From the NCBI GenBank assembly GCA_004283055.1, contig SHLP01000014.1:1-47091 (forward strand): a DNA stretch of 47,091 bases, read 5' to 3'. The stretch is from Deltaproteobacteria bacterium (GTDB lineage: Bacteria > Myxococcota_A > Polyangia > Polyangiales > Houyiibacteriaceae). Position 1 is the stretch's first letter; the number at the start of each line of letters is the position of its first letter. Positions 1 through 47,091 of the stretch are shown here, piece by piece. The position numbers and the translations under genes are program-made. The notes under the pieces were generated by a model. It worked only from the letters and a program-made list of their open reading frames with translations. It was not told the origin of the DNA and ran no database searches.

Positions 1-1
1 C

Positions 2-97
2 ACTGGCACTGACGCTGGCACTGACGCTGACGCTGACGCTGGCACTGGCGCTGGCACTGGCACTGACGCTGGCATTGACACTGGCGCTCGCACTGGC
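2..97. repeat. Degenerate hexamer tandem array (RCTGRC)n, first copy
   Basis: Sixteen consecutive 6-bp units fit RCTGRC, varying mainly at positions 1 and 5 (GCTGGC, ACTGGC, GCTGAC, ACTGAC). Two units near the 3' end deviate (ATTGAC at 74-79, GCTCGC at 86-91). The array continues to the left edge of the window, so its full length is unknown. Its right end runs directly into the cupin remnant: the last units double as the codons for Arg-Ser-His-Trp-His. Read in the cupin frame the array is full of TGA codons, so it cannot be coding there. The TGA stops and the perfect 6-bp periodicity show a simple-sequence expansion rather than a CRISPR or a protein repeat. Confidence 0.9.
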
Positions 98-357
98 ACC
101 GGATCGACGCTGCGGAGATCTGGCACTTCTATGCGGGCGCGCCGCTCGAGCTCACGAGCTGTCGCGATGGCTACGGAGTGCAGCGCCGTGTGCTTGGCCC
201 CGACCTCGCGGACCAAGAGCGCCCGCAGATCGTGGTCGAAGCGAACGAGTGGCAGGCCGCTCGCTCGCTTGGGGATTGGACACTCGTTGGCTGCACGGTG
301 TCCCCGGCATTCGACTTCGCTCGATTCGAGCTGGCGCCCGAAGGCTGGAGCCCCTGA
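85..357 (+). pseudogene. Cupin (DUF985/cupin_5-like) gene, 5' end replaced by hexamer array
   Basis: This frame reads R-S-H-W-H-R-I-D-A-A-E-I-W-H-F-Y-A-G and continues to a proper TGA at 355-357, ending with F-E-L-A-P-E-G-W-S-P. The HWHR..AEIWHFYAG core, the LGPDL..ERPQ..V segment, the WQAAR..GDWTLVGCTV segment and the ending are those of the DUF985/cupin_5 family, small beta-barrel proteins of poorly defined function. Family members normally have about 40-50 more residues before the HWH motif, including the start codon. Here everything upstream of the Arg codon is hexamer array with in-frame TGA stops. I read it as a broken gene. A start further left than the window cannot rescue the frame because stops lie between 10 and 78. 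Confidence 0.75.
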
Positions 358-427
358 GCGGGCCCAAATCGTTTTCCTGTCTGCTTGACTGGCGCGTTCG
401 CGCTGCGCTGGCCAGACTCCTCGTCCG

Positions 428-784
428 ATGGAGATCTGGAAAGAGTTCAGCTTCGAGGCGGCGCACCTGCTTCCGAACGTGCCCGACGGACACAAGTGCA
501 AGCGCCTGCACGGCCACTCGTATCGCGTTCGGGTCTGTGTCGAAGGCGTAGCGGACCCAGAGCTTGGCTGGGTCGTCGACTTTGCCGAAATCAAGGAGGC
601 CTGCGATCCGATTCGGCATCAGCTCGACCACTACTACCTGAACGACATCGAGGGCCTCGAAAACCCGACTAGTGAGGTTCTGGCCAAATGGATTTGGCGA
701 CATTTGAAACCGGTGCTGCCCATCTTGAGCTGCATCGAGGTCAGTGAGACCTGCACCTCGGGCTGCTCGTACCGAGGCGGTTGA
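428..784 (+). CDS. queD: 6-carboxytetrahydropterin synthase (QueD)
   Basis: The product is 118 residues, typical for the QueD/6-pyruvoyl-tetrahydropterin synthase family. It would convert dihydroneopterin triphosphate to 6-carboxytetrahydropterin, the second step of 7-deazaguanine (queuosine precursor) synthesis in the cytoplasm. Zinc ligands are visible as His13 (FEAAH), His28 and His30 (LHGHSY), and Cys24 in the KCKRLHGH stretch is the expected catalytic cysteine. The conserved [12 protein letters not shown] helix and the S-E-T-C-T-S-G-C ending are intact. Its stop is 3 bp before queC, so the pair is co-transcribed. FolE and QueE, needed to complete the pathway, are not in the window. No strong Shine-Dalgarno sequence precedes the ATG. 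Confidence 0.93.
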
Positions 785-787
785 CCG

Positions 788-1522
788 ATGGTCGGCGCGG
801 CGCGGCCGAACACGATCGTGCTGCTCAGCATGGGCTACGACAGCTTGAGCACCTGGCATCGGCTTGGGCGTCCGGCCGCGGTCTACTTCGACGTGGGTTC
901 CCAGTACACGGCTCCCGAAATCGACCGGTACCGAAGGCTGCGCGCCGCGTTTCCGCAGCTGCTCCCGGTGCAGGACATGCGTTGGCTCGGAGAACGGGAA
1001 CAGGACGATCGCTGGGTGCCGCTTCGCAATCTCGTCATGACCGTTCGGGCAGCGGCGCTTGGCTACGACGACATCGTCATGTCGGCCCCCGCCGACTGGG
1101 CCCCCGACAAGCGCCTCTCGTTCACGCTTGCGACGAGCCTGGCCATGCGGGTCGCACAGCCTGGGGTGCGGTACCGCGTCCGCCGGCCGTTCAGCCATTG
1201 GACCAAGGCCAAGTTGATCGCGGCGACTCCACCGAAGCTCCTCGAGGAGTACGCCTACTCCTGTTACGAAGGCACCGACCCGCCCTGCGGTCGATGCGTG
1301 GCCTGCGGTCGCGCCACGATCGCGCATTTGGCCGCCGGTCGTGAGCCGCCGACCGCGCTGCGCTCAGGGCTGAGCTTCCGCGAGCTGATGGACCTTCGCC
1401 GTGCGAGTGCGAACGGCTCTCGGCTGAGTGAAACCGCGCGGATGAGGCCCGGAGAGCTGCTGTATGTTCCCCTCCGAGGCTGGGAGCTCCTTCGCGCCTG
1501 GGATGCCTATCGACGGCGGTGA
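788..1522 (+). CDS. queC: 7-cyano-7-deazaguanine synthase-like protein (QueC variant)
   Basis: The product is 244 residues. QueC uses ATP and ammonia to turn 7-carboxy-7-deazaguanine into preQ0, the base used for queuosine and for deazaguanine DNA modifications. The zinc-binding cysteines are present as Cys159, Cys167, Cys170 and Cys173 (SCYEG....CGRCVACGR), as in QueC. The nucleotide-binding PP-loop near residues 14-19 reads SMGYDS instead of the canonical SGGxDS. A YFDVG segment follows in place of the usual TFDYGQ. The last roughly 60 residues extend past the zinc knuckle. Pairing with queD supports the pathway assignment, but the altered PP-loop makes this a divergent member. Its stop codon lies in the first unit-like hexamer of the second tandem array. 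Confidence 0.8.
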   Translation: MVGAARPNTIVLLSMGYDSLSTWHRLGRPAAVYFDVGSQYTAPEIDRYRRLRAAFPQLLPVQDMRWLGEREQDDRWVPLRNLVMTVRAAALGYDDIVMSAPADWAPDKRLSFTLATSLAMRVAQPGVRYRVRRPFSHWTKAKLIAATPPKLLEEYAYSCYEGTDPPCGRCVACGRATIAHLAAGREPPTALRSGLSFRELMDLRRASANGSRLSETARMRPGELLYVPLRGWELLRAWDAYRRR

Positions 1523-1523
1523 C

Positions 1524-1583
1524 GCTGGCACGGGCACTGACGCTGACGCTGGCGCTGGCGCTGGCGCTGGCACTGGCACGGGC
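1524..1583. repeat. Degenerate hexamer tandem array (RCTGRC)n, second copy
   Basis: Ten 6-bp units of the same RCTGRC type occur here, with two ACGGGC deviants at 1530-1535 and 1578-1583. The preceding hexamer 1518-1523 (GGTGAC), which contains the queC TGA stop, differs from a unit by one base. The array is in the same orientation as the one at the window start, so the two arrays are direct repeats bracketing queD-queC. Confidence 0.9.
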
Positions 1584-1609
1584 CGGGCCGGTGGCGCAAG
1601 CTCCTGCCT

Positions 1610-1942
1610 ATGATCAAGATGCTCGTTGGCGTGTTCTCCACGGGAGCCTTGCTGTTTGCCCTGCTCTCATCTGTTGCACCGCGGCTCGGCGGTGGCGAAG
1701 CCAGCGCGCGCAGCTGCTACACGATATGGGCCGAGGCGCAGAAGATGGGCTCGCATTATCGGCACCGCGTGTACGTTGAAAACGACTGCGAGTACTGGCT
1801 TCAGTGCTCGGTCTGGACCGACGTGGATCCGCAGCCGCCGGTCATGCTGAGCGTTGGGCCCGGGACGACCGAAAATCGAGAGACCAGCGGAAGCTCGCAG
1901 TACAGCGATCCGAAAGCGTTCGGTGCGTGTCACAGGAAGTAA
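1610..1942 (+). CDS. Small secreted protein of unknown function
   Basis: The product is 110 residues. It begins with a short basic stretch and a hydrophobic segment (residues about 3-22, MLVGVFSTGALLFALLSSVA), which looks like a Sec signal peptide. The mature part is about 85 residues with four cysteines (SCYT, DCEYW, QCSVW, and ACHRK at the end), likely disulphide-bonded, plus several aromatic residues. I recognise no family. It follows the second hexamer array and converges on the uracil-DNA glycosylase gene, with only 6 bp between the stop codons. The signal peptide and even cysteine number support a real exported protein; nothing shows its role. Confidence 0.65.
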   Translation: MIKMLVGVFSTGALLFALLSSVAPRLGGGEASARSCYTIWAEAQKMGSHYRHRVYVENDCEYWLQCSVWTDVDPQPPVMLSVGPGTTENRETSGSSQYSDPKAFGACHRK

Positions 1943-1948
1943 GCGCGC

Positions 1949-2725
1949 TCAGCGGGCGGGTTTCGGCACTTCGCGGTTGAGCACGCCGAGAACGGCTTGC
2001 AGGTCTTCCCAGACCGGCTTTTTGAACTGCGGGCTTCTGAGCAAAAACGCTGGGTGATACGTCGGCATGACGGGCACGCCCCGCCACTCCCCCCATACGC
2101 CTCGCCAAGGGCCCGCCGGTGGCACGCACTTCAAGTTCTCGGCCGCACACCGGCCAAGGGCCACGATGACCTTCGGCTGCACCAGCTCGAGCTGCGGCAC
2201 CAGGAAGTGCGCACAGGCTGCGGCTTCGGTCGGAAGCGGCGTCCGGTTCTCGGGCGGTCGGCATTTCACGACGTTGCAGATGTAGACACCGTCGCGCGGG
2301 TATCCCATCGCCGTGATCATCCGATCGAGCAGCTGTCCGGCTCTGCCGACGAAGGGCAGGCCTTCCTGGTCCTCGTGGTAGCCGGGACCCTCGCCTACGA
2401 AGACCAAGTCCGTGTCCGGGGTTCCGCGCGCGAAGACGCTCTGGGTGCGTCCCTTGCTGAGATCGCAGCGCGCGCAGGTGGCGGCTTCGTCGGCGAGGAC
2501 CTGCAGACGAGCCCGACAGTCCCCGAGCGCCTCCGAACGGGTGACTTCGCCCGCCGTTCCCGGCTGCGGCGCGGCTCGCTTTGGACTCGGAAAACCCTGC
2601 GCGCCAAGGCTTTCCTCCCAGAGCAAAAGCTCGCGCGTGCTGGCGATCACCGAGCCAAGCTCGTTTTCGGGTTCGCTGGGCACCGCGCAGCGAGTATAGG
2701 CCGGATTCGTTGACTTGGCCGTCAC
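1949..2725 (-). CDS. Family-4 uracil-DNA glycosylase, iron-sulfur type
   Basis: The product is 258 residues, starting at a GTG at 2725. Family-4 enzymes remove uracil from DNA to start base-excision repair. The catalytic motif GEGPGYHED is at residues 111-119, followed by GLPFVGRAGQLLD. The second active-site motif is TYHPAFLLR, with His224. Four cysteines that ligate the 4Fe-4S cluster are visible: Cys84 and Cys87 (CARC), Cys155 (VVKCRPP) and Cys171. An N-terminal extension of about 65 residues before the catalytic domain is low in recognisable motifs, as is common in bacterial family-4 members. It is divergent from the PP2C gene, with 42 bp between the starts. Confidence 0.93.
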   Translation of the reverse strand: MTAKSTNPAYTRCAVPSEPENELGSVIASTRELLLWEESLGAQGFPSPKRAAPQPGTAGEVTRSEALGDCRARLQVLADEAATCARCDLSKGRTQSVFARGTPDTDLVFVGEGPGYHEDQEGLPFVGRAGQLLDRMITAMGYPRDGVYICNVVKCRPPENRTPLPTEAAACAHFLVPQLELVQPKVIVALGRCAAENLKCVPPAGPWRGVWGEWRGVPVMPTYHPAFLLRSPQFKKPVWEDLQAVLGVLNREVPKPAR

Positions 2726-2739
2726 CGGGTCGCTAATCT
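2710..2739 (+). promoter_or_regulatory. Weak candidate promoter for the PP2C gene
   Basis: TTGACT at 2710-2715 matches five of six -35 bases. A TAATCT at 2734-2739 sits 18 bp downstream but matches the -10 consensus poorly (three of six). The site lies between two divergent genes and overlaps the start of the glycosylase gene. It is offered only as a candidate. Confidence 0.25.
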
Positions 2740-2767
2740 CATATTCCAGGGGGATTCGAAGGGAAAG

Positions 2768-3544
2768 ATGTCACGGGCTAGGGTCTTGGCCATTGGGGAT
2801 ACCCATGTGGGAATGAAGCGAACCCACAACGAGGACAGCTTCATGCTGGCCGAGGAGGACAACCTCTACGTCGTGGCCGACGGCATGGGCGGGCACTCCT
2901 CGGGCGAGGTGGCCAGCTGCATGGCCATCGACACCTTGCGCGAGTTCTTCCGCGCCACCAGCGCCGACGCCGAGGCGACCTGGCCCTACAAGATGGACAA
3001 GGCGCGCGGCTACGAAGAGAACCGTCTGATCACCGGAATCAAGCTCGCCAATCTCCGCATCCACGAGGCGGCGCAAAAAGATCCACGGATGCACAGCATG
3101 GGCACGACCGTCTGCGGCATCCTCGTCGTCGAAGACGGCGTGCTGATTGGACACGTGGGCGACAGCCGCGTTTACCGAATCCGCGACGGAAAAATGGAGC
3201 AGCTGACCAGCGACCACTCGCTCCTCAACGACTACATCAAGATGAAGCGGCTCTCCGAAGAGGAGATCGAAAGCTTCCCGCTCAAGAACGTCATCGTTCG
3301 GGCGCTTGGCATGAAGTCCACCGTCAAAGTCGACACCGTGCTCGACCGGCCGGAGATCGGGGACATTTACGTGCTGTGCAGCGACGGCCTCTGCGGTCCG
3401 GTCTCCGACGCCGAGATCCAACGCATCGTGGGGTCGCACCAGGATTTGCAGACCGCGGCCAACAAGCTCATCGAAAGCGCCAACGAAGCGGGCGGTCCCG
3501 ACAACATCACCGTGGTGCTCGCCAAGGTGATGGGCCTCAGCTGA
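2768..3544 (+). CDS. PP2C-family serine/threonine protein phosphatase
   Basis: The product is 258 residues, the usual size of a single-domain bacterial PP2C (PrpC/Stp1 type). These cytoplasmic metal-dependent phosphatases reverse Ser/Thr kinase signalling. Conserved metal-binding motifs are visible: R-T-H-N-E-D around residues 18-23, VVADGMGGHSSGE around 36-47, GHVGDSRVYRI in the middle, and the late DGL and GGPDNITVV motifs. A good ribosome-binding sequence (AAGGGAAAG) precedes the ATG. No Ser/Thr kinase is nearby, so its substrate is unknown. The 3' end overlaps the convergent nucleotidyltransferase gene by 8 bp. Confidence 0.93.
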   Translation: MSRARVLAIGDTHVGMKRTHNEDSFMLAEEDNLYVVADGMGGHSSGEVASCMAIDTLREFFRATSADAEATWPYKMDKARGYEENRLITGIKLANLRIHEAAQKDPRMHSMGTTVCGILVVEDGVLIGHVGDSRVYRIRDGKMEQLTSDHSLLNDYIKMKRLSEEEIESFPLKNVIVRALGMKSTVKVDTVLDRPEIGDIYVLCSDGLCGPVSDAEIQRIVGSHQDLQTAANKLIESANEAGGPDNITVVLAKVMGLS

Positions 3545-4457
3545 GCTCGATGCGGTGCTGGGGCGTCAGGATGGCACCGGTCGCGGAGCGGGTGACATGG
3601 GTGCCCGACCAGACGACGCATCGATCGAGGCTGACCCCCGGGGCGATTTCGACCTCGGCGCCGATTACGCTTCGGCGAATGCTCGCGGAGGGCTCGAGAG
3701 CAGCGGGCAGGATGCATCCGTCGCGCGGCTCGACGCCGGGCCAGGTGAAGGAACCTGAGGCGAGCTCGAGGTTCAGCCGGTGGTAGTCGGCTACGGTTCC
3801 GAGATCCGCCCAAGGCGACGCGTCGATGAAGCCGAGGACCGGCGCTCCGGTATCCACCCAGTGCCGGTACGCGCTCCGGATGACGCAGCCGGATTCCGGC
3901 ATCGCCGAGAACGCGTCGGCAGAGAGGATCTGCACCCCCGTGAACATCAGCGAGCGGAGAGCTCGCTCATCGCCCGGCGCCCCGAGGAGGCTGCGGACCC
4001 AGTCGTTTTGGTCGATTCCGATCGCGCCAAACCGCTCGGGCTCGCTGGTCGGGCGCAGTATCATCGTTGCCACTGCGCCGCGGCCGACATGCGCAGCGTA
4101 GGCGCGCTCGAGGTCGGGGGCAAAGAGCGTGTCGCCGTTCATGACGATGACCGGGCTTTGTGTGTTGTCGAACAAAGCTCGTGCTTTTCGCAGGCCTCCC
4201 GCGGTGCCAAGAAGGTCGATTTCCCTCGAAAAACGGAGGTCTACGCCCCTCGGACAGACGGCTTGGAGCGTGGATTCCACCAGCTCGGGCTGCGGGTGGG
4301 TGTTGGCCACGATGCTGTGGACCCCGCTTCGCGCCAGGTGTTCCATCGCGAACCCCGCAAGCGGACGATTGGCGACGGGGACGATGGGCTTGGGGCGAAG
4401 GTCGGTCAGCGGCCGGAGGCGCGTCCCCAGTCCGGCTGCTAAGAGCATGGCTTGCAC
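3537..4457 (-). CDS. Sugar-phosphate nucleotidyltransferase (NDP-sugar pyrophosphorylase family)
   Basis: About 306 residues from the chosen GTG at 4457. These enzymes make NDP-sugars from sugar-1-phosphate and NTP in the cytoplasm. The N-terminal signature MLLAAGLGTRLRPLT, the P-K-P-I-V-P-V-A-N-R-P loop, LGTAGGL and the catalytic-metal VMNGDTLF segment are clear. The C-terminal part (about residue 240 on) looks like a short left-handed beta-helix tail, as in GlmU/ManC-like homologues. The reading frame extends to a TTG at 4493, but starting at the GTG places the signature at the N terminus as in homologues. It is divergent from the sugar-nucleotide operon (83 bp apart), which suggests it supplies that pathway. 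The base and sugar specificity cannot be read from the sequence. Confidence 0.88.
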   Translation of the reverse strand: MQAMLLAAGLGTRLRPLTDLRPKPIVPVANRPLAGFAMEHLARSGVHSIVANTHPQPELVESTLQAVCPRGVDLRFSREIDLLGTAGGLRKARALFDNTQSPVIVMNGDTLFAPDLERAYAAHVGRGAVATMILRPTSEPERFGAIGIDQNDWVRSLLGAPGDERALRSLMFTGVQILSADAFSAMPESGCVIRSAYRHWVDTGAPVLGFIDASPWADLGTVADYHRLNLELASGSFTWPGVEPRDGCILPAALEPSASIRRSVIGAEVEIAPGVSLDRCVVWSGTHVTRSATGAILTPQHRIELS

Positions 4458-4540
4458 GGGGATATGGTATTCCCGACTGCCCGATCGAACCAAGCAACTT
4501 GGGTCGCGAAGGGCGTATACTCATCGAGCAAGAGGGGGAG

Positions 4541-5518
4541 ATGAAGAAGATCCTGCTGACGGGGGCCGCTGGGTTCATTGGAAGCAACGCCGCGACGGCG
4601 CTGCTCCACCGTGGGGATCTCGTCGTGGGCGTCGACAACCTCAACGACTATTACGACCCGGCCCGTAAGCGAGCCAACTTAGAGGAAGTTCGCCGCACCG
4701 CGCCCGATCCGGAAAAATTCGTCTTCCACCGAATGGACATTCGGGATGAGTCGGGGATCGACAGGCTCTGCGCCAAACATGGCTTCGACGTCATGATTCA
4801 CCTGGCTGCGATGGCGGGGGTTCGCGCGTCCATCGAAGACCCGAAGCTCTACCTCGACGTCAACCTCCTGGGGACACTGAATCTGCTCAAGGCTGCGCGG
4901 CGCCACGGTCACCCCCCGTTCGTCTTTGCGTCGACCTCGTCGGTGTATGGCCGGACCAAGGTCATCCCCTTCATTGAAACCGACCGAGCCGACCATCCGC
5001 TAGCGCCGTACCCGGCGAGCAAGCGAGCCGCCGAGCTCCTCGGCCATTCGTACTTCCACCTGTTCGGGCAGGACTTCACGGCGCTGCGGTTTTTCACGGT
5101 GTACGGCCGCCGCGGCCGTCCGGACATGATGGCGTACAAGGTCCTGGACAACATTTTCAAGGGTGTCGAAGTCCCTCTCTACAACAACGGCCAGATGCAC
5201 CGCGATTGGACCTACATCGACGACATCGTGCAGGGCGTGCTGGCGGCTGCGGATCGCCCCCTTGGCTACGAGGTCATCAATTTGGGTCGAGGCAAGCCGA
5301 CGCTTCTCGCCGACTTCGTGCGGCTGATCGAGGAGAAAGCCGGCAAGCGTTCGAACCTCATCGACCGACCGATGCCCGCCGCCGACATGGAGTTCACCTA
5401 CGCAAACATCGACCGCGCCAAGGAGCTACTCGGCTACGAGCCCACGATGAGCGTCGAACAGGGCGTCGACGCGTTCTGGCACTGGTATCGGGATACGGTC
5501 ATGGAGGCGGGGACGTAA
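4541..5518 (+). CDS. UDP-glucuronate 4-epimerase-like NAD-dependent sugar epimerase
   Basis: The product is 325 residues, an extended short-chain dehydrogenase. The Rossmann GxxGxxG motif (GAAGFIG, residues 8-14), the GVDNLNDYYDP segment, STSSVYG and the YPASKRAAELL active-site helix are typical of the UDP-glucuronate to UDP-galacturonate epimerases (CapI/LpsL-like). The reading frame continues far upstream, but the ATG at 4541 follows a purine-rich ribosome-binding site (AGAGGGGGAG) and starts exactly at the Rossmann fold. The stop codon shares a base with the next start (TAATG). A TATACT at 4516-4521 could be a -10 element, without a convincing -35. It is the first gene of a four-gene nucleotide-sugar operon. 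Confidence 0.9.
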   Translation: MKKILLTGAAGFIGSNAATALLHRGDLVVGVDNLNDYYDPARKRANLEEVRRTAPDPEKFVFHRMDIRDESGIDRLCAKHGFDVMIHLAAMAGVRASIEDPKLYLDVNLLGTLNLLKAARRHGHPPFVFASTSSVYGRTKVIPFIETDRADHPLAPYPASKRAAELLGHSYFHLFGQDFTALRFFTVYGRRGRPDMMAYKVLDNIFKGVEVPLYNNGQMHRDWTYIDDIVQGVLAAADRPLGYEVINLGRGKPTLLADFVRLIEEKAGKRSNLIDRPMPAADMEFTYANIDRAKELLGYEPTMSVEQGVDAFWHWYRDTVMEAGT

Positions 5519-7452
5519 TGGGGCGGCTTCGGACGCGAACTTCGCAGTTCCTGATCGACATCGCGGTGCTGATGCTGGCGTTCTTCCTTGCCATGCTCGT
5601 CCGATTCGATTCGAACGTCCCCGCCCCGATGTTTCGACAGCTCATGATCGTGCTGCCCTACGTGGTTCTTCTGCAGTACGCGTTTCTTTCCGGTTTCGGG
5701 ATCACCCGTTTTTCGTGGCGCTACATCAGCCTTCGCGACGCGGTTCGAATCTTCGCCGCGATTTCGTCAGCGACGGCGGTGCTGGTCGCCCTTCGCCTCG
5801 CGAGCCCGATGCTGGTCGATCGCTTTGCGATTGCGCGCTACGGCATCGTTCCCCTCGGCGTCTTGCTGGGCGATTTCGTCCTGGCATTCATCGGGCTCTC
5901 CGGCGTCCGAGCGCTTCGACGAATGCTCGGCGAGCGGCTCGCCAGCAGGCAGCACACACGCGAGGAGAAGCCCAAGGTGCCGACCCTGCTCGTCGGCGCA
6001 GGTCAGGGCGGAGTTCTGATCGCCCAGGAGATCTCGCGCCGCCCCGACCTCGGGATCCGCCCGGTTGCGTTCATCGACGACGACCCGGTGAAGCAGGGGG
6101 CCGTGATCCACGGAATCAAGGTGCAAGGTACGAGCAAAGATCTCGTGCGCGTCGCCGAACGACACGGCGCGACCCAAGCCCTGATCACGATTTCCAACGC
6201 GCCTGGGCCGGCAATTCGTCGCATCACCGAGCGCTGCAAGGAAGCGGGCCTCAAAGTGAAGATCGTACCCGGCGCATACGAGATCGTGGGCGGCCGGGTG
6301 AACCTCTCGCGCATTCGCGAAGTGGCGATCGAGGACCTCCTGCGCCGAGAACCGGTCCGGCTTCAGACCGGGGTCGTCAGCGAGCTCGTTCGCGGCCAGC
6401 CGGTGATGGTGACGGGAGCTGGCGGGAGCATCGGGTCGGAGCTCTGCCGTCAGGTTGCCGCCTATCGCCCTTCCCGCGTGGTCCTCGTCGAACGCTCCGA
6501 GAACGCCCTTTTCGAAATCCACGCCGAGCTTTCCAGGCGATTTTCGGAGCTCGAGGTCGTCCCTTGCGTTGCGGACATCACCGACGTGACCCGCGTTACA
6601 CAGGTCTTTCGCGACTTCCGGCCGATGATCGTGTTCCACGCGGCTGCCCACAAGCACGTCCCCATGATGGAGTGGAATCCAGCCGAAGCGGTGAAGAACA
6701 ACGTCCTAGGCACCCAGATCATCGCAGATTTGGCGGACGAGCTCGCGGTCGAGCGCTTCGTCATGATCTCCACCGACAAAGCGGTGAACCCCACGTCCAT
6801 CATGGGCGCGACCAAACGAGCCGCCGAGCTGTACGTACAGGCGCTCTCGACGCAAAGCGCGACCCATTTTGCGACCGTTCGCTTCGGGAATGTGCTGGGC
6901 TCGGCGGGGAGCGTCATTCCGATCTTTCGGCGGCAGATTCAGGAGGGCGGTCCGGTCACCGTGACGCATCCCGACATGACCCGATACTTCATGACCATTC
7001 CTGAGGCCGTTCAGCTCGTGATGCAGGCAGCCGCGCTCAGCCAGGGCGGGGAGACCTTCATCTTGGACATGGGACAGCCCGTTCGCATCGTCGATCTGGC
7101 ACATGACCTGATTCGGCTGAGCGGCCTCGAGCCCGAGAAAGACATCGAAGTCCGCTTCACCGGTGTTCGGCCCGGCGAAAAGCTGTTCGAGGAGCTTTCG
7201 AACACCAGCGAGGGCATCGAGCGAACCACGCACCCGAAGATTTTCACCGGCACCTACGACTCACCGCACCTGCCTGGGCTCCGGGCGCAGTTTGACACGC
7301 TGGCCGCGCTGTGCGCGACGGCGAATCCAGGCTCGATACGCCAGGCGCTCGCGCAGCTCGTGCCGGAATACGAAGACGAGAGCTTGGACAGCGAGCCGCC
7401 TGCGCGGACCGGACGAGCGTTCCGGGAGTCCAAACCTGCGGGGACAGTGTGA
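5518..7452 (+). CDS. Membrane-anchored nucleotide-sugar 4,6-dehydratase (CapD/WbpM/PglF family)
   Basis: The product is 644 residues. The first roughly 140 residues hold about four hydrophobic segments that anchor it in the inner membrane. A Rossmann-like domain (VGAGQGGVLIAQE) follows, then the catalytic SDR domain starting at VTGAGGSIGSELCRQ. The catalytic region reads STDKAVNPTSIMGATKRAAE. Methionine takes the place of the usual tyrosine, which is the known SMK triad of the WbpM/FlaA1/PglF UDP-GlcNAc 4,6-dehydratases. The likely product is UDP-4-keto-6-deoxy-GlcNAc for an amino-deoxy sugar. Start and stop both overlap neighbouring genes (TAATG upstream, GTGTGA downstream), so the operon is translationally coupled. 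Confidence 0.93.
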   Translation: MGRLRTRTSQFLIDIAVLMLAFFLAMLVRFDSNVPAPMFRQLMIVLPYVVLLQYAFLSGFGITRFSWRYISLRDAVRIFAAISSATAVLVALRLASPMLVDRFAIARYGIVPLGVLLGDFVLAFIGLSGVRALRRMLGERLASRQHTREEKPKVPTLLVGAGQGGVLIAQEISRRPDLGIRPVAFIDDDPVKQGAVIHGIKVQGTSKDLVRVAERHGATQALITISNAPGPAIRRITERCKEAGLKVKIVPGAYEIVGGRVNLSRIREVAIEDLLRREPVRLQTGVVSELVRGQPVMVTGAGGSIGSELCRQVAAYRPSRVVLVERSENALFEIHAELSRRFSELEVVPCVADITDVTRVTQVFRDFRPMIVFHAAAHKHVPMMEWNPAEAVKNNVLGTQIIADLADELAVERFVMISTDKAVNPTSIMGATKRAAELYVQALSTQSATHFATVRFGNVLGSAGSVIPIFRRQIQEGGPVTVTHPDMTRYFMTIPEAVQLVMQAAALSQGGETFILDMGQPVRIVDLAHDLIRLSGLEPEKDIEVRFTGVRPGEKLFEELSNTSEGIERTTHPKIFTGTYDSPHLPGLRAQFDTLAALCATANPGSIRQALAQLVPEYEDESLDSEPPARTGRAFRESKPAGTV

Positions 7453-8393
7453 GGATTCTAGTGACCGGAGGTGCCGGCTTCATCGGCAGCCATGTCTCGG
7501 AAGCCGCTCTCGAAGCGGGCCACGAAGTGATGGTGGTCGACGACCTGAGCACGGGCAAGATCGAGAACCTTCCTCCAAGCGCGGAGTTTCACCCGATCGA
7601 CATTCGGAATCGCGACGCTTTCCGTGAGGCGGCGCTCCGTTTCGACCCCCATGCGATAAGCCATCACGCTGCTCAGGCGAGCGTTTCGTCGAGTGTGCGC
7701 GACCCCGTCGTCGATGCGGAAATCAACGTCCTGGGTTCGCTCCACGTGGCTTCGGTCGCTCTCGAGTGCGAGAGTCGTTTCGTCTTTTCGAGCACGGGCG
7801 GAGCGCTGTACGGAGAGGTCCCTGACGGGCAAGTCGCCGCTGAGGGCTGGGCGGCGCGTCCCTTGAGCCCCTACGCGTGCAGCAAAGCGAGCTTCGAGCT
7901 CTACCTACGGGCCTACGGGCAGGCCTCGGGGTTGCGCTATACGATTCTTCGCTACGGGAACGTATACGGGCCTCGGCAGGACCCTCACGGCGAGGCGGGC
8001 GTCGTCGCCATCTTCTTGCGACGACTGCTTTCCGCACAGCCGATTCAGGTGAACGCGCGGGCGACCGAGGGCGACGACGGCTGCGTTCGGGACTACGTGT
8101 TCGTGCGCGATGCCGTTCGGGCCAACCTCGCAGCATTTGAAGGCGTGCTCGACGGCCGCACGATCAACATCGCGACCGGGGTTGGGACTTCGACGCGCAC
8201 GCTCGCGGAGCGGCTCGTAGGCCTCGTCGACGAGCCGGCCGTCGTCAACGATGGCGCCTTCCGCGCTGGGGACTTGCAACGATCGGTTCTGGACCCCTCT
8301 GTGATGATTTCCGCCCTCGGCGAGCCCACCCCGCTGGAACAGGGGCTATCGGATACGACCGAGTGGTTTCGTGAAGAGGTGCAGTCGTCATGA
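7449..8393 (+). CDS. NAD-dependent sugar epimerase, UDP-glucose/GlcNAc 4-epimerase-like
   Basis: The product is 314 residues from a GTG that overlaps the upstream stop. The N terminus reads VRILVTGGAGFIGSHVSEAAL, a clear NAD-binding fold. VDDLSTG, SSTGGALYGE and SPYACSKASFELYL (Tyr and Lys of the YxxxK motif) are in the expected places, as is RYGNVYGPRQDP. The family includes GalE and the WbpP-type UDP-GlcNAc/GalNAc epimerases. Given that the next gene is a UDP-HexNAc dehydrogenase, UDP-GlcNAc to UDP-GalNAc interconversion is a reasonable inference, not proof. The stop overlaps the next start (ATGA). Confidence 0.9.
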   Translation: MRILVTGGAGFIGSHVSEAALEAGHEVMVVDDLSTGKIENLPPSAEFHPIDIRNRDAFREAALRFDPHAISHHAAQASVSSSVRDPVVDAEINVLGSLHVASVALECESRFVFSSTGGALYGEVPDGQVAAEGWAARPLSPYACSKASFELYLRAYGQASGLRYTILRYGNVYGPRQDPHGEAGVVAIFLRRLLSAQPIQVNARATEGDDGCVRDYVFVRDAVRANLAAFEGVLDGRTINIATGVGTSTRTLAERLVGLVDEPAVVNDGAFRAGDLQRSVLDPSVMISALGEPTPLEQGLSDTTEWFREEVQSS

Positions 8394-9667
8394 GTGAACG
8401 GATCGCGGTCGTCGGGCTCGGGTACGTGGGGCTTCCCGTTGCCTTGGCATTCGCTCGGAAATTCGAAGACACCGTCGGGTTCGACGTATCCGAGGCACGG
8501 GTCAAAGCGCTGACCGATCATCACGACTGGACCGGCGAGGTGACCCCATCGGAGCTCGAGCAAAGCAGACTGCGGCTCACGAGCGATCCGGCGGACCTTC
8601 GCGGCTGTACGTTTTTCGTCGTCGCGGTGCCGACGCCCATCGACTCGGACCGCCGCCCCGACCTCGGCCCGCTTCACTCGGCGACGCGGATCGTAGGCAG
8701 CGCCCTCGCTCCGGGCGCCGTCGTGGTTTACGAATCGACGGTTTACCCGGGCGTGACCGAAGAGCAGTGCGGACCGCTCCTCGCCGAAAGCTCGGGTCTA
8801 CGCCAGTCGCGCGATTTCAAGCTTGGATACTCGCCCGAGCGAATCAACCCCGGCGACAAGCTCCATACGTTCGAAAAGATCATCAAAGTCGTTGCTGGCG
8901 AAGATCCCGAAAGCTTGGAGCGCGTAGCTCGCACCTATGAAGCAGTCGTAGAGGCCGGCGTCCATCGCGCCTCTTCAATCAAAGTTGCCGAGGCCGCAAA
9001 GGTCATCGAAAACACGCAGCGCGACGTCAACATTGCGCTGATGAACGAGCTGGCGCTCATTTTCGACCGCCTCGAGATCTCTACGCGGGACGTGCTCCAG
9101 GCGGCCGGGACGAAGTGGAACTTTCTCGGCTTCACGCCGGGGCTCGTCGGCGGGCACTGCATCGGGGTCGACCCGTACTACTTGACCGCGAAGGCCGAAG
9201 CGCTCGGCTATCACCCTGAAGTCATTCTCGCCGGCCGTCGCATCAATGACGACATGGGCAAGTTCGTGGCGCAGCGCACCGTCAAGCTGCTTCGCAAGCA
9301 AGATCGCGTCATCAAAGGCGCGCGCATCGGGGTGCTCGGGCTCACGTTCAAAGAAAACGTCCCCGATTTGAGGAACAGCCGGGTTCCGGACATCATCGAG
9401 GAGCTTCGCGAATTCGGCATCGAACCGGTCGTTCACGATCCCATGGCGTCGGCGGAAGAAGCGATTCGGGAGTACGGGATCGAGCTCAGGCCGTTCGACG
9501 CGATTGCCGATTTGGATGGGTTGATCCTCGCCGTGCCCCATCGGCCGTACCTGGACCAGGTCGACCGAATCATCGCGAGCGTTCGCCGGGGCGGCGTGGT
9601 CATCGACGTGAAGTCCGTGCTCAGCGCCGACACGCTCCAGGGTGACCAGGTCTACTGGAGCCTCTGA
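8390..9667 (+). CDS. UDP-N-acetylhexosamine 6-dehydrogenase (WbpO/TviB-like)
   Basis: The product is 425 residues, the normal length for the UDP-glucose/GDP-mannose dehydrogenase superfamily. The NAD-binding motif VVGLGYVGLPVALAF is at residues 7-21. The catalytic cysteine is Cys257 in GLVGGHCIGVDPYYL, and the C-terminal domain starts at GVLGLTFKENVPDLRNSR. The FEKIIKVVAGE and VYESTVYPGVTE segments resemble the UDP-GalNAc dehydrogenases WbpO/TviB, which produce UDP-HexNAc uronic acids for acidic capsule or O-antigen. It is the last gene of the operon and ends 4 bp before the convergent export gene, with no terminator between. Confidence 0.92.
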   Translation: MSERIAVVGLGYVGLPVALAFARKFEDTVGFDVSEARVKALTDHHDWTGEVTPSELEQSRLRLTSDPADLRGCTFFVVAVPTPIDSDRRPDLGPLHSATRIVGSALAPGAVVVYESTVYPGVTEEQCGPLLAESSGLRQSRDFKLGYSPERINPGDKLHTFEKIIKVVAGEDPESLERVARTYEAVVEAGVHRASSIKVAEAAKVIENTQRDVNIALMNELALIFDRLEISTRDVLQAAGTKWNFLGFTPGLVGGHCIGVDPYYLTAKAEALGYHPEVILAGRRINDDMGKFVAQRTVKLLRKQDRVIKGARIGVLGLTFKENVPDLRNSRVPDIIEELREFGIEPVVHDPMASAEEAIREYGIELRPFDAIADLDGLILAVPHRPYLDQVDRIIASVRRGGVVIDVKSVLSADTLQGDQVYWSL

Positions 9668-9671
9668 GCGG

Positions 9672-10280
9672 CTAGAACATGCGCTCGGGGACGAAGATGA
9701 TGTCCCCGGCTGCAACTTCGATGTCGGCCGCCTGGCCCTTGGTCACACGGTCCACGGGGACGCGATAGCGAATGATCTCCTCGTCGATTCGCCGCGTGAC
9801 CACGGTGGCATCGCGGTCGGCAAGCGAGGAGAACCCGCCAGCCATGCTGATCGCCTGCACCACCGTCATGCCGGGTGCGAGCGCAAACGTTCCTGGATTT
9901 GCCACGGCTCCGACCACGCTCACGCGCTTCGATGCATACTCCTCGACGTAAACGGAGACGTGCGGCGCGCGCAGCAGGTCTCGGTCGACGAGCTCGGTCT
10001 GAATCTTCTGGGCGACTGCGCTTGGCTCCAAACCGCTCACCTGAACGGCGCCCAGAAGTGGAAAGTTGATGGTGCCATCGGGGGCGATTTGATGGCTGCC
10101 CGTCATCGCTTCCTCTCCGTAGACGCGGACCGAAAAGACGTCGCCAGGACCGAGTGTCGTGTCGTTGGTTGCCGGCGGCGGCACCTCGGTCACCTGGATG
10201 CCACGCTTGCTACAGGCAGACGCGCCAAAGGCGAGGGCGCTCAGCGCGGCGATCAGTAGAAGACGCGGATACCAAGCCAT
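9672..10280 (-). CDS. Short OPX (Wza-like) polysaccharide export lipoprotein
   Basis: The product is 202 residues. A signal peptide ends in ALAFGASAC, a plausible lipobox, so it should be a periplasmic lipoprotein. Residues about 42-115 form the polysaccharide export (PES) domain (LGPGDVFSVRVYGEE, then APDGTINFPLLGAVQVSGL), and about 120-175 form one SLBB domain (VSVVGAVANPGTFAL..MTVVQAISMAGG). The protein ends there at VPERMF. It lacks the extra SLBB domain and the C-terminal amphipathic helix with which E. coli Wza crosses the outer membrane. The gene overlaps the upstream beta-barrel gene by 28 bp. Short OPX proteins next to a barrel are the hallmark of composite OPX/beta-barrel translocons. 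Confidence 0.92.
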   Translation of the reverse strand: MAWYPRLLLIAALSALAFGASACSKRGIQVTEVPPPATNDTTLGPGDVFSVRVYGEEAMTGSHQIAPDGTINFPLLGAVQVSGLEPSAVAQKIQTELVDRDLLRAPHVSVYVEEYASKRVSVVGAVANPGTFALAPGMTVVQAISMAGGFSSLADRDATVVTRRIDEEIIRYRVPVDRVTKGQAADIEVAAGDIIFVPERMF

Positions 10281-11587
10281 GCTTCAAACCTCTGATAATC
10301 AGCGACCGGATCGAGCAGCACGTCTGAGCTCAGACCAACATAACGGAAGTCCGTGAAGTCCGCGAGGTATCCAAGGTCGGCAAACAGAGCCAGCCAGGGC
10401 TTGAATCGATACTCGCCGAAGATGCCGGCGTACACCCGCGTGCCCTCGCGGATCGGTTGGTTACCAATGAGGGTTCCGTCTGGGCTCAGCGCAAGGCCCG
10501 TCTTGTAGAAGGAGGCCCAGGCCTTGATCCCGAGTTGGAGAGCGCCCATCAGCGTGAACGTGGTGTCGGCGTGGATCCGGTTGAACAGCACGAAGTTGCC
10601 GATGAAAGACGGGCGAATGTCGCGATCGTAGCGGAGCGAAACCCCGATCGTGGGCCGAGCCTGCCAGCGCAACTCGACGCGAGCGATGACATCGTCAAAG
10701 CTCTGTCCAATCTCGTAGAAGCCGGCGGCATACCCCAGCATGGCGGTGAGCGAGAAGCGTTCGGTGATCGCGCCGTTGTAGCCAACCATGTTCGAGACGC
10801 GGTTGTTCTTCGAGAGCAGCGTCGGCGACGTGTCGATCTCGGTCGGGTTCACGAACTGTTGGTTTACGTACTCGACGTTGTACACCAGCGCGGAGGATGG
10901 AAAGAACAGCCAGCTGAAGGTTGCGGGCACCCGATGGCTGATGTTGTTTCCGTACCCGTAGATGTTCGCGTCGAAGAATTCGAGCCTGTTAGTGTAGCCA
11001 AGAGTGCCTTCGAGCAGCTGGCTCTTGCTTCGGCCAACTAGGTTGAGGGACGCCGTGTTCATGTTCCGGCCGTAGCTGATGGTCGTTCCCTGCTGCGTAT
11101 TCGGGTCCGAGAACGGCCGCGCCGTGCGCCGGAATTCGTCGTTGATGACCAGACTGAAGACCTTGGATGGATTGTAGGCGAAGTTGATGTGCGCATCGGC
11201 TCCGACGACGCCGCCGATGCGGTCCGTGAAGTAATGCAAGTAGTCTGCCCCAATCCCACCTCGGAACTGGATCTTCTGTGGCTCTGCAGCGTTGGCGTCG
11301 CCCTCGCTCTGGCGAATGGTTCCCTCCGTGGCGAGGTCGAGGTAGCCCTGGACGAGCAGGATGAACGACGAAAGCTCATCGGAGCTCTGAAGGAATACAT
11401 TCGAGTCGTAGCCGCCGCCTACAGAGAGACCGGGGTGCAGGACGAGCCTTCCCGCTTTGAAGCCCGGACCTTCGCGCGCGGCGCGGTCAGGGTCGAAGAC
11501 CTGCGCATCGGCGGTCGCGCTCAGCAAGGCGGTGCCCAGGACGGCCGCGAAAGCCAGAGCCAGCCCTAACGTCGAGCAACAGCGCAT
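10253..11587 (-). CDS. Outer-membrane beta-barrel, probable polysaccharide translocon subunit
   Basis: The product is 444 residues with a cleavable signal peptide (ALLSATADA-Q). The mature protein is built of alternating amphipathic strands rich in Tyr, Phe and Gly (VGGGYDSNVF, FRGGIGADYLHYF, EGTLGYTNRLEFF, YAGIFGEYRFKPW). It ends in GIRVFY, an aromatic C terminus typical of outer-membrane barrels. The size fits a barrel of roughly 16-18 strands. An AAGGGA ribosome-binding site precedes the ATG. It is co-transcribed and overlapping with the short OPX gene, which is the arrangement of Wzp/Wza pairs in Myxococcus. I infer that it supplies the outer-membrane pore that the short OPX protein lacks. 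Confidence 0.85.
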   Translation of the reverse strand: MRCCSTLGLALAFAAVLGTALLSATADAQVFDPDRAAREGPGFKAGRLVLHPGLSVGGGYDSNVFLQSSDELSSFILLVQGYLDLATEGTIRQSEGDANAAEPQKIQFRGGIGADYLHYFTDRIGGVVGADAHINFAYNPSKVFSLVINDEFRRTARPFSDPNTQQGTTISYGRNMNTASLNLVGRSKSQLLEGTLGYTNRLEFFDANIYGYGNNISHRVPATFSWLFFPSSALVYNVEYVNQQFVNPTEIDTSPTLLSKNNRVSNMVGYNGAITERFSLTAMLGYAAGFYEIGQSFDDVIARVELRWQARPTIGVSLRYDRDIRPSFIGNFVLFNRIHADTTFTLMGALQLGIKAWASFYKTGLALSPDGTLIGNQPIREGTRVYAGIFGEYRFKPWLALFADLGYLADFTDFRYVGLSSDVLLDPVADYQRFEAWLGIRVFY

Positions 11588-11629
11588 GATCCCTTGTCCC
11601 CCCCACTCATTACAACACCAAGCCGCTAG

Positions 11630-12229
11630 TTAGCTCACTCCGCTGACTGGTGGCGGGATGAATGGAACCGGCCAGTCGAACACCGGGGTCGTCACGGCAG
11701 GATTCTCATCTGGGACGAAAAGATCAACGTCTTCTCGCACTCGTGTCTCGCCTGTGTCGAAGAGGTCTTGCCCCACGCACTGGTTGGCGGCCTGGGCCAG
11801 AGCCTTCGACTTCTGGGAGAGGACGGCGATTACCGTGGACTCGTGGTTGCTGCTGCCGGAGTCCCTGGCGGCAATCGCTTTGCCGAGCGCCTTCTGCCGA
11901 CGCTTCATGCTCTGAAGGCTGGCGTTGCACTGGTCGAGCTTGTCTTTGAGGCAGGTCGCGCGAATGATGTCCTTCTCCCGCTTGGCGCTTTTGAGCGCCT
12001 CCGATTGCGCCTTGCAGCTGGCCGATGCGCTCTTCACCGCAGACTTCGCTGCCTTCGTCTGCGCTGCCGGAGAGAGCGCTCGGGCCTCGTCGCGGGCGCC
12101 CAGCGGCTCGACCTGGATGACGTCGACCGTCGAGTCGCCGGCCTCCTGAGCGACGGCATACCCCAGGCTCCCTCCGGCCAAGATCATGGCCGCGAGCGCC
12201 TGCCCAGCGATTCCCATCCGTCTAAACAT
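11630..12229 (-). CDS. Unknown secreted helical protein, first gene of the OPX/barrel operon
   Basis: The product is 199 residues from ATG 12229, which has a good ribosome-binding site (AGGGGAT) 7 bp upstream; a TTG three bases earlier is less likely. The signal peptide ends near GYAVAQ. Residues about 50-150 are Ala/Lys/Ser-rich and predicted helical, with four cysteines (SASCKAQ, RATCLKDK, LDQCNAS, ANQCVGQ) that could bridge helices. The C terminus is acidic, then proline-rich (FDWPVPFIPPPVSGVS). I recognise no family. It lies 42 bp upstream of the barrel gene on the same strand, so it is probably co-expressed with the export pore. A periplasmic accessory of the translocon is the simplest inference. 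Confidence 0.8.
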   Translation of the reverse strand: MFRRMGIAGQALAAMILAGGSLGYAVAQEAGDSTVDVIQVEPLGARDEARALSPAAQTKAAKSAVKSASASCKAQSEALKSAKREKDIIRATCLKDKLDQCNASLQSMKRRQKALGKAIAARDSGSSNHESTVIAVLSQKSKALAQAANQCVGQDLFDTGETRVREDVDLFVPDENPAVTTPVFDWPVPFIPPPVSGVS

Positions 12230-12253
12230 CAACGATCCCCTAAACTTGCGGCG

Positions 12254-12281
12254 ATTATACGCCGCACCATCTACGTGTCAA
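12254..12281 (-). promoter_or_regulatory. Perfect-consensus sigma-70 promoter of the OPX/barrel operon
   Basis: On the minus strand TTGACA (12281-12276) is followed after exactly 16 bp by TATAAT (12259-12254). Both hexamers match the sigma-70 consensus at all six positions. The -10 box lies about 22 bp upstream of the ATG at 12229, and the region is AT-rich compared with its surroundings. This should be a strong housekeeping promoter driving the secreted protein, the beta-barrel and the OPX lipoprotein. Confidence 0.85.
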
Positions 12282-12327
12282 CGTACGCTCAGTACAGTTA
12301 AGCAATATATATGCACCTATGGCGAAC

Positions 12328-13791
12328 TTAATTTTGAGGCTGGAAAACAAAGGGATAACGAAAGGTCACGCTGCCACCGTCGGGCCCCGGGTTGAATCGA
12401 AAGCGTCTGATGGTCCGCGTCACGCAGTCAGCGACGGCGGGGCTGCCGGTCGTATTCTCGCTGGCTTTGGCATTCGTCACATTGCCACGCTCCTGGATGG
12501 TGAACGTCACGGTGACCTTGCCAGATAGACTGGGGTTCTTGCGAAGCTCGGACTCGTAGCAGCGCTGGATCGACTTGAGGCGTTGCTTGATCTGACGTTG
12601 CACCAGCGCCTGATCGAACGCACCGCTGCCGCCTATGTCCCCGCCCGTGTTGAGCCCGACGTTTCCGCGCACCTGACGCTCCTTGACCGCCTGGCCTTCC
12701 TGTGCGGCCTTTCCTGCGCCCTTGCCCTTTTTGAGCGAGCCGAGGCCGGCTTTCTGCCCGCTGCCCCCGCCGCTTCTGGTTCGCAGCGTGCCCGCTTCGC
12801 TCTTCGTTGCGACGCCGACGCCGGACGCCTGTGCGAGGACATCCGCGGCGTTGCCGGTGACGGCCCCACCTGCGAGCACGTCACCGAGCGCGCCGCCCGA
12901 GCCGCCCAGCGCCCCCAAGAGCATCGCTTCAGCTTGCGCGGCGGCCTCTTGTGCGATGCGAGCGCGACCCTCGACGGTGGCTCCAGCCGCGTCTCCACCC
13001 GTCGGCGCCCTGCCCTCGGTCCTCGTCGGCTTTCGGTCAGGCGCCTTGCTCGCGGCTTTCGACTCTTCTTCCTCCTCGCCCTCGCCTTCTTCGATCGGCT
13101 CCTCTTGGACCGTGGGCGGTTCCATCGGGGCTTCGAAGATCAAACGCGCCAAGTTCTCGGGTACCTCCTCGACACCCTTCTCGACCTTCCAGTCGGCGTT
13201 CTCCATGTAGATGATGAACCCGAAGAACAGCATGTAGGAGAAGATCACCCAGGTGGTGAACGTCCAGTCGATGTTCTTGACGAAGCCGCGCTGGACCGCG
13301 GCCGGGAGCTGTGGCTTCGGGGTGATCGGTGGCGCAGCGACGAACTCGAAAAAGACCGTGAACTCGCCAATCTTGATATTGCCTCGCGACGTGTCGGCGA
13401 GCTTGATCTGGTAGTGGGTACCGGCGTTGCGCGCGGCTCCCGTGTCCCTGAGGTGCTCGAGCTTCTGCACGCCCCCTGGCAGAGCGATCTTTCCGGTCAT
13501 CTCGCCGGTGAAGTTCAGGATGTAGTCATCTCCGACCAGCTGGAAGAGCTCGAACCGCGACTCTAGCTTTGCGGGCAAGGTTCCGGCCCGAATGATGAGG
13601 TGGTTCTTAGCCGCGGTGCCGATCGAGACGGTCTCGCGCCTTCGAACGATCCGTTCTTCGACGATCTTCTTGTCCCGAAACAGACCGACGCGCAGGACTT
13701 TCGACCCCGCCTGCTTCCCGGGAACGGCCTGCATCGCCTGCGTCATGGCGCCAGGACGGGTTCCCCGCCTCGGACTTTGTGGTTGGGCCAT
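12328..13791 (-). CDS. FHA-like/TM/AgmX-PglI C-terminal (TonB-like) protein, GltG-like
   Basis: The product is 487 residues. After a short linker, residues about 32-150 resemble a divergent FHA-type beta domain (VLRVGLFRDKKIVEE..ETVSIGTAAKNHLII). One transmembrane segment lies near residues 180-197 (VIFSYMLFFGFIIYM). An acidic stretch follows (EEPIEEGEGEEEEE), then an Ala/Gly-rich linker. The last 100 residues form the AgmX/PglI C-terminal domain (VQRQIKQRLKSIQRCYESEL, then GKVTVTFTIQERGNV and a second Cys), a TonB-like fold. The order of cytoplasmic FHA-like domain, membrane span and periplasmic TonB-like domain is that of the gliding protein GltG/PglI. It is the last gene of the operon, overlapping the previous gene by one base. 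Confidence 0.85.
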   Translation of the reverse strand: MAQPQSPRRGTRPGAMTQAMQAVPGKQAGSKVLRVGLFRDKKIVEERIVRRRETVSIGTAAKNHLIIRAGTLPAKLESRFELFQLVGDDYILNFTGEMTGKIALPGGVQKLEHLRDTGAARNAGTHYQIKLADTSRGNIKIGEFTVFFEFVAAPPITPKPQLPAAVQRGFVKNIDWTFTTWVIFSYMLFFGFIIYMENADWKVEKGVEEVPENLARLIFEAPMEPPTVQEEPIEEGEGEEEEESKAASKAPDRKPTRTEGRAPTGGDAAGATVEGRARIAQEAAAQAEAMLLGALGGSGGALGDVLAGGAVTGNAADVLAQASGVGVATKSEAGTLRTRSGGGSGQKAGLGSLKKGKGAGKAAQEGQAVKERQVRGNVGLNTGGDIGGSGAFDQALVQRQIKQRLKSIQRCYESELRKNPSLSGKVTVTFTIQERGNVTNAKASENTTGSPAVADCVTRTIRRFRFNPGPDGGSVTFRYPFVFQPQN

Positions 13792-14045
13792 CAGAACGGC
13801 TCCTTTTGGACACTGCGAACGACTTTGCGAAGGAAGCTCGTGCGCAGCTCGAGCACTTCATAGCCCAGGTTGGATCGATTCAGGATGTAGAACGCGTTGG
13901 GTTTCTGGACGCGGCCCTCGATGACGATTTCCTCGAGCTGGATGACCCGTGGCTGCCGCTTCTTTGCGCCTTGAGCCAGCGCCACGCTTGCCGCCAACGC
14001 AACGAGCATCAGCGCGAGCAAGATAACCGAAGTCGCACGTTTCAT
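13791..14045 (-). CDS. Small secreted protein between the TPR lipoprotein and AgmX-like genes
   Basis: The product is 84 residues. A signal peptide (residues about 1-25, ending ASVALAQ) leads into a mature part of about 60 residues (RVIQLEEIVIEGRVQKPNAF, then ILNRSNLGYEVLELR). The I-x-L-E-E-I-V-I-E-G-R-V-Q-K-P pattern recalls the short peptide that precedes AgmX-type domains in other Myxococcota proteins, but I cannot name a family. Its start overlaps the upstream stop (ATGA) and its stop overlaps the AgmX-like start, so it is made in step with both. The coupling strongly supports a real gene despite its size. Confidence 0.75.
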   Translation of the reverse strand: MKRATSVILLALMLVALAASVALAQGAKKRQPRVIQLEEIVIEGRVQKPNAFYILNRSNLGYEVLELRTSFLRKVVRSVQKEPF

Positions 14046-15358
14046 GAGGCGCCTCCCTGTTCGCGTTCCATCTGCCGCCGCGCGCGCTTGATCATTCGAT
14101 CCAGATCGCGGAGATACTCCTCCGATTGGTCGTCTTTGGCTAGGCGCGGACCCATTTCGCTCCGATATCGATTGAGCTCGTCCACGGCCTTCTCGTATGC
14201 GGTGAGCGCGTCGAGGCCGGGAAAATCCCCAGCCGCAGATAGAAACAGGAGCCCCAGCCCGTAGTGCGCTTCAGGGAGCTTCGACTGGAGCTCGAGGGCC
14301 CGCCGGTAGGCCCGCTGAGATTCGGTCCACTGCTTGTTGGCCCGGTAGGCGTCGCCCAAGTTGACGTGGACGGCGGGAAGCGTGGGGACCAGGCGCTCCG
14401 CGGCCTGGAAGTGAGACAGCGCGCTCGGATAGTTGCCGCCTGCGAGGAGCTGGACGCCGAGTGCCATCTGAGCTTCGGCATAGCTCGGACGCAGCCGAAC
14501 GGCGCGTTCGTAGGCGGCCATCGCTTCGCGCAGACGCCCGGGCTCCGCCTTGAGCCTCTCACCGTCGAGGAAGTGAAGCTCGGCAACGTTAGGATCGACC
14601 TGCAGGGCCTGATCGAGGATCGAGTCGGCGAGCTCGTCACGGCCCTGCGCCCGGCTTGCTTTGAGCAGAGCGATCAGCGCGGGCACGAATCGCTCGTCGC
14701 ACTTGAGCGCGCGTCGCGCGGCCATCCAGGCTTCGTCGTAGCGTCTCGCCTCGACCAGGATCTCTGCGTACAGCGCCTGCAGCTCGAGGTTCGAGCGATA
14801 TCGATTCGCCAAGGGCTCCACGCTCGCGACCGCAGCTTGCACTTGCCCACGGCGGAGCTGAATCGTGGTCATGCCGCGGACAGCCGGCTCGTAGTCCGGC
14901 ACGATCGTCAACGCGCGTTGGTACTCGCTGAGGGCATCCTGTTCGTTGCCGGCGCGGTCGGCGAGCACGCCGAGATTGTACATCGCCGGGTACGCGCGCG
15001 GGTCGCGATTGAGCGCGCGTTGGAACTCCGCCCCCGCCTTTGCTGCATCGCCGGAAGCTGCCGCGCTCACGCCCGCGCTAAAGGACCTGGTCGCCTTAGA
15101 AGACATCGTCGGGCGAGCCGGCCGGCGGCACTGCTCGGCTTGCGTTGCGCCCCATGGGCTTGGTTCCGGTGTCTGTGCCCCCCCCGCAGTGCCGGACGGG
15201 CCGGGCTCAGCTTCCACGACCTCGCCGACGCCGGCGGGCGCTTCGCCGCCCGCGCTTGGCTCTGCGTCGACGGGCGCCGAAGTCGAGGAGCCTTTGCAGC
15301 CGTACATCGCCAACAGCGTCGCGGCGGTCAAGATCGTGCCCTGTACCCCCATATGCAT
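14042..15358 (-). CDS. TPR-repeat lipoprotein, GltE/AglT-like
   Basis: The product is 438 residues. The N terminus is hydrophobic and ends in LLAMYGC, a somewhat atypical lipobox, followed by a Ser/Glu/Pro-rich linker. From about residue 95 to the end there are roughly eight tetratricopeptide repeats (for example AYPAMYNLGVLADRAGNEQDALSEY is one, AEAQMALGVQLLAGGNYPSALSHF another, PAVHVNLGDAYRANKQWTESQRAY a third). TPR arrays bind partner proteins. By position and size it resembles GltE/AglT, the TPR lipoprotein of Myxococcus gliding complexes. The start overlaps the stop of the large TPR gene (ATGA). Confidence 0.85.
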   Translation of the reverse strand: MHMGVQGTILTAATLLAMYGCKGSSTSAPVDAEPSAGGEAPAGVGEVVEAEPGPSGTAGGAQTPEPSPWGATQAEQCRRPARPTMSSKATRSFSAGVSAAASGDAAKAGAEFQRALNRDPRAYPAMYNLGVLADRAGNEQDALSEYQRALTIVPDYEPAVRGMTTIQLRRGQVQAAVASVEPLANRYRSNLELQALYAEILVEARRYDEAWMAARRALKCDERFVPALIALLKASRAQGRDELADSILDQALQVDPNVAELHFLDGERLKAEPGRLREAMAAYERAVRLRPSYAEAQMALGVQLLAGGNYPSALSHFQAAERLVPTLPAVHVNLGDAYRANKQWTESQRAYRRALELQSKLPEAHYGLGLLFLSAAGDFPGLDALTAYEKAVDELNRYRSEMGPRLAKDDQSEEYLRDLDRMIKRARRQMEREQGGAS

Positions 15359-18300
15359 CAGTTGCTCTCCTTGCTGATAGCAGGCGGGGCGATTCCGGGT
15401 CGAATCTCGAGCGGTTTGCCTCTGGGCGAACGGGCGAACTCGCCTGGGCTATACCCCTGGAAGGTGGCGTCGGCCGCCTGCGCCTCGGCGATGCACTCGG
15501 CGATTCGCTCGTCGCCGTAGGCCTGGAGCCGGTCGATGGCGATCCGCGTGTACTGGTCATCGAAGCTACCGGCCCGGCCCGCGCGCGCGGCCAAGGCGTA
15601 GCGCGCGACCGCAAAGCACTCCACGGGACGAACCTGCGTATCGAGCACCTGGCGAACCTTGTCCTCGAAGTCGAGCCGGTAGTCCTCGCGTTCGTACTCG
15701 TCCGCCTTCCGGAGCACGCGCTGGAGGTCGCCCGGAATGACGACGGGTGTGTTGAGAATCGCGCGGGCGAGGATCTCGTAGGCGCGCCCTTGGCGTACGT
15801 AGGACGCGATCGTCCAGCGCGGGCGGCGGTAGGCGAAGACGGGTTCGTAGCCGTTGGCGACCCCTTGGGCCTGGTTCGCGCCGTTCCCCATCTGCTTGGT
15901 AATGGTATTGATGTAGCCCTCGACCGACTTCGGCCTGCCGGGCTTGATCTGGAACTTCTCGAAGCTCGCGAGCTTGCCATCGACCAGGATGAAGCGCGCT
16001 TCGGCGGCGTACCCGGCTGCGATCGAGCCCGCGGGCTGACCGCTGCGCTCAAATGCCGTCGTCACGTCCTCGAGCGCGCCGCGGTAGTCGCCCATTCGGC
16101 CGCGCGCCTTCCAAGACTGCGCGATGCGCCAATGCGCTTGAACGAGCAGGTCCCCGGCCTCTCCGTCGCGGCCGTAGGCCTTGATGAACTCTCGCATGCC
16201 GCTGATCGCCTGCGGGTAGCGCCGCTGCCGATACGCCATCTCGGCAATGCGATAAAGGGCGTTTCGCTTCGTGTCCTCGTCGTCGACGCTGGTGTACACG
16301 CGTCGGTAGTACTTCGTCGCCTCGGAATACCGCTGAAGGCGCTCGAGCAGAATGGCTGAGTTGACGAGACCGTCATCGCGTTTGCTCTGAACCTCCTCGT
16401 CGGTCGATTTGGCGAAGCGCTGCGAGTCCGCGAGCACGCGATAGTTGTCGACGGCCCGGTCGAAGTCGAAGTTACGGCTCGCCGTGTACGCAAGCTTGAA
16501 GTGCGCGTTGGCCAAAATCGCATCGAGGCTTCGCTGCTCTTCGGCGTCGGCGGCTTCTCGAGGCCCCACGTCGTCGATGATGCGCTGATAGAGCTGAGCG
16601 GCGGAGTCGAAACGGTTGGTCGCTTCTAGCGCAAGAGCAGCATACTCGAGCGCGAGCGGCGCTTGCTTGTCGTTCGGGTTGCTGTTGACCGCGGCGAGCA
16701 GCATCGTGGCGGATTGCTCGTAGAGAGCCACGCTTTCGCTGCCGGTCGTTTGGCCGGCTTGCTTGTAGACATCGAGGGCATCTTGATATACGAGCGCGTT
16801 GAGGTCCGCGCCCGCGCGGCAGATCGGCTTGTCGCGGTTGGCGGGCTTGCTGCAGTCGATCTTGGCGGCGCCCGCGGCAAACGTGCAGCCGCGCTCCTGA
16901 ATGTCGGTCGCAAGGCGGCGAATCTCGTCGCTGTCTTCGGTCGCCATCGCCATCGCACGTAGGTTTTCCCAAGCGATTTGGCCGGTGGCGTCCGCCTCCG
17001 CACCGGAGCAACGCTCTTCGTAGATCCGCGTGAAGCGGCTCTCGGCCTGCGGCCAGTAGCCGTACCAGTAGAGAAGCAGCGCGTTGTTGTAGTCGTAGGC
17101 CGCGCGCACGCCTTCGGTATCGCGTCTGGGGCTCACCCTGCTGAGGTAGATTTCCCGCGCTCGTGCCAGTCGCTGAACCGTTTCGGGCATGGCGGAAGGT
17201 TGAGCTCGGGGTGGCTCACCGACGGGCGGCGGCGCTTCGCTTCGGACCACCAAGCGCCCCTCTTCGACATCGCGGTCGGCGATTCGCTTCAACGACTCGA
17301 CCACGCGCCTCGCCGATTCGGCGAGATAGCTGTCGTCGACGTTGGAATCGCGAACCTCGGCGTACTCCGTCGCAGCCTGCTCGTAGCTCTTGGACCAGTA
17401 GAGGGCGTCGGCGAGGTTGTAGTGAAGCTCGTAGCCCTGGGGGTTGTTCGGGTAGCGTTCGAGATAGCTACGATAGGCGCTGGCGGCCAAGCCGTACTCC
17501 GACTGCGAATCGGTGCAGAGCTTCACGTTGCGTTCTTGGACACAGCGCTGACGCAGCCGCTGAGCGGCCTGGTGATGATGAATCGCCGTGACGATGAGCG
17601 CGTTTTCGGCGAGCTGCTCGGCGGCCCGCTGCTCCGAAGGACGGTCCATGTTGGCATTCCACCAAGGGCTGCCCTGGACGAACTGGGTGAGCTCCGAACG
17701 GGCGACAATCGCGTCTTCGAACTGGTTGTGCATCTGGTGCGCGTTCGCGATTTGGTTGAGGATCTCCGGCGTGCGATGATGGTCGGGCCATTTCGAAATC
17801 GCCACTCGCCATGCCGCGATCGCTTCGGGGTACTTTGCTTCATCGAAGTACACTTGCCCGAGTTGGAAGTAGACTTCAGGAGTCCAGGGCCTCTGCTGCG
17901 GGAGGAGCGAGGGGTCCTGGATGCGCGCGAGCCCCGTCGGCCTGCCCTCGACCGGATCGGCAATCTGATTCTCGTTCCAGTCGTCATAGGCGAACGCGAT
18001 GCCGAGGTACTCGATAGCCTCGGGCCGAAGCTCGGACCCGGCCTTGCCCGTCTCTTTTCGTGTTTCGTCCGACCATTGGACGAGCTTGCCGAAGTTCCGG
18101 ATCGCCTCTGGGTAACGGCTTGCGCGGTAGTAGGCCCAAGCGACTTTGTACAGGGCGAGGTTGTAGTTGCGGTCTTCGCTGTTCTCCAGAATGCGCCCAT
18201 ACGCCGCGATAGAGAGGTCCAGTGCATGGTCGCCCCCGAAATCGTCGAAGTGGTACTCGCCGATTCGGAACCAGGTTTCGCTTACGAAGCGGGCCTGCTC

Positions 18301-19209
18301 CGAGATGGGCTCGCAGCGCGCATACGCGTTGACGAAGACGCCGCGCTGCGTTGCGCCGAGAGGACGACCATCGAGCGTCAACGCAGGATACTTCGCTTGG
18401 GCGGCAAGCGACGCATCGACCGGTGGCGGACGCCAATCGGGGTTGTAGTCGTAGGTGTTGGCGCAGACGAGGGCGAGCCATGCGGCAAGCGCCTCCTCGG
18501 GGCGTCCCATTTCGTTCAGGGTGTACCCGATCAAGTAGTAAACCCCGTCGGAGCGCTCATAGTCGGGGAAACGACGGGCCAACGACTTGTACAGAAGGAC
18601 CGTCGGCGTGAAGTCCGGCGAGCTCGGGAGCCCGTCTTCCGCGGTCAAATCGCCGGCCTCGCGAGCTGCCTGTGCCTCGTCGTACAGATCTTGGAACTCG
18701 ACCGCGCTGCGCTCGAAGTAGAGCTCACCCAAGCGGAACATCGCGTCTGGCGTATATCGGGGATGGGTCGGATAGCGCCGAAGGAACTCTTCGAAGACCC
18801 GGATCGAATCCGCACGAGCCTGTTTGAACTCGAGCTCCTCCGCCTCCAGCTGCTCGCCGTACCAGCGATCGCGCTCCCGTCGCTGCTGGAGGTACTCGCG
18901 GCGGACGAGCGAGGTCACCGTGGACCGAAAAGCTTGGCCCGTCTTGTCGAATCGCTCGACCTCTTCTTCGAGCTGCTTCAAGGCTTCGAGCTGCTGCTCG
19001 GTCGGAGGGGGGCGCTCGTCGACGATGCGTTTGCCGGTGTCCTGCAGGAAGGGTGGCAGGCTGACGTCCGTCGCGCCTCCCCAGGGCGTAGCCTCGTCGG
19101 CTTCCGTCTCGGCGCTTGATTGCTGAGCGAGAGCAGGACTGAGACTCCAACAGGCGGTGGCAACCGCGGCCAGCAAGACGAGCGATGCGCGCCAATGGGA
19201 CTTGCTCAT
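15358..19209 (-). CDS. Large periplasmic TPR protein, GltD/AgmU-like
   Basis: The product is 1283 residues from ATG 19209; the reading frame extends upstream to 19338, but that part overlaps the neighbouring gene. The chosen start gives a standard signal peptide (SLVLLAAVATACWSLSPALA-Q) and an ATGA overlap. The mature protein is a long chain of TPR-type helical pairs (PDAMFRLGELYFERSA, WTPEVYFQLGQVYFDEAKYPEAI, KLAYTASRNFDFDRAVDNY) with a Cys-containing stretch in the middle (ERGCTFAAGAAKIDC). Its size and place fit GltD/AgmU (and the sporulation paralogue NfsD), a periplasmic scaffold. The assignment is by architecture; sequence identity was not measured. Confidence 0.85.
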   Translation of the reverse strand: MSKSHWRASLVLLAAVATACWSLSPALAQQSSAETEADEATPWGGATDVSLPPFLQDTGKRIVDERPPPTEQQLEALKQLEEEVERFDKTGQAFRSTVTSLVRREYLQQRRERDRWYGEQLEAEELEFKQARADSIRVFEEFLRRYPTHPRYTPDAMFRLGELYFERSAVEFQDLYDEAQAAREAGDLTAEDGLPSSPDFTPTVLLYKSLARRFPDYERSDGVYYLIGYTLNEMGRPEEALAAWLALVCANTYDYNPDWRPPPVDASLAAQAKYPALTLDGRPLGATQRGVFVNAYARCEPISEQARFVSETWFRIGEYHFDDFGGDHALDLSIAAYGRILENSEDRNYNLALYKVAWAYYRASRYPEAIRNFGKLVQWSDETRKETGKAGSELRPEAIEYLGIAFAYDDWNENQIADPVEGRPTGLARIQDPSLLPQQRPWTPEVYFQLGQVYFDEAKYPEAIAAWRVAISKWPDHHRTPEILNQIANAHQMHNQFEDAIVARSELTQFVQGSPWWNANMDRPSEQRAAEQLAENALIVTAIHHHQAAQRLRQRCVQERNVKLCTDSQSEYGLAASAYRSYLERYPNNPQGYELHYNLADALYWSKSYEQAATEYAEVRDSNVDDSYLAESARRVVESLKRIADRDVEEGRLVVRSEAPPPVGEPPRAQPSAMPETVQRLARAREIYLSRVSPRRDTEGVRAAYDYNNALLLYWYGYWPQAESRFTRIYEERCSGAEADATGQIAWENLRAMAMATEDSDEIRRLATDIQERGCTFAAGAAKIDCSKPANRDKPICRAGADLNALVYQDALDVYKQAGQTTGSESVALYEQSATMLLAAVNSNPNDKQAPLALEYAALALEATNRFDSAAQLYQRIIDDVGPREAADAEEQRSLDAILANAHFKLAYTASRNFDFDRAVDNYRVLADSQRFAKSTDEEVQSKRDDGLVNSAILLERLQRYSEATKYYRRVYTSVDDEDTKRNALYRIAEMAYRQRRYPQAISGMREFIKAYGRDGEAGDLLVQAHWRIAQSWKARGRMGDYRGALEDVTTAFERSGQPAGSIAAGYAAEARFILVDGKLASFEKFQIKPGRPKSVEGYINTITKQMGNGANQAQGVANGYEPVFAYRRPRWTIASYVRQGRAYEILARAILNTPVVIPGDLQRVLRKADEYEREDYRLDFEDKVRQVLDTQVRPVECFAVARYALAARAGRAGSFDDQYTRIAIDRLQAYGDERIAECIAEAQAADATFQGYSPGEFARSPRGKPLEIRPGIAPPAISKESN

Positions 19210-21599
19210 GGCCCGCCCCCGACGCCCTGATTCTCGTCCATCACGTCCCGGAACTCGTCGTCGAGCGCTTGGAGCTCGCGCGCGCGCTCGCGGGTCAGCG
19301 TGTCGATCCGGACCCTGTGGTCTTCGCGCCGTGCCCAAGCGACGTCGATCTTGCCCACCTCCGCTCGGAGAACCAGGTCGTAGAATCGATCATGGACGCG
19401 ATTGAAATTGAGATAGGTGATCGCGCCGACGACGTCTTCAGCCTCGCCTTCTAGCGAGCCGAGCGCGTTGCGGTAGCGCTTCAAGTTCGCGGTTTCGTCG
19501 TCGACGGTCGCAAGCATTTGAGTGACGCGTCGTTTCACCACGGCGGTCAGCTCGGCGTCACGCTGATCGAGTCGGCGCTCGAGAGCGGCCACACGCGAGA
19601 ATGCCTCGTCGTACTGGGGGCCCCCAGAACCGGTCAGCTTTCGCTCACGCCCCACGAGGTCGATGAAGGTTCTCCGCTCGACGTCGTCTGCCTGGTACCG
19701 TCTGTCGCCAACCCCCACGTGAAGACGGCCGACTTCGAGGCGTCGACGAATCCAAGTGAGTTGCTCTTCGTACTCCTCGATTTCGCCTTCGTGTTCCGCG
19801 AGCTGGGTGGCCAACGCCTGCGGGTCGGCCTTGCGCGGGTCGATGGCCGGCAGGCCGGCGCGCGATGCCACGATACGCGCTTCGAGGCCTAGAATTTCGA
19901 TTCGCAGCGCCTGCAGGTCGCGTTCGGCGGCCCTAAACTCGCCGAGTCGTTCCATGTCGCGATCGACGAAGTCCTCGGTGTCGACAGGCATGTCCATCAC
20001 CTCGGCCTGGACTTCGCGACGACGCGTGCGCACTGGTGCTGCTTGACCCGCGGGAGCGCCCCGTGCTTGGCTCTCGGCCTCGATGAGAGCGCCGAGGGCG
20101 CGCGCTGCCCGGTTTCGAAGGCCGGTCGTCCTTTCGCGCTGACGCCGAAGATCGGCAAATACGCTGACGCGATTTGGCGCGCTCAGAGCTGCGGTGATCC
20201 TTTCGGCGAGCTGGTTGGTCTCTTCGACGAGCCGATTGGCCTCGCTCAGGTCGGAGAGCACCTCGAGCGCACGCTCGTAGTCGCCTTCGAGCTCGATCCA
20301 GCGCCTTGCCGACTCCGGCAGGAAGTCGTCAATGTCGAAATCGTCTAGGTTTTCGCGGACAACGGCACGGAAATGCGCGTGAAGATCGGGATGGTCATTG
20401 CGCTTGGCCTCGAGCTCGTCGCGGATGGGACCAAAAGTAGCCCGTACCTCATCGAAGACCACCTCCGCTTCGTCGTAGCGTCCGTTCCGGGCGAGAAGGT
20501 CACCGCGCAGGACTTTGCCATCGGCATTGAGCGGGCTGTTGGGCGCAGCGACAGAGAGCACCTCGAGGGTCCGCTCCGCTTGGATGGCGTCCCCCATGCG
20601 TATGTACGTCCACGCAAGCTCGAACAGCGCCTGGTCGAACCGAGCCGAGGTCTGCTCGACCGCGCGGTACGCTTCGACGGCCTGCTCCAACTGCTCCGTT
20701 TCGTAGTATAGACGTCCAAGGGCGAGATAGGTCAGCTCGAGGACTTCCGCTTCCTGCTCGTTGGCGGGCTCGTGCCCCATCACGCCGCGGAACGCCGCGA
20801 TGGCGTCGAGGTACTCGCCGCGAAACGTGTGAATCGTGCCGACGAAATATTTGGCGCGCAGGGAGAACTCGGTGCCACTCGGGATGCCGAGGAAGCCTTT
20901 GCGGGCCTGCTCGAGGCGGCCTTGATCGAGCCCGCGAAACGCCGAGCTCGAGGGGGCGTCGAGCACGTCATCGATCGGCAAGGCGCGGTTGTACAGATAC
21001 TTGGCGCGGAAGTACGCCGTCGAGATGGAAAGGGTCGACGATGGGATGGCGTCGAGACGCGAAAAGTAGCTGTCGACGTCCCGGAAATCGTGCGTGTGGA
21101 TCGCGATTTGAATGAGGCGGCTGAGCGATGGCTGCAGGTACGGCGAAAACGCGGGCTCGCCGCCGCGGTCGATAACCTGGGCGTACCGCCGCCGAGCGCC
21201 CAAGTAGTCGTCGGCGAGGAACAGAGACTCGCCCAGCAGAAAGAGCGCCTCCGGATAGGCGCGATGGGTTGGGTAGTGTTCGACGATGTCCGTCAGAAGA
21301 ATGGCCGCTCGGAGGTAGTCCTCGAGCCGCAGGTAGAGCTCCCCGTCGGTGAGGCGTTCCTCGACGAAGGTTTCGCTCTTCAGGTCGAGCGGGCGGACCG
21401 GATCGGCGAGCAGGCGCTGGGCATCTGCTTCGAGCTCCGACAGCGCGCGGTTCGCCGTGGCGAGATCCTGGGCCGCCGCTTCGGGAGCATCAAGCGCAAG
21501 GAGGCCTAGGGCCAGGAACAACCCCAGCCGAATCCTTTGCGCTCGCCCCCTGCCTCGTGTCGGTGAGGGCGGCGAACCCGTCGCGCCGCCAGGTCGCAT
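19206..21599 (-). CDS. Periplasmic TPR and coiled-coil protein
   Basis: The product is 797 residues. A long basic N-region precedes a hydrophobic stretch (LGLFLALGLLALDAPEAAAQ), consistent with a signal peptide. Residues about 75-400 carry TPR-like repeats (RAYPEALFLLGESLFLADDY, then YLALGRLYYETEQLEQAVEAY). Residues about 430-790 are predicted coiled coil, rich in Arg/Glu/Leu heptads. The start shares a base with the upstream stop (TAATG) and no closer ATG or GTG exists. In a Glt/Nfs comparison it would occupy the role of a second TPR scaffold such as GltC, but the coiled-coil half is not something I can assign. Confidence 0.82.
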   Translation of the reverse strand: MRPGGATGSPPSPTRGRGRAQRIRLGLFLALGLLALDAPEAAAQDLATANRALSELEADAQRLLADPVRPLDLKSETFVEERLTDGELYLRLEDYLRAAILLTDIVEHYPTHRAYPEALFLLGESLFLADDYLGARRRYAQVIDRGGEPAFSPYLQPSLSRLIQIAIHTHDFRDVDSYFSRLDAIPSSTLSISTAYFRAKYLYNRALPIDDVLDAPSSSAFRGLDQGRLEQARKGFLGIPSGTEFSLRAKYFVGTIHTFRGEYLDAIAAFRGVMGHEPANEQEAEVLELTYLALGRLYYETEQLEQAVEAYRAVEQTSARFDQALFELAWTYIRMGDAIQAERTLEVLSVAAPNSPLNADGKVLRGDLLARNGRYDEAEVVFDEVRATFGPIRDELEAKRNDHPDLHAHFRAVVRENLDDFDIDDFLPESARRWIELEGDYERALEVLSDLSEANRLVEETNQLAERITAALSAPNRVSVFADLRRQRERTTGLRNRAARALGALIEAESQARGAPAGQAAPVRTRRREVQAEVMDMPVDTEDFVDRDMERLGEFRAAERDLQALRIEILGLEARIVASRAGLPAIDPRKADPQALATQLAEHEGEIEEYEEQLTWIRRRLEVGRLHVGVGDRRYQADDVERRTFIDLVGRERKLTGSGGPQYDEAFSRVAALERRLDQRDAELTAVVKRRVTQMLATVDDETANLKRYRNALGSLEGEAEDVVGAITYLNFNRVHDRFYDLVLRAEVGKIDVAWARREDHRVRIDTLTRERARELQALDDEFRDVMDENQGVGGGP

Positions 21600-22309
21600 T
21601 AGCGATCGCCCTCACCCATTTCATCGGGTCGAACGGGACGCTCGACGCGTTCGATGTACCGGACCGCGGGCCGCTCTTCGAGCGGGGTCGCCGGACCACC
21701 CTTTTCGTAGCCCACCACGTGGACGGTCGAGACGCGGCCTTCCGGCACGGAGAAGGTGTAGGTCGACCTCACCTTGAAGCGATAGCCTTTGAGGTACGCG
21801 AAGACACCGTAGCCGTGACCCCGATACTCGAGGCTGACGGTCAGCGTGTGCTCGCCCGGAACGATGCTCCCGTTGTAGACCTCGAACTCCTTTTGATCAC
21901 CGAGCGTGCCCTCTTCGTCTGCTTTGGTGAAGATCGGGGCGCCGTCGAGGGCGTACACGACCCTGACGAGCTTGTAGGACTGCGACATCCGATTTTCGTG
22001 CACGATGGCAGCCTGGCCTCCGCCGACGACGCCTTCGAGAACGGTTTCAGCGAGCAGTGAGAGCCGGGCCTTCGAGCGAAAGATCTGCTCTTTGAGCTCG
22101 TTGATCCGCTGTTCGAGGTCCCGCAGGCGCACCGCGTACGTGCCGGCGTCCAGGGGCTTGCTGGGCGCGCTCGGCACCGCCGTTTCGGTTGGCGGCGAAG
22201 CGTCGATTCCGGTTTCCGGAGGCGAGCTGCCGCCGGCCTGCGCCTCTGCAACGGCGCCCCCCAACCCAATACACGCTGCCACAACGCAGAGCGCAACGAT
22301 CCTGCGCAT
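21599..22309 (-). CDS. Secreted coiled-coil/beta protein heading the TPR operon
   Basis: The product is 236 residues from ATG 22309, which follows an AGGGG ribosome-binding site; an earlier frame start at 22333 is unlikely. The signal peptide ends near GAVAEAQA. A heptad-like helix (LRDLEQRINELKEQIFRSKA) follows. The rest is beta-rich (VRVVYALDGAPIF, then GEHTLTVSLEYRGHGYG, and VRSTYTFSVPEGRVSTV) and ends in a charged tail. Similar Myxococcota proteins are, as I recall, sometimes misnamed dihydrolipoamide acetyltransferase. No catalytic or lipoyl motif is visible here, so that name should not be used. It is the first gene of the six-gene coupled operon. Confidence 0.8.
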   Translation of the reverse strand: MRRIVALCVVAACIGLGGAVAEAQAGGSSPPETGIDASPPTETAVPSAPSKPLDAGTYAVRLRDLEQRINELKEQIFRSKARLSLLAETVLEGVVGGGQAAIVHENRMSQSYKLVRVVYALDGAPIFTKADEEGTLGDQKEFEVYNGSIVPGEHTLTVSLEYRGHGYGVFAYLKGYRFKVRSTYTFSVPEGRVSTVHVVGYEKGGPATPLEERPAVRYIERVERPVRPDEMGEGDR

Positions 22310-22338
22310 CGCAATTCCCCTCTGAGTGACCACCCTCT

Positions 22339-22354
22339 GGGGCGAAATTGCCCC
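22339..22354 (-). promoter_or_regulatory. Short leader hairpin upstream of the TPR operon
   Basis: GGGGC at 22339-22343 pairs with GCCCC at 22350-22354 around a six-base AT-rich loop. The stem lies in the expected 5' leader, between the predicted promoter and the ribosome-binding site of the first gene. It could be a leader hairpin or a dyad operator; the sequence alone does not say which. Confidence 0.4.
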
Positions 22355-22370
22355 TCAGATGGTCTCGGAG

Positions 22371-22400
22371 CTTATACCGCAGCGCGAGCGGCTGGGTCAA
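22371..22400 (-). promoter_or_regulatory. Probable sigma-70 promoter of the six-gene TPR/AgmX operon
   Basis: On the minus strand TTGACC (22400-22395) and TATAAG (22376-22371) are separated by 18 bp. Each matches the consensus at five of six positions. The -10 box is about 61 bp upstream of the ATG at 22309, leaving a leader of roughly 55 bases that contains a small hairpin. A further dyad, GCCGG/CCGGC at 22409-22427, lies just upstream but has no T-tract, so it is not a convincing terminator for the STAS gene. Confidence 0.65.
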
Positions 22401-22493
22401 TGAAGGGCGCCGGCATTTCTAACCGGCGGCGACTGCCAAGAATCCCTGCATTGTCGTTTACTTGCAGCGTGGCGATCGCTTGGAGGCGGCCCC

Positions 22494-23321
22494 TCAGGGC
22501 AGGAACCGAGCCAGCAGCGCTCGCCACCTCTCTTTCCGAGGTGGGGTGGCGCGATCGGGCGAATTCAGGGCGGCCTCGAGAGCAACGGCCAGGTCGGGCG
22601 CAATCCGCAGCGCGTCCAGAGGGATGCGCGCATCGGTCGCGGCAGCCCTCCAGCGCTGGTCGACTCCGACAAAAATACACTGGCCGCCAAGCATTTTGGC
22701 GATCTCATCGGCGGAAAACACGGCGATGGCTCGCTCCCGGTTCGGCTCGCTCAGCTGGGTCAGGTCGACGATCGCCAGCTCGACATCTGCGTCGAGCATG
22801 GCCCGGCCAAGCGCGTCGACGCAGTCGCTCAGGACGGCCGGCTCATGCGTTCCGGAGATGACCAGTGCGAAGATCGAGGCGTCTATTCGCAGGGGCTGGA
22901 GGCAGCTCGCCGCACGCTCCATCGCAGCCTGGGAGACGCGCTCTTCGCGCCCGAGCACGAAGCCTTCGACGGCCGCGGCGACGGCGCGCTGCGCAAATGG
23001 TTCCACGTCGACCTCGCACGACGGGTCGACCGACTGCAATGCGAGGCGCGTGACTCGAACCGCTGTGGTCGGTGTGAGGTCGAGGAGGGCAAGGCGCCGA
23101 CCGACGAGGGTGAGGACGGTGAAGCACTCACGGAATTCAAACGACTCGAAATCGCCACCCGCCCGCTTCTCGATGGGCAACTCGCTCAGGAGTGGCAGCA
23201 CGGGTGTCACCTCGGCGAAAACGTCGTCGAGCGAAACGCCTCCGGTGGCTGGCGTGGCCGCCTCGAGTGCCGCCCGGAAGCGCGCCGTGACGGACGTCGT
23301 CTCACTCTTTGGGTCGGCCAT
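22494..23321 (-). CDS. STAS-domain-like protein (RsbR-type regulator), tentative
   Basis: The product is 275 residues. The C-terminal part (about residues 155-260) has the STAS-fold pattern: a strand ASIFALVISG, helices, a strand VELAIVDLTQLS, a helix ADEIAKMLGG and a final strand QCIFVGVDQ. In RsbR-type antagonists the segment after the DLTG-like strand carries a phosphorylatable Ser or Thr; here it reads TQLSEPNRE. The N-terminal 140 residues are helical and charged, as in the sensory half of RsbR proteins. No signal peptide is present, so it is cytoplasmic. It is divergent from the sigma-54 activator gene by 28 bp, suggesting a functional link. Family membership is a judgement from pattern only. 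Confidence 0.6.
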   Translation of the reverse strand: MADPKSETTSVTARFRAALEAATPATGGVSLDDVFAEVTPVLPLLSELPIEKRAGGDFESFEFRECFTVLTLVGRRLALLDLTPTTAVRVTRLALQSVDPSCEVDVEPFAQRAVAAAVEGFVLGREERVSQAAMERAASCLQPLRIDASIFALVISGTHEPAVLSDCVDALGRAMLDADVELAIVDLTQLSEPNRERAIAVFSADEIAKMLGGQCIFVGVDQRWRAAATDARIPLDALRIAPDLAVALEAALNSPDRATPPRKERWRALLARFLP

Positions 23322-23349
23322 CGTTCAGCATGGTATAAGCCGAAGCTCC

Positions 23350-24741
23350 ATGGCCGCCACCATCCTCGTCGTCGACGATGAAAAGAACATCCGACGGACG
23401 CTCCGGATGGTGCTCGAAGGTTCCGGATTCAAAACCCTCGAGGCTTCGTCGGCCGAGGAGTGCTTGGAAACCGTGCAAACGGGTGACGTCGATTTGGTCA
23501 TCCTCGACGTCCGGCTCCCCAAGATGAGCGGCATCGAGGCGCTTCAAAAGATTCGCACCGAACCGGAAACCCGAAAGCTCCCGGTGCTGATGGTGTCGGG
23601 CCACGCCTCGCTCGCCGAGGCGGTGCAGGCCGTCCAGCTAGGCGCGACGGACTTCTTCGAGAAGCCCCTCGATCGTGATCGCGTCTTGGTCACGGTGCGC
23701 AACGCACTCAAGACCTGGCAGCTGCAGCGCGAGGTCGAGCAGCTCAGGGCGGACGTCGAGCATCGCTACGAGATGATCGGCGAGAGCGATTCCATTCGGG
23801 CGCTGTTTGCCCAACTCGAGAAGGTGGCACCGACCAACGGTCGAGTCTTGATCTCCGGAGAAAGCGGTACGGGCAAGGAGTTGATCGCCCGCGCGATCCA
23901 TCGCTTGAGTCCACGGGCGGACAAGCCTTTCATCAAGGTGAACTGTGCGGCCATTCCAGCGGAGCTCATCGAAAGCGAGTTGTTCGGCTACGAGCGAGGA
24001 GCGTTCACCGGCGCACAGGGCCGCAAAAAGGGCATGTTCGAGCTCGCCAACGGGGGTACGCTTTTCCTCGACGAGATCGGCGATATGAGCGCAAGCGCGC
24101 AGGCCAAGGTCCTTCGGGCGCTTCAGAGCGGAGAGATCTCACGCGTCGGCGGTCAGAAATCAATCGCAGTCGATGTCCGTGTCTTGGCCGCGACCAACAA
24201 GGACCTCGAGCTCGAGGTGCGGGACGGCCGGTTTCGGGAAGACCTCTTCTTTCGCCTCAACGTCGTTCCGATCGTCAGTCCAACGCTTCGGGACCGTCGC
24301 ACGGATATTCCTCTTTTGGCCAAAGGCTTTCTTCGTGATTTCTCGATTGAAAATGGGCTTCGCGAGAAACCGATCGACGAGACCGTGCTCCAGGCGCTGA
24401 GCGAGCGCTCCTGGCCCGGCAACGTTCGCGAGCTTCGCAATGTCGTCGAGCGGATGGCTATTCTGAGCGGCGATCGGATTACGCTCGACGATCTGCCCGA
24501 AGAAGGGGTCCTGAGCGACGCTCGACGAGCCTCGTCCCCACCGTCCGACATGCCTTCCACGCTCGACGAGAACGGGGAGCGCCTGACTTTGAGGGAGTAT
24601 CGGAGCCGAGCGGAGAAGGACTACATCCTGCAAACGCTCGATCAGGTGGGCTGGAACATTTCGCGCGCCGCGACAATTTTGGGTGTAGAGCGCACCAACC
24701 TTCACAAGAAAATGCGCAGCTATGGTATCCGTCGAGAGTAG
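23350..24741 (+). CDS. NtrC-family sigma-54-dependent response regulator
   Basis: The product is 463 residues. Residues 1-120 form a receiver with the acidic pair DD (9-10), the phospho-acceptor Asp53 (LVILDVRLPKMSG) and a later Lys (EKPLDRDR). The AAA+ domain has Walker A GESGTGKE, the sigma-54 contact loop GAFTGA in YERGAFTGAQGRKKG, and LFLDEIGDM. The C terminus carries a Fis-type helix-turn-helix (WNISRAATILGVERTNLHKK). The open frame runs upstream to 22462, but ATG 23350 starts the receiver exactly. It should activate sigma-54 promoters when phosphorylated. No histidine kinase is adjacent. A small membrane protein gene follows after 2 bp. Confidence 0.93.
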   Translation: MAATILVVDDEKNIRRTLRMVLEGSGFKTLEASSAEECLETVQTGDVDLVILDVRLPKMSGIEALQKIRTEPETRKLPVLMVSGHASLAEAVQAVQLGATDFFEKPLDRDRVLVTVRNALKTWQLQREVEQLRADVEHRYEMIGESDSIRALFAQLEKVAPTNGRVLISGESGTGKELIARAIHRLSPRADKPFIKVNCAAIPAELIESELFGYERGAFTGAQGRKKGMFELANGGTLFLDEIGDMSASAQAKVLRALQSGEISRVGGQKSIAVDVRVLAATNKDLELEVRDGRFREDLFFRLNVVPIVSPTLRDRRTDIPLLAKGFLRDFSIENGLREKPIDETVLQALSERSWPGNVRELRNVVERMAILSGDRITLDDLPEEGVLSDARRASSPPSDMPSTLDENGERLTLREYRSRAEKDYILQTLDQVGWNISRAATILGVERTNLHKKMRSYGIRRE

Positions 24742-24743
24742 GA

Positions 24744-25088
24744 ATGATTCGACGGACCATTAGGCTGGTTTGGACGGGCGCTGTCCTAGCGTTTCTGGCC
24801 TACCTGCTCTTCTTCGTCAGGCTAGGCGAACGCACGCCTTTTCAACACCTCATGCGCGTCGCCGGCACCGACGAGGCCCAGGAGCTCGGACGAGAGGTGG
24901 GGGCTGCGACCGAGCGAATCACAAAAAAAATCGGCGACCAAGTGCACGAGGCGACCAAACCCCCCGAACAGGACGCTGGCGCGGGCCACGTTCCCGAGAA
25001 GATTTCGGACAAGCTCGAAGGCATCCTCGGTGACGCGCAGGAGCGAGCAGAGCGGCTCGAAGCCTCTAGCGCAAGAGATCTCGAGTAG
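24744..25088 (+). CDS. Small inner-membrane protein of unknown function
   Basis: The product is 114 residues, beginning 2 bp after the sigma-54 activator and so co-transcribed with it. One transmembrane helix lies near residues 8-26 (LVWTGAVLAFLAYLLFFV), preceded by basic residues, so the C-terminal part is probably periplasmic. That part is charged and helical (EAQELGREVGAATERITKKI, later EKISDKLEGILGDAQER). A run of eight A bases at 24923-24930 encodes the T-K-K-I segment. I recognise no family. It converges on the second sigma-54 regulator gene with 5 bp between the stops. Confidence 0.7.
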   Translation: MIRRTIRLVWTGAVLAFLAYLLFFVRLGERTPFQHLMRVAGTDEAQELGREVGAATERITKKIGDQVHEATKPPEQDAGAGHVPEKISDKLEGILGDAQERAERLEASSARDLE

Positions 25089-25093
25089 CGCGC

Positions 25094-26449
25094 TCAGGGC
25101 CAGTCGAGCTGCAGGCGCTTCATCTTGCGCCAGAGTGTCGTTGGGCTGAGCCCCAGTAGCTCGGCTGCACGCTCTTTGTTGCCATCGACGTGGCGGAGCG
25201 CGCGTACGATGGCGTCGCGCTCGACTTCTTGCACGATATCGGCCAGCGATTGGCGTGCCGGGTTCGGTGTGCGGGCTTTTCCATTGCCGCTCGCGTTGGG
25301 CAGGATGTCGGACAGATGAACCTGGCCGTCCTGTGCGAGCGCGACGCCTTGCTCGATGAGATTTTCGAGCTCGCGGATGTTCCCCGGAAAGTCGTAGCCG
25401 AGCAGATGGTCCATGACGCCGGGCCCAAGCTTTGCTTGCCGCCCCATTTTCTTTCCGTACTTATCCAGGAAGGTTTCGACGATGGGCGGGATGTCTTCTT
25501 TGCGCTCACGAAGCGGAGGCAGCTCGAAGCGCGCGACGTTGAGGCGGTAGTACAGGTCCTCGCGGAATCGCTTCTCTTCGATTTGGCGCCTCAAGTCCTG
25601 GTTGGTGGCCGCGATGATGCGTGCATCGACGTTAATCGAACTGTTGTCGCCGAGTCGCCGGATCTCCCCCTCTTGAATCGCGCGCAGCAACTTCGCCTGG
25701 AGCGACGGCGGGGTTTCGGCGATTTCATCGAAAAAGAACGTCCCGCCGTTCGCTTCTTCAAACAGGCCCTTGCGAGTTTGGACCGCGCCCGTGAAGGCGC
25801 CGCGGACGTGTCCGAAGAGCTCGCTCTCCAGGAGCGTTTCGGTCAAGGCCGCGCAGTTAATCGAAACGAAGGGTCGCTCGGCGCGCAATGAGTTGGCGTG
25901 AATCGCGCGCGCGACTAGCTCTTTTCCGGTGCCGCTCTCGCCGGTGATGAGCACGGTTGCGTCGGTTGGCGCGATACGAACGATACGACCCAAAATGTCA
26001 CGAATCTCGGCGGACTGGCCGATGATGTTTCCGAAGTTGTACCGTTCTCGGAAGTCCGAGGCGACGGCTCTCTCGGCGGCCGCAAGAGAACGTGTCCGCG
26101 CGGCTCGCGCGACCTTGGTGAGCAGCTCTTCGACGACGAAAGGTTTTTGAACGAAGTCGTGCGCACCGAACCGCATGGCTTCGACGGCGTCTTCGATCGT
26201 GCCGAAGGCGGTCATGACGATCACGTGTGTGAGCGGCGAGGCTTCCCTGGTGCTTCGCAAGACCTCGAGCCCGCCCACCTCTCCCATGCGGAGATCCGTG
26301 ATGACGAGATCGTAATCGTTGTCACCCACCATCGCGCAGGCCGCCTCGCCGTTTTGTGCCTGGTCGACCTCGTAGCCCTCCGCCGACAGCATCTCGGAGA
26401 GCATGCTGCGCGCATTGTCCTGATCATCGACGATGAGAATCCTGGCCAT
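25094..26449 (-). CDS. NtrC-family sigma-54-dependent response regulator (second)
   Basis: The product is 451 residues. The receiver (1-120) has DD at 8-9, phospho-acceptor Asp52 (LVITDLRMGEVGG), a Thr-Ala pair (VMTAFG) and QKPF. The AAA+ domain has GESGTGKELVARAIH, GAFTGA in VRGAFTGAVQTRKG, FFFDEIAETP and the arginine-finger region RLNVARFELPPLRER. A Fis-type helix-turn-helix (NKERAAELLGLSPTTLWRKM) ends the protein. It differs enough from the other activator in the window that the two are not a recent duplication. It lies 60 bp upstream of the HD hydrolase gene end on the same strand and is otherwise transcribed alone. Confidence 0.93.
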   Translation of the reverse strand: MARILIVDDQDNARSMLSEMLSAEGYEVDQAQNGEAACAMVGDNDYDLVITDLRMGEVGGLEVLRSTREASPLTHVIVMTAFGTIEDAVEAMRFGAHDFVQKPFVVEELLTKVARAARTRSLAAAERAVASDFRERYNFGNIIGQSAEIRDILGRIVRIAPTDATVLITGESGTGKELVARAIHANSLRAERPFVSINCAALTETLLESELFGHVRGAFTGAVQTRKGLFEEANGGTFFFDEIAETPPSLQAKLLRAIQEGEIRRLGDNSSINVDARIIAATNQDLRRQIEEKRFREDLYYRLNVARFELPPLRERKEDIPPIVETFLDKYGKKMGRQAKLGPGVMDHLLGYDFPGNIRELENLIEQGVALAQDGQVHLSDILPNASGNGKARTPNPARQSLADIVQEVERDAIVRALRHVDGNKERAAELLGLSPTTLWRKMKRLQLDWP

Positions 26450-26509
26450 CCCCCAACCGGTTCCGTCAGCTCAGACCATACCGCAAAACGCGCGTCGGTG
26501 CTTGGAGGG

Positions 26510-27823
26510 TCAGTCGAGGACGTCGTGGATGGCTGCGAGGACCTCGCCCCTAAACTCCGCGGGGAAGATCAAGCGCGGATGCTCGATGTGCTTGTTCCGA
26601 AGCTGCCCCAGAATGAAAGATGCGTCGCCGAGGCGCTGAAGCGGCTGATGGCGAAGCGTCACCCACATCCCATCGATGCTGCCGTCAGTGGGCTCCTGAT
26701 AGGGAACGTCATCGGCAATGTCGAGCCAGACGGTGAGGTCCGGGCGGAGCCCTTTGGCCGCGATGACTTGGCCCGCGCGCGCTTTCGCCTCCTCCCATCG
26801 CGCGCGGCGGCCCTCTGGGAGCGGTACGGTTTTCGGAAGATCACGGCAGCGCAGCCGTTTGCTGAGCTCGGCGAGGGTCGGATCGGAGCCACGCTCCCAC
26901 GCGCTCAGGCACGTCAACAGCTCCGCGTCATCCATGCGAAGGTACTCCTGAAGCGACAGCGACTCGCCGAGCGCCGCGGCCCGAAAGGCGGGCAGCAGCG
27001 GGTCAGGTGGTGCTCCGTCGAAGATCAGCTCGCTCACCCGCATGAAGATCGCGCGCACCAGCGCGTCCGCCGCGCGCGTCGCCTTGTGATGGTAGACCTG
27101 CTGATACATGAAGTGCCGCCCTAGGAAGAAGCTCTCCGCCGGAGGCAAGCCCTTACGACCCTGAATGGCCAGAACCCAGCGGCCGTCGACGCAGGCAAAG
27201 CTGAGCGCCTGGAGCAACCAGTCGAGGTCGTAGAGCCCGTAGCGCACGCCGGTCATGTGACTGTCGCGCAAAAGATAGTCGGCGCGGTCGACGTCCAGCG
27301 TCCCGCTGACGCTCCGGCTGAGGTAGCCGAGACGGTAGTTGCCGCTCAGCAGGCCTGCGACCCGTTCGGACATTCCCGAGGAGAGCGACTCCAAGGTCTG
27401 ATGAACTTCGGTGGAAGGGTCGAGCACGATGTCCTGTGTCCAGAGCTCGTGGTGCTTGGCGTGGGGCAACACCTCTTCGAAGAGGTGCGAAAACGGCCCG
27501 TGGCCGAGGTCGTGCAAGAGCGCGGCGGCAAGCGCTTCCGACCTCGCGTCGTCGTCGAGGCGCTGGTCCGGCGGAAGCTCTTCGCTGCACGCGTCGATTC
27601 TGTCCAGCAGCGCCTGCATGACGTGAGCCGTCCCCACAGCATGCGAGAAGCGCGAGTGCTCTGCGCCAGGAAACACGAGCGAGGCAAGCCCGAGCTGACG
27701 CACGCGGCGTAGCCGCTGTACCTCGCGCGTGTCGAGCAATGAACGAATGACCCGCTCCGCCATGCCCTCGAACGCGATTAAACCATGGACCGGGTCCCTG
27801 AGGATCACCCTGCACGGTACCAC
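26510..27823 (-). CDS. HD-domain phosphohydrolase (dGTPase-like, COG1078 type)
   Basis: About 437 residues from the GTG at 27823. The N terminus ILRDPVHGLIAFE is the family hallmark, followed by EVQRLRRVRQLGLASLVFPGAEHSRFSHAVG. The metal-binding HD motif is in ALLHDLGHGPFSH, and a later conserved segment reads DVDRADYLLRDSHMTGVRYG. These cytoplasmic enzymes hydrolyse nucleotides such as dNTPs. The frame is open up to 28009, but that stretch overlaps the substrate-binding protein gene. Two GTG codons (27823 and 27808) are the possible starts; neither has a good ribosome-binding site. The first lies 7 bp past the upstream stop, allowing coupling. Confidence 0.85.
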   Translation of the reverse strand: MVPCRVILRDPVHGLIAFEGMAERVIRSLLDTREVQRLRRVRQLGLASLVFPGAEHSRFSHAVGTAHVMQALLDRIDACSEELPPDQRLDDDARSEALAAALLHDLGHGPFSHLFEEVLPHAKHHELWTQDIVLDPSTEVHQTLESLSSGMSERVAGLLSGNYRLGYLSRSVSGTLDVDRADYLLRDSHMTGVRYGLYDLDWLLQALSFACVDGRWVLAIQGRKGLPPAESFFLGRHFMYQQVYHHKATRAADALVRAIFMRVSELIFDGAPPDPLLPAFRAAALGESLSLQEYLRMDDAELLTCLSAWERGSDPTLAELSKRLRCRDLPKTVPLPEGRRARWEEAKARAGQVIAAKGLRPDLTVWLDIADDVPYQEPTDGSIDGMWVTLRHQPLQRLGDASFILGQLRNKHIEHPRLIFPAEFRGEVLAAIHDVLD

Positions 27824-27830
27824 CGCGCGT

Positions 27831-29360
27831 TCAGAACGCCAGTGTCCCGAAGCGACCGTCGCGGGGAACATCGAACTGAGAACCGCGTCTGACCACCGCG
27901 ACCGTGTTGGGTTGCCAGAGGGGCAAGACGGGCACGTCGCGAGAGAGGATGCGTTGAACGCGTTCGTACGCTGCGCGGCGGCCGGCCCGCTCGACGGTGC
28001 TGCGGCCAAGCTCGAAGAGGCTGTCGAGCTCAGGATTTCGATAGCGCCAGCGGTTGGCGCCTTCGCTTCGTGGGCCGGGGATTCGAGAGGAGTCGAAGAA
28101 CCAGCTGAGCACGTTCGGCTCGATCACCTCGGGCACCTGGAGAAGCGTCATCTCGAAGCGCCCACGGTTCAGGTCGGCGATCAGCGTCGCCGCCTCGGAG
28201 GGCCGAACGTCGACCTCCACGCCTACTTCGTCGAGCATAGCGGCAATCGCGCGTGCGACCGACTGGCGAAAGCGCTCGGAGGTCGTTCGAAGGACGAGTC
28301 GCATGCGTGGCTCAGGGCCCGGCGGATCCAAAACCCCCGCCTTGTCCAAGAGCGCACGTGCCCGATCCGGATCGAAGGCGCGCGGCGGCTTGGCGGCAAG
28401 CTCTGCCCAGTGCCCGTGCGGAATCCAGCTGTCCGTGACGCGAGCGAGGCCTTGGTACTTGGCCTGGACCAGAAGGTCTCGGTCGATGGCGTAGCCAATC
28501 GCGCGTCGCACGCGCACATCCCGGAGCTTCGACGAGGTGGTTTGAAAGCCGAGGTAGATCGTGGAGATGCCGGGGGCGCTCCGCGTCTCGAACTGCGCGT
28601 CTTGCTCGAACAGTGGCAGCAGCAGGGGCGGAATCGAGCCGACAGCCAGGTCGCCCTGCCCGGCTAACATCCGTAACGCCCGCGTGTTGTCGTCGCGGAT
28701 GACGACCATTCGTAGGCTCGGGAATTTCGGCGCCCCGCGATGCCAATGCGGGTTGGCGCGAAGCTCGAGCAGGCCCGGCTTCCGCTCGACCAGACGGTAC
28801 GGGCCGGCCCCAATCGGCAACGGCACTTCGGGGGTCGCGATCCTTCGGAAGGCATCTTGGCGTCGGACGATCGGAAGCTCGAGGTCAGTGAGGAATGTGG
28901 CGTGCGGCTCCCGGAGGATGAACACGATGGTGCGTGGGTCGGGGACCTGCATCTCGGAGATCCGTCGGTAGTTCTGGGCGTACCGACTGCGCAGGCTTGG
29001 GTCGACGACGCCTTCGAAGGTTGCGACGACATCGCGCGCATCGAGCGCGCTGCCGTCGCTGAAGCGCAGGCCTTCCCGGAGACGCACTTCGAATTTCGTC
29101 GCGCTCACCGCTTCCACGGACTCGGCGAGGTCGGGGATCACCTCTAGCGTTCGGGGATCGATCGTCACCAGGGAAGCAAAAATCAGCCTCGAGACGCGAA
29201 GACCATACGGGTCGCCCACGAAACGCGGGTCGAGTTGCTCGGCGTCCCGCGGGAGCATGACGACCAGGGCGTTCGGGTCCCGCTCGACGGGTCGACTGCA
29301 GCCCAGGCCGATCACTAGGAGCAGCGCGAGGGCACTGCTAGGGTGCGGTCGATGGCGCAC
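27831..29360 (-). CDS. ABC transporter substrate-binding lipoprotein, peptide type (SBP family 5)
   Basis: The product is 509 residues. The GTG at 29360 is well supported: it follows AAGGAG with a 6-bp spacer and gives a lipoprotein signal ending LLLVIGLGC. The frame open up to 30530 overlaps the carboxypeptidase and is not coding. Family-5 features include EQLDPRFVGDPYGLRVSRLI, the conserved VRLREGLRFSDGSALDARDV region and RRAIGYAIDRDLLVQAKYQG. Such proteins bind oligopeptides or related solutes for an OppBCDF-type importer. No permease or ATPase genes are adjacent, so it is an orphan binding protein here. Its 5' end overlaps the divergent gene by 9 bp. Confidence 0.9.
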   Translation of the reverse strand: MRHRPHPSSALALLLVIGLGCSRPVERDPNALVVMLPRDAEQLDPRFVGDPYGLRVSRLIFASLVTIDPRTLEVIPDLAESVEAVSATKFEVRLREGLRFSDGSALDARDVVATFEGVVDPSLRSRYAQNYRRISEMQVPDPRTIVFILREPHATFLTDLELPIVRRQDAFRRIATPEVPLPIGAGPYRLVERKPGLLELRANPHWHRGAPKFPSLRMVVIRDDNTRALRMLAGQGDLAVGSIPPLLLPLFEQDAQFETRSAPGISTIYLGFQTTSSKLRDVRVRRAIGYAIDRDLLVQAKYQGLARVTDSWIPHGHWAELAAKPPRAFDPDRARALLDKAGVLDPPGPEPRMRLVLRTTSERFRQSVARAIAAMLDEVGVEVDVRPSEAATLIADLNRGRFEMTLLQVPEVIEPNVLSWFFDSSRIPGPRSEGANRWRYRNPELDSLFELGRSTVERAGRRAAYERVQRILSRDVPVLPLWQPNTVAVVRRGSQFDVPRDGRFGTLAF

Positions 29361-30791
29361 AGAGCGCTCCTTGGTATCGCGATTGTTGGCCTGCTGGTCC
29401 TGAGCCCGGTTGCGCGCGCCAAGGGGCCGGAGCCGGTTGGGCAGACGATCGCCGGCCTCGTTCGGCAGGCGGCGCTCGGGGATGGAATCGGGATTCATGT
29501 GGTTCGGCTGCACGATGGCGAGGAACTGTACCGCAATCGAGCCGAACTCCCTCGGAATCCGGCGTCGAACCAAAAGCTTCTGACCTCGGCCGCCGCCCTT
29601 TGGCGTTTGGGGCCGAGCTTTGTGGTGGCGACCCGCGTGGAGGGCAGCATCGAGAACGGTCGGGTGGCCCGCTTGGTGGTCCGGCCCGCGGGTGACCCGA
29701 CCCTCGGTTACGCCATGCTTGCGGCGCTGGCTGAGAACGTGAACCTCCGTGGCGTGGAAGCGGTCGATCGAATCGTGATCGACGACGGCTATTTCGATGA
29801 CCAGATCCTTCCTCCGGCCTTTGATCAGCAGCCCAACGAGGCCTCTTCTTTCCGCGCGGCGATCTCGGCCTTTTCGGTCAACCGAAACAGCTACATCGTG
29901 CATATCGCGCCCGGGCCCCGGGTCGACGCCCCGGCGCGTGTCCGCGTTCTCGCCGAGGACTACGTACAGATCGACAACAGGACCGTGACCACGGCCGCAG
30001 GGCCTCCTTCGCCGCGCATCGACCACGCGGTCACCGATGACGGACATCTGGCCGTGAAGGTCGAAGGCGCCATCCCCGTGCGCGCGCGCACGATGTATTA
30101 TCGGCGCCGGGTGCCTGCGCCGCGCGCGTACGCCGGGAGCCTCTTGGTCCGGGCGCTTCGAAGGGCTCGCATCGAGGGCGCCATGTCCGTCGAGCACGGC
30201 CCAGTCGCCGAGCCCGAGCCGCTCCTCGGCGAAGTACAATCGCCTCCGCTCAGCAAAGTGCTCTATTCGGTCGGCAAGTGGAGCGACAACTTCACGGCCG
30301 AGATGCTGTTGAAGCTCATGGGCGCGCAAACCGAAACGCCCGGCACCTCTGCCCGCGGCGTGTCCGTGGTTCGTGAGGTGCTCGGTCGGAAGGGAATCGA
30401 TACGAAGGGCCTCGTCATGGTGAACGGCTCGGGCCTGTTCGACGGGAACCAGGTTGCACCGCAGCACCTGACCCAAACTCTGGTCGCGGCCTATCGGGAC
30501 CCTGCAATCTCCGCCGAGTACGTGGCGCACCTGGCTGTGGCCGGCTCCGATGGAACACTCCGGTCGCGCCTAGAGGACCTGCCGCGTCCGCGGATGGTGC
30601 GCGCGAAAACCGGCACGCTTCGGGACGTCATCGCCTTGTCGGGGTACGTGCTCGGAAATTCCGGCCATTCGGTCGCGTTTAGTTTTCTCGCGAATGGGAT
30701 CGCAGGGAAGCAGGCGGAAGCGAGACAATTGGCGGATGAGATCGTGAGAGCGCTCGCCCGATATGCTGTCCAGCCCGATCGGGGCCGCTGA
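29352..30791 (+). CDS. dacB: D-alanyl-D-alanine carboxypeptidase/endopeptidase, PBP4 family
   Basis: The product is 479 residues from ATG 29352; a GTG at 29343 is a less likely start. The signal peptide ends near SPVARA. The serine penicillin-binding motifs of the S13 family are all visible: Ser72-Asn-Gln-Lys75 (NPASNQKLL), S-D-N in KWSDNFTAE, and K-T-G in RAKTGTLRD. PBP4-type enzymes trim and open peptidoglycan cross-links in the periplasm. Between the first and second motif lies the large domain II insertion typical of PBP4. A weak ribosome-binding site (AGGG, 8-bp spacer) precedes the ATG. The oligopeptidase gene follows after 32 bp on the same strand. Confidence 0.93.
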   Translation: MAHRALLGIAIVGLLVLSPVARAKGPEPVGQTIAGLVRQAALGDGIGIHVVRLHDGEELYRNRAELPRNPASNQKLLTSAAALWRLGPSFVVATRVEGSIENGRVARLVVRPAGDPTLGYAMLAALAENVNLRGVEAVDRIVIDDGYFDDQILPPAFDQQPNEASSFRAAISAFSVNRNSYIVHIAPGPRVDAPARVRVLAEDYVQIDNRTVTTAAGPPSPRIDHAVTDDGHLAVKVEGAIPVRARTMYYRRRVPAPRAYAGSLLVRALRRARIEGAMSVEHGPVAEPEPLLGEVQSPPLSKVLYSVGKWSDNFTAEMLLKLMGAQTETPGTSARGVSVVREVLGRKGIDTKGLVMVNGSGLFDGNQVAPQHLTQTLVAAYRDPAISAEYVAHLAVAGSDGTLRSRLEDLPRPRMVRAKTGTLRDVIALSGYVLGNSGHSVAFSFLANGIAGKQAEARQLADEIVRALARYAVQPDRGR

Positions 30792-30823
30792 CACGGACTC
30801 CGTCCCTGCTACGCACTCGACTC

Positions 30824-32923
30824 ATGCCGCGGATCTGCCTTCTACTCATCCTCGCGAGTTGTGCCACTGTCCCCAAGCCCTCTCCCGAGCCGACCGACAT
30901 GCCGCCGCCCGTTGCCGCAAAGAAGCCCCACAGTGTCACGCTGCACCGAGACACGCGCGACGACGACTATTTCTGGCTCCGCGAGAAAGGCTCGGAAGAC
31001 GTGACCGCGTATCTGAACGCTGAAAACGCGTACGCCGACGTGCAGATGGCGCCGACCGCCGAGCTTCGGAAGACACTCTACGAAGAGATCGTCCGGCGGA
31101 TTCAGGAGACCGACCAGAGCGCTCCGTATCGCAAGGGAGAGTTCGAATACTACCATCGCACCGAAGAGGGGAAGCAGTACCGAACCTATTGTCGACGTGC
31201 GCCGGGAAAGCCCGAGAGCGAGCAGATACTCCTCGACATGAATGAGCTCGCCCGAGGACGCCCGTTCCTCGGGCTCGGGGCATACGAAGTATCTCCGGAC
31301 GGTCGCTACCTCGCCCTTTCTCTGGATGAGACAGGCTTCCGCGACTACACGCTGCAGATCAAAGATCTTCGGTCGGGTGAGTTGCTTTCCCTTCGAATCG
31401 AAAAGGTGAAATCAGTCGCTTGGGCGAGCGAGAGCAAAACGCTTTTCTACACGGTCGATGACGAGACCAAACGGGCCCACCGACTACTGCGGCACCGGCT
31501 TGGCTCAGCGGGCGAAGATGCGCTTCTCTATCAGGAGGACGACGAGAGATTTCGGGTCGCGGTCTGGCGTTCGCGGAGCGGCGAATACGTCTTCATGGGC
31601 GCCTTCAGCCATACGACGAGCGAGATTCAGTTTCTCCGGGCGTCCGAGCCACGAGGCGAGTGGCAAATGATCGCCGAGCGCAGTCAAGACCACGAATACG
31701 ACGTTTCACATCGCGGCGGCGACTTCCTGATTCGGACGAACGACCGGGGTCGCAACTTCCGCGTCGTCCGGGCTCCGGTCGACAGCCCCGGTCCGTCGTC
31801 TTGGAAAGAGATGGTTCCGCATCGCGACGGCGTGATGATCGAGGGGCTCGACGTATTCGAGGGCTTCTACGTGCTACTCGAACGGGAGACTGGGCTTCCC
31901 TACGTTCGTGTGTCGCGCTTTGACGATGGCAGCTCCCATCGTATTGGGATCGCGGAGCCGGTGTATGCCGTCTATCCGGGCCGCAACGAAGAGTTTTCGG
32001 CGAGCGCCTATCGATTCCGCTACGAGTCTCTCACGACGCCGGATTCCGTGTTTGACTACGACGTTGCATCGAAGGGCCGCAAATTGGTGAAGCAGCTCGA
32101 AGTGCTTGGCGGATACGACCCTGCCGCCTACGAGTCGGAGCGACTCTGGGCGACCGCCGAAGACGGCACGCAGGTCCCGATTTCGCTCGTCTATAAAATG
32201 GGGGCGCCGCGAGACGGCTCGGCGCGGATGCTGCTCGCGGGATACGGCTCGTATGGCTACCCGTATCCTACCGGTTTTTCGCATTCCCGCGTGAGCCTGC
32301 TCGACCGCGGGTTCACGGTCGCCATCGCGCACGTCCGCGGTGGCGGCGAGCTCGGGAAAGCGTGGCACGACCGCGGCCGCATGGAGCACAAGATGAACAC
32401 CTTCACGGACTTCATCGCGGTTGCCGAGCATCTCATCGCGAAGGGGTATACAAGCAGTAACCGGCTGGCAATTCAGGGCGGAAGCGCCGGCGGCCTGCTC
32501 ATGGGCGCGGTCAGCAATCTCCGGCCAGACCTATTCCGCGCAGTCGTTTCGCTCGTTCCATTCGTGGATGTGCTCAACACGATGCTCGACGACAGCCTGC
32601 CGCTTACCGTCGGCGAGTACGAAGAGTGGGGAAACCCAAATGAGCGTGACGCGTACTTCCGGATCAAGGCGTACTGCCCTTACACGAACATCGAGGCCCA
32701 GCCCTACCCGGCGATGCTAATTCGCACGTCGCTCAACGACAGCCAGGTGATGTACTGGGAGCCTGCCAAGTACGTGGCGAAGCTGAGGGCGCACAAGACC
32801 GATGGCAATCGGCTGCTCTTCAAGATCAACATGGAAGCGGGCCACGGCGGCGCATCGGGTCGCTACGACTACTTGAAAGAGACGGCGCTGGACTATGCGT
32901 TCATCCTGACGGAGTTGCAGTAG
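30824..32923 (+). CDS. Oligopeptidase B-like serine peptidase (S9A), lipoprotein
   Basis: The product is 699 residues, the normal length for the prolyl-oligopeptidase/oligopeptidase B family. A lipoprotein signal (LLLILASC) is unusual for this family, which is often cytoplasmic, and suggests an envelope location. The N-terminal region (DDDYFWLREK and following) leads into a beta-propeller. The C-terminal alpha/beta hydrolase has catalytic Ser554 in QGGSAGGLLMG and His674 in EAGHGGASGRYD. VGEYEEWGNP and the LIRTSLNDSQVMYWEP segment carrying the Asp are as in oligopeptidase B. It would cut short peptides after basic residues. Together with the PBP4 gene and the peptide-binding lipoprotein, it suggests envelope peptide turnover. 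Confidence 0.92.
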   Translation: MPRICLLLILASCATVPKPSPEPTDMPPPVAAKKPHSVTLHRDTRDDDYFWLREKGSEDVTAYLNAENAYADVQMAPTAELRKTLYEEIVRRIQETDQSAPYRKGEFEYYHRTEEGKQYRTYCRRAPGKPESEQILLDMNELARGRPFLGLGAYEVSPDGRYLALSLDETGFRDYTLQIKDLRSGELLSLRIEKVKSVAWASESKTLFYTVDDETKRAHRLLRHRLGSAGEDALLYQEDDERFRVAVWRSRSGEYVFMGAFSHTTSEIQFLRASEPRGEWQMIAERSQDHEYDVSHRGGDFLIRTNDRGRNFRVVRAPVDSPGPSSWKEMVPHRDGVMIEGLDVFEGFYVLLERETGLPYVRVSRFDDGSSHRIGIAEPVYAVYPGRNEEFSASAYRFRYESLTTPDSVFDYDVASKGRKLVKQLEVLGGYDPAAYESERLWATAEDGTQVPISLVYKMGAPRDGSARMLLAGYGSYGYPYPTGFSHSRVSLLDRGFTVAIAHVRGGGELGKAWHDRGRMEHKMNTFTDFIAVAEHLIAKGYTSSNRLAIQGGSAGGLLMGAVSNLRPDLFRAVVSLVPFVDVLNTMLDDSLPLTVGEYEEWGNPNERDAYFRIKAYCPYTNIEAQPYPAMLIRTSLNDSQVMYWEPAKYVAKLRAHKTDGNRLLFKINMEAGHGGASGRYDYLKETALDYAFILTELQ

Positions 32924-32976
32924 AGGCAAGACCGGGGCGCAAGAAATGGTGCGACACGGGGCTGCGTCGAACGGGG

Positions 32977-33027
32977 CGGCTTGCAAAGCTGGCCGGAGGG
33001 GCTTGGGGCCCGAGGCCACGCAAGCCG
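32977..33027. other. Nested imperfect stem-loop in a gene-free stretch
   Basis: The 291-bp stretch between the oligopeptidase and the Notum-like gene has no credible gene. It contains an inverted repeat, CGGCTTGC at 32977-32984 and GCAAGCCG at 33020-33027. A second stem, TGGCC/GGCCA, is nested inside (32990-32994 and 33014-33018), and a short third one (GGGC/GCCC) sits at the tip. No T-run follows on either strand, so it is not a standard intrinsic terminator. It may be a processing or termination structure of the oligopeptidase transcript. Confidence 0.45.
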
Positions 33028-33214
33028 ATCCAGGGAGGACTACGGGTGGTTGTGGACGCGCGAACGCCGGCTAGATCCTCTTGTTCGACGAACCCGCGGT
33101 CGCCGATGTCCGAATTCGTCCAGGTCTGGAATCCACGGTCGCTGGCTTCTCCTTCATCTTCGGCCCAACCTGTGATAGTCGTATTGCCGTTTGGTTTGGG
33201 TCTCGGAGGTGTGC

Positions 33215-35365
33215 ATGCGTTTCAGCACGAAGCGACTCGTCGCGTGTGTGATTTGTGTTTACTGGGTCTTCTCTCTTTATGGCGTAGGCTGTGAGCGAGA
33301 CCTCCCCACGTACGCATCGATCACTTCGCCGACCCAAGGCTCGGCGGTAGCTGCGAACGGCACCTTCACGGCGTCGGTCAACTTCCCCAGCACGCTGACC
33401 TCAGCTTCGATCGTCCAGATCGAGATTCAATCGGGCCCGGGCACATCGTTCGACATCACATCGCAGTTTTTGCCGTCCGGGCAGTCGGACTTCGACGGCG
33501 CGGCGAGTGCCTCCGCAGTTCTAGATGCAATCGTGCTCAACCTGACCCCAGGTCCCCAAACGCTCTACGTTCGAGTGGATGATGACGGCGTCGGCGGCCT
33601 CACGACCACCCTCGTCAACTTCACCTGGCTTCCAGTCGACGCGTGTGAGGACGCTGCCGGTGCTGCTCTCAGTCTGTGTTTCATAGCAGCGAGCGACGCA
33701 ACGCAGCAGTGCTATATCGATACGCGAAGTGCTTGCAGCCCCACGGATCCGGCGCTGGTGGCTGCCGAGAGCTCCTTGCGAGCGACGGTCACCAGTGCAT
33801 GTGACGACGGTTCGCCGGGCAGCGCTGCTGCAGCAACCGCCCTCGCCGATCAGCTGATGGAGCAATGCCTCGGAAATCCCGCCACGCTCGCAGCACGAGT
33901 GTTTGGGGGACCGCACGCGAAATCGTTGGCCGGGACGACGAGCGGCGACGCCTTTGAGACGTGCCTGGATTCGGCGTACGCCGAAAGCGCAGACCTTCTC
34001 GACTTCGCGTTCAACGCACAGCGGGCTTGCGTAGTCAGCGGCGCAGCCTGCGCAACGGTCGATGCGGACATTGCCACGGCTGAATCGCAAGCCGTAGCCG
34101 CCGTGGAAGCCGCTTGCTCGGGCGGAGGTCTGCTGGCCTTCGTCGCCGGAAGCAGCCCCAACGTGATGCTCGGACGAGTCAAAGAGCAAAGCGACTGCAT
34201 GATGGCGGCCGCCCATGCGAACACGTCGCCATTGAGTCTCGGATGCGGGCCGCGGCCTGAAGTCACGGTGCCCCCGCGCGGCGTTCCAACTCAAGTGATT
34301 CTCGATAGCACCGAATGGAGAAGCCGCTGCGGCGACGGCTCGGACTACGCGTTCTATCTTCGCCTCGCGCCTTCAGGCGAAGCGATTGAAAACCTGATCG
34401 TGCACCTCGAGGGCGGTGGCATCTGTCTCTTCGAGAGCGATTGCACGTCGCGTTTCAACAGCTCGCCCGGTTTGTTCAATGCACAGGACAACACGTTCCC
34501 CGACAGCGGGTACTTGAACACCGACGACACCGTCAACCCGTTTGGCAACTGGTCGATGATGTTCCTGCCGTACTGCACCCAGGATATCTTCACGGGTGGC
34601 GGAACCACCGAAACATTCCCAGGCGGCCTGTCGGTGGAGCGGCACGGCGCCCTCAACGTCCGCGAGGCGCTACGCTACGCGCGCGACGCCATCTGGGCCG
34701 AGCTTCGGACCTTCGGACAGGACTATCGCGCGGACCAGATGAAGGTCATCTTCGCTGGCTCTTCGGCCGGCGGTTTCGGCGCGCAGTACAACGGGCACTA
34801 CCCGCTCGATGAGCTGCGCTGGATTAACACAACGCTAGCGCCTGACTCGTCCTTGGCCCTCGCGGGCGGCCTGCAATCGTTGCCGGGGCTCGTCACGCTC
34901 AAAGCGCCGGAGAGCGTTTGGAACGTGACGCCTTTCCTTGCGCCGTACTGCTTCGCGTCCGACTGCATCCTCGGGGAGGTCATGTTCCCCGCGCACTCGG
35001 AGCGTCTCGGCGCGACGCCGATGCAGCAACTCCTCAACATTTCCCCGCAGTGGGACGACACGCAGACGAGTACGACCTATTTTGCCGACGAGACGACCTG
35101 GACGAATGCGGCCCGGCAGACCTACTGCGATCTGCAGGGCACCCCCAACGTGCACTACTTCATGCCGGCCAATGTTTCGCCGCAGCACACGTATCTGAGA
35201 GTCGAGAACCTCTTCCAGACGCAGTCTGCAGCGGGCGTGACCTTGAAGGACTGGCTCGCCGACGCCATCGCCAATCCTGCGGCCGTTGTGGACGCAGTCG
35301 AGGAAGGATCCCTCACGACGGTCCAACCCGGTGTTAATCCGTTTACTTGCACGGTTGCCCCGTAG
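33215..35365 (+). CDS. Notum/pectin acetylesterase-like lipoprotein with duplicated Cys-rich module
   Basis: The product is 716 residues; ATG 33215 has a strong GGAGGT ribosome-binding site. The signal peptide ends VFSLYGVGC, a lipobox. Residues about 20-145 look like an Ig-type beta domain. Residues about 145-345 contain two related Cys-rich helical modules (compare [15 protein letters not shown] with [15 protein letters not shown]). From about 350 to the end is a carboxylesterase of the pectin acetylesterase/Notum family: [14 protein letters not shown] for the oxyanion region, Ser517 in [17 protein letters not shown] for the nucleophile, and a C-terminal QHTYL for the likely His. Such enzymes remove acetyl or acyl groups from polysaccharides or other substrates. 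The substrate here is unknown. Confidence 0.85.
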
Positions 35366-35504
35366 GCTTGCGGGCTGGCTGGGGTCTTGACCGAGCGCTC
35401 CTCGCGCTATCTCGTTTCGCCGATCTCCCAGTCTTGATCGACCGAAAGACGGCCGGCCGTCCTGCCGGGATCAAAGATAGACGCCTCGTTCGCCCAATAC
35501 GCAA

Positions 35505-35536
35505 CAAAAAACGCCGGCGGGTCTCCCCACCGGCGT
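35505..35536 (-). terminator. Intrinsic terminator downstream of the sigma factor gene
   Basis: Reading the minus strand, an 11-bp stem (ACGCCGG, one mismatch, GGG) closes a four-base loop and is followed by a run of six T residues. It lies 22 bp past the sigma-factor stop. This is the only clear Rho-independent terminator I found in the window. Confidence 0.9.
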
Positions 35537-35558
35537 CTCGGTCGTGCGAGCGCTTAGC

Positions 35559-36938
35559 TCACTCCTTGATCTGTCGCCGAATCTTCCCGAGCGCCTGCTC
35601 TTGCAGCTGCCGGATTCGCTCGCGGGAGAGATTGTATTTGTCGCCGATCTCTTTGAGAGTGAGCTCGTCTTCGTCGTCGAGGCCGAAGCGCCAGCGGAGG
35701 ATGCGTGCCTCCATCGGGGTCAGCGTGTCGAGAAGCCTACGTACCTCGTCGCTCCACTTCCGGGAGACGAGCTGCTCGTAGGGCGTCGGGACGTTTTCCT
35801 CCTCGAGGAAGTCGATGAACTTGCGGCCGTCCTCGTCGTTGACCGGACGGTCGAGGGAAAACGGGGTCTCGGCCCAGTAGCCCTTGATCTTCTCGAGCTT
35901 CTCGGCGGCGATGCCGGTTTCCTTTTCGAGCTCTTCAGGCGTCGGCTCCTTGCCGGTGCGGGTGGCGATGGCCTGGGTGGCACGCGCGACGCGGTTGTAC
36001 GTGTCGAGCATGTGCACGGGGATACGAACTGCGCGGCCCTTGTCGGCGAGCGCGCGGCTGATCGCGTGGCGAATCCACCACGAGGCGTATGTGCTGAAGC
36101 GGTAACCGCGGTTGTGATCGAAACGCTCGACGGCCTTCATCAGGCCGATGTTGCCCTCTTGGATGAGGTCGATGAGCGGCAGCCGGCCGCGGTTGTAGCG
36201 GCGTGCGATCGAGACCACCAGCCGAAGGTTTGCCGCGACGAAGCGGTTTTTCGCGCGCTGCTGCGCTTTTTGCGCAACGCGCACGCTCTGCAGGAAGCGT
36301 TTGAACGACGGGGTCATCCGGACGTGGTCGCCAACGATGTCTCGCTCGTCGGCGAAGTCACCTGCCAGGCGGTGCACGGCGCGGTCGGACTCCTGAACGA
36401 AGAGACGGTCGCTATCGAGCTCGCGCATTTTCGTCGAAAGCTGGAGACAAAGGGCAGCCCAGCGCACTTCCTGCCGCTTTCCGAGCTTGTCCGCCTTGGA
36501 GCTCTTGCAAAGCTTGCGCAGCGAAGCGAGCTCGGGGAGCGGTTGGTCCTCGACCCGACGCTCGATGACGGCGGCGACGCTCTCGAAGCAGGCCGGATAG
36601 CTGAGCAGAGCTTCCCAGTAGGCGATTTCGAGACGCTCGACCTGCTTGGCGGCTTCGATTTCTTCTTGGGGCGTGAGCACGCGATGGCCGATCATCTCTC
36701 GGAAGTACCGAGTGAGGGTCGAATCCCCGGCGCCCTGCCGCTCGAACTCCTTGAGGGCCTTTTCGCTTTCGACACGCGCCTTCTCGAGTTGCTCCTTGCT
36801 GGGCTCGGCGGACGACGCTGCCGGAGCCTGCGCGGGCTTCTGCGCCTCGGCTTCCGCCTTCGGCTCCGCCTGCTTGGACGCCCTGGCCGTCACCTGGCTC
36901 TTCCTCGTGGTTTGTCTTGTCGCTGCCTGTCGTGCCAT
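35559..36938 (-). CDS. RNA polymerase sigma-70 family factor (RpoD-like, group 1/2)
   Basis: The product is 459 residues. The first 60 are Ala/Lys/Gln-rich and probably disordered; no region 1.1 is recognisable. Region 1.2 begins at [21 protein letters not shown] non-conserved insert of about 100 residues follows. Region 2 contains [33 protein letters not shown] and [17 protein letters not shown]. Region 3 holds [11 protein letters not shown], and region 4.2 ends with [19 protein letters not shown]. The core regions are full-strength, so it recognises standard -35/-10 promoters. The missing region 1.1 suggests a group 2 (alternative, stationary-phase type) factor rather than the housekeeping one. 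A ribosome-binding AGAGGG precedes the ATG and a terminator follows. Confidence 0.92.
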
Positions 36939-37179
36939 GTTCCCTCTTGCCTCCCGGTGGCGCCCTCAATCCGTGGCGCCCCGCCTCATTGGGCTGAACA
37001 ACTGCAACCGCCGAACGCTTCCATCGGTCGTGAACCAATCGCTCGATCGAAAACGAGATGCATGCACCATGCCGGAATGCCTGGCGGAGCTGACCTCGCC
37101 CTTCGGGCGCTTGTATTTTGTCGTGGGAGTAACTCGGACTATATGGGTCCGTGGGTGGAGATGAGAAGGGGTATTCGAC

Positions 37180-38901
37180 GTGTTTATGCGGAGAAATTCC
37201 AGTGAAAAGCGGGCTCGTACCGAGTTACTAAAATCGGTCCGTGCCCGGATGCCCCTCGCCCTGGCCAGCCTCGTCGCGATGGTCGTGTCCGCCGCGGCCA
37301 CTGCCGGCTACGCTTGGCTCGTCGGCCCGCTCGTGCGCACTTGGGAAGGCAATTCAGGGGTTGAGAGCGCTTGGGGGGCTTTGCCGGTCCCGAGCCTGAG
37401 CGTCCCCCAGATCGTGGGCCTGCTGCTCGGGCTTGGTCTCTTGAGAGCGCTCTCCGAGACGCTCCGGACCCACCTCGCGTCCAAGCTCCAGTTGGGTGTG
37501 ATTCGCGAATTTCGCGGCAAATTGCTGGCACACGTCTTGGCCCTCGAGCCTGCGAGCTTGCTCGCGTGGCGGCGTGGGGAGCTGTCATCGCGGATTCAGG
37601 TCGAGGTGCATGGGGTTCGGATCCTCCTCCATATGGGGGTCGGCCAGGGCATTCGAAGCATGCTGGTGGCTACGGCGCTAGCCAGTGTGGCGCTCAGGGT
37701 GGATACTGCGTTAGCCATCCCGGGACTTCTGGTCCTTCCTTTCGCCGTCCTGCTAATCCTGGCGGCGGCCCGCCCGGCAAGGAAGCTGCAGCGTGAGTTG
37801 TTTGCGGCCGAGTCGGCGGTGGTGGGCCGCACAGGCGAGGCCATCGACGGGGCGGCGGTCCTTCGGGCGTTCGGCGCGACGGCGTCCATGTGGGAGAGCA
37901 TCGACGAGGCTTCGACCCGCTCCGAGCAGCGCGGGGTCGCTGCCGAGAGCTGGGGCGCTGCCGCAGGGCCGATGGTGGAGCTTGCGGCGGCGCTCGGCGT
38001 TGCGCTGGTGTTCGCGTTTGCCTGGTCCGGTCGGAGCACCGTCGACCTCGCGAGCGCCGGTACGGTGCTGGTCGCCCTCCTCTTGATGTATCGGCCGTTG
38101 CACGGCATCGCCCAAGCGGTCTTCGGCTGGTGGTCGGGTTTGGCGTCGCTCGATCGGCTCGATGAGCTCTTCGCTGCGTCCATCGAGCCGGCCGAACCGT
38201 TCCCTGCTTCGACGGACGAGGTCAGGTCGCTTGGCTTCGACGGTCTCTGCTTCGACTACGATGGACGGCCGGTGCTTCGTGGCGCCTGTGCGGCGTTTCG
38301 GGGCGGCGAGCTGGTCGCCATCACGGGTGAGAGCGGCGCAGGCAAGTCGACGTTGCTAGCGCTTCTCGCCGGCGTGCTCCCGCCCTCTGCAGGACAGATC
38401 GCCATCGACGGGCAGCCCGCCTCTCGCAGCTCCCTCACGGCCGCGACCGCGTGGATGCCGCAGAGCCCTGCGCTGTTTCGCGACACGATCCTCGGCAATG
38501 TGGCGCTCGGCGTGGGCCGACCGGACCGCGACCGGGCGCTCGAGGTTTGCCAGCGCGTCGACGCGCACGACTTCATTTCGAAGAGGCCACAGGGCTACGA
38601 CGGCGTGCTTCACGAAGGCGGAACCGACCTGTCGACCGGACAGCGTCAGCGCATCTGCCTCGCGCGTGCTCTGTACACAGGCGCCCCCGTTTTGCTGCTG
38701 GACGAGCCGAGCTCCGCGCTCGATGACACACACCAGCGCAGCGTGATTCGTGTTTGCATAGAGCATGCGAACCAAGGAGGTCTCGTCTTCGTCGCAACGC
38801 ATTGCGAGGATTTCCTTCGTCACGCGGACCGCGTGTTAGAGCTGCGGGACGGGACGGTGACCGAGTGGGAACGACGAAGCGAAGATCGGCTCTTGCACTA
38901 G
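37180..38901 (+). CDS. ABC exporter, fused permease and ATPase (MsbA-like)
   Basis: The product is 573 residues. Residues about 20-330 hold some five or six membrane helices (MPLALASLVAMVVSAAATAG, IVGLLLGLGLLRA, MVELAAALGVALVFAFAW). The ATPase domain has Walker A GESGAGKST, Walker B VLLLDEPSSALD and a signature of LSTGQRQR, a small deviation from LSGGQ. Such half-transporters dimerise and export lipids, peptides or drugs. GTG 37180 is the likely start, with AGAAGGGG about 9 bp upstream; ATG 37186 is also possible. The 241 bp upstream contains a small dyad at 37100-37113 (CGCCC/GGGCG) and nothing else I can support. The 3' end overlaps the HEAT-repeat gene by 37 bp. Confidence 0.9.
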   Translation: MFMRRNSSEKRARTELLKSVRARMPLALASLVAMVVSAAATAGYAWLVGPLVRTWEGNSGVESAWGALPVPSLSVPQIVGLLLGLGLLRALSETLRTHLASKLQLGVIREFRGKLLAHVLALEPASLLAWRRGELSSRIQVEVHGVRILLHMGVGQGIRSMLVATALASVALRVDTALAIPGLLVLPFAVLLILAAARPARKLQRELFAAESAVVGRTGEAIDGAAVLRAFGATASMWESIDEASTRSEQRGVAAESWGAAAGPMVELAAALGVALVFAFAWSGRSTVDLASAGTVLVALLLMYRPLHGIAQAVFGWWSGLASLDRLDELFAASIEPAEPFPASTDEVRSLGFDGLCFDYDGRPVLRGACAAFRGGELVAITGESGAGKSTLLALLAGVLPPSAGQIAIDGQPASRSSLTAATAWMPQSPALFRDTILGNVALGVGRPDRDRALEVCQRVDAHDFISKRPQGYDGVLHEGGTDLSTGQRQRICLARALYTGAPVLLLDEPSSALDDTHQRSVIRVCIEHANQGGLVFVATHCEDFLRHADRVLELRDGTVTEWERRSEDRLLH

Positions 38902-40313
38902 CGACCCTTCTCCCGGTTTGGGCGGCCGCGGCGACTGCCGATCCGTCGAGCGATCCGGCTGTGATCGCAGACGCCGTGCGCCAGCTCGACGCCGACCACG
39001 ACCGGGCTGTGGCCGCGGTGTACGTGCTTCAAACCGGCGGCGAGGTCGCGGCAAAGCAAATCGCCGCCGGGTGGCCGACGATTTCGCGCCTTGGCAAGAC
39101 GCGCGCGCTCGACGCGCTCAAACGTCTCGCGCTCAGTCACGACGCAGCGCTCGACGCGCTGATCCAGGCTGCGCGCTCGGACGACGAGGATCTGCGTGAC
39201 AAGGCCCTCCAGACCTTGCGGCAACTCGGTCGTCGAGGGGAGCGCGCCCTGGCGGCGCTCATTGCAGATCCCGCGGTGGGTGACCTCGCTGCTCAGCTTC
39301 TCGCGCGAGCCGATCCCGACTTCGCGCTTCTGCCCCTGCTCGACGCCATGGCAGAGCGGGACGGTGCGAATCGACCCGCACTCCGTGCAGCGCTCGCCGT
39401 AGCGCTGCAGCGCTCTGTGCGAGATCCCGACGCTAAGCTTCTCGCATGGCTCAGAAAAGAGCCTGCGGTCTCGGCCGTTGCAAGCGCTTCGATGGCCTTG
39501 ATCGGACTCGCGGCGCAGCGCGCGCCCATGACTTCTTTCGTCGCCTACGGGGCGTTGCGGTCCGAGGATTTCCCCTCGACGTGGCGCTTGCTTCAATGCG
39601 CCGCGGACGCAGGCCCGAGCGGCGAGATCGACCGATGGGTACAGAGTCACGTCGACGGACCCGAGGAATGGATGCTGCGCCAGGCTGCGGTCGAGGCGAG
39701 TGCCGCGCGGGGACATCGCGAGCTCGCTCGCGCTGCCTTGAAAGATACCAGCCCCCGGGTGCGCGCGAGCGCAGCGTCGGTCCTGTCGGGGGATGATGGC
39801 TCCATGTTGGAGCGCGCCACCCTCGCCCGTCGCGACCCGTGGCCGATGGTGCGGGCTGCTGCCGTGAGCAGTCTTCGAAACGAAGGCGACGCGCTTGCGG
39901 TGGTCGTTGCTTCGGTCGACGATTCGATGTCCCAGGTGCGGGCGGCCGCGATCGAGGTGCTCACCCCGTCGCCTCACGACGAGGGCTGGGACCGGATTCA
40001 CCGACGCCTCCGTGCGCGCGACGAATGGCCGAGGGTCACAGCCGCCGCCATCGACTACGTGGTCGCCCACTGCCGGGCCGATGCGGCCGAGGCCCTTTTC
40101 CGGGTGGTGATGCGCGCGGCGCCCGGCAACGCGCTCACCGAGGACTTGAACAACGCCGCACGGGCGATCGAGGCGCTTCGAGCGCTCGGCAGCCAGGAGG
40201 CGCTTGCCATCGTGGAGCAGCTGAGAGGCACCGAAGGCCTTCCGCCCACGCTGAAAATGGGGCTCGAACAGCCCCTAGCCGAGGACAGTCGCTGCGCCCG
40301 TACAGCGCCCTAG
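38865..40313 (+). CDS. Secreted HEAT-repeat protein
   Basis: The product is 482 residues from a GTG at 38865 inside the end of the ABC exporter gene. The open frame extends upstream to 38754, but this start gives a clean signal peptide (MGTTKRRSALALATLLPVWA, ending AAATA-D). The rest is repeated helical pairs rich in Ala/Leu/Arg of the HEAT type (EDLRDKALQTLRQLGRRGERAL, SPRVRASAASVLSGDD, WPMVRAAAVSSLRNEGDALAVV, MSQVRAAAIEVLTPSPHDEG). HEAT repeats form curved scaffolds for protein binding, here probably periplasmic. Overlap with the exporter gene suggests co-expression. Confidence 0.8.
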   Translation: MGTTKRRSALALATLLPVWAAAATADPSSDPAVIADAVRQLDADHDRAVAAVYVLQTGGEVAAKQIAAGWPTISRLGKTRALDALKRLALSHDAALDALIQAARSDDEDLRDKALQTLRQLGRRGERALAALIADPAVGDLAAQLLARADPDFALLPLLDAMAERDGANRPALRAALAVALQRSVRDPDAKLLAWLRKEPAVSAVASASMALIGLAAQRAPMTSFVAYGALRSEDFPSTWRLLQCAADAGPSGEIDRWVQSHVDGPEEWMLRQAAVEASAARGHRELARAALKDTSPRVRASAASVLSGDDGSMLERATLARRDPWPMVRAAAVSSLRNEGDALAVVVASVDDSMSQVRAAAIEVLTPSPHDEGWDRIHRRLRARDEWPRVTAAAIDYVVAHCRADAAEALFRVVMRAAPGNALTEDLNNAARAIEALRALGSQEALAIVEQLRGTEGLPPTLKMGLEQPLAEDSRCARTAP

Positions 40314-40363
40314 ATTGTCGCTCCCGAATCGCCCGTGTTACTTTGTTCGGGACAGGGGGAAAC

Positions 40364-40966
40364 ATGGGAGCTCGTCTAATAGGCCTGATCGTGGCTGGGG
40401 TGCTGCTGGCCGCCGGCTGTGAACAGATCACGTCCGCTTCGGAGCCCGAAGCCGAAGCAGAACAACTACCCGAAATCGTCCCGAACCTTCCCGAGGTTCC
40501 TACGCTACCGCCGCCGCCGTTCCCGACGACGTACGAAGATGAGTCGTACAGCGTGTATGGCCTGCGTCAGCGTCCGAGCAAAGTGCTCGACGTGGACCTC
40601 GGCGTCACCGGGTACATCGTCGAAATCTACGAGCCGCCTGCCTGCAAGCTGCGCAAAAAAGAAGAGTGTCCCAAAGTTGCCGCTCCGCACATGTTCATCG
40701 CGGACACGGCCGACCAAACGGACCGAGCGGAGCAACTGCTCGTGGTGGGCTATGCCGACAACCAGGAGCAGCTTCAACGCGCGCGCCGCGGTCGCAAAAC
40801 GACCACCATCGCGGGTGAGGTCGTGGTGCCGAAGGACCTCGCGGTCGGGAACAGGGTTCGGGTGAAGGGGCACTTCACGCTCATTTCGTCTGGCGGCTTC
40901 AACACCAGCAACGGGCTTTTGGAGTACGGATCGCACGAGACGCTCGCCAAGGGCTCGGCGAAGTAG
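40364..40966 (+). CDS. Small lipoprotein of unknown function
   Basis: The product is 200 residues. The ATG at 40364 follows AGGGGG, and the signal ends GVLLAAGC, a textbook lipobox. A Glu/Pro-rich linker (residues about 25-65) leads to a beta-rich domain (VDLGVTGYIVEIYEPPAC, then TTTIAGEVVVPKDLAVGNRVRVKGHF). The V-x-G-x-I-V and V-x-V-K-G-H patterns suggest an OB-fold, but this is only a resemblance. Two nearby cysteines (PPACKLRKKEEC) could bond. It lies 50 bp after the HEAT-repeat gene and ends immediately against the convergent DUF4340 gene, with no base between the stop codons. Confidence 0.8.
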   Translation: MGARLIGLIVAGVLLAAGCEQITSASEPEAEAEQLPEIVPNLPEVPTLPPPPFPTTYEDESYSVYGLRQRPSKVLDVDLGVTGYIVEIYEPPACKLRKKEECPKVAAPHMFIADTADQTDRAEQLLVVGYADNQEQLQRARRGRKTTTIAGEVVVPKDLAVGNRVRVKGHFTLISSGGFNTSNGLLEYGSHETLAKGSAK

Positions 40967-41596
40967 TCAGGGCGCGGCGATACCAGAATCGGGCTCGGCG
41001 ACATCCGCATCCGGCTCGGCGAGGAGCAGATCGGAAAGGTCCGGCGCGCCAGCATCTCCTTCGCGCGCGAAGGCATCTGCGTTGCGCTCGAATAGCGCGA
41101 CGACGTCTTCGCCGACGACCGAGATCTCTCTACGATCATCGATGCGGACATAGCCGCCGCCGTCGACCGGAGCCCCCGAACCGAGCGAGATGCGCACCTT
41201 GGTGCGGCCCATTTCGAAGGTGACTTCGGCCTTGGGCGCCTCCATGCCGAAGCTCTGCAAGTCCTCGGGGCTTGGGCTTTGGAGCGTACGAACCGGGATT
41301 GCGAATTCCCAGTTCCGAAGATAGTCCTCGATGGCCTCGGGGTCGGCTGGGGCGGCCATGGGGTTTTCGAGCGTCCAGGTCTCATCGAAGCCGCTCCCGG
41401 TTCGAACGAGCGCGACGCGCTCATCGCCCGACGCGATGCGAATACGGGTGATCCGGTCCCGGACGACCGACTCCAGCAGCAGGCCAGAGCGGGAGTCAAT
41501 TTCTGTGCGTCCGGGGCCGTCGCGCTCGAACAGCATGATGTAGGCGAAAAGGAGCGCCCCAACGACGAGCAGGACGATGGGGGTGCGCGCGGTCAT
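40967..41596 (-). CDS. DUF4340 membrane-anchored protein of the Gld-type ABC operon
   Basis: The product is 209 residues. One N-terminal membrane helix (PIVLLVVGALLFAYIMLF) anchors a domain with the DUF4340 pattern: an SGLLLESVVRDRITRIRIASG strand pair, a WTLENPMAAPADPEAIEDYL segment and later SFGMEAPKAEVTF and VYVRI-like strands. DUF4340 proteins are regularly encoded with GldG-type ABC accessory proteins. The start at 41596 overlaps the upstream stop (ATGA), preferred over an in-frame start at 41611. The C terminus is rich in Asp/Ala/Pro. It is the last gene of a four-gene coupled operon. Confidence 0.85.
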   Translation of the reverse strand: MTARTPIVLLVVGALLFAYIMLFERDGPGRTEIDSRSGLLLESVVRDRITRIRIASGDERVALVRTGSGFDETWTLENPMAAPADPEAIEDYLRNWEFAIPVRTLQSPSPEDLQSFGMEAPKAEVTFEMGRTKVRISLGSGAPVDGGGYVRIDDRREISVVGEDVVALFERNADAFAREGDAGAPDLSDLLLAEPDADVAEPDSGIAAP

Positions 41597-43089
41597 GAGC
41601 GCCTCGACCACCAGACGCCAAAGCCCGCGATGAGGGCGGCGAGCGGGAGGAGGACGACGACGCGGAACAAGAGATTCTGCAGGTCGGCGTCGCTCATGAT
41701 CACGGCGCGGGCGTTGGTCTTGCGCGGGGCGATGTTGATCAAGGCCTCCCGCTGCGTGAGCCAGCCGACGGCGGACGAGAGCAAGTCGATGTTCGAGAGC
41801 TGCGGGTTCTCGAGGAGCTCCGAGCTCATCCAGTCGCTGTCGCCCATGACCAGCAGCCGGCCGGGAGCCGGGCCTTCGGTCTCGACCGGACGGAGGTCGT
41901 CCCCGAGCGGCGGCACGTACTCCCAGGCGACCGCCAGTGGAGCGGCGCGAGGTGGCGTCGGCTTGCCGTTGTTGGCCGGATCGAGCGCCCGGGCGATGTC
42001 GGTTTCGGCCACGGCGGCCGGGCTGGTGCGGAAGAGAACTTCGGCGTCGCTGCCCTCGGCGGCGTCGACCGAGCGGGCAACGGCCACGAGGACCCCGCCC
42101 CCGCGCTTCCGAATCGTGTCGACGAGGCGGTGGGTGCCGACGTTGGTCACGAGGAACAGGTCCCCAGGGTTTCCGGGCAGCTGCTGTGCGGCGTCGTTCT
42201 CGATGACGAGGTCCGCGCCGACGAGGATCCCCCGCGCTTCGAGCGAGGCTTCAAAGCCCGTCTCCGTCAGCCTCTCCTTTTTGAGCACCGGGTCGAAGGT
42301 CAGAAGCAGGTTCCCGCCCGTGGCCAGATAGCGGTCGACGAGAACCACCTCCTCTTTCGAGAAGGGGCGCTGCGGGCTGATGACGAAAAGCGCATCGCAG
42401 GCCTCGGGAACCGCGTCGCTGCGAATCTCGAACGGCTCGACTTCGATTTTTTCCCATTCGAGCTCGCGCGCGACCGGGTCGAAGCTGCGTTCACCGTAGG
42501 CTCCCACCTCCCACTCGCCGTGGCCCGTCGCCACGCAGACTTTGTTCGGCTCGCCGGTCGTCACCTCGAGGATCGCACCGGTGAGGGCGCGCTCGGACTG
42601 GAGGTCGAGCTTGTGCCCGTCGGCGTCTTCGAAGGTTTCGAAGTCCTCGACGATGAGCTGATGGCGCTCGACTTTCCATTTGCGCTCGCCGTTCGTGACG
42701 ACGACCGGCACCTGCGAGAGCGTCACGTCCCCGGCAAGCCAGCTGTCGATGCCGAACTTGTCGGCGAGTGCCTGGTAGCGCGCGCGGTCGCGGTCCGGGT
42801 CCACCCATTCGACCTGGATTCGGTCGGTGACCGCCTTGTATTCCTCGAGCAAGGTCTCGACGTCGGCAAAGTCCTGCTCGTCGCGTCCGAGGAAAACGTA
42901 GATGTCCACGTCCTGGTCGAGCTCCCTCAGAGCCTGTTGGCTGCGCTCCGAAAGCGTGAACAAGCCGTGGCTGGTCCAGTCCCATCTCTTGTAGTGACGC
43001 GAAGCGATGTAATTCACGAGGACCACGACCACGAGGCCGAGGACGGCGGTGAGCAGGAGGTTCAACGCTGCGCGAGGCTGCGCGCTCAT
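41593..43089 (-). CDS. GldG-like ABC transporter auxiliary protein
   Basis: The product is 498 residues. A membrane helix near the N terminus (LLLTAVLGLVVVVLVNYIA) is followed by HYKRWDWTSHGLFTLSERSQQ, the typical start of GldG/ABC_transp_aux proteins. A large periplasmic region (VDIYVFLGRDEQDFADVETL, later LLVMGDSDWMSSELLENPQL) precedes a second helix at the C terminus (VVVLLPLAALIAGFGVWW). In Bacteroidota GldAFG are linked to gliding; homologues in other phyla are of unknown function. The frame extends upstream to 43383, but ATG 43089 overlaps the permease stop as ATGA. Confidence 0.88.
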   Translation of the reverse strand: MSAQPRAALNLLLTAVLGLVVVVLVNYIASRHYKRWDWTSHGLFTLSERSQQALRELDQDVDIYVFLGRDEQDFADVETLLEEYKAVTDRIQVEWVDPDRDRARYQALADKFGIDSWLAGDVTLSQVPVVVTNGERKWKVERHQLIVEDFETFEDADGHKLDLQSERALTGAILEVTTGEPNKVCVATGHGEWEVGAYGERSFDPVARELEWEKIEVEPFEIRSDAVPEACDALFVISPQRPFSKEEVVLVDRYLATGGNLLLTFDPVLKKERLTETGFEASLEARGILVGADLVIENDAAQQLPGNPGDLFLVTNVGTHRLVDTIRKRGGGVLVAVARSVDAAEGSDAEVLFRTSPAAVAETDIARALDPANNGKPTPPRAAPLAVAWEYVPPLGDDLRPVETEGPAPGRLLVMGDSDWMSSELLENPQLSNIDLLSSAVGWLTQREALINIAPRKTNARAVIMSDADLQNLLFRVVVLLPLAALIAGFGVWWSRRS

Positions 43090-43829
43090 CCGTGTCTCCT
43101 CGCTTTCATCGCCCCGATGCTCAGGCCAACGGCCAGGATCGCGAGCGAGAGGTCGAACACCAGGTAACGGGTATCGATGACGCCCTTTGCGAAGCTCTGC
43201 ATGTGGCCGAGCATGCTCACGTAGGCGCAAACCTCGCGCGCCGCGCCATCGAGGACGAACTCTCCGATGCCCACGGTGAACAGAACGCCGAGCGTGACGA
43301 AGGCGAGGACAGCCGCCACGATTTGGGTGGGCGCGAGGACGCTCATGAGCAGGCCCACCGCCATGAAGTACGTGCCTAGGCAAAAGATGCCGAAGTAGCT
43401 GGCGGTGACGGCTCCCCAGTCAACGCTCCCGTGCTGACTCATGATCCAGGCGTAGATGAGCGTCGGGACCCAAAGCACGCACCAGATGACCATCGACGCG
43501 GCGTACTTGCCCAAAATCACCGAAGTCTCCGAAACTGGGGCGGTCATCAGGGTTTCGATGGTGCCGGCCTGTTTTTCGCCAGCGACCAGGCGCATCGTGA
43601 GGACGGGGACGAACACGAGAAGCGGGATGAAGAAGAGCGCGCTTCCGCCGAAGAAGCCGGACAGCGGCGTCGAGGCGCCCGAGGAGACGGCGTTGCGCGC
43701 ATAGAACTCGGTGAGCATCCAAAACCAGACGCCGTTCCAAACCAGCCACGAGGTGAGCACTACGTATGCCAGCGGCGAGACGAAGAACGACGCGAGCTCC
43801 CGCTTCAAAACGACCCAGGCGCTCCTCAA
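43086..43829 (-). CDS. ABC-2 type permease, GldF-like
   Basis: The product is 247 residues with about six membrane helices (FFVSPLAYVVLTSWLVWNGV, FFIPLLVFVPVLTMRLV, MVIWCVLWVPTLIYAWIM, TYFMAVGLLMSVLA, IVAAVLAFVTLGVLF and a C-terminal one). The cytoplasmic loop EKQAGTIETLMTAPVSE is the signature of GldF/NosY-type permeases. It overlaps both neighbours by 4 bp (ATGA), so ATPase, permease and GldG-like protein are produced together. The transported substrate is unknown. Confidence 0.9.
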   Translation of the reverse strand: MRSAWVVLKRELASFFVSPLAYVVLTSWLVWNGVWFWMLTEFYARNAVSSGASTPLSGFFGGSALFFIPLLVFVPVLTMRLVAGEKQAGTIETLMTAPVSETSVILGKYAASMVIWCVLWVPTLIYAWIMSQHGSVDWGAVTASYFGIFCLGTYFMAVGLLMSVLAPTQIVAAVLAFVTLGVLFTVGIGEFVLDGAAREVCAYVSMLGHMQSFAKGVIDTRYLVFDLSLAILAVGLSIGAMKARRHG

Positions 43830-44539
43830 GAGGCCTCCTGCGCGGCGCCGGCCGTGGTCAGCTCGGCGAACACCTCTTCGAGGCTGGTCTCGGAATCCCC
43901 TGGCGCCAAGTCCGCGACCTTCTCGCCCTCGCGGATGATGATGACCCGGTCGCAGACCGCTTCGACCTCGGAGAGAATGTGGGTCGAGAGCAGCACCGTC
44001 TTTTTGCCACCGAAGCTCCGCACGAGCTCACGGAACTGCCGAACCTGATTCGGGTCCAAGCCCGACGTCGGCTCGTCGAGGATCAGGATCGGTGGGTCGG
44101 CGACGAGCGCTTCGGCTAGACCGACGCGCTGACGGTAGCCTTTGGAGAGCTGGCCGACGATCCGGGTTCGGGCGTCTGCGACCCCGGCAAGCTCGAGACA
44201 GCGGTCGACGGCCTCCCCGACGTCGGGGACGCGCTTGAGATGGGCTCGGTGGCGAAGGTACTCCCGCACGCGCATCTCGCGGTACAGGGGGACCCCTTCA
44301 GGCATGTACCCCATGCGCTCCCGTGCTCGAATCGAGCTTCGGACCGCGTCGATGCCGTCGATCTGAATCTCGCCCGAGCTCGGCGCCAGGTAACCGGTCA
44401 GCATGCGGAGGGTCGTGCTCTTGCCCGCCCCATTGGGGCCGAGGAATCCAACGATCTCACCCGGTTCCACCCGAAAGGACAGATCGTTGACCGCGAGTCG
44501 GCTGCCGTACAGCCTGCTGAGCCCTTCGACTTCAATCAC
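43826..44539 (-). CDS. ABC transporter ATPase, GldA-like
   Basis: The product is 237 residues from a GTG at 44539. Walker A is GPNGAGKST, the signature is LSKGYRQR, Walker B is ILILDEPTSGLD, and the switch histidine is in STHILSE. The LSKGYRQRVGLAEAL form and the GYMPEGVPLYREMRVREYL segment are characteristic of the GldA/ABC-2 class. It is the first gene of the four-gene operon, divergent from the deacetylase with 118 bp between. I see no strong promoter in that gap. Confidence 0.92.
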   Translation of the reverse strand: MIEVEGLSRLYGSRLAVNDLSFRVEPGEIVGFLGPNGAGKSTTLRMLTGYLAPSSGEIQIDGIDAVRSSIRARERMGYMPEGVPLYREMRVREYLRHRAHLKRVPDVGEAVDRCLELAGVADARTRIVGQLSKGYRQRVGLAEALVADPPILILDEPTSGLDPNQVRQFRELVRSFGGKKTVLLSTHILSEVEAVCDRVIIIREGEKVADLAPGDSETSLEEVFAELTTAGAAQEAS

Positions 44540-44657
44540 ATCTTGCTCGTTGCGCGCACGGGGTAGTCGATGCGATCGAGCCTTGCAACTGCAGACCTGT
44601 CCAGGTTCTGCGCCTTTTTCGCATCTCCTGGCAGGCTTTCCCTACGATCCAATCGAG

Positions 44658-45638
44658 ATGTCCCCCATCCCATGGAAGGTTCGGTTGAGCGCGTGCGTCC
44701 TGGCCCTGGTCGCCGGAGGCTCGCTTGCAGGCGCCCCCGAAATGCGACGTGCGCCGATCGTCATCGACCCGATCACGATCCGCCCCCCTCCGGTGCTCGA
44801 GCCGAGCCATCAGGAGCCCGGGCCCGACGTGCCCGGCGTCGTCCCCATCATCGACGACGATGTGACGGGCCTCCGTTTCCCTAGCGGACTCACCATTCAT
44901 GGCGGCACCAAGCGCCGCGCGATTCTGTTCACCTTCGATGACGGCCCTTCGAACCGAACCACGCCGCAGCTCCTCGACCTGCTCGACGACCTGGGCATCA
45001 AGGCGCTCTTCTTCGTCACCAGCGAGAGCTTCGGCAACGGCAACCCCTACGAGCGGCGACACACCAAGATCGTTCGCGAGATCGTGCGGAGGGGGCACCT
45101 CGTCGGCAGCCACACCGAGACCCACCGTCAGCTGCCCCTGCTCGGCAACGACGAAATCCAAGCAGAGCTCGCGATCACTGAGCGAAAGCTTCACCGTGCC
45201 GTCGGCCGTGCGCCTCGACTGATTCGTCCGCCCGGCGGAGCCTTGTCCAAGCGCGTGGAGCGCGTGCTGGGCGAGCTCGGTTATACGAGCGTGATGTGGG
45301 CTGTGTATGCGGGTGATTTAGAGGCAAAGACGCCCGACGATGTGGTTCGAACCTTTTTTCGCGTGCTCGACCGACGCGAGCGTGAGACCGGGGACCGGGG
45401 CGGCATCGTCCTGATGCACGATACCAAGCGCCACAGCCTCGATGCCCTCCCGCGGCTGGTGCGCGCGCTCCAAAAACGCAACTGCTCCCTGCTCGAACGA
45501 GGCGAAGAACTCTACGACATCGTGGACGACCTCGGCTACTTCATTCCGGGCCACGAACCGGACCAAACGCTCGAGGAGCGCCAGGAACACCTTGCGCGCG
45601 ACACCGTGCGGGCTTGCCACACGATTGCGCTTCGTTAG
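44658..45638 (+). CDS. Polysaccharide deacetylase (NodB/CE4 family), secreted
   Basis: The product is 326 residues. An N-terminal signal (LSACVLALVAGGSLAGA) and a proline-rich linker (residues about 30-70) precede the NodB homology domain. Catalytic base and metal-binding motif 1 is TFDDGPS (Asp94, Asp95). Motif 2 is GSHTETHRQL, with His152 and His156 as zinc ligands. Motif 3 is IRPPGGALS, and a later LMHDTKR carries the last conserved histidine. CE4 enzymes remove N-acetyl groups from peptidoglycan, chitin-like or exopolysaccharides. The frame upstream of ATG 44658 overlaps the promoter region of the ABC operon and is not used. The stop lies 7 bp from the convergent trmB stop. Confidence 0.92.
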   Translation: MSPIPWKVRLSACVLALVAGGSLAGAPEMRRAPIVIDPITIRPPPVLEPSHQEPGPDVPGVVPIIDDDVTGLRFPSGLTIHGGTKRRAILFTFDDGPSNRTTPQLLDLLDDLGIKALFFVTSESFGNGNPYERRHTKIVREIVRRGHLVGSHTETHRQLPLLGNDEIQAELAITERKLHRAVGRAPRLIRPPGGALSKRVERVLGELGYTSVMWAVYAGDLEAKTPDDVVRTFFRVLDRRERETGDRGGIVLMHDTKRHSLDALPRLVRALQKRNCSLLERGEELYDIVDDLGYFIPGHEPDQTLEERQEHLARDTVRACHTIALR

Positions 45639-45645
45639 CTCTGCG

Positions 45646-46353
45646 TCAGTCGCGCATGGCAAGGATCCGCCAAACCGGCAGGCCGTCTTCGAGGGCGCGC
45701 TTCTCCCGATTCGACCGAGCGCCGAACGGGTTCTCGTCTACGTAGCCGTCGCCCGTCGCGAGCGTGAATCCCGGGGTCTCCAGAAGCTGCGCTCGGTACT
45801 GCGCGGCACGGTGCTCGACGTCGGTCTGAATGAAGAGCTCGCCCCCCGGCTTCATGAGGCGGGCCAGCTCCCCGAGGAGCTCTTGGCCGATGACCCGACG
45901 CTTGTCATGCCGCTTTTTCCACCAAGGGTCGGGAAAGTGCAGCGCGACCCGCTGAACCGATCTGCCCGGTTCAGCCCTTCTCAAGATTTCGCGGGCATCC
46001 CCACATAGAATCTTCACTTTTTCGATTTCATGCTTTCGGAGCCGCTCGGCCGCTTTGTAGGCGAGCTTGGACTTGACCTCGATGCCGACGATGCGGCTCT
46101 CGGGCGCCGCCGCCACCCGCTCGAACAGCGACAATCCACGGCCAAAACCAATGTCGAGCTCGAGCGGCCCTGATCCGGCGATCAGGTCCTCGAGCGAGAA
46201 GCGGCCCTCGGGGGCGCGCGGAGCCTGCTCGCGATAGAGCCGGCGTAGGTCCAAGTCCGACACCTTCGCTCCGTACGAGCGGCCCAGGAGTGCGTCAAAC
46301 CGGATACGCTCCTTCTTGACCGGCCAGGTGCCGATCGCGTATGCCAACGTCAT
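45646..46353 (-). CDS. trmB: tRNA (guanine-N7-)-methyltransferase
   Basis: The product is 235 residues from ATG 46353; the longer open frame to 46905 overlaps the response regulator and is not coding. TrmB methylates G46 in the variable loop of tRNAs using S-adenosylmethionine. The SAM-binding motif is LELDIGFGRGLSLFE, the acidic residue after the second strand is in VGIEVKSK, and the family signature is LHFPDPWWKKRHDKRR. GELFIQTDVEHRA matches the late conserved block. The start is separated from the divergent response-regulator start by only 22 bp. Confidence 0.93.
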   Translation of the reverse strand: MTLAYAIGTWPVKKERIRFDALLGRSYGAKVSDLDLRRLYREQAPRAPEGRFSLEDLIAGSGPLELDIGFGRGLSLFERVAAAPESRIVGIEVKSKLAYKAAERLRKHEIEKVKILCGDAREILRRAEPGRSVQRVALHFPDPWWKKRHDKRRVIGQELLGELARLMKPGGELFIQTDVEHRAAQYRAQLLETPGFTLATGDGYVDENPFGARSNREKRALEDGLPVWRILAMRD

Positions 46354-46375
46354 ACATCTTGGTGAATGGGGCTTG

Positions 46376-47091
46376 ATGTCGATGAGGATTCTGATCGTCG
46401 AGGACAGCGTGACCATGCGCAAGGTCATGGAGATGACTTTCGCTGGCGAGGACGCGGAGTTGCTGGTCGTGGAAAACGGCGAGCTTGCACTTGAACGGGG
46501 GGCGGCCTTCGCTCCGGACGTCGCGTTCATCGACTCGTCCCTTCCTGGGATCGATGGGTACGAGGTGACCCGCGCGCTCAAGGGCGACCCGGGGCTCTCG
46601 AGCACGGCCGTGGTTCTAATGGCGAGCCAGCACCGTCCGCTCGATTCGGCGCGGGCTTCGGAAGTCGGCGCCGACGACCACATTCTGAAGCCGTTTGACA
46701 CCCAGGAAGCCATCGACAAGGCAAACGCGTTGACCGGGCAGACCAAAGCCCCCAGCTTTTCCGACATGCCCTCGATTCCGGTGGCTCGACCCGCGACGAC
46801 GCCGCCAAGGCCGGTCGCGCAACGCGGCCAGCGTCCCACGCCGCCACCGCTCCCCGTGAGCCCTGGCATGCAGCCGGCAGCCCAACGCTTGTCGGGGACC
46901 CCCATCAGCGGCGCGCAGGTTTCAGTTTCGCCTACATCGGCCCCATCTCTTCACTCGTCCGCGCCTCCGGCGAAGATCGTCTCGGCACCGGCCCCGGATC
47001 CTTCGTCCGCCCCACCGTCCCAATTCTCCTCCGCCCGCCCCAGCTCTCCGCTCGAGGCGGCCGGCGCGAGTGAAGCCTTGTCGCACTCGGT
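46376..47091 (+). CDS. RomR-like response regulator with proline-rich tail (cut by window edge)
   Basis: The first 238 residues are in the window and the frame is still open at the edge. ATG 46376 or ATG 46382 could be the start. Residues 1-118 form a receiver with Glu9-Asp10, phospho-acceptor Asp53 (VAFIDSSLPGIDGYEV), Ser84 in place of the switch Thr, and Lys105 (LKPF). From about residue 130 the sequence is a Pro/Ser/Ala-rich, low-complexity linker (PATTPPRPVAQRGQ, PPPLPVSPG). The EDSVTMRKVMEMTFA start and the receiver plus proline-rich linker layout resemble RomR, the polarity regulator of Myxococcus motility. The diagnostic C terminus is missing, so this is a resemblance only. Confidence 0.75.
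   Translation, partial: MSMRILIVEDSVTMRKVMEMTFAGEDAELLVVENGELALERGAAFAPDVAFIDSSLPGIDGYEVTRALKGDPGLSSTAVVLMASQHRPLDSARASEVGADDHILKPFDTQEAIDKANALTGQTKAPSFSDMPSIPVARPATTPPRPVAQRGQRPTPPPLPVSPGMQPAAQRLSGTPISGAQVSVSPTSAPSLHSSAPPAKIVSAPAPDPSSAPPSQFSSARPSSPLEAAGASEALSHS

Follow-up and report, generated by a model that had tools for sequence, protein, structure and literature searches.

What kind of machine is encoded by a run of six overlapping envelope-protein genes in a deltaproteobacterium of the order Polyangiales, and on what does it act? The genes lie in a 47,091-nucleotide stretch of contig SHLP01000014.1, here called the window, and a sequence-only reading had likened them to the Glt gliding and Nfs spore-coat complexes of Myxococcus.

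The six minus-strand open reading frames span 22309 to 12328 and overlap at all five junctions, which read TAATG, ATGA, TGATG, ATGA and TGATG, giving overlaps of 1, 4, 1, 4 and 1 bases; coordinates and junction sequences thus bear out the close packing first described. The order is P1, a 236-amino-acid secreted protein with a signal peptide, a long helix and a beta-sandwich (21599 to 22309), followed by a GltC-like periplasmic TPR protein of 797 amino acids (19206 to 21599; NF033756, E 1.1e-22, under the cut-off), a GltD-like periplasmic TPR protein of 1,283 amino acids (15358 to 19209), a GltE-like TPR protein of 438 amino acids (14042 to 15358; NF033758, E 4.9e-28), a small secreted GltF/CglF-like protein of 84 amino acids (13791 to 14045; NF033764, E 6.5e-6, under the cut-off) and a GltG-like inner-membrane transducer of 487 amino acids (12328 to 13791; NF033760, E 1.1e-49), the last also placed by a GltG tree. 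In the NCBIfam search the third product is a TPR protein occupying the place of GltD, an assignment that draws on TPR families, operon position and a GltD tree. The GltE-like protein, whose MYGC motif is an imperfect lipobox, is a probable lipoprotein. GltC, GltE, CglF and GltG matches therefore fall in the expected order and go beyond generic TPR similarity, although none of the six products reaches the equivalog cut-off of an NCBIfam Glt model. The GltG-like protein has a cytoplasmic N-domain, one transmembrane segment and a TonB/AgmX-type periplasmic tail, and the proposed AgmX character of that tail was confirmed by a match above the cut-off to the AgmX/PglI model (NF033768, E 4.5e-29). 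Its N-terminus was not significantly similar to the Glt-type FHA domain (hhalign, E 0.15), and the FHA motifs GR and SxxH are not present in its sequence.

P1 is the marker of this branch. Pfam and NCBIfam searches gave no match to it, while a profile built on it had matches, mostly one per genome, in 204 of the 284 genomes sampled from the phylum. Its AlphaFold2 model (mean pLDDT 78.5) has a long helix and a beta-sandwich, for which a fold search returned nothing more specific than a widespread beta-sandwich layout (transthyretin-like and other folds, best Z about 9). Identity with GltB/NfsB was rejected, since the profile does not match the Corallococcus proteins upstream of NfsC; the one match in that set was to a remotely related protein of L061, another Glt-type cluster.

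Many other genera of the order share the P1/GltC, GltC/GltD, GltD/GltE and GltE/CglF overlaps, which are therefore not due to chance. The overlap of CglF with GltG is not so widely shared. In congener L053 the two genes stand 67 bases apart, and in several other genera the space is filled by an open reading frame of about 180 to 280 codons, in some cases a decayed AglR-like gene (L067, E 2.4e-9; L059, 4.9e-8; L071, 8.2e-6 with an AglR profile; Pfam support weak). The suggestion that strict coupling fixes the stoichiometry of the products was thus overstated. A promoter-like site, TTGACC-N18-TATAAG, lies 5' of the unit on the minus strand (22371 to 22400); it is a consensus match only, with the same hexamers and spacing in two congeners. 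Beyond it are a gene for a 275-amino-acid protein without a family match (22494 to 23321), found near the operon in ten relatives from the order, and beside that a divergent sigma-54 (NtrC-type) response regulator (23248 to 24741).

On the other side, about 95 bp 3' of GltG and on the same strand, begins a unit of three genes. The first, dn1 (11630 to 12232), encodes a 200-amino-acid secreted protein that had no match in family searches and is known by synteny, being linked across classes. The second (10253 to 11587) encodes a WzpB-like outer-membrane beta-barrel of 444 amino acids and 18 predicted strands (AlphaFold2 pLDDT 83), whose model returned outer-membrane barrels in Foldseek. The third (9672 to 10280) encodes a short class-3 OPX protein of 202 amino acids, a WzaB/EpsY-like lipoprotein with PF02563 and SLBB domains. 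Since its Poly_export and SLBB domains extend to residue 197 of 202, there is no room for a pore helix segment, and no Wza_C segment is present. The protein fell below the cut-offs of the EpsY and EpsE models, and is one of two PF02563 proteins in the genome. A short OPX protein with an 18-strand barrel is a described translocon type (PMC9601211, PMC9603273), and by its domains and predicted folds the unit is a putative WzpB/WzaB-type polysaccharide translocon. The earlier remark that no barrel lies inside the operon is right for the six genes, but a barrel gene begins 741 bp past the GltG stop, at 11587.

Within the 95-bp gap 5' of dn1 is a promoter-like site matching the consensus at 12 of 12 positions (TTGACA-N16-TATAAT, minus strand, 12254 to 12281), kept with the same 16-nucleotide spacer in two congeners. 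Because each unit has its own conserved promoter-like site, they look like two neighboring transcription units rather than one nine-gene operon. Past the OPX gene, both strands from 3537 to 9667 carry genes for a nucleotidyltransferase, epimerases, a PseB/WbpM-like dehydratase and a TviB-like UDP-sugar dehydrogenase (8390 to 9667; TviB is the nearest model, under the cut-off). Such nucleotide-sugar genes would suit an acidic polymer. The dehydrogenase was set aside as a clue to cargo, its linkage being confined to the genus among the relatives examined.

The likeness to Glt and Nfs proved to be one of kinship rather than membership. Corallococcus interemptor has four Glt-type clusters: C422, taken as Glt because its GltG is above the NCBIfam cut-off; C186, taken as Nfs, in which barrel-like proteins are encoded ahead of the GltC-like gene; C144; and a cluster divided between contigs C78 and C22. 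In the GltD tree the window protein groups with the C78 copy and is split from the three other clusters at 100/100, and the GltG tree agrees (91/93), the rooting of the trees being uncertain. The C78/C22 cluster has an OPX gene and a barrel gene, and no gene of the OPX/barrel unit was found in the sequenced stretches examined around the other Corallococcus clusters. Glt or Nfs membership was rejected on these trees, by which the window operon is assigned to a third Glt-type branch, shared with the M. xanthus G4 cluster. A separate and much closer GltG is encoded on contig C164 of the window genome (E 8.5e-118), with GltE- and CglF-like neighbors. Beside that second cluster (L044) runs a very long minus-strand open frame, GltI/AgmK-like by position, and C164 also carries a second MglA-like gene (1074 to 1646). 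No GltA/GltB-type barrels and no GltH-K genes lie beside the window operon, whose neighbors are P1, dn1, the barrel, the OPX protein, the NtrC-type regulator and the nucleotide-sugar genes.

The sequence-only reading had seen no AglRQS motor nearby, and this holds for the window, but one of four MotA/ExbB loci in the genome (C160) is an AglRQS-type ExbB-ExbD-ExbD operon, here R1. With a partner-type motor in the genome and family matches beyond generic TPR proteins, the refuting condition set by the sequence-only reading did not hold. In congeners, and in two relatives from the order, the C160-type motor stands back to back with another motor of the kind, R2 (L299, L300, L301); of 19 genomes of the genus that were searched, 13 have R2. 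Contig C160 stops 5 bp before the R1 start codon, and R2 was therefore probably lost in an assembly gap in this genome. Dedicated motor genes are unlinked to the core operon in this genus. A concatenated motor tree places R2 and Corallococcus C313 among operon-linked motors (99.7/94), and C160 with Corallococcus C269; the operon-linked motors and R2 form no well-supported clade apart from R1 (84.8/59 at the node including R1). The C269 subunits, of 245, 162 and 192 amino acids, fit those of AglRQS (245, 162 and 194; PMC3169522), so that C160 and C269 are taken as AglRQS and R2 and C313 as M2, names given by size and elimination. C160 was accordingly rejected as the dedicated motor of the window operon, as it groups with the AglRQS-sized C269 and not with R2. 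Several operon-linked motors (L128, L129, L132, L133) have Asn for the usual transmembrane Asp in the first ExbD-like subunit; the second ExbD-like subunit retains Asp in those inspected.

The association with a translocon is widespread. Among 40 loci whose sequence runs on for 4.5 kb or more past GltG, 29 have an OPX gene, a barrel gene or both 3' of GltG; these loci share ancestry and so are not 40 independent trials. The association crosses class boundaries, extending to rumen MAGs labeled UBP6 or Spirochaetales. In other classes, relatives of AglR, AglQ and AglS lie inside the operon, between CglF and GltG. In 24 loci, 11 of which come from records without a Myxococcaceae label, mglBA directly precedes P1; the pair is absent from the window and from this position in many more loci, and the MglA of the window genome is on C162 (79% identity). 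Four loci (L172, L182, L191, L206) have another module in place of the translocon 3' of GltG: a coiled-coil protein of about 320 to 345 amino acids and one that binds cyclic nucleotides, with a large repeat protein after these two. The coiled-coil and cyclic-nucleotide-binding pair also follows GltG in L128. Six loci from rumen and other MAGs with UBP6 and Spirochaetales labels (L192, L196, L197, L198, L201, L211) carry a tandem pair of Glt-type clusters, of which the second includes motor, barrel and OPX genes. Adjacency to a predicted polysaccharide exporter in so much of the phylum suggests a role for this branch in handling the sugar polymer that is exported.

The gene order can be carried over to M. 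xanthus through published locus tags. All eight loci examined from the genus of Pyxidicoccus fallax/Myxococcus have the order OPX, barrel, dn1, GltG, CglF, GltE, GltD, GltC, P1, mglA, mglB, and six of the eight have a cyclic-nucleotide-binding gene between dn1 and GltG at the threshold used. With that gene the order comprises twelve genes, and the published anchors, WzaB (MXAN_1915), WzpB (MXAN_1916), the G4 gltD homologue (MXAN_1922; PMC3169522), MglA (MXAN_1925) and MglB (MXAN_1926), all match in position. By locus-tag arithmetic, as opposed to direct reading of the sequence, the cluster order is that of MXAN_1915 to MXAN_1926. G4, G5 and M2 were described as paralogues of unknown function, and motility was unimpaired by a polar MXAN_1922 mutation or an MXAN_3004 deletion (PMC3169522). 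The BPS papers call MXAN_1915 "orphan-like" or place it outside any polysaccharide gene cluster, this OPX gene being 1 Mb from the BPS biosynthesis genes. Cells without BPS show poor pili-driven spreading, and BPS is released into the medium, as the spore coat is not. We found no mention of a Glt-type machine beside WzaB/WzpB in PMC9601211 or PMC9603273, and none of Glt or Nfs in the OPX paper. The openly available full texts searched gave no mention of MXAN_1917, 1918, 1920, 1921 or 1923; within that literature the linkage of machine and translocon provisionally appears unremarked.

We propose, with about even confidence, that the window operon encodes the core of a G4-type, motor-coupled trans-envelope machine handling the polymer exported by the neighboring translocon. 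The case for that polymer as cargo is the homology of the core to Agl-Nfs together with the conserved linkage. From the observed gene content, branch and linkages we infer that the parts are physically coupled and powered by protons, what they carry and which way they act. The transducer GltG would be driven by a TolQ/TolR-like proton channel of three subunits, whose genes lie away from the operon in this genus, and would relay work through the periplasmic TPR scaffold of GltC and GltD, with CglF and P1, to GltE at the outer-membrane end. The machine would then act on polysaccharide leaving through the adjacent class-3 OPX protein and 18-strand barrel, catching, carrying or arranging it along the surface. 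Agl-Nfs offers the comparison with spore-coat polymer: by way of an AglR-NfsG contact, it carries already exported Exo polymer over the spore surface (PMC3858216). Several observations count against our proposal. The polar MXAN_1922 mutant showed no visible motility change, whereas BPS-minus cells spread poorly, and the machine may therefore be dispensable for export. A separate promoter-like site precedes the translocon unit, the core occurs in some lineages with another module and no OPX or barrel, and BPS, unlike the spore coat, is released into the medium.

In a second reading the core transports something else, a protein or a lipid, or serves to hold the envelope together, and the translocon is an uncoupled neighbor by shared ancestry. 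The two apparent transcription units and the replacement of the translocon in four loci fit it; against it, the translocon linkage was retained across classes while mglBA and motor genes moved away in some, and we give it a modest minority chance. It is improbable that the machine instead energizes export, with the TonB-like GltG transmitting proton-motive energy to the OPX/barrel gate and thereby pumping the polymer or opening the gate. In its favor are the TonB-type tail, the TolQR-type motor and the adjacent translocon, whose OPX protein lacks its own pore segment, but agl mutants still show Exo polymer at the surface (PMC3858216), the polar MXAN_1922 mutant moved normally to the eye, and the Eps and Exo translocons are described with no such partner in the operon. 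From the M. xanthus mutant data it is less likely than transport after export, although an internal promoter like that in the window could have spared WzaB/WzpB the polar effects. More doubtful still is that the operon is the gliding machine of this organism. Its core proteins are the same, and mglBA, the polarity switch of gliding, adjoins the orthologous cluster in Myxococcaceae and other lineages; but the closer GltG is in the C164 cluster, both trees set the window operon apart from Glt, GltA/GltB-type barrels and GltH-K are not adjacent, and the M. xanthus counterpart is dispensable, the MXAN_1922 mutant gliding (PMC3169522). Generic YbgF/BamD-type TPR proteins unrelated to Glt, a reading with strong TPR family matches behind it, were rejected as scarcely credible given the specific, ordered GltC, GltE, CglF and GltG matches and the conserved order with AglRQS-type motors.

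If the polymer-handling proposal holds, it offers a candidate role for G4 of M. xanthus, and perhaps one for the M2 motor, both unassigned in 2011, and would explain the distance of the BPS OPX gene from its biosynthesis genes, its conserved neighbors being a Glt-type machine and mglBA. Whether an envelope motor is linked to a secreted polymer becomes directly testable in a genetically tractable species. It also bears on the origin of gliding: mglBA, the M2 motor (MXAN_3003 to 3005), the G4 cluster and the orphan WzaB/WzpB may, as a tentative and rather unlikely idea, descend from one ancestral polarity-controlled, proton-driven, secreted-polysaccharide machine whose MglAB switch gliding later borrowed.

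Among known systems, the M. xanthus G4 cluster (PMC3169522) is alike in gene order from OPX to P1 in that genus and shares a GltD-tree clade with the window through Corallococcus and Pyxidicoccus, but the window has neither the cyclic-nucleotide-binding gene nor mglBA beside the operon. The G1/G2 gliding machinery (PMC3169522) has relatives of GltC, GltD, GltE, GltF/CglF and GltG in common with the window and belongs to another clade; the window adds P1, dn1, barrel and OPX and has no adjacent GltA/GltB or GltH-K. The Nfs spore-coat machinery (PMC3858216) is alike in its core proteins and presumably in acting on exported polysaccharide; it too belongs to another clade, and the presumed Corallococcus Nfs has barrel-like proteins upstream of NfsC where the window branch has P1. 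The gltC-D-E-G and aglRQS core complex of nongliding bacteria (PMC3169522) has the same seven proteins, found as one operon in other classes, whereas in the window the motor is unlinked and P1 and the translocon are added. The composite translocons WzaB/WzpB, EpsY/EpsX and ExoA/ExoB (PMC9601211, PMC9603273) likewise pair a short OPX protein with an 18-strand barrel encoded by adjoining genes.
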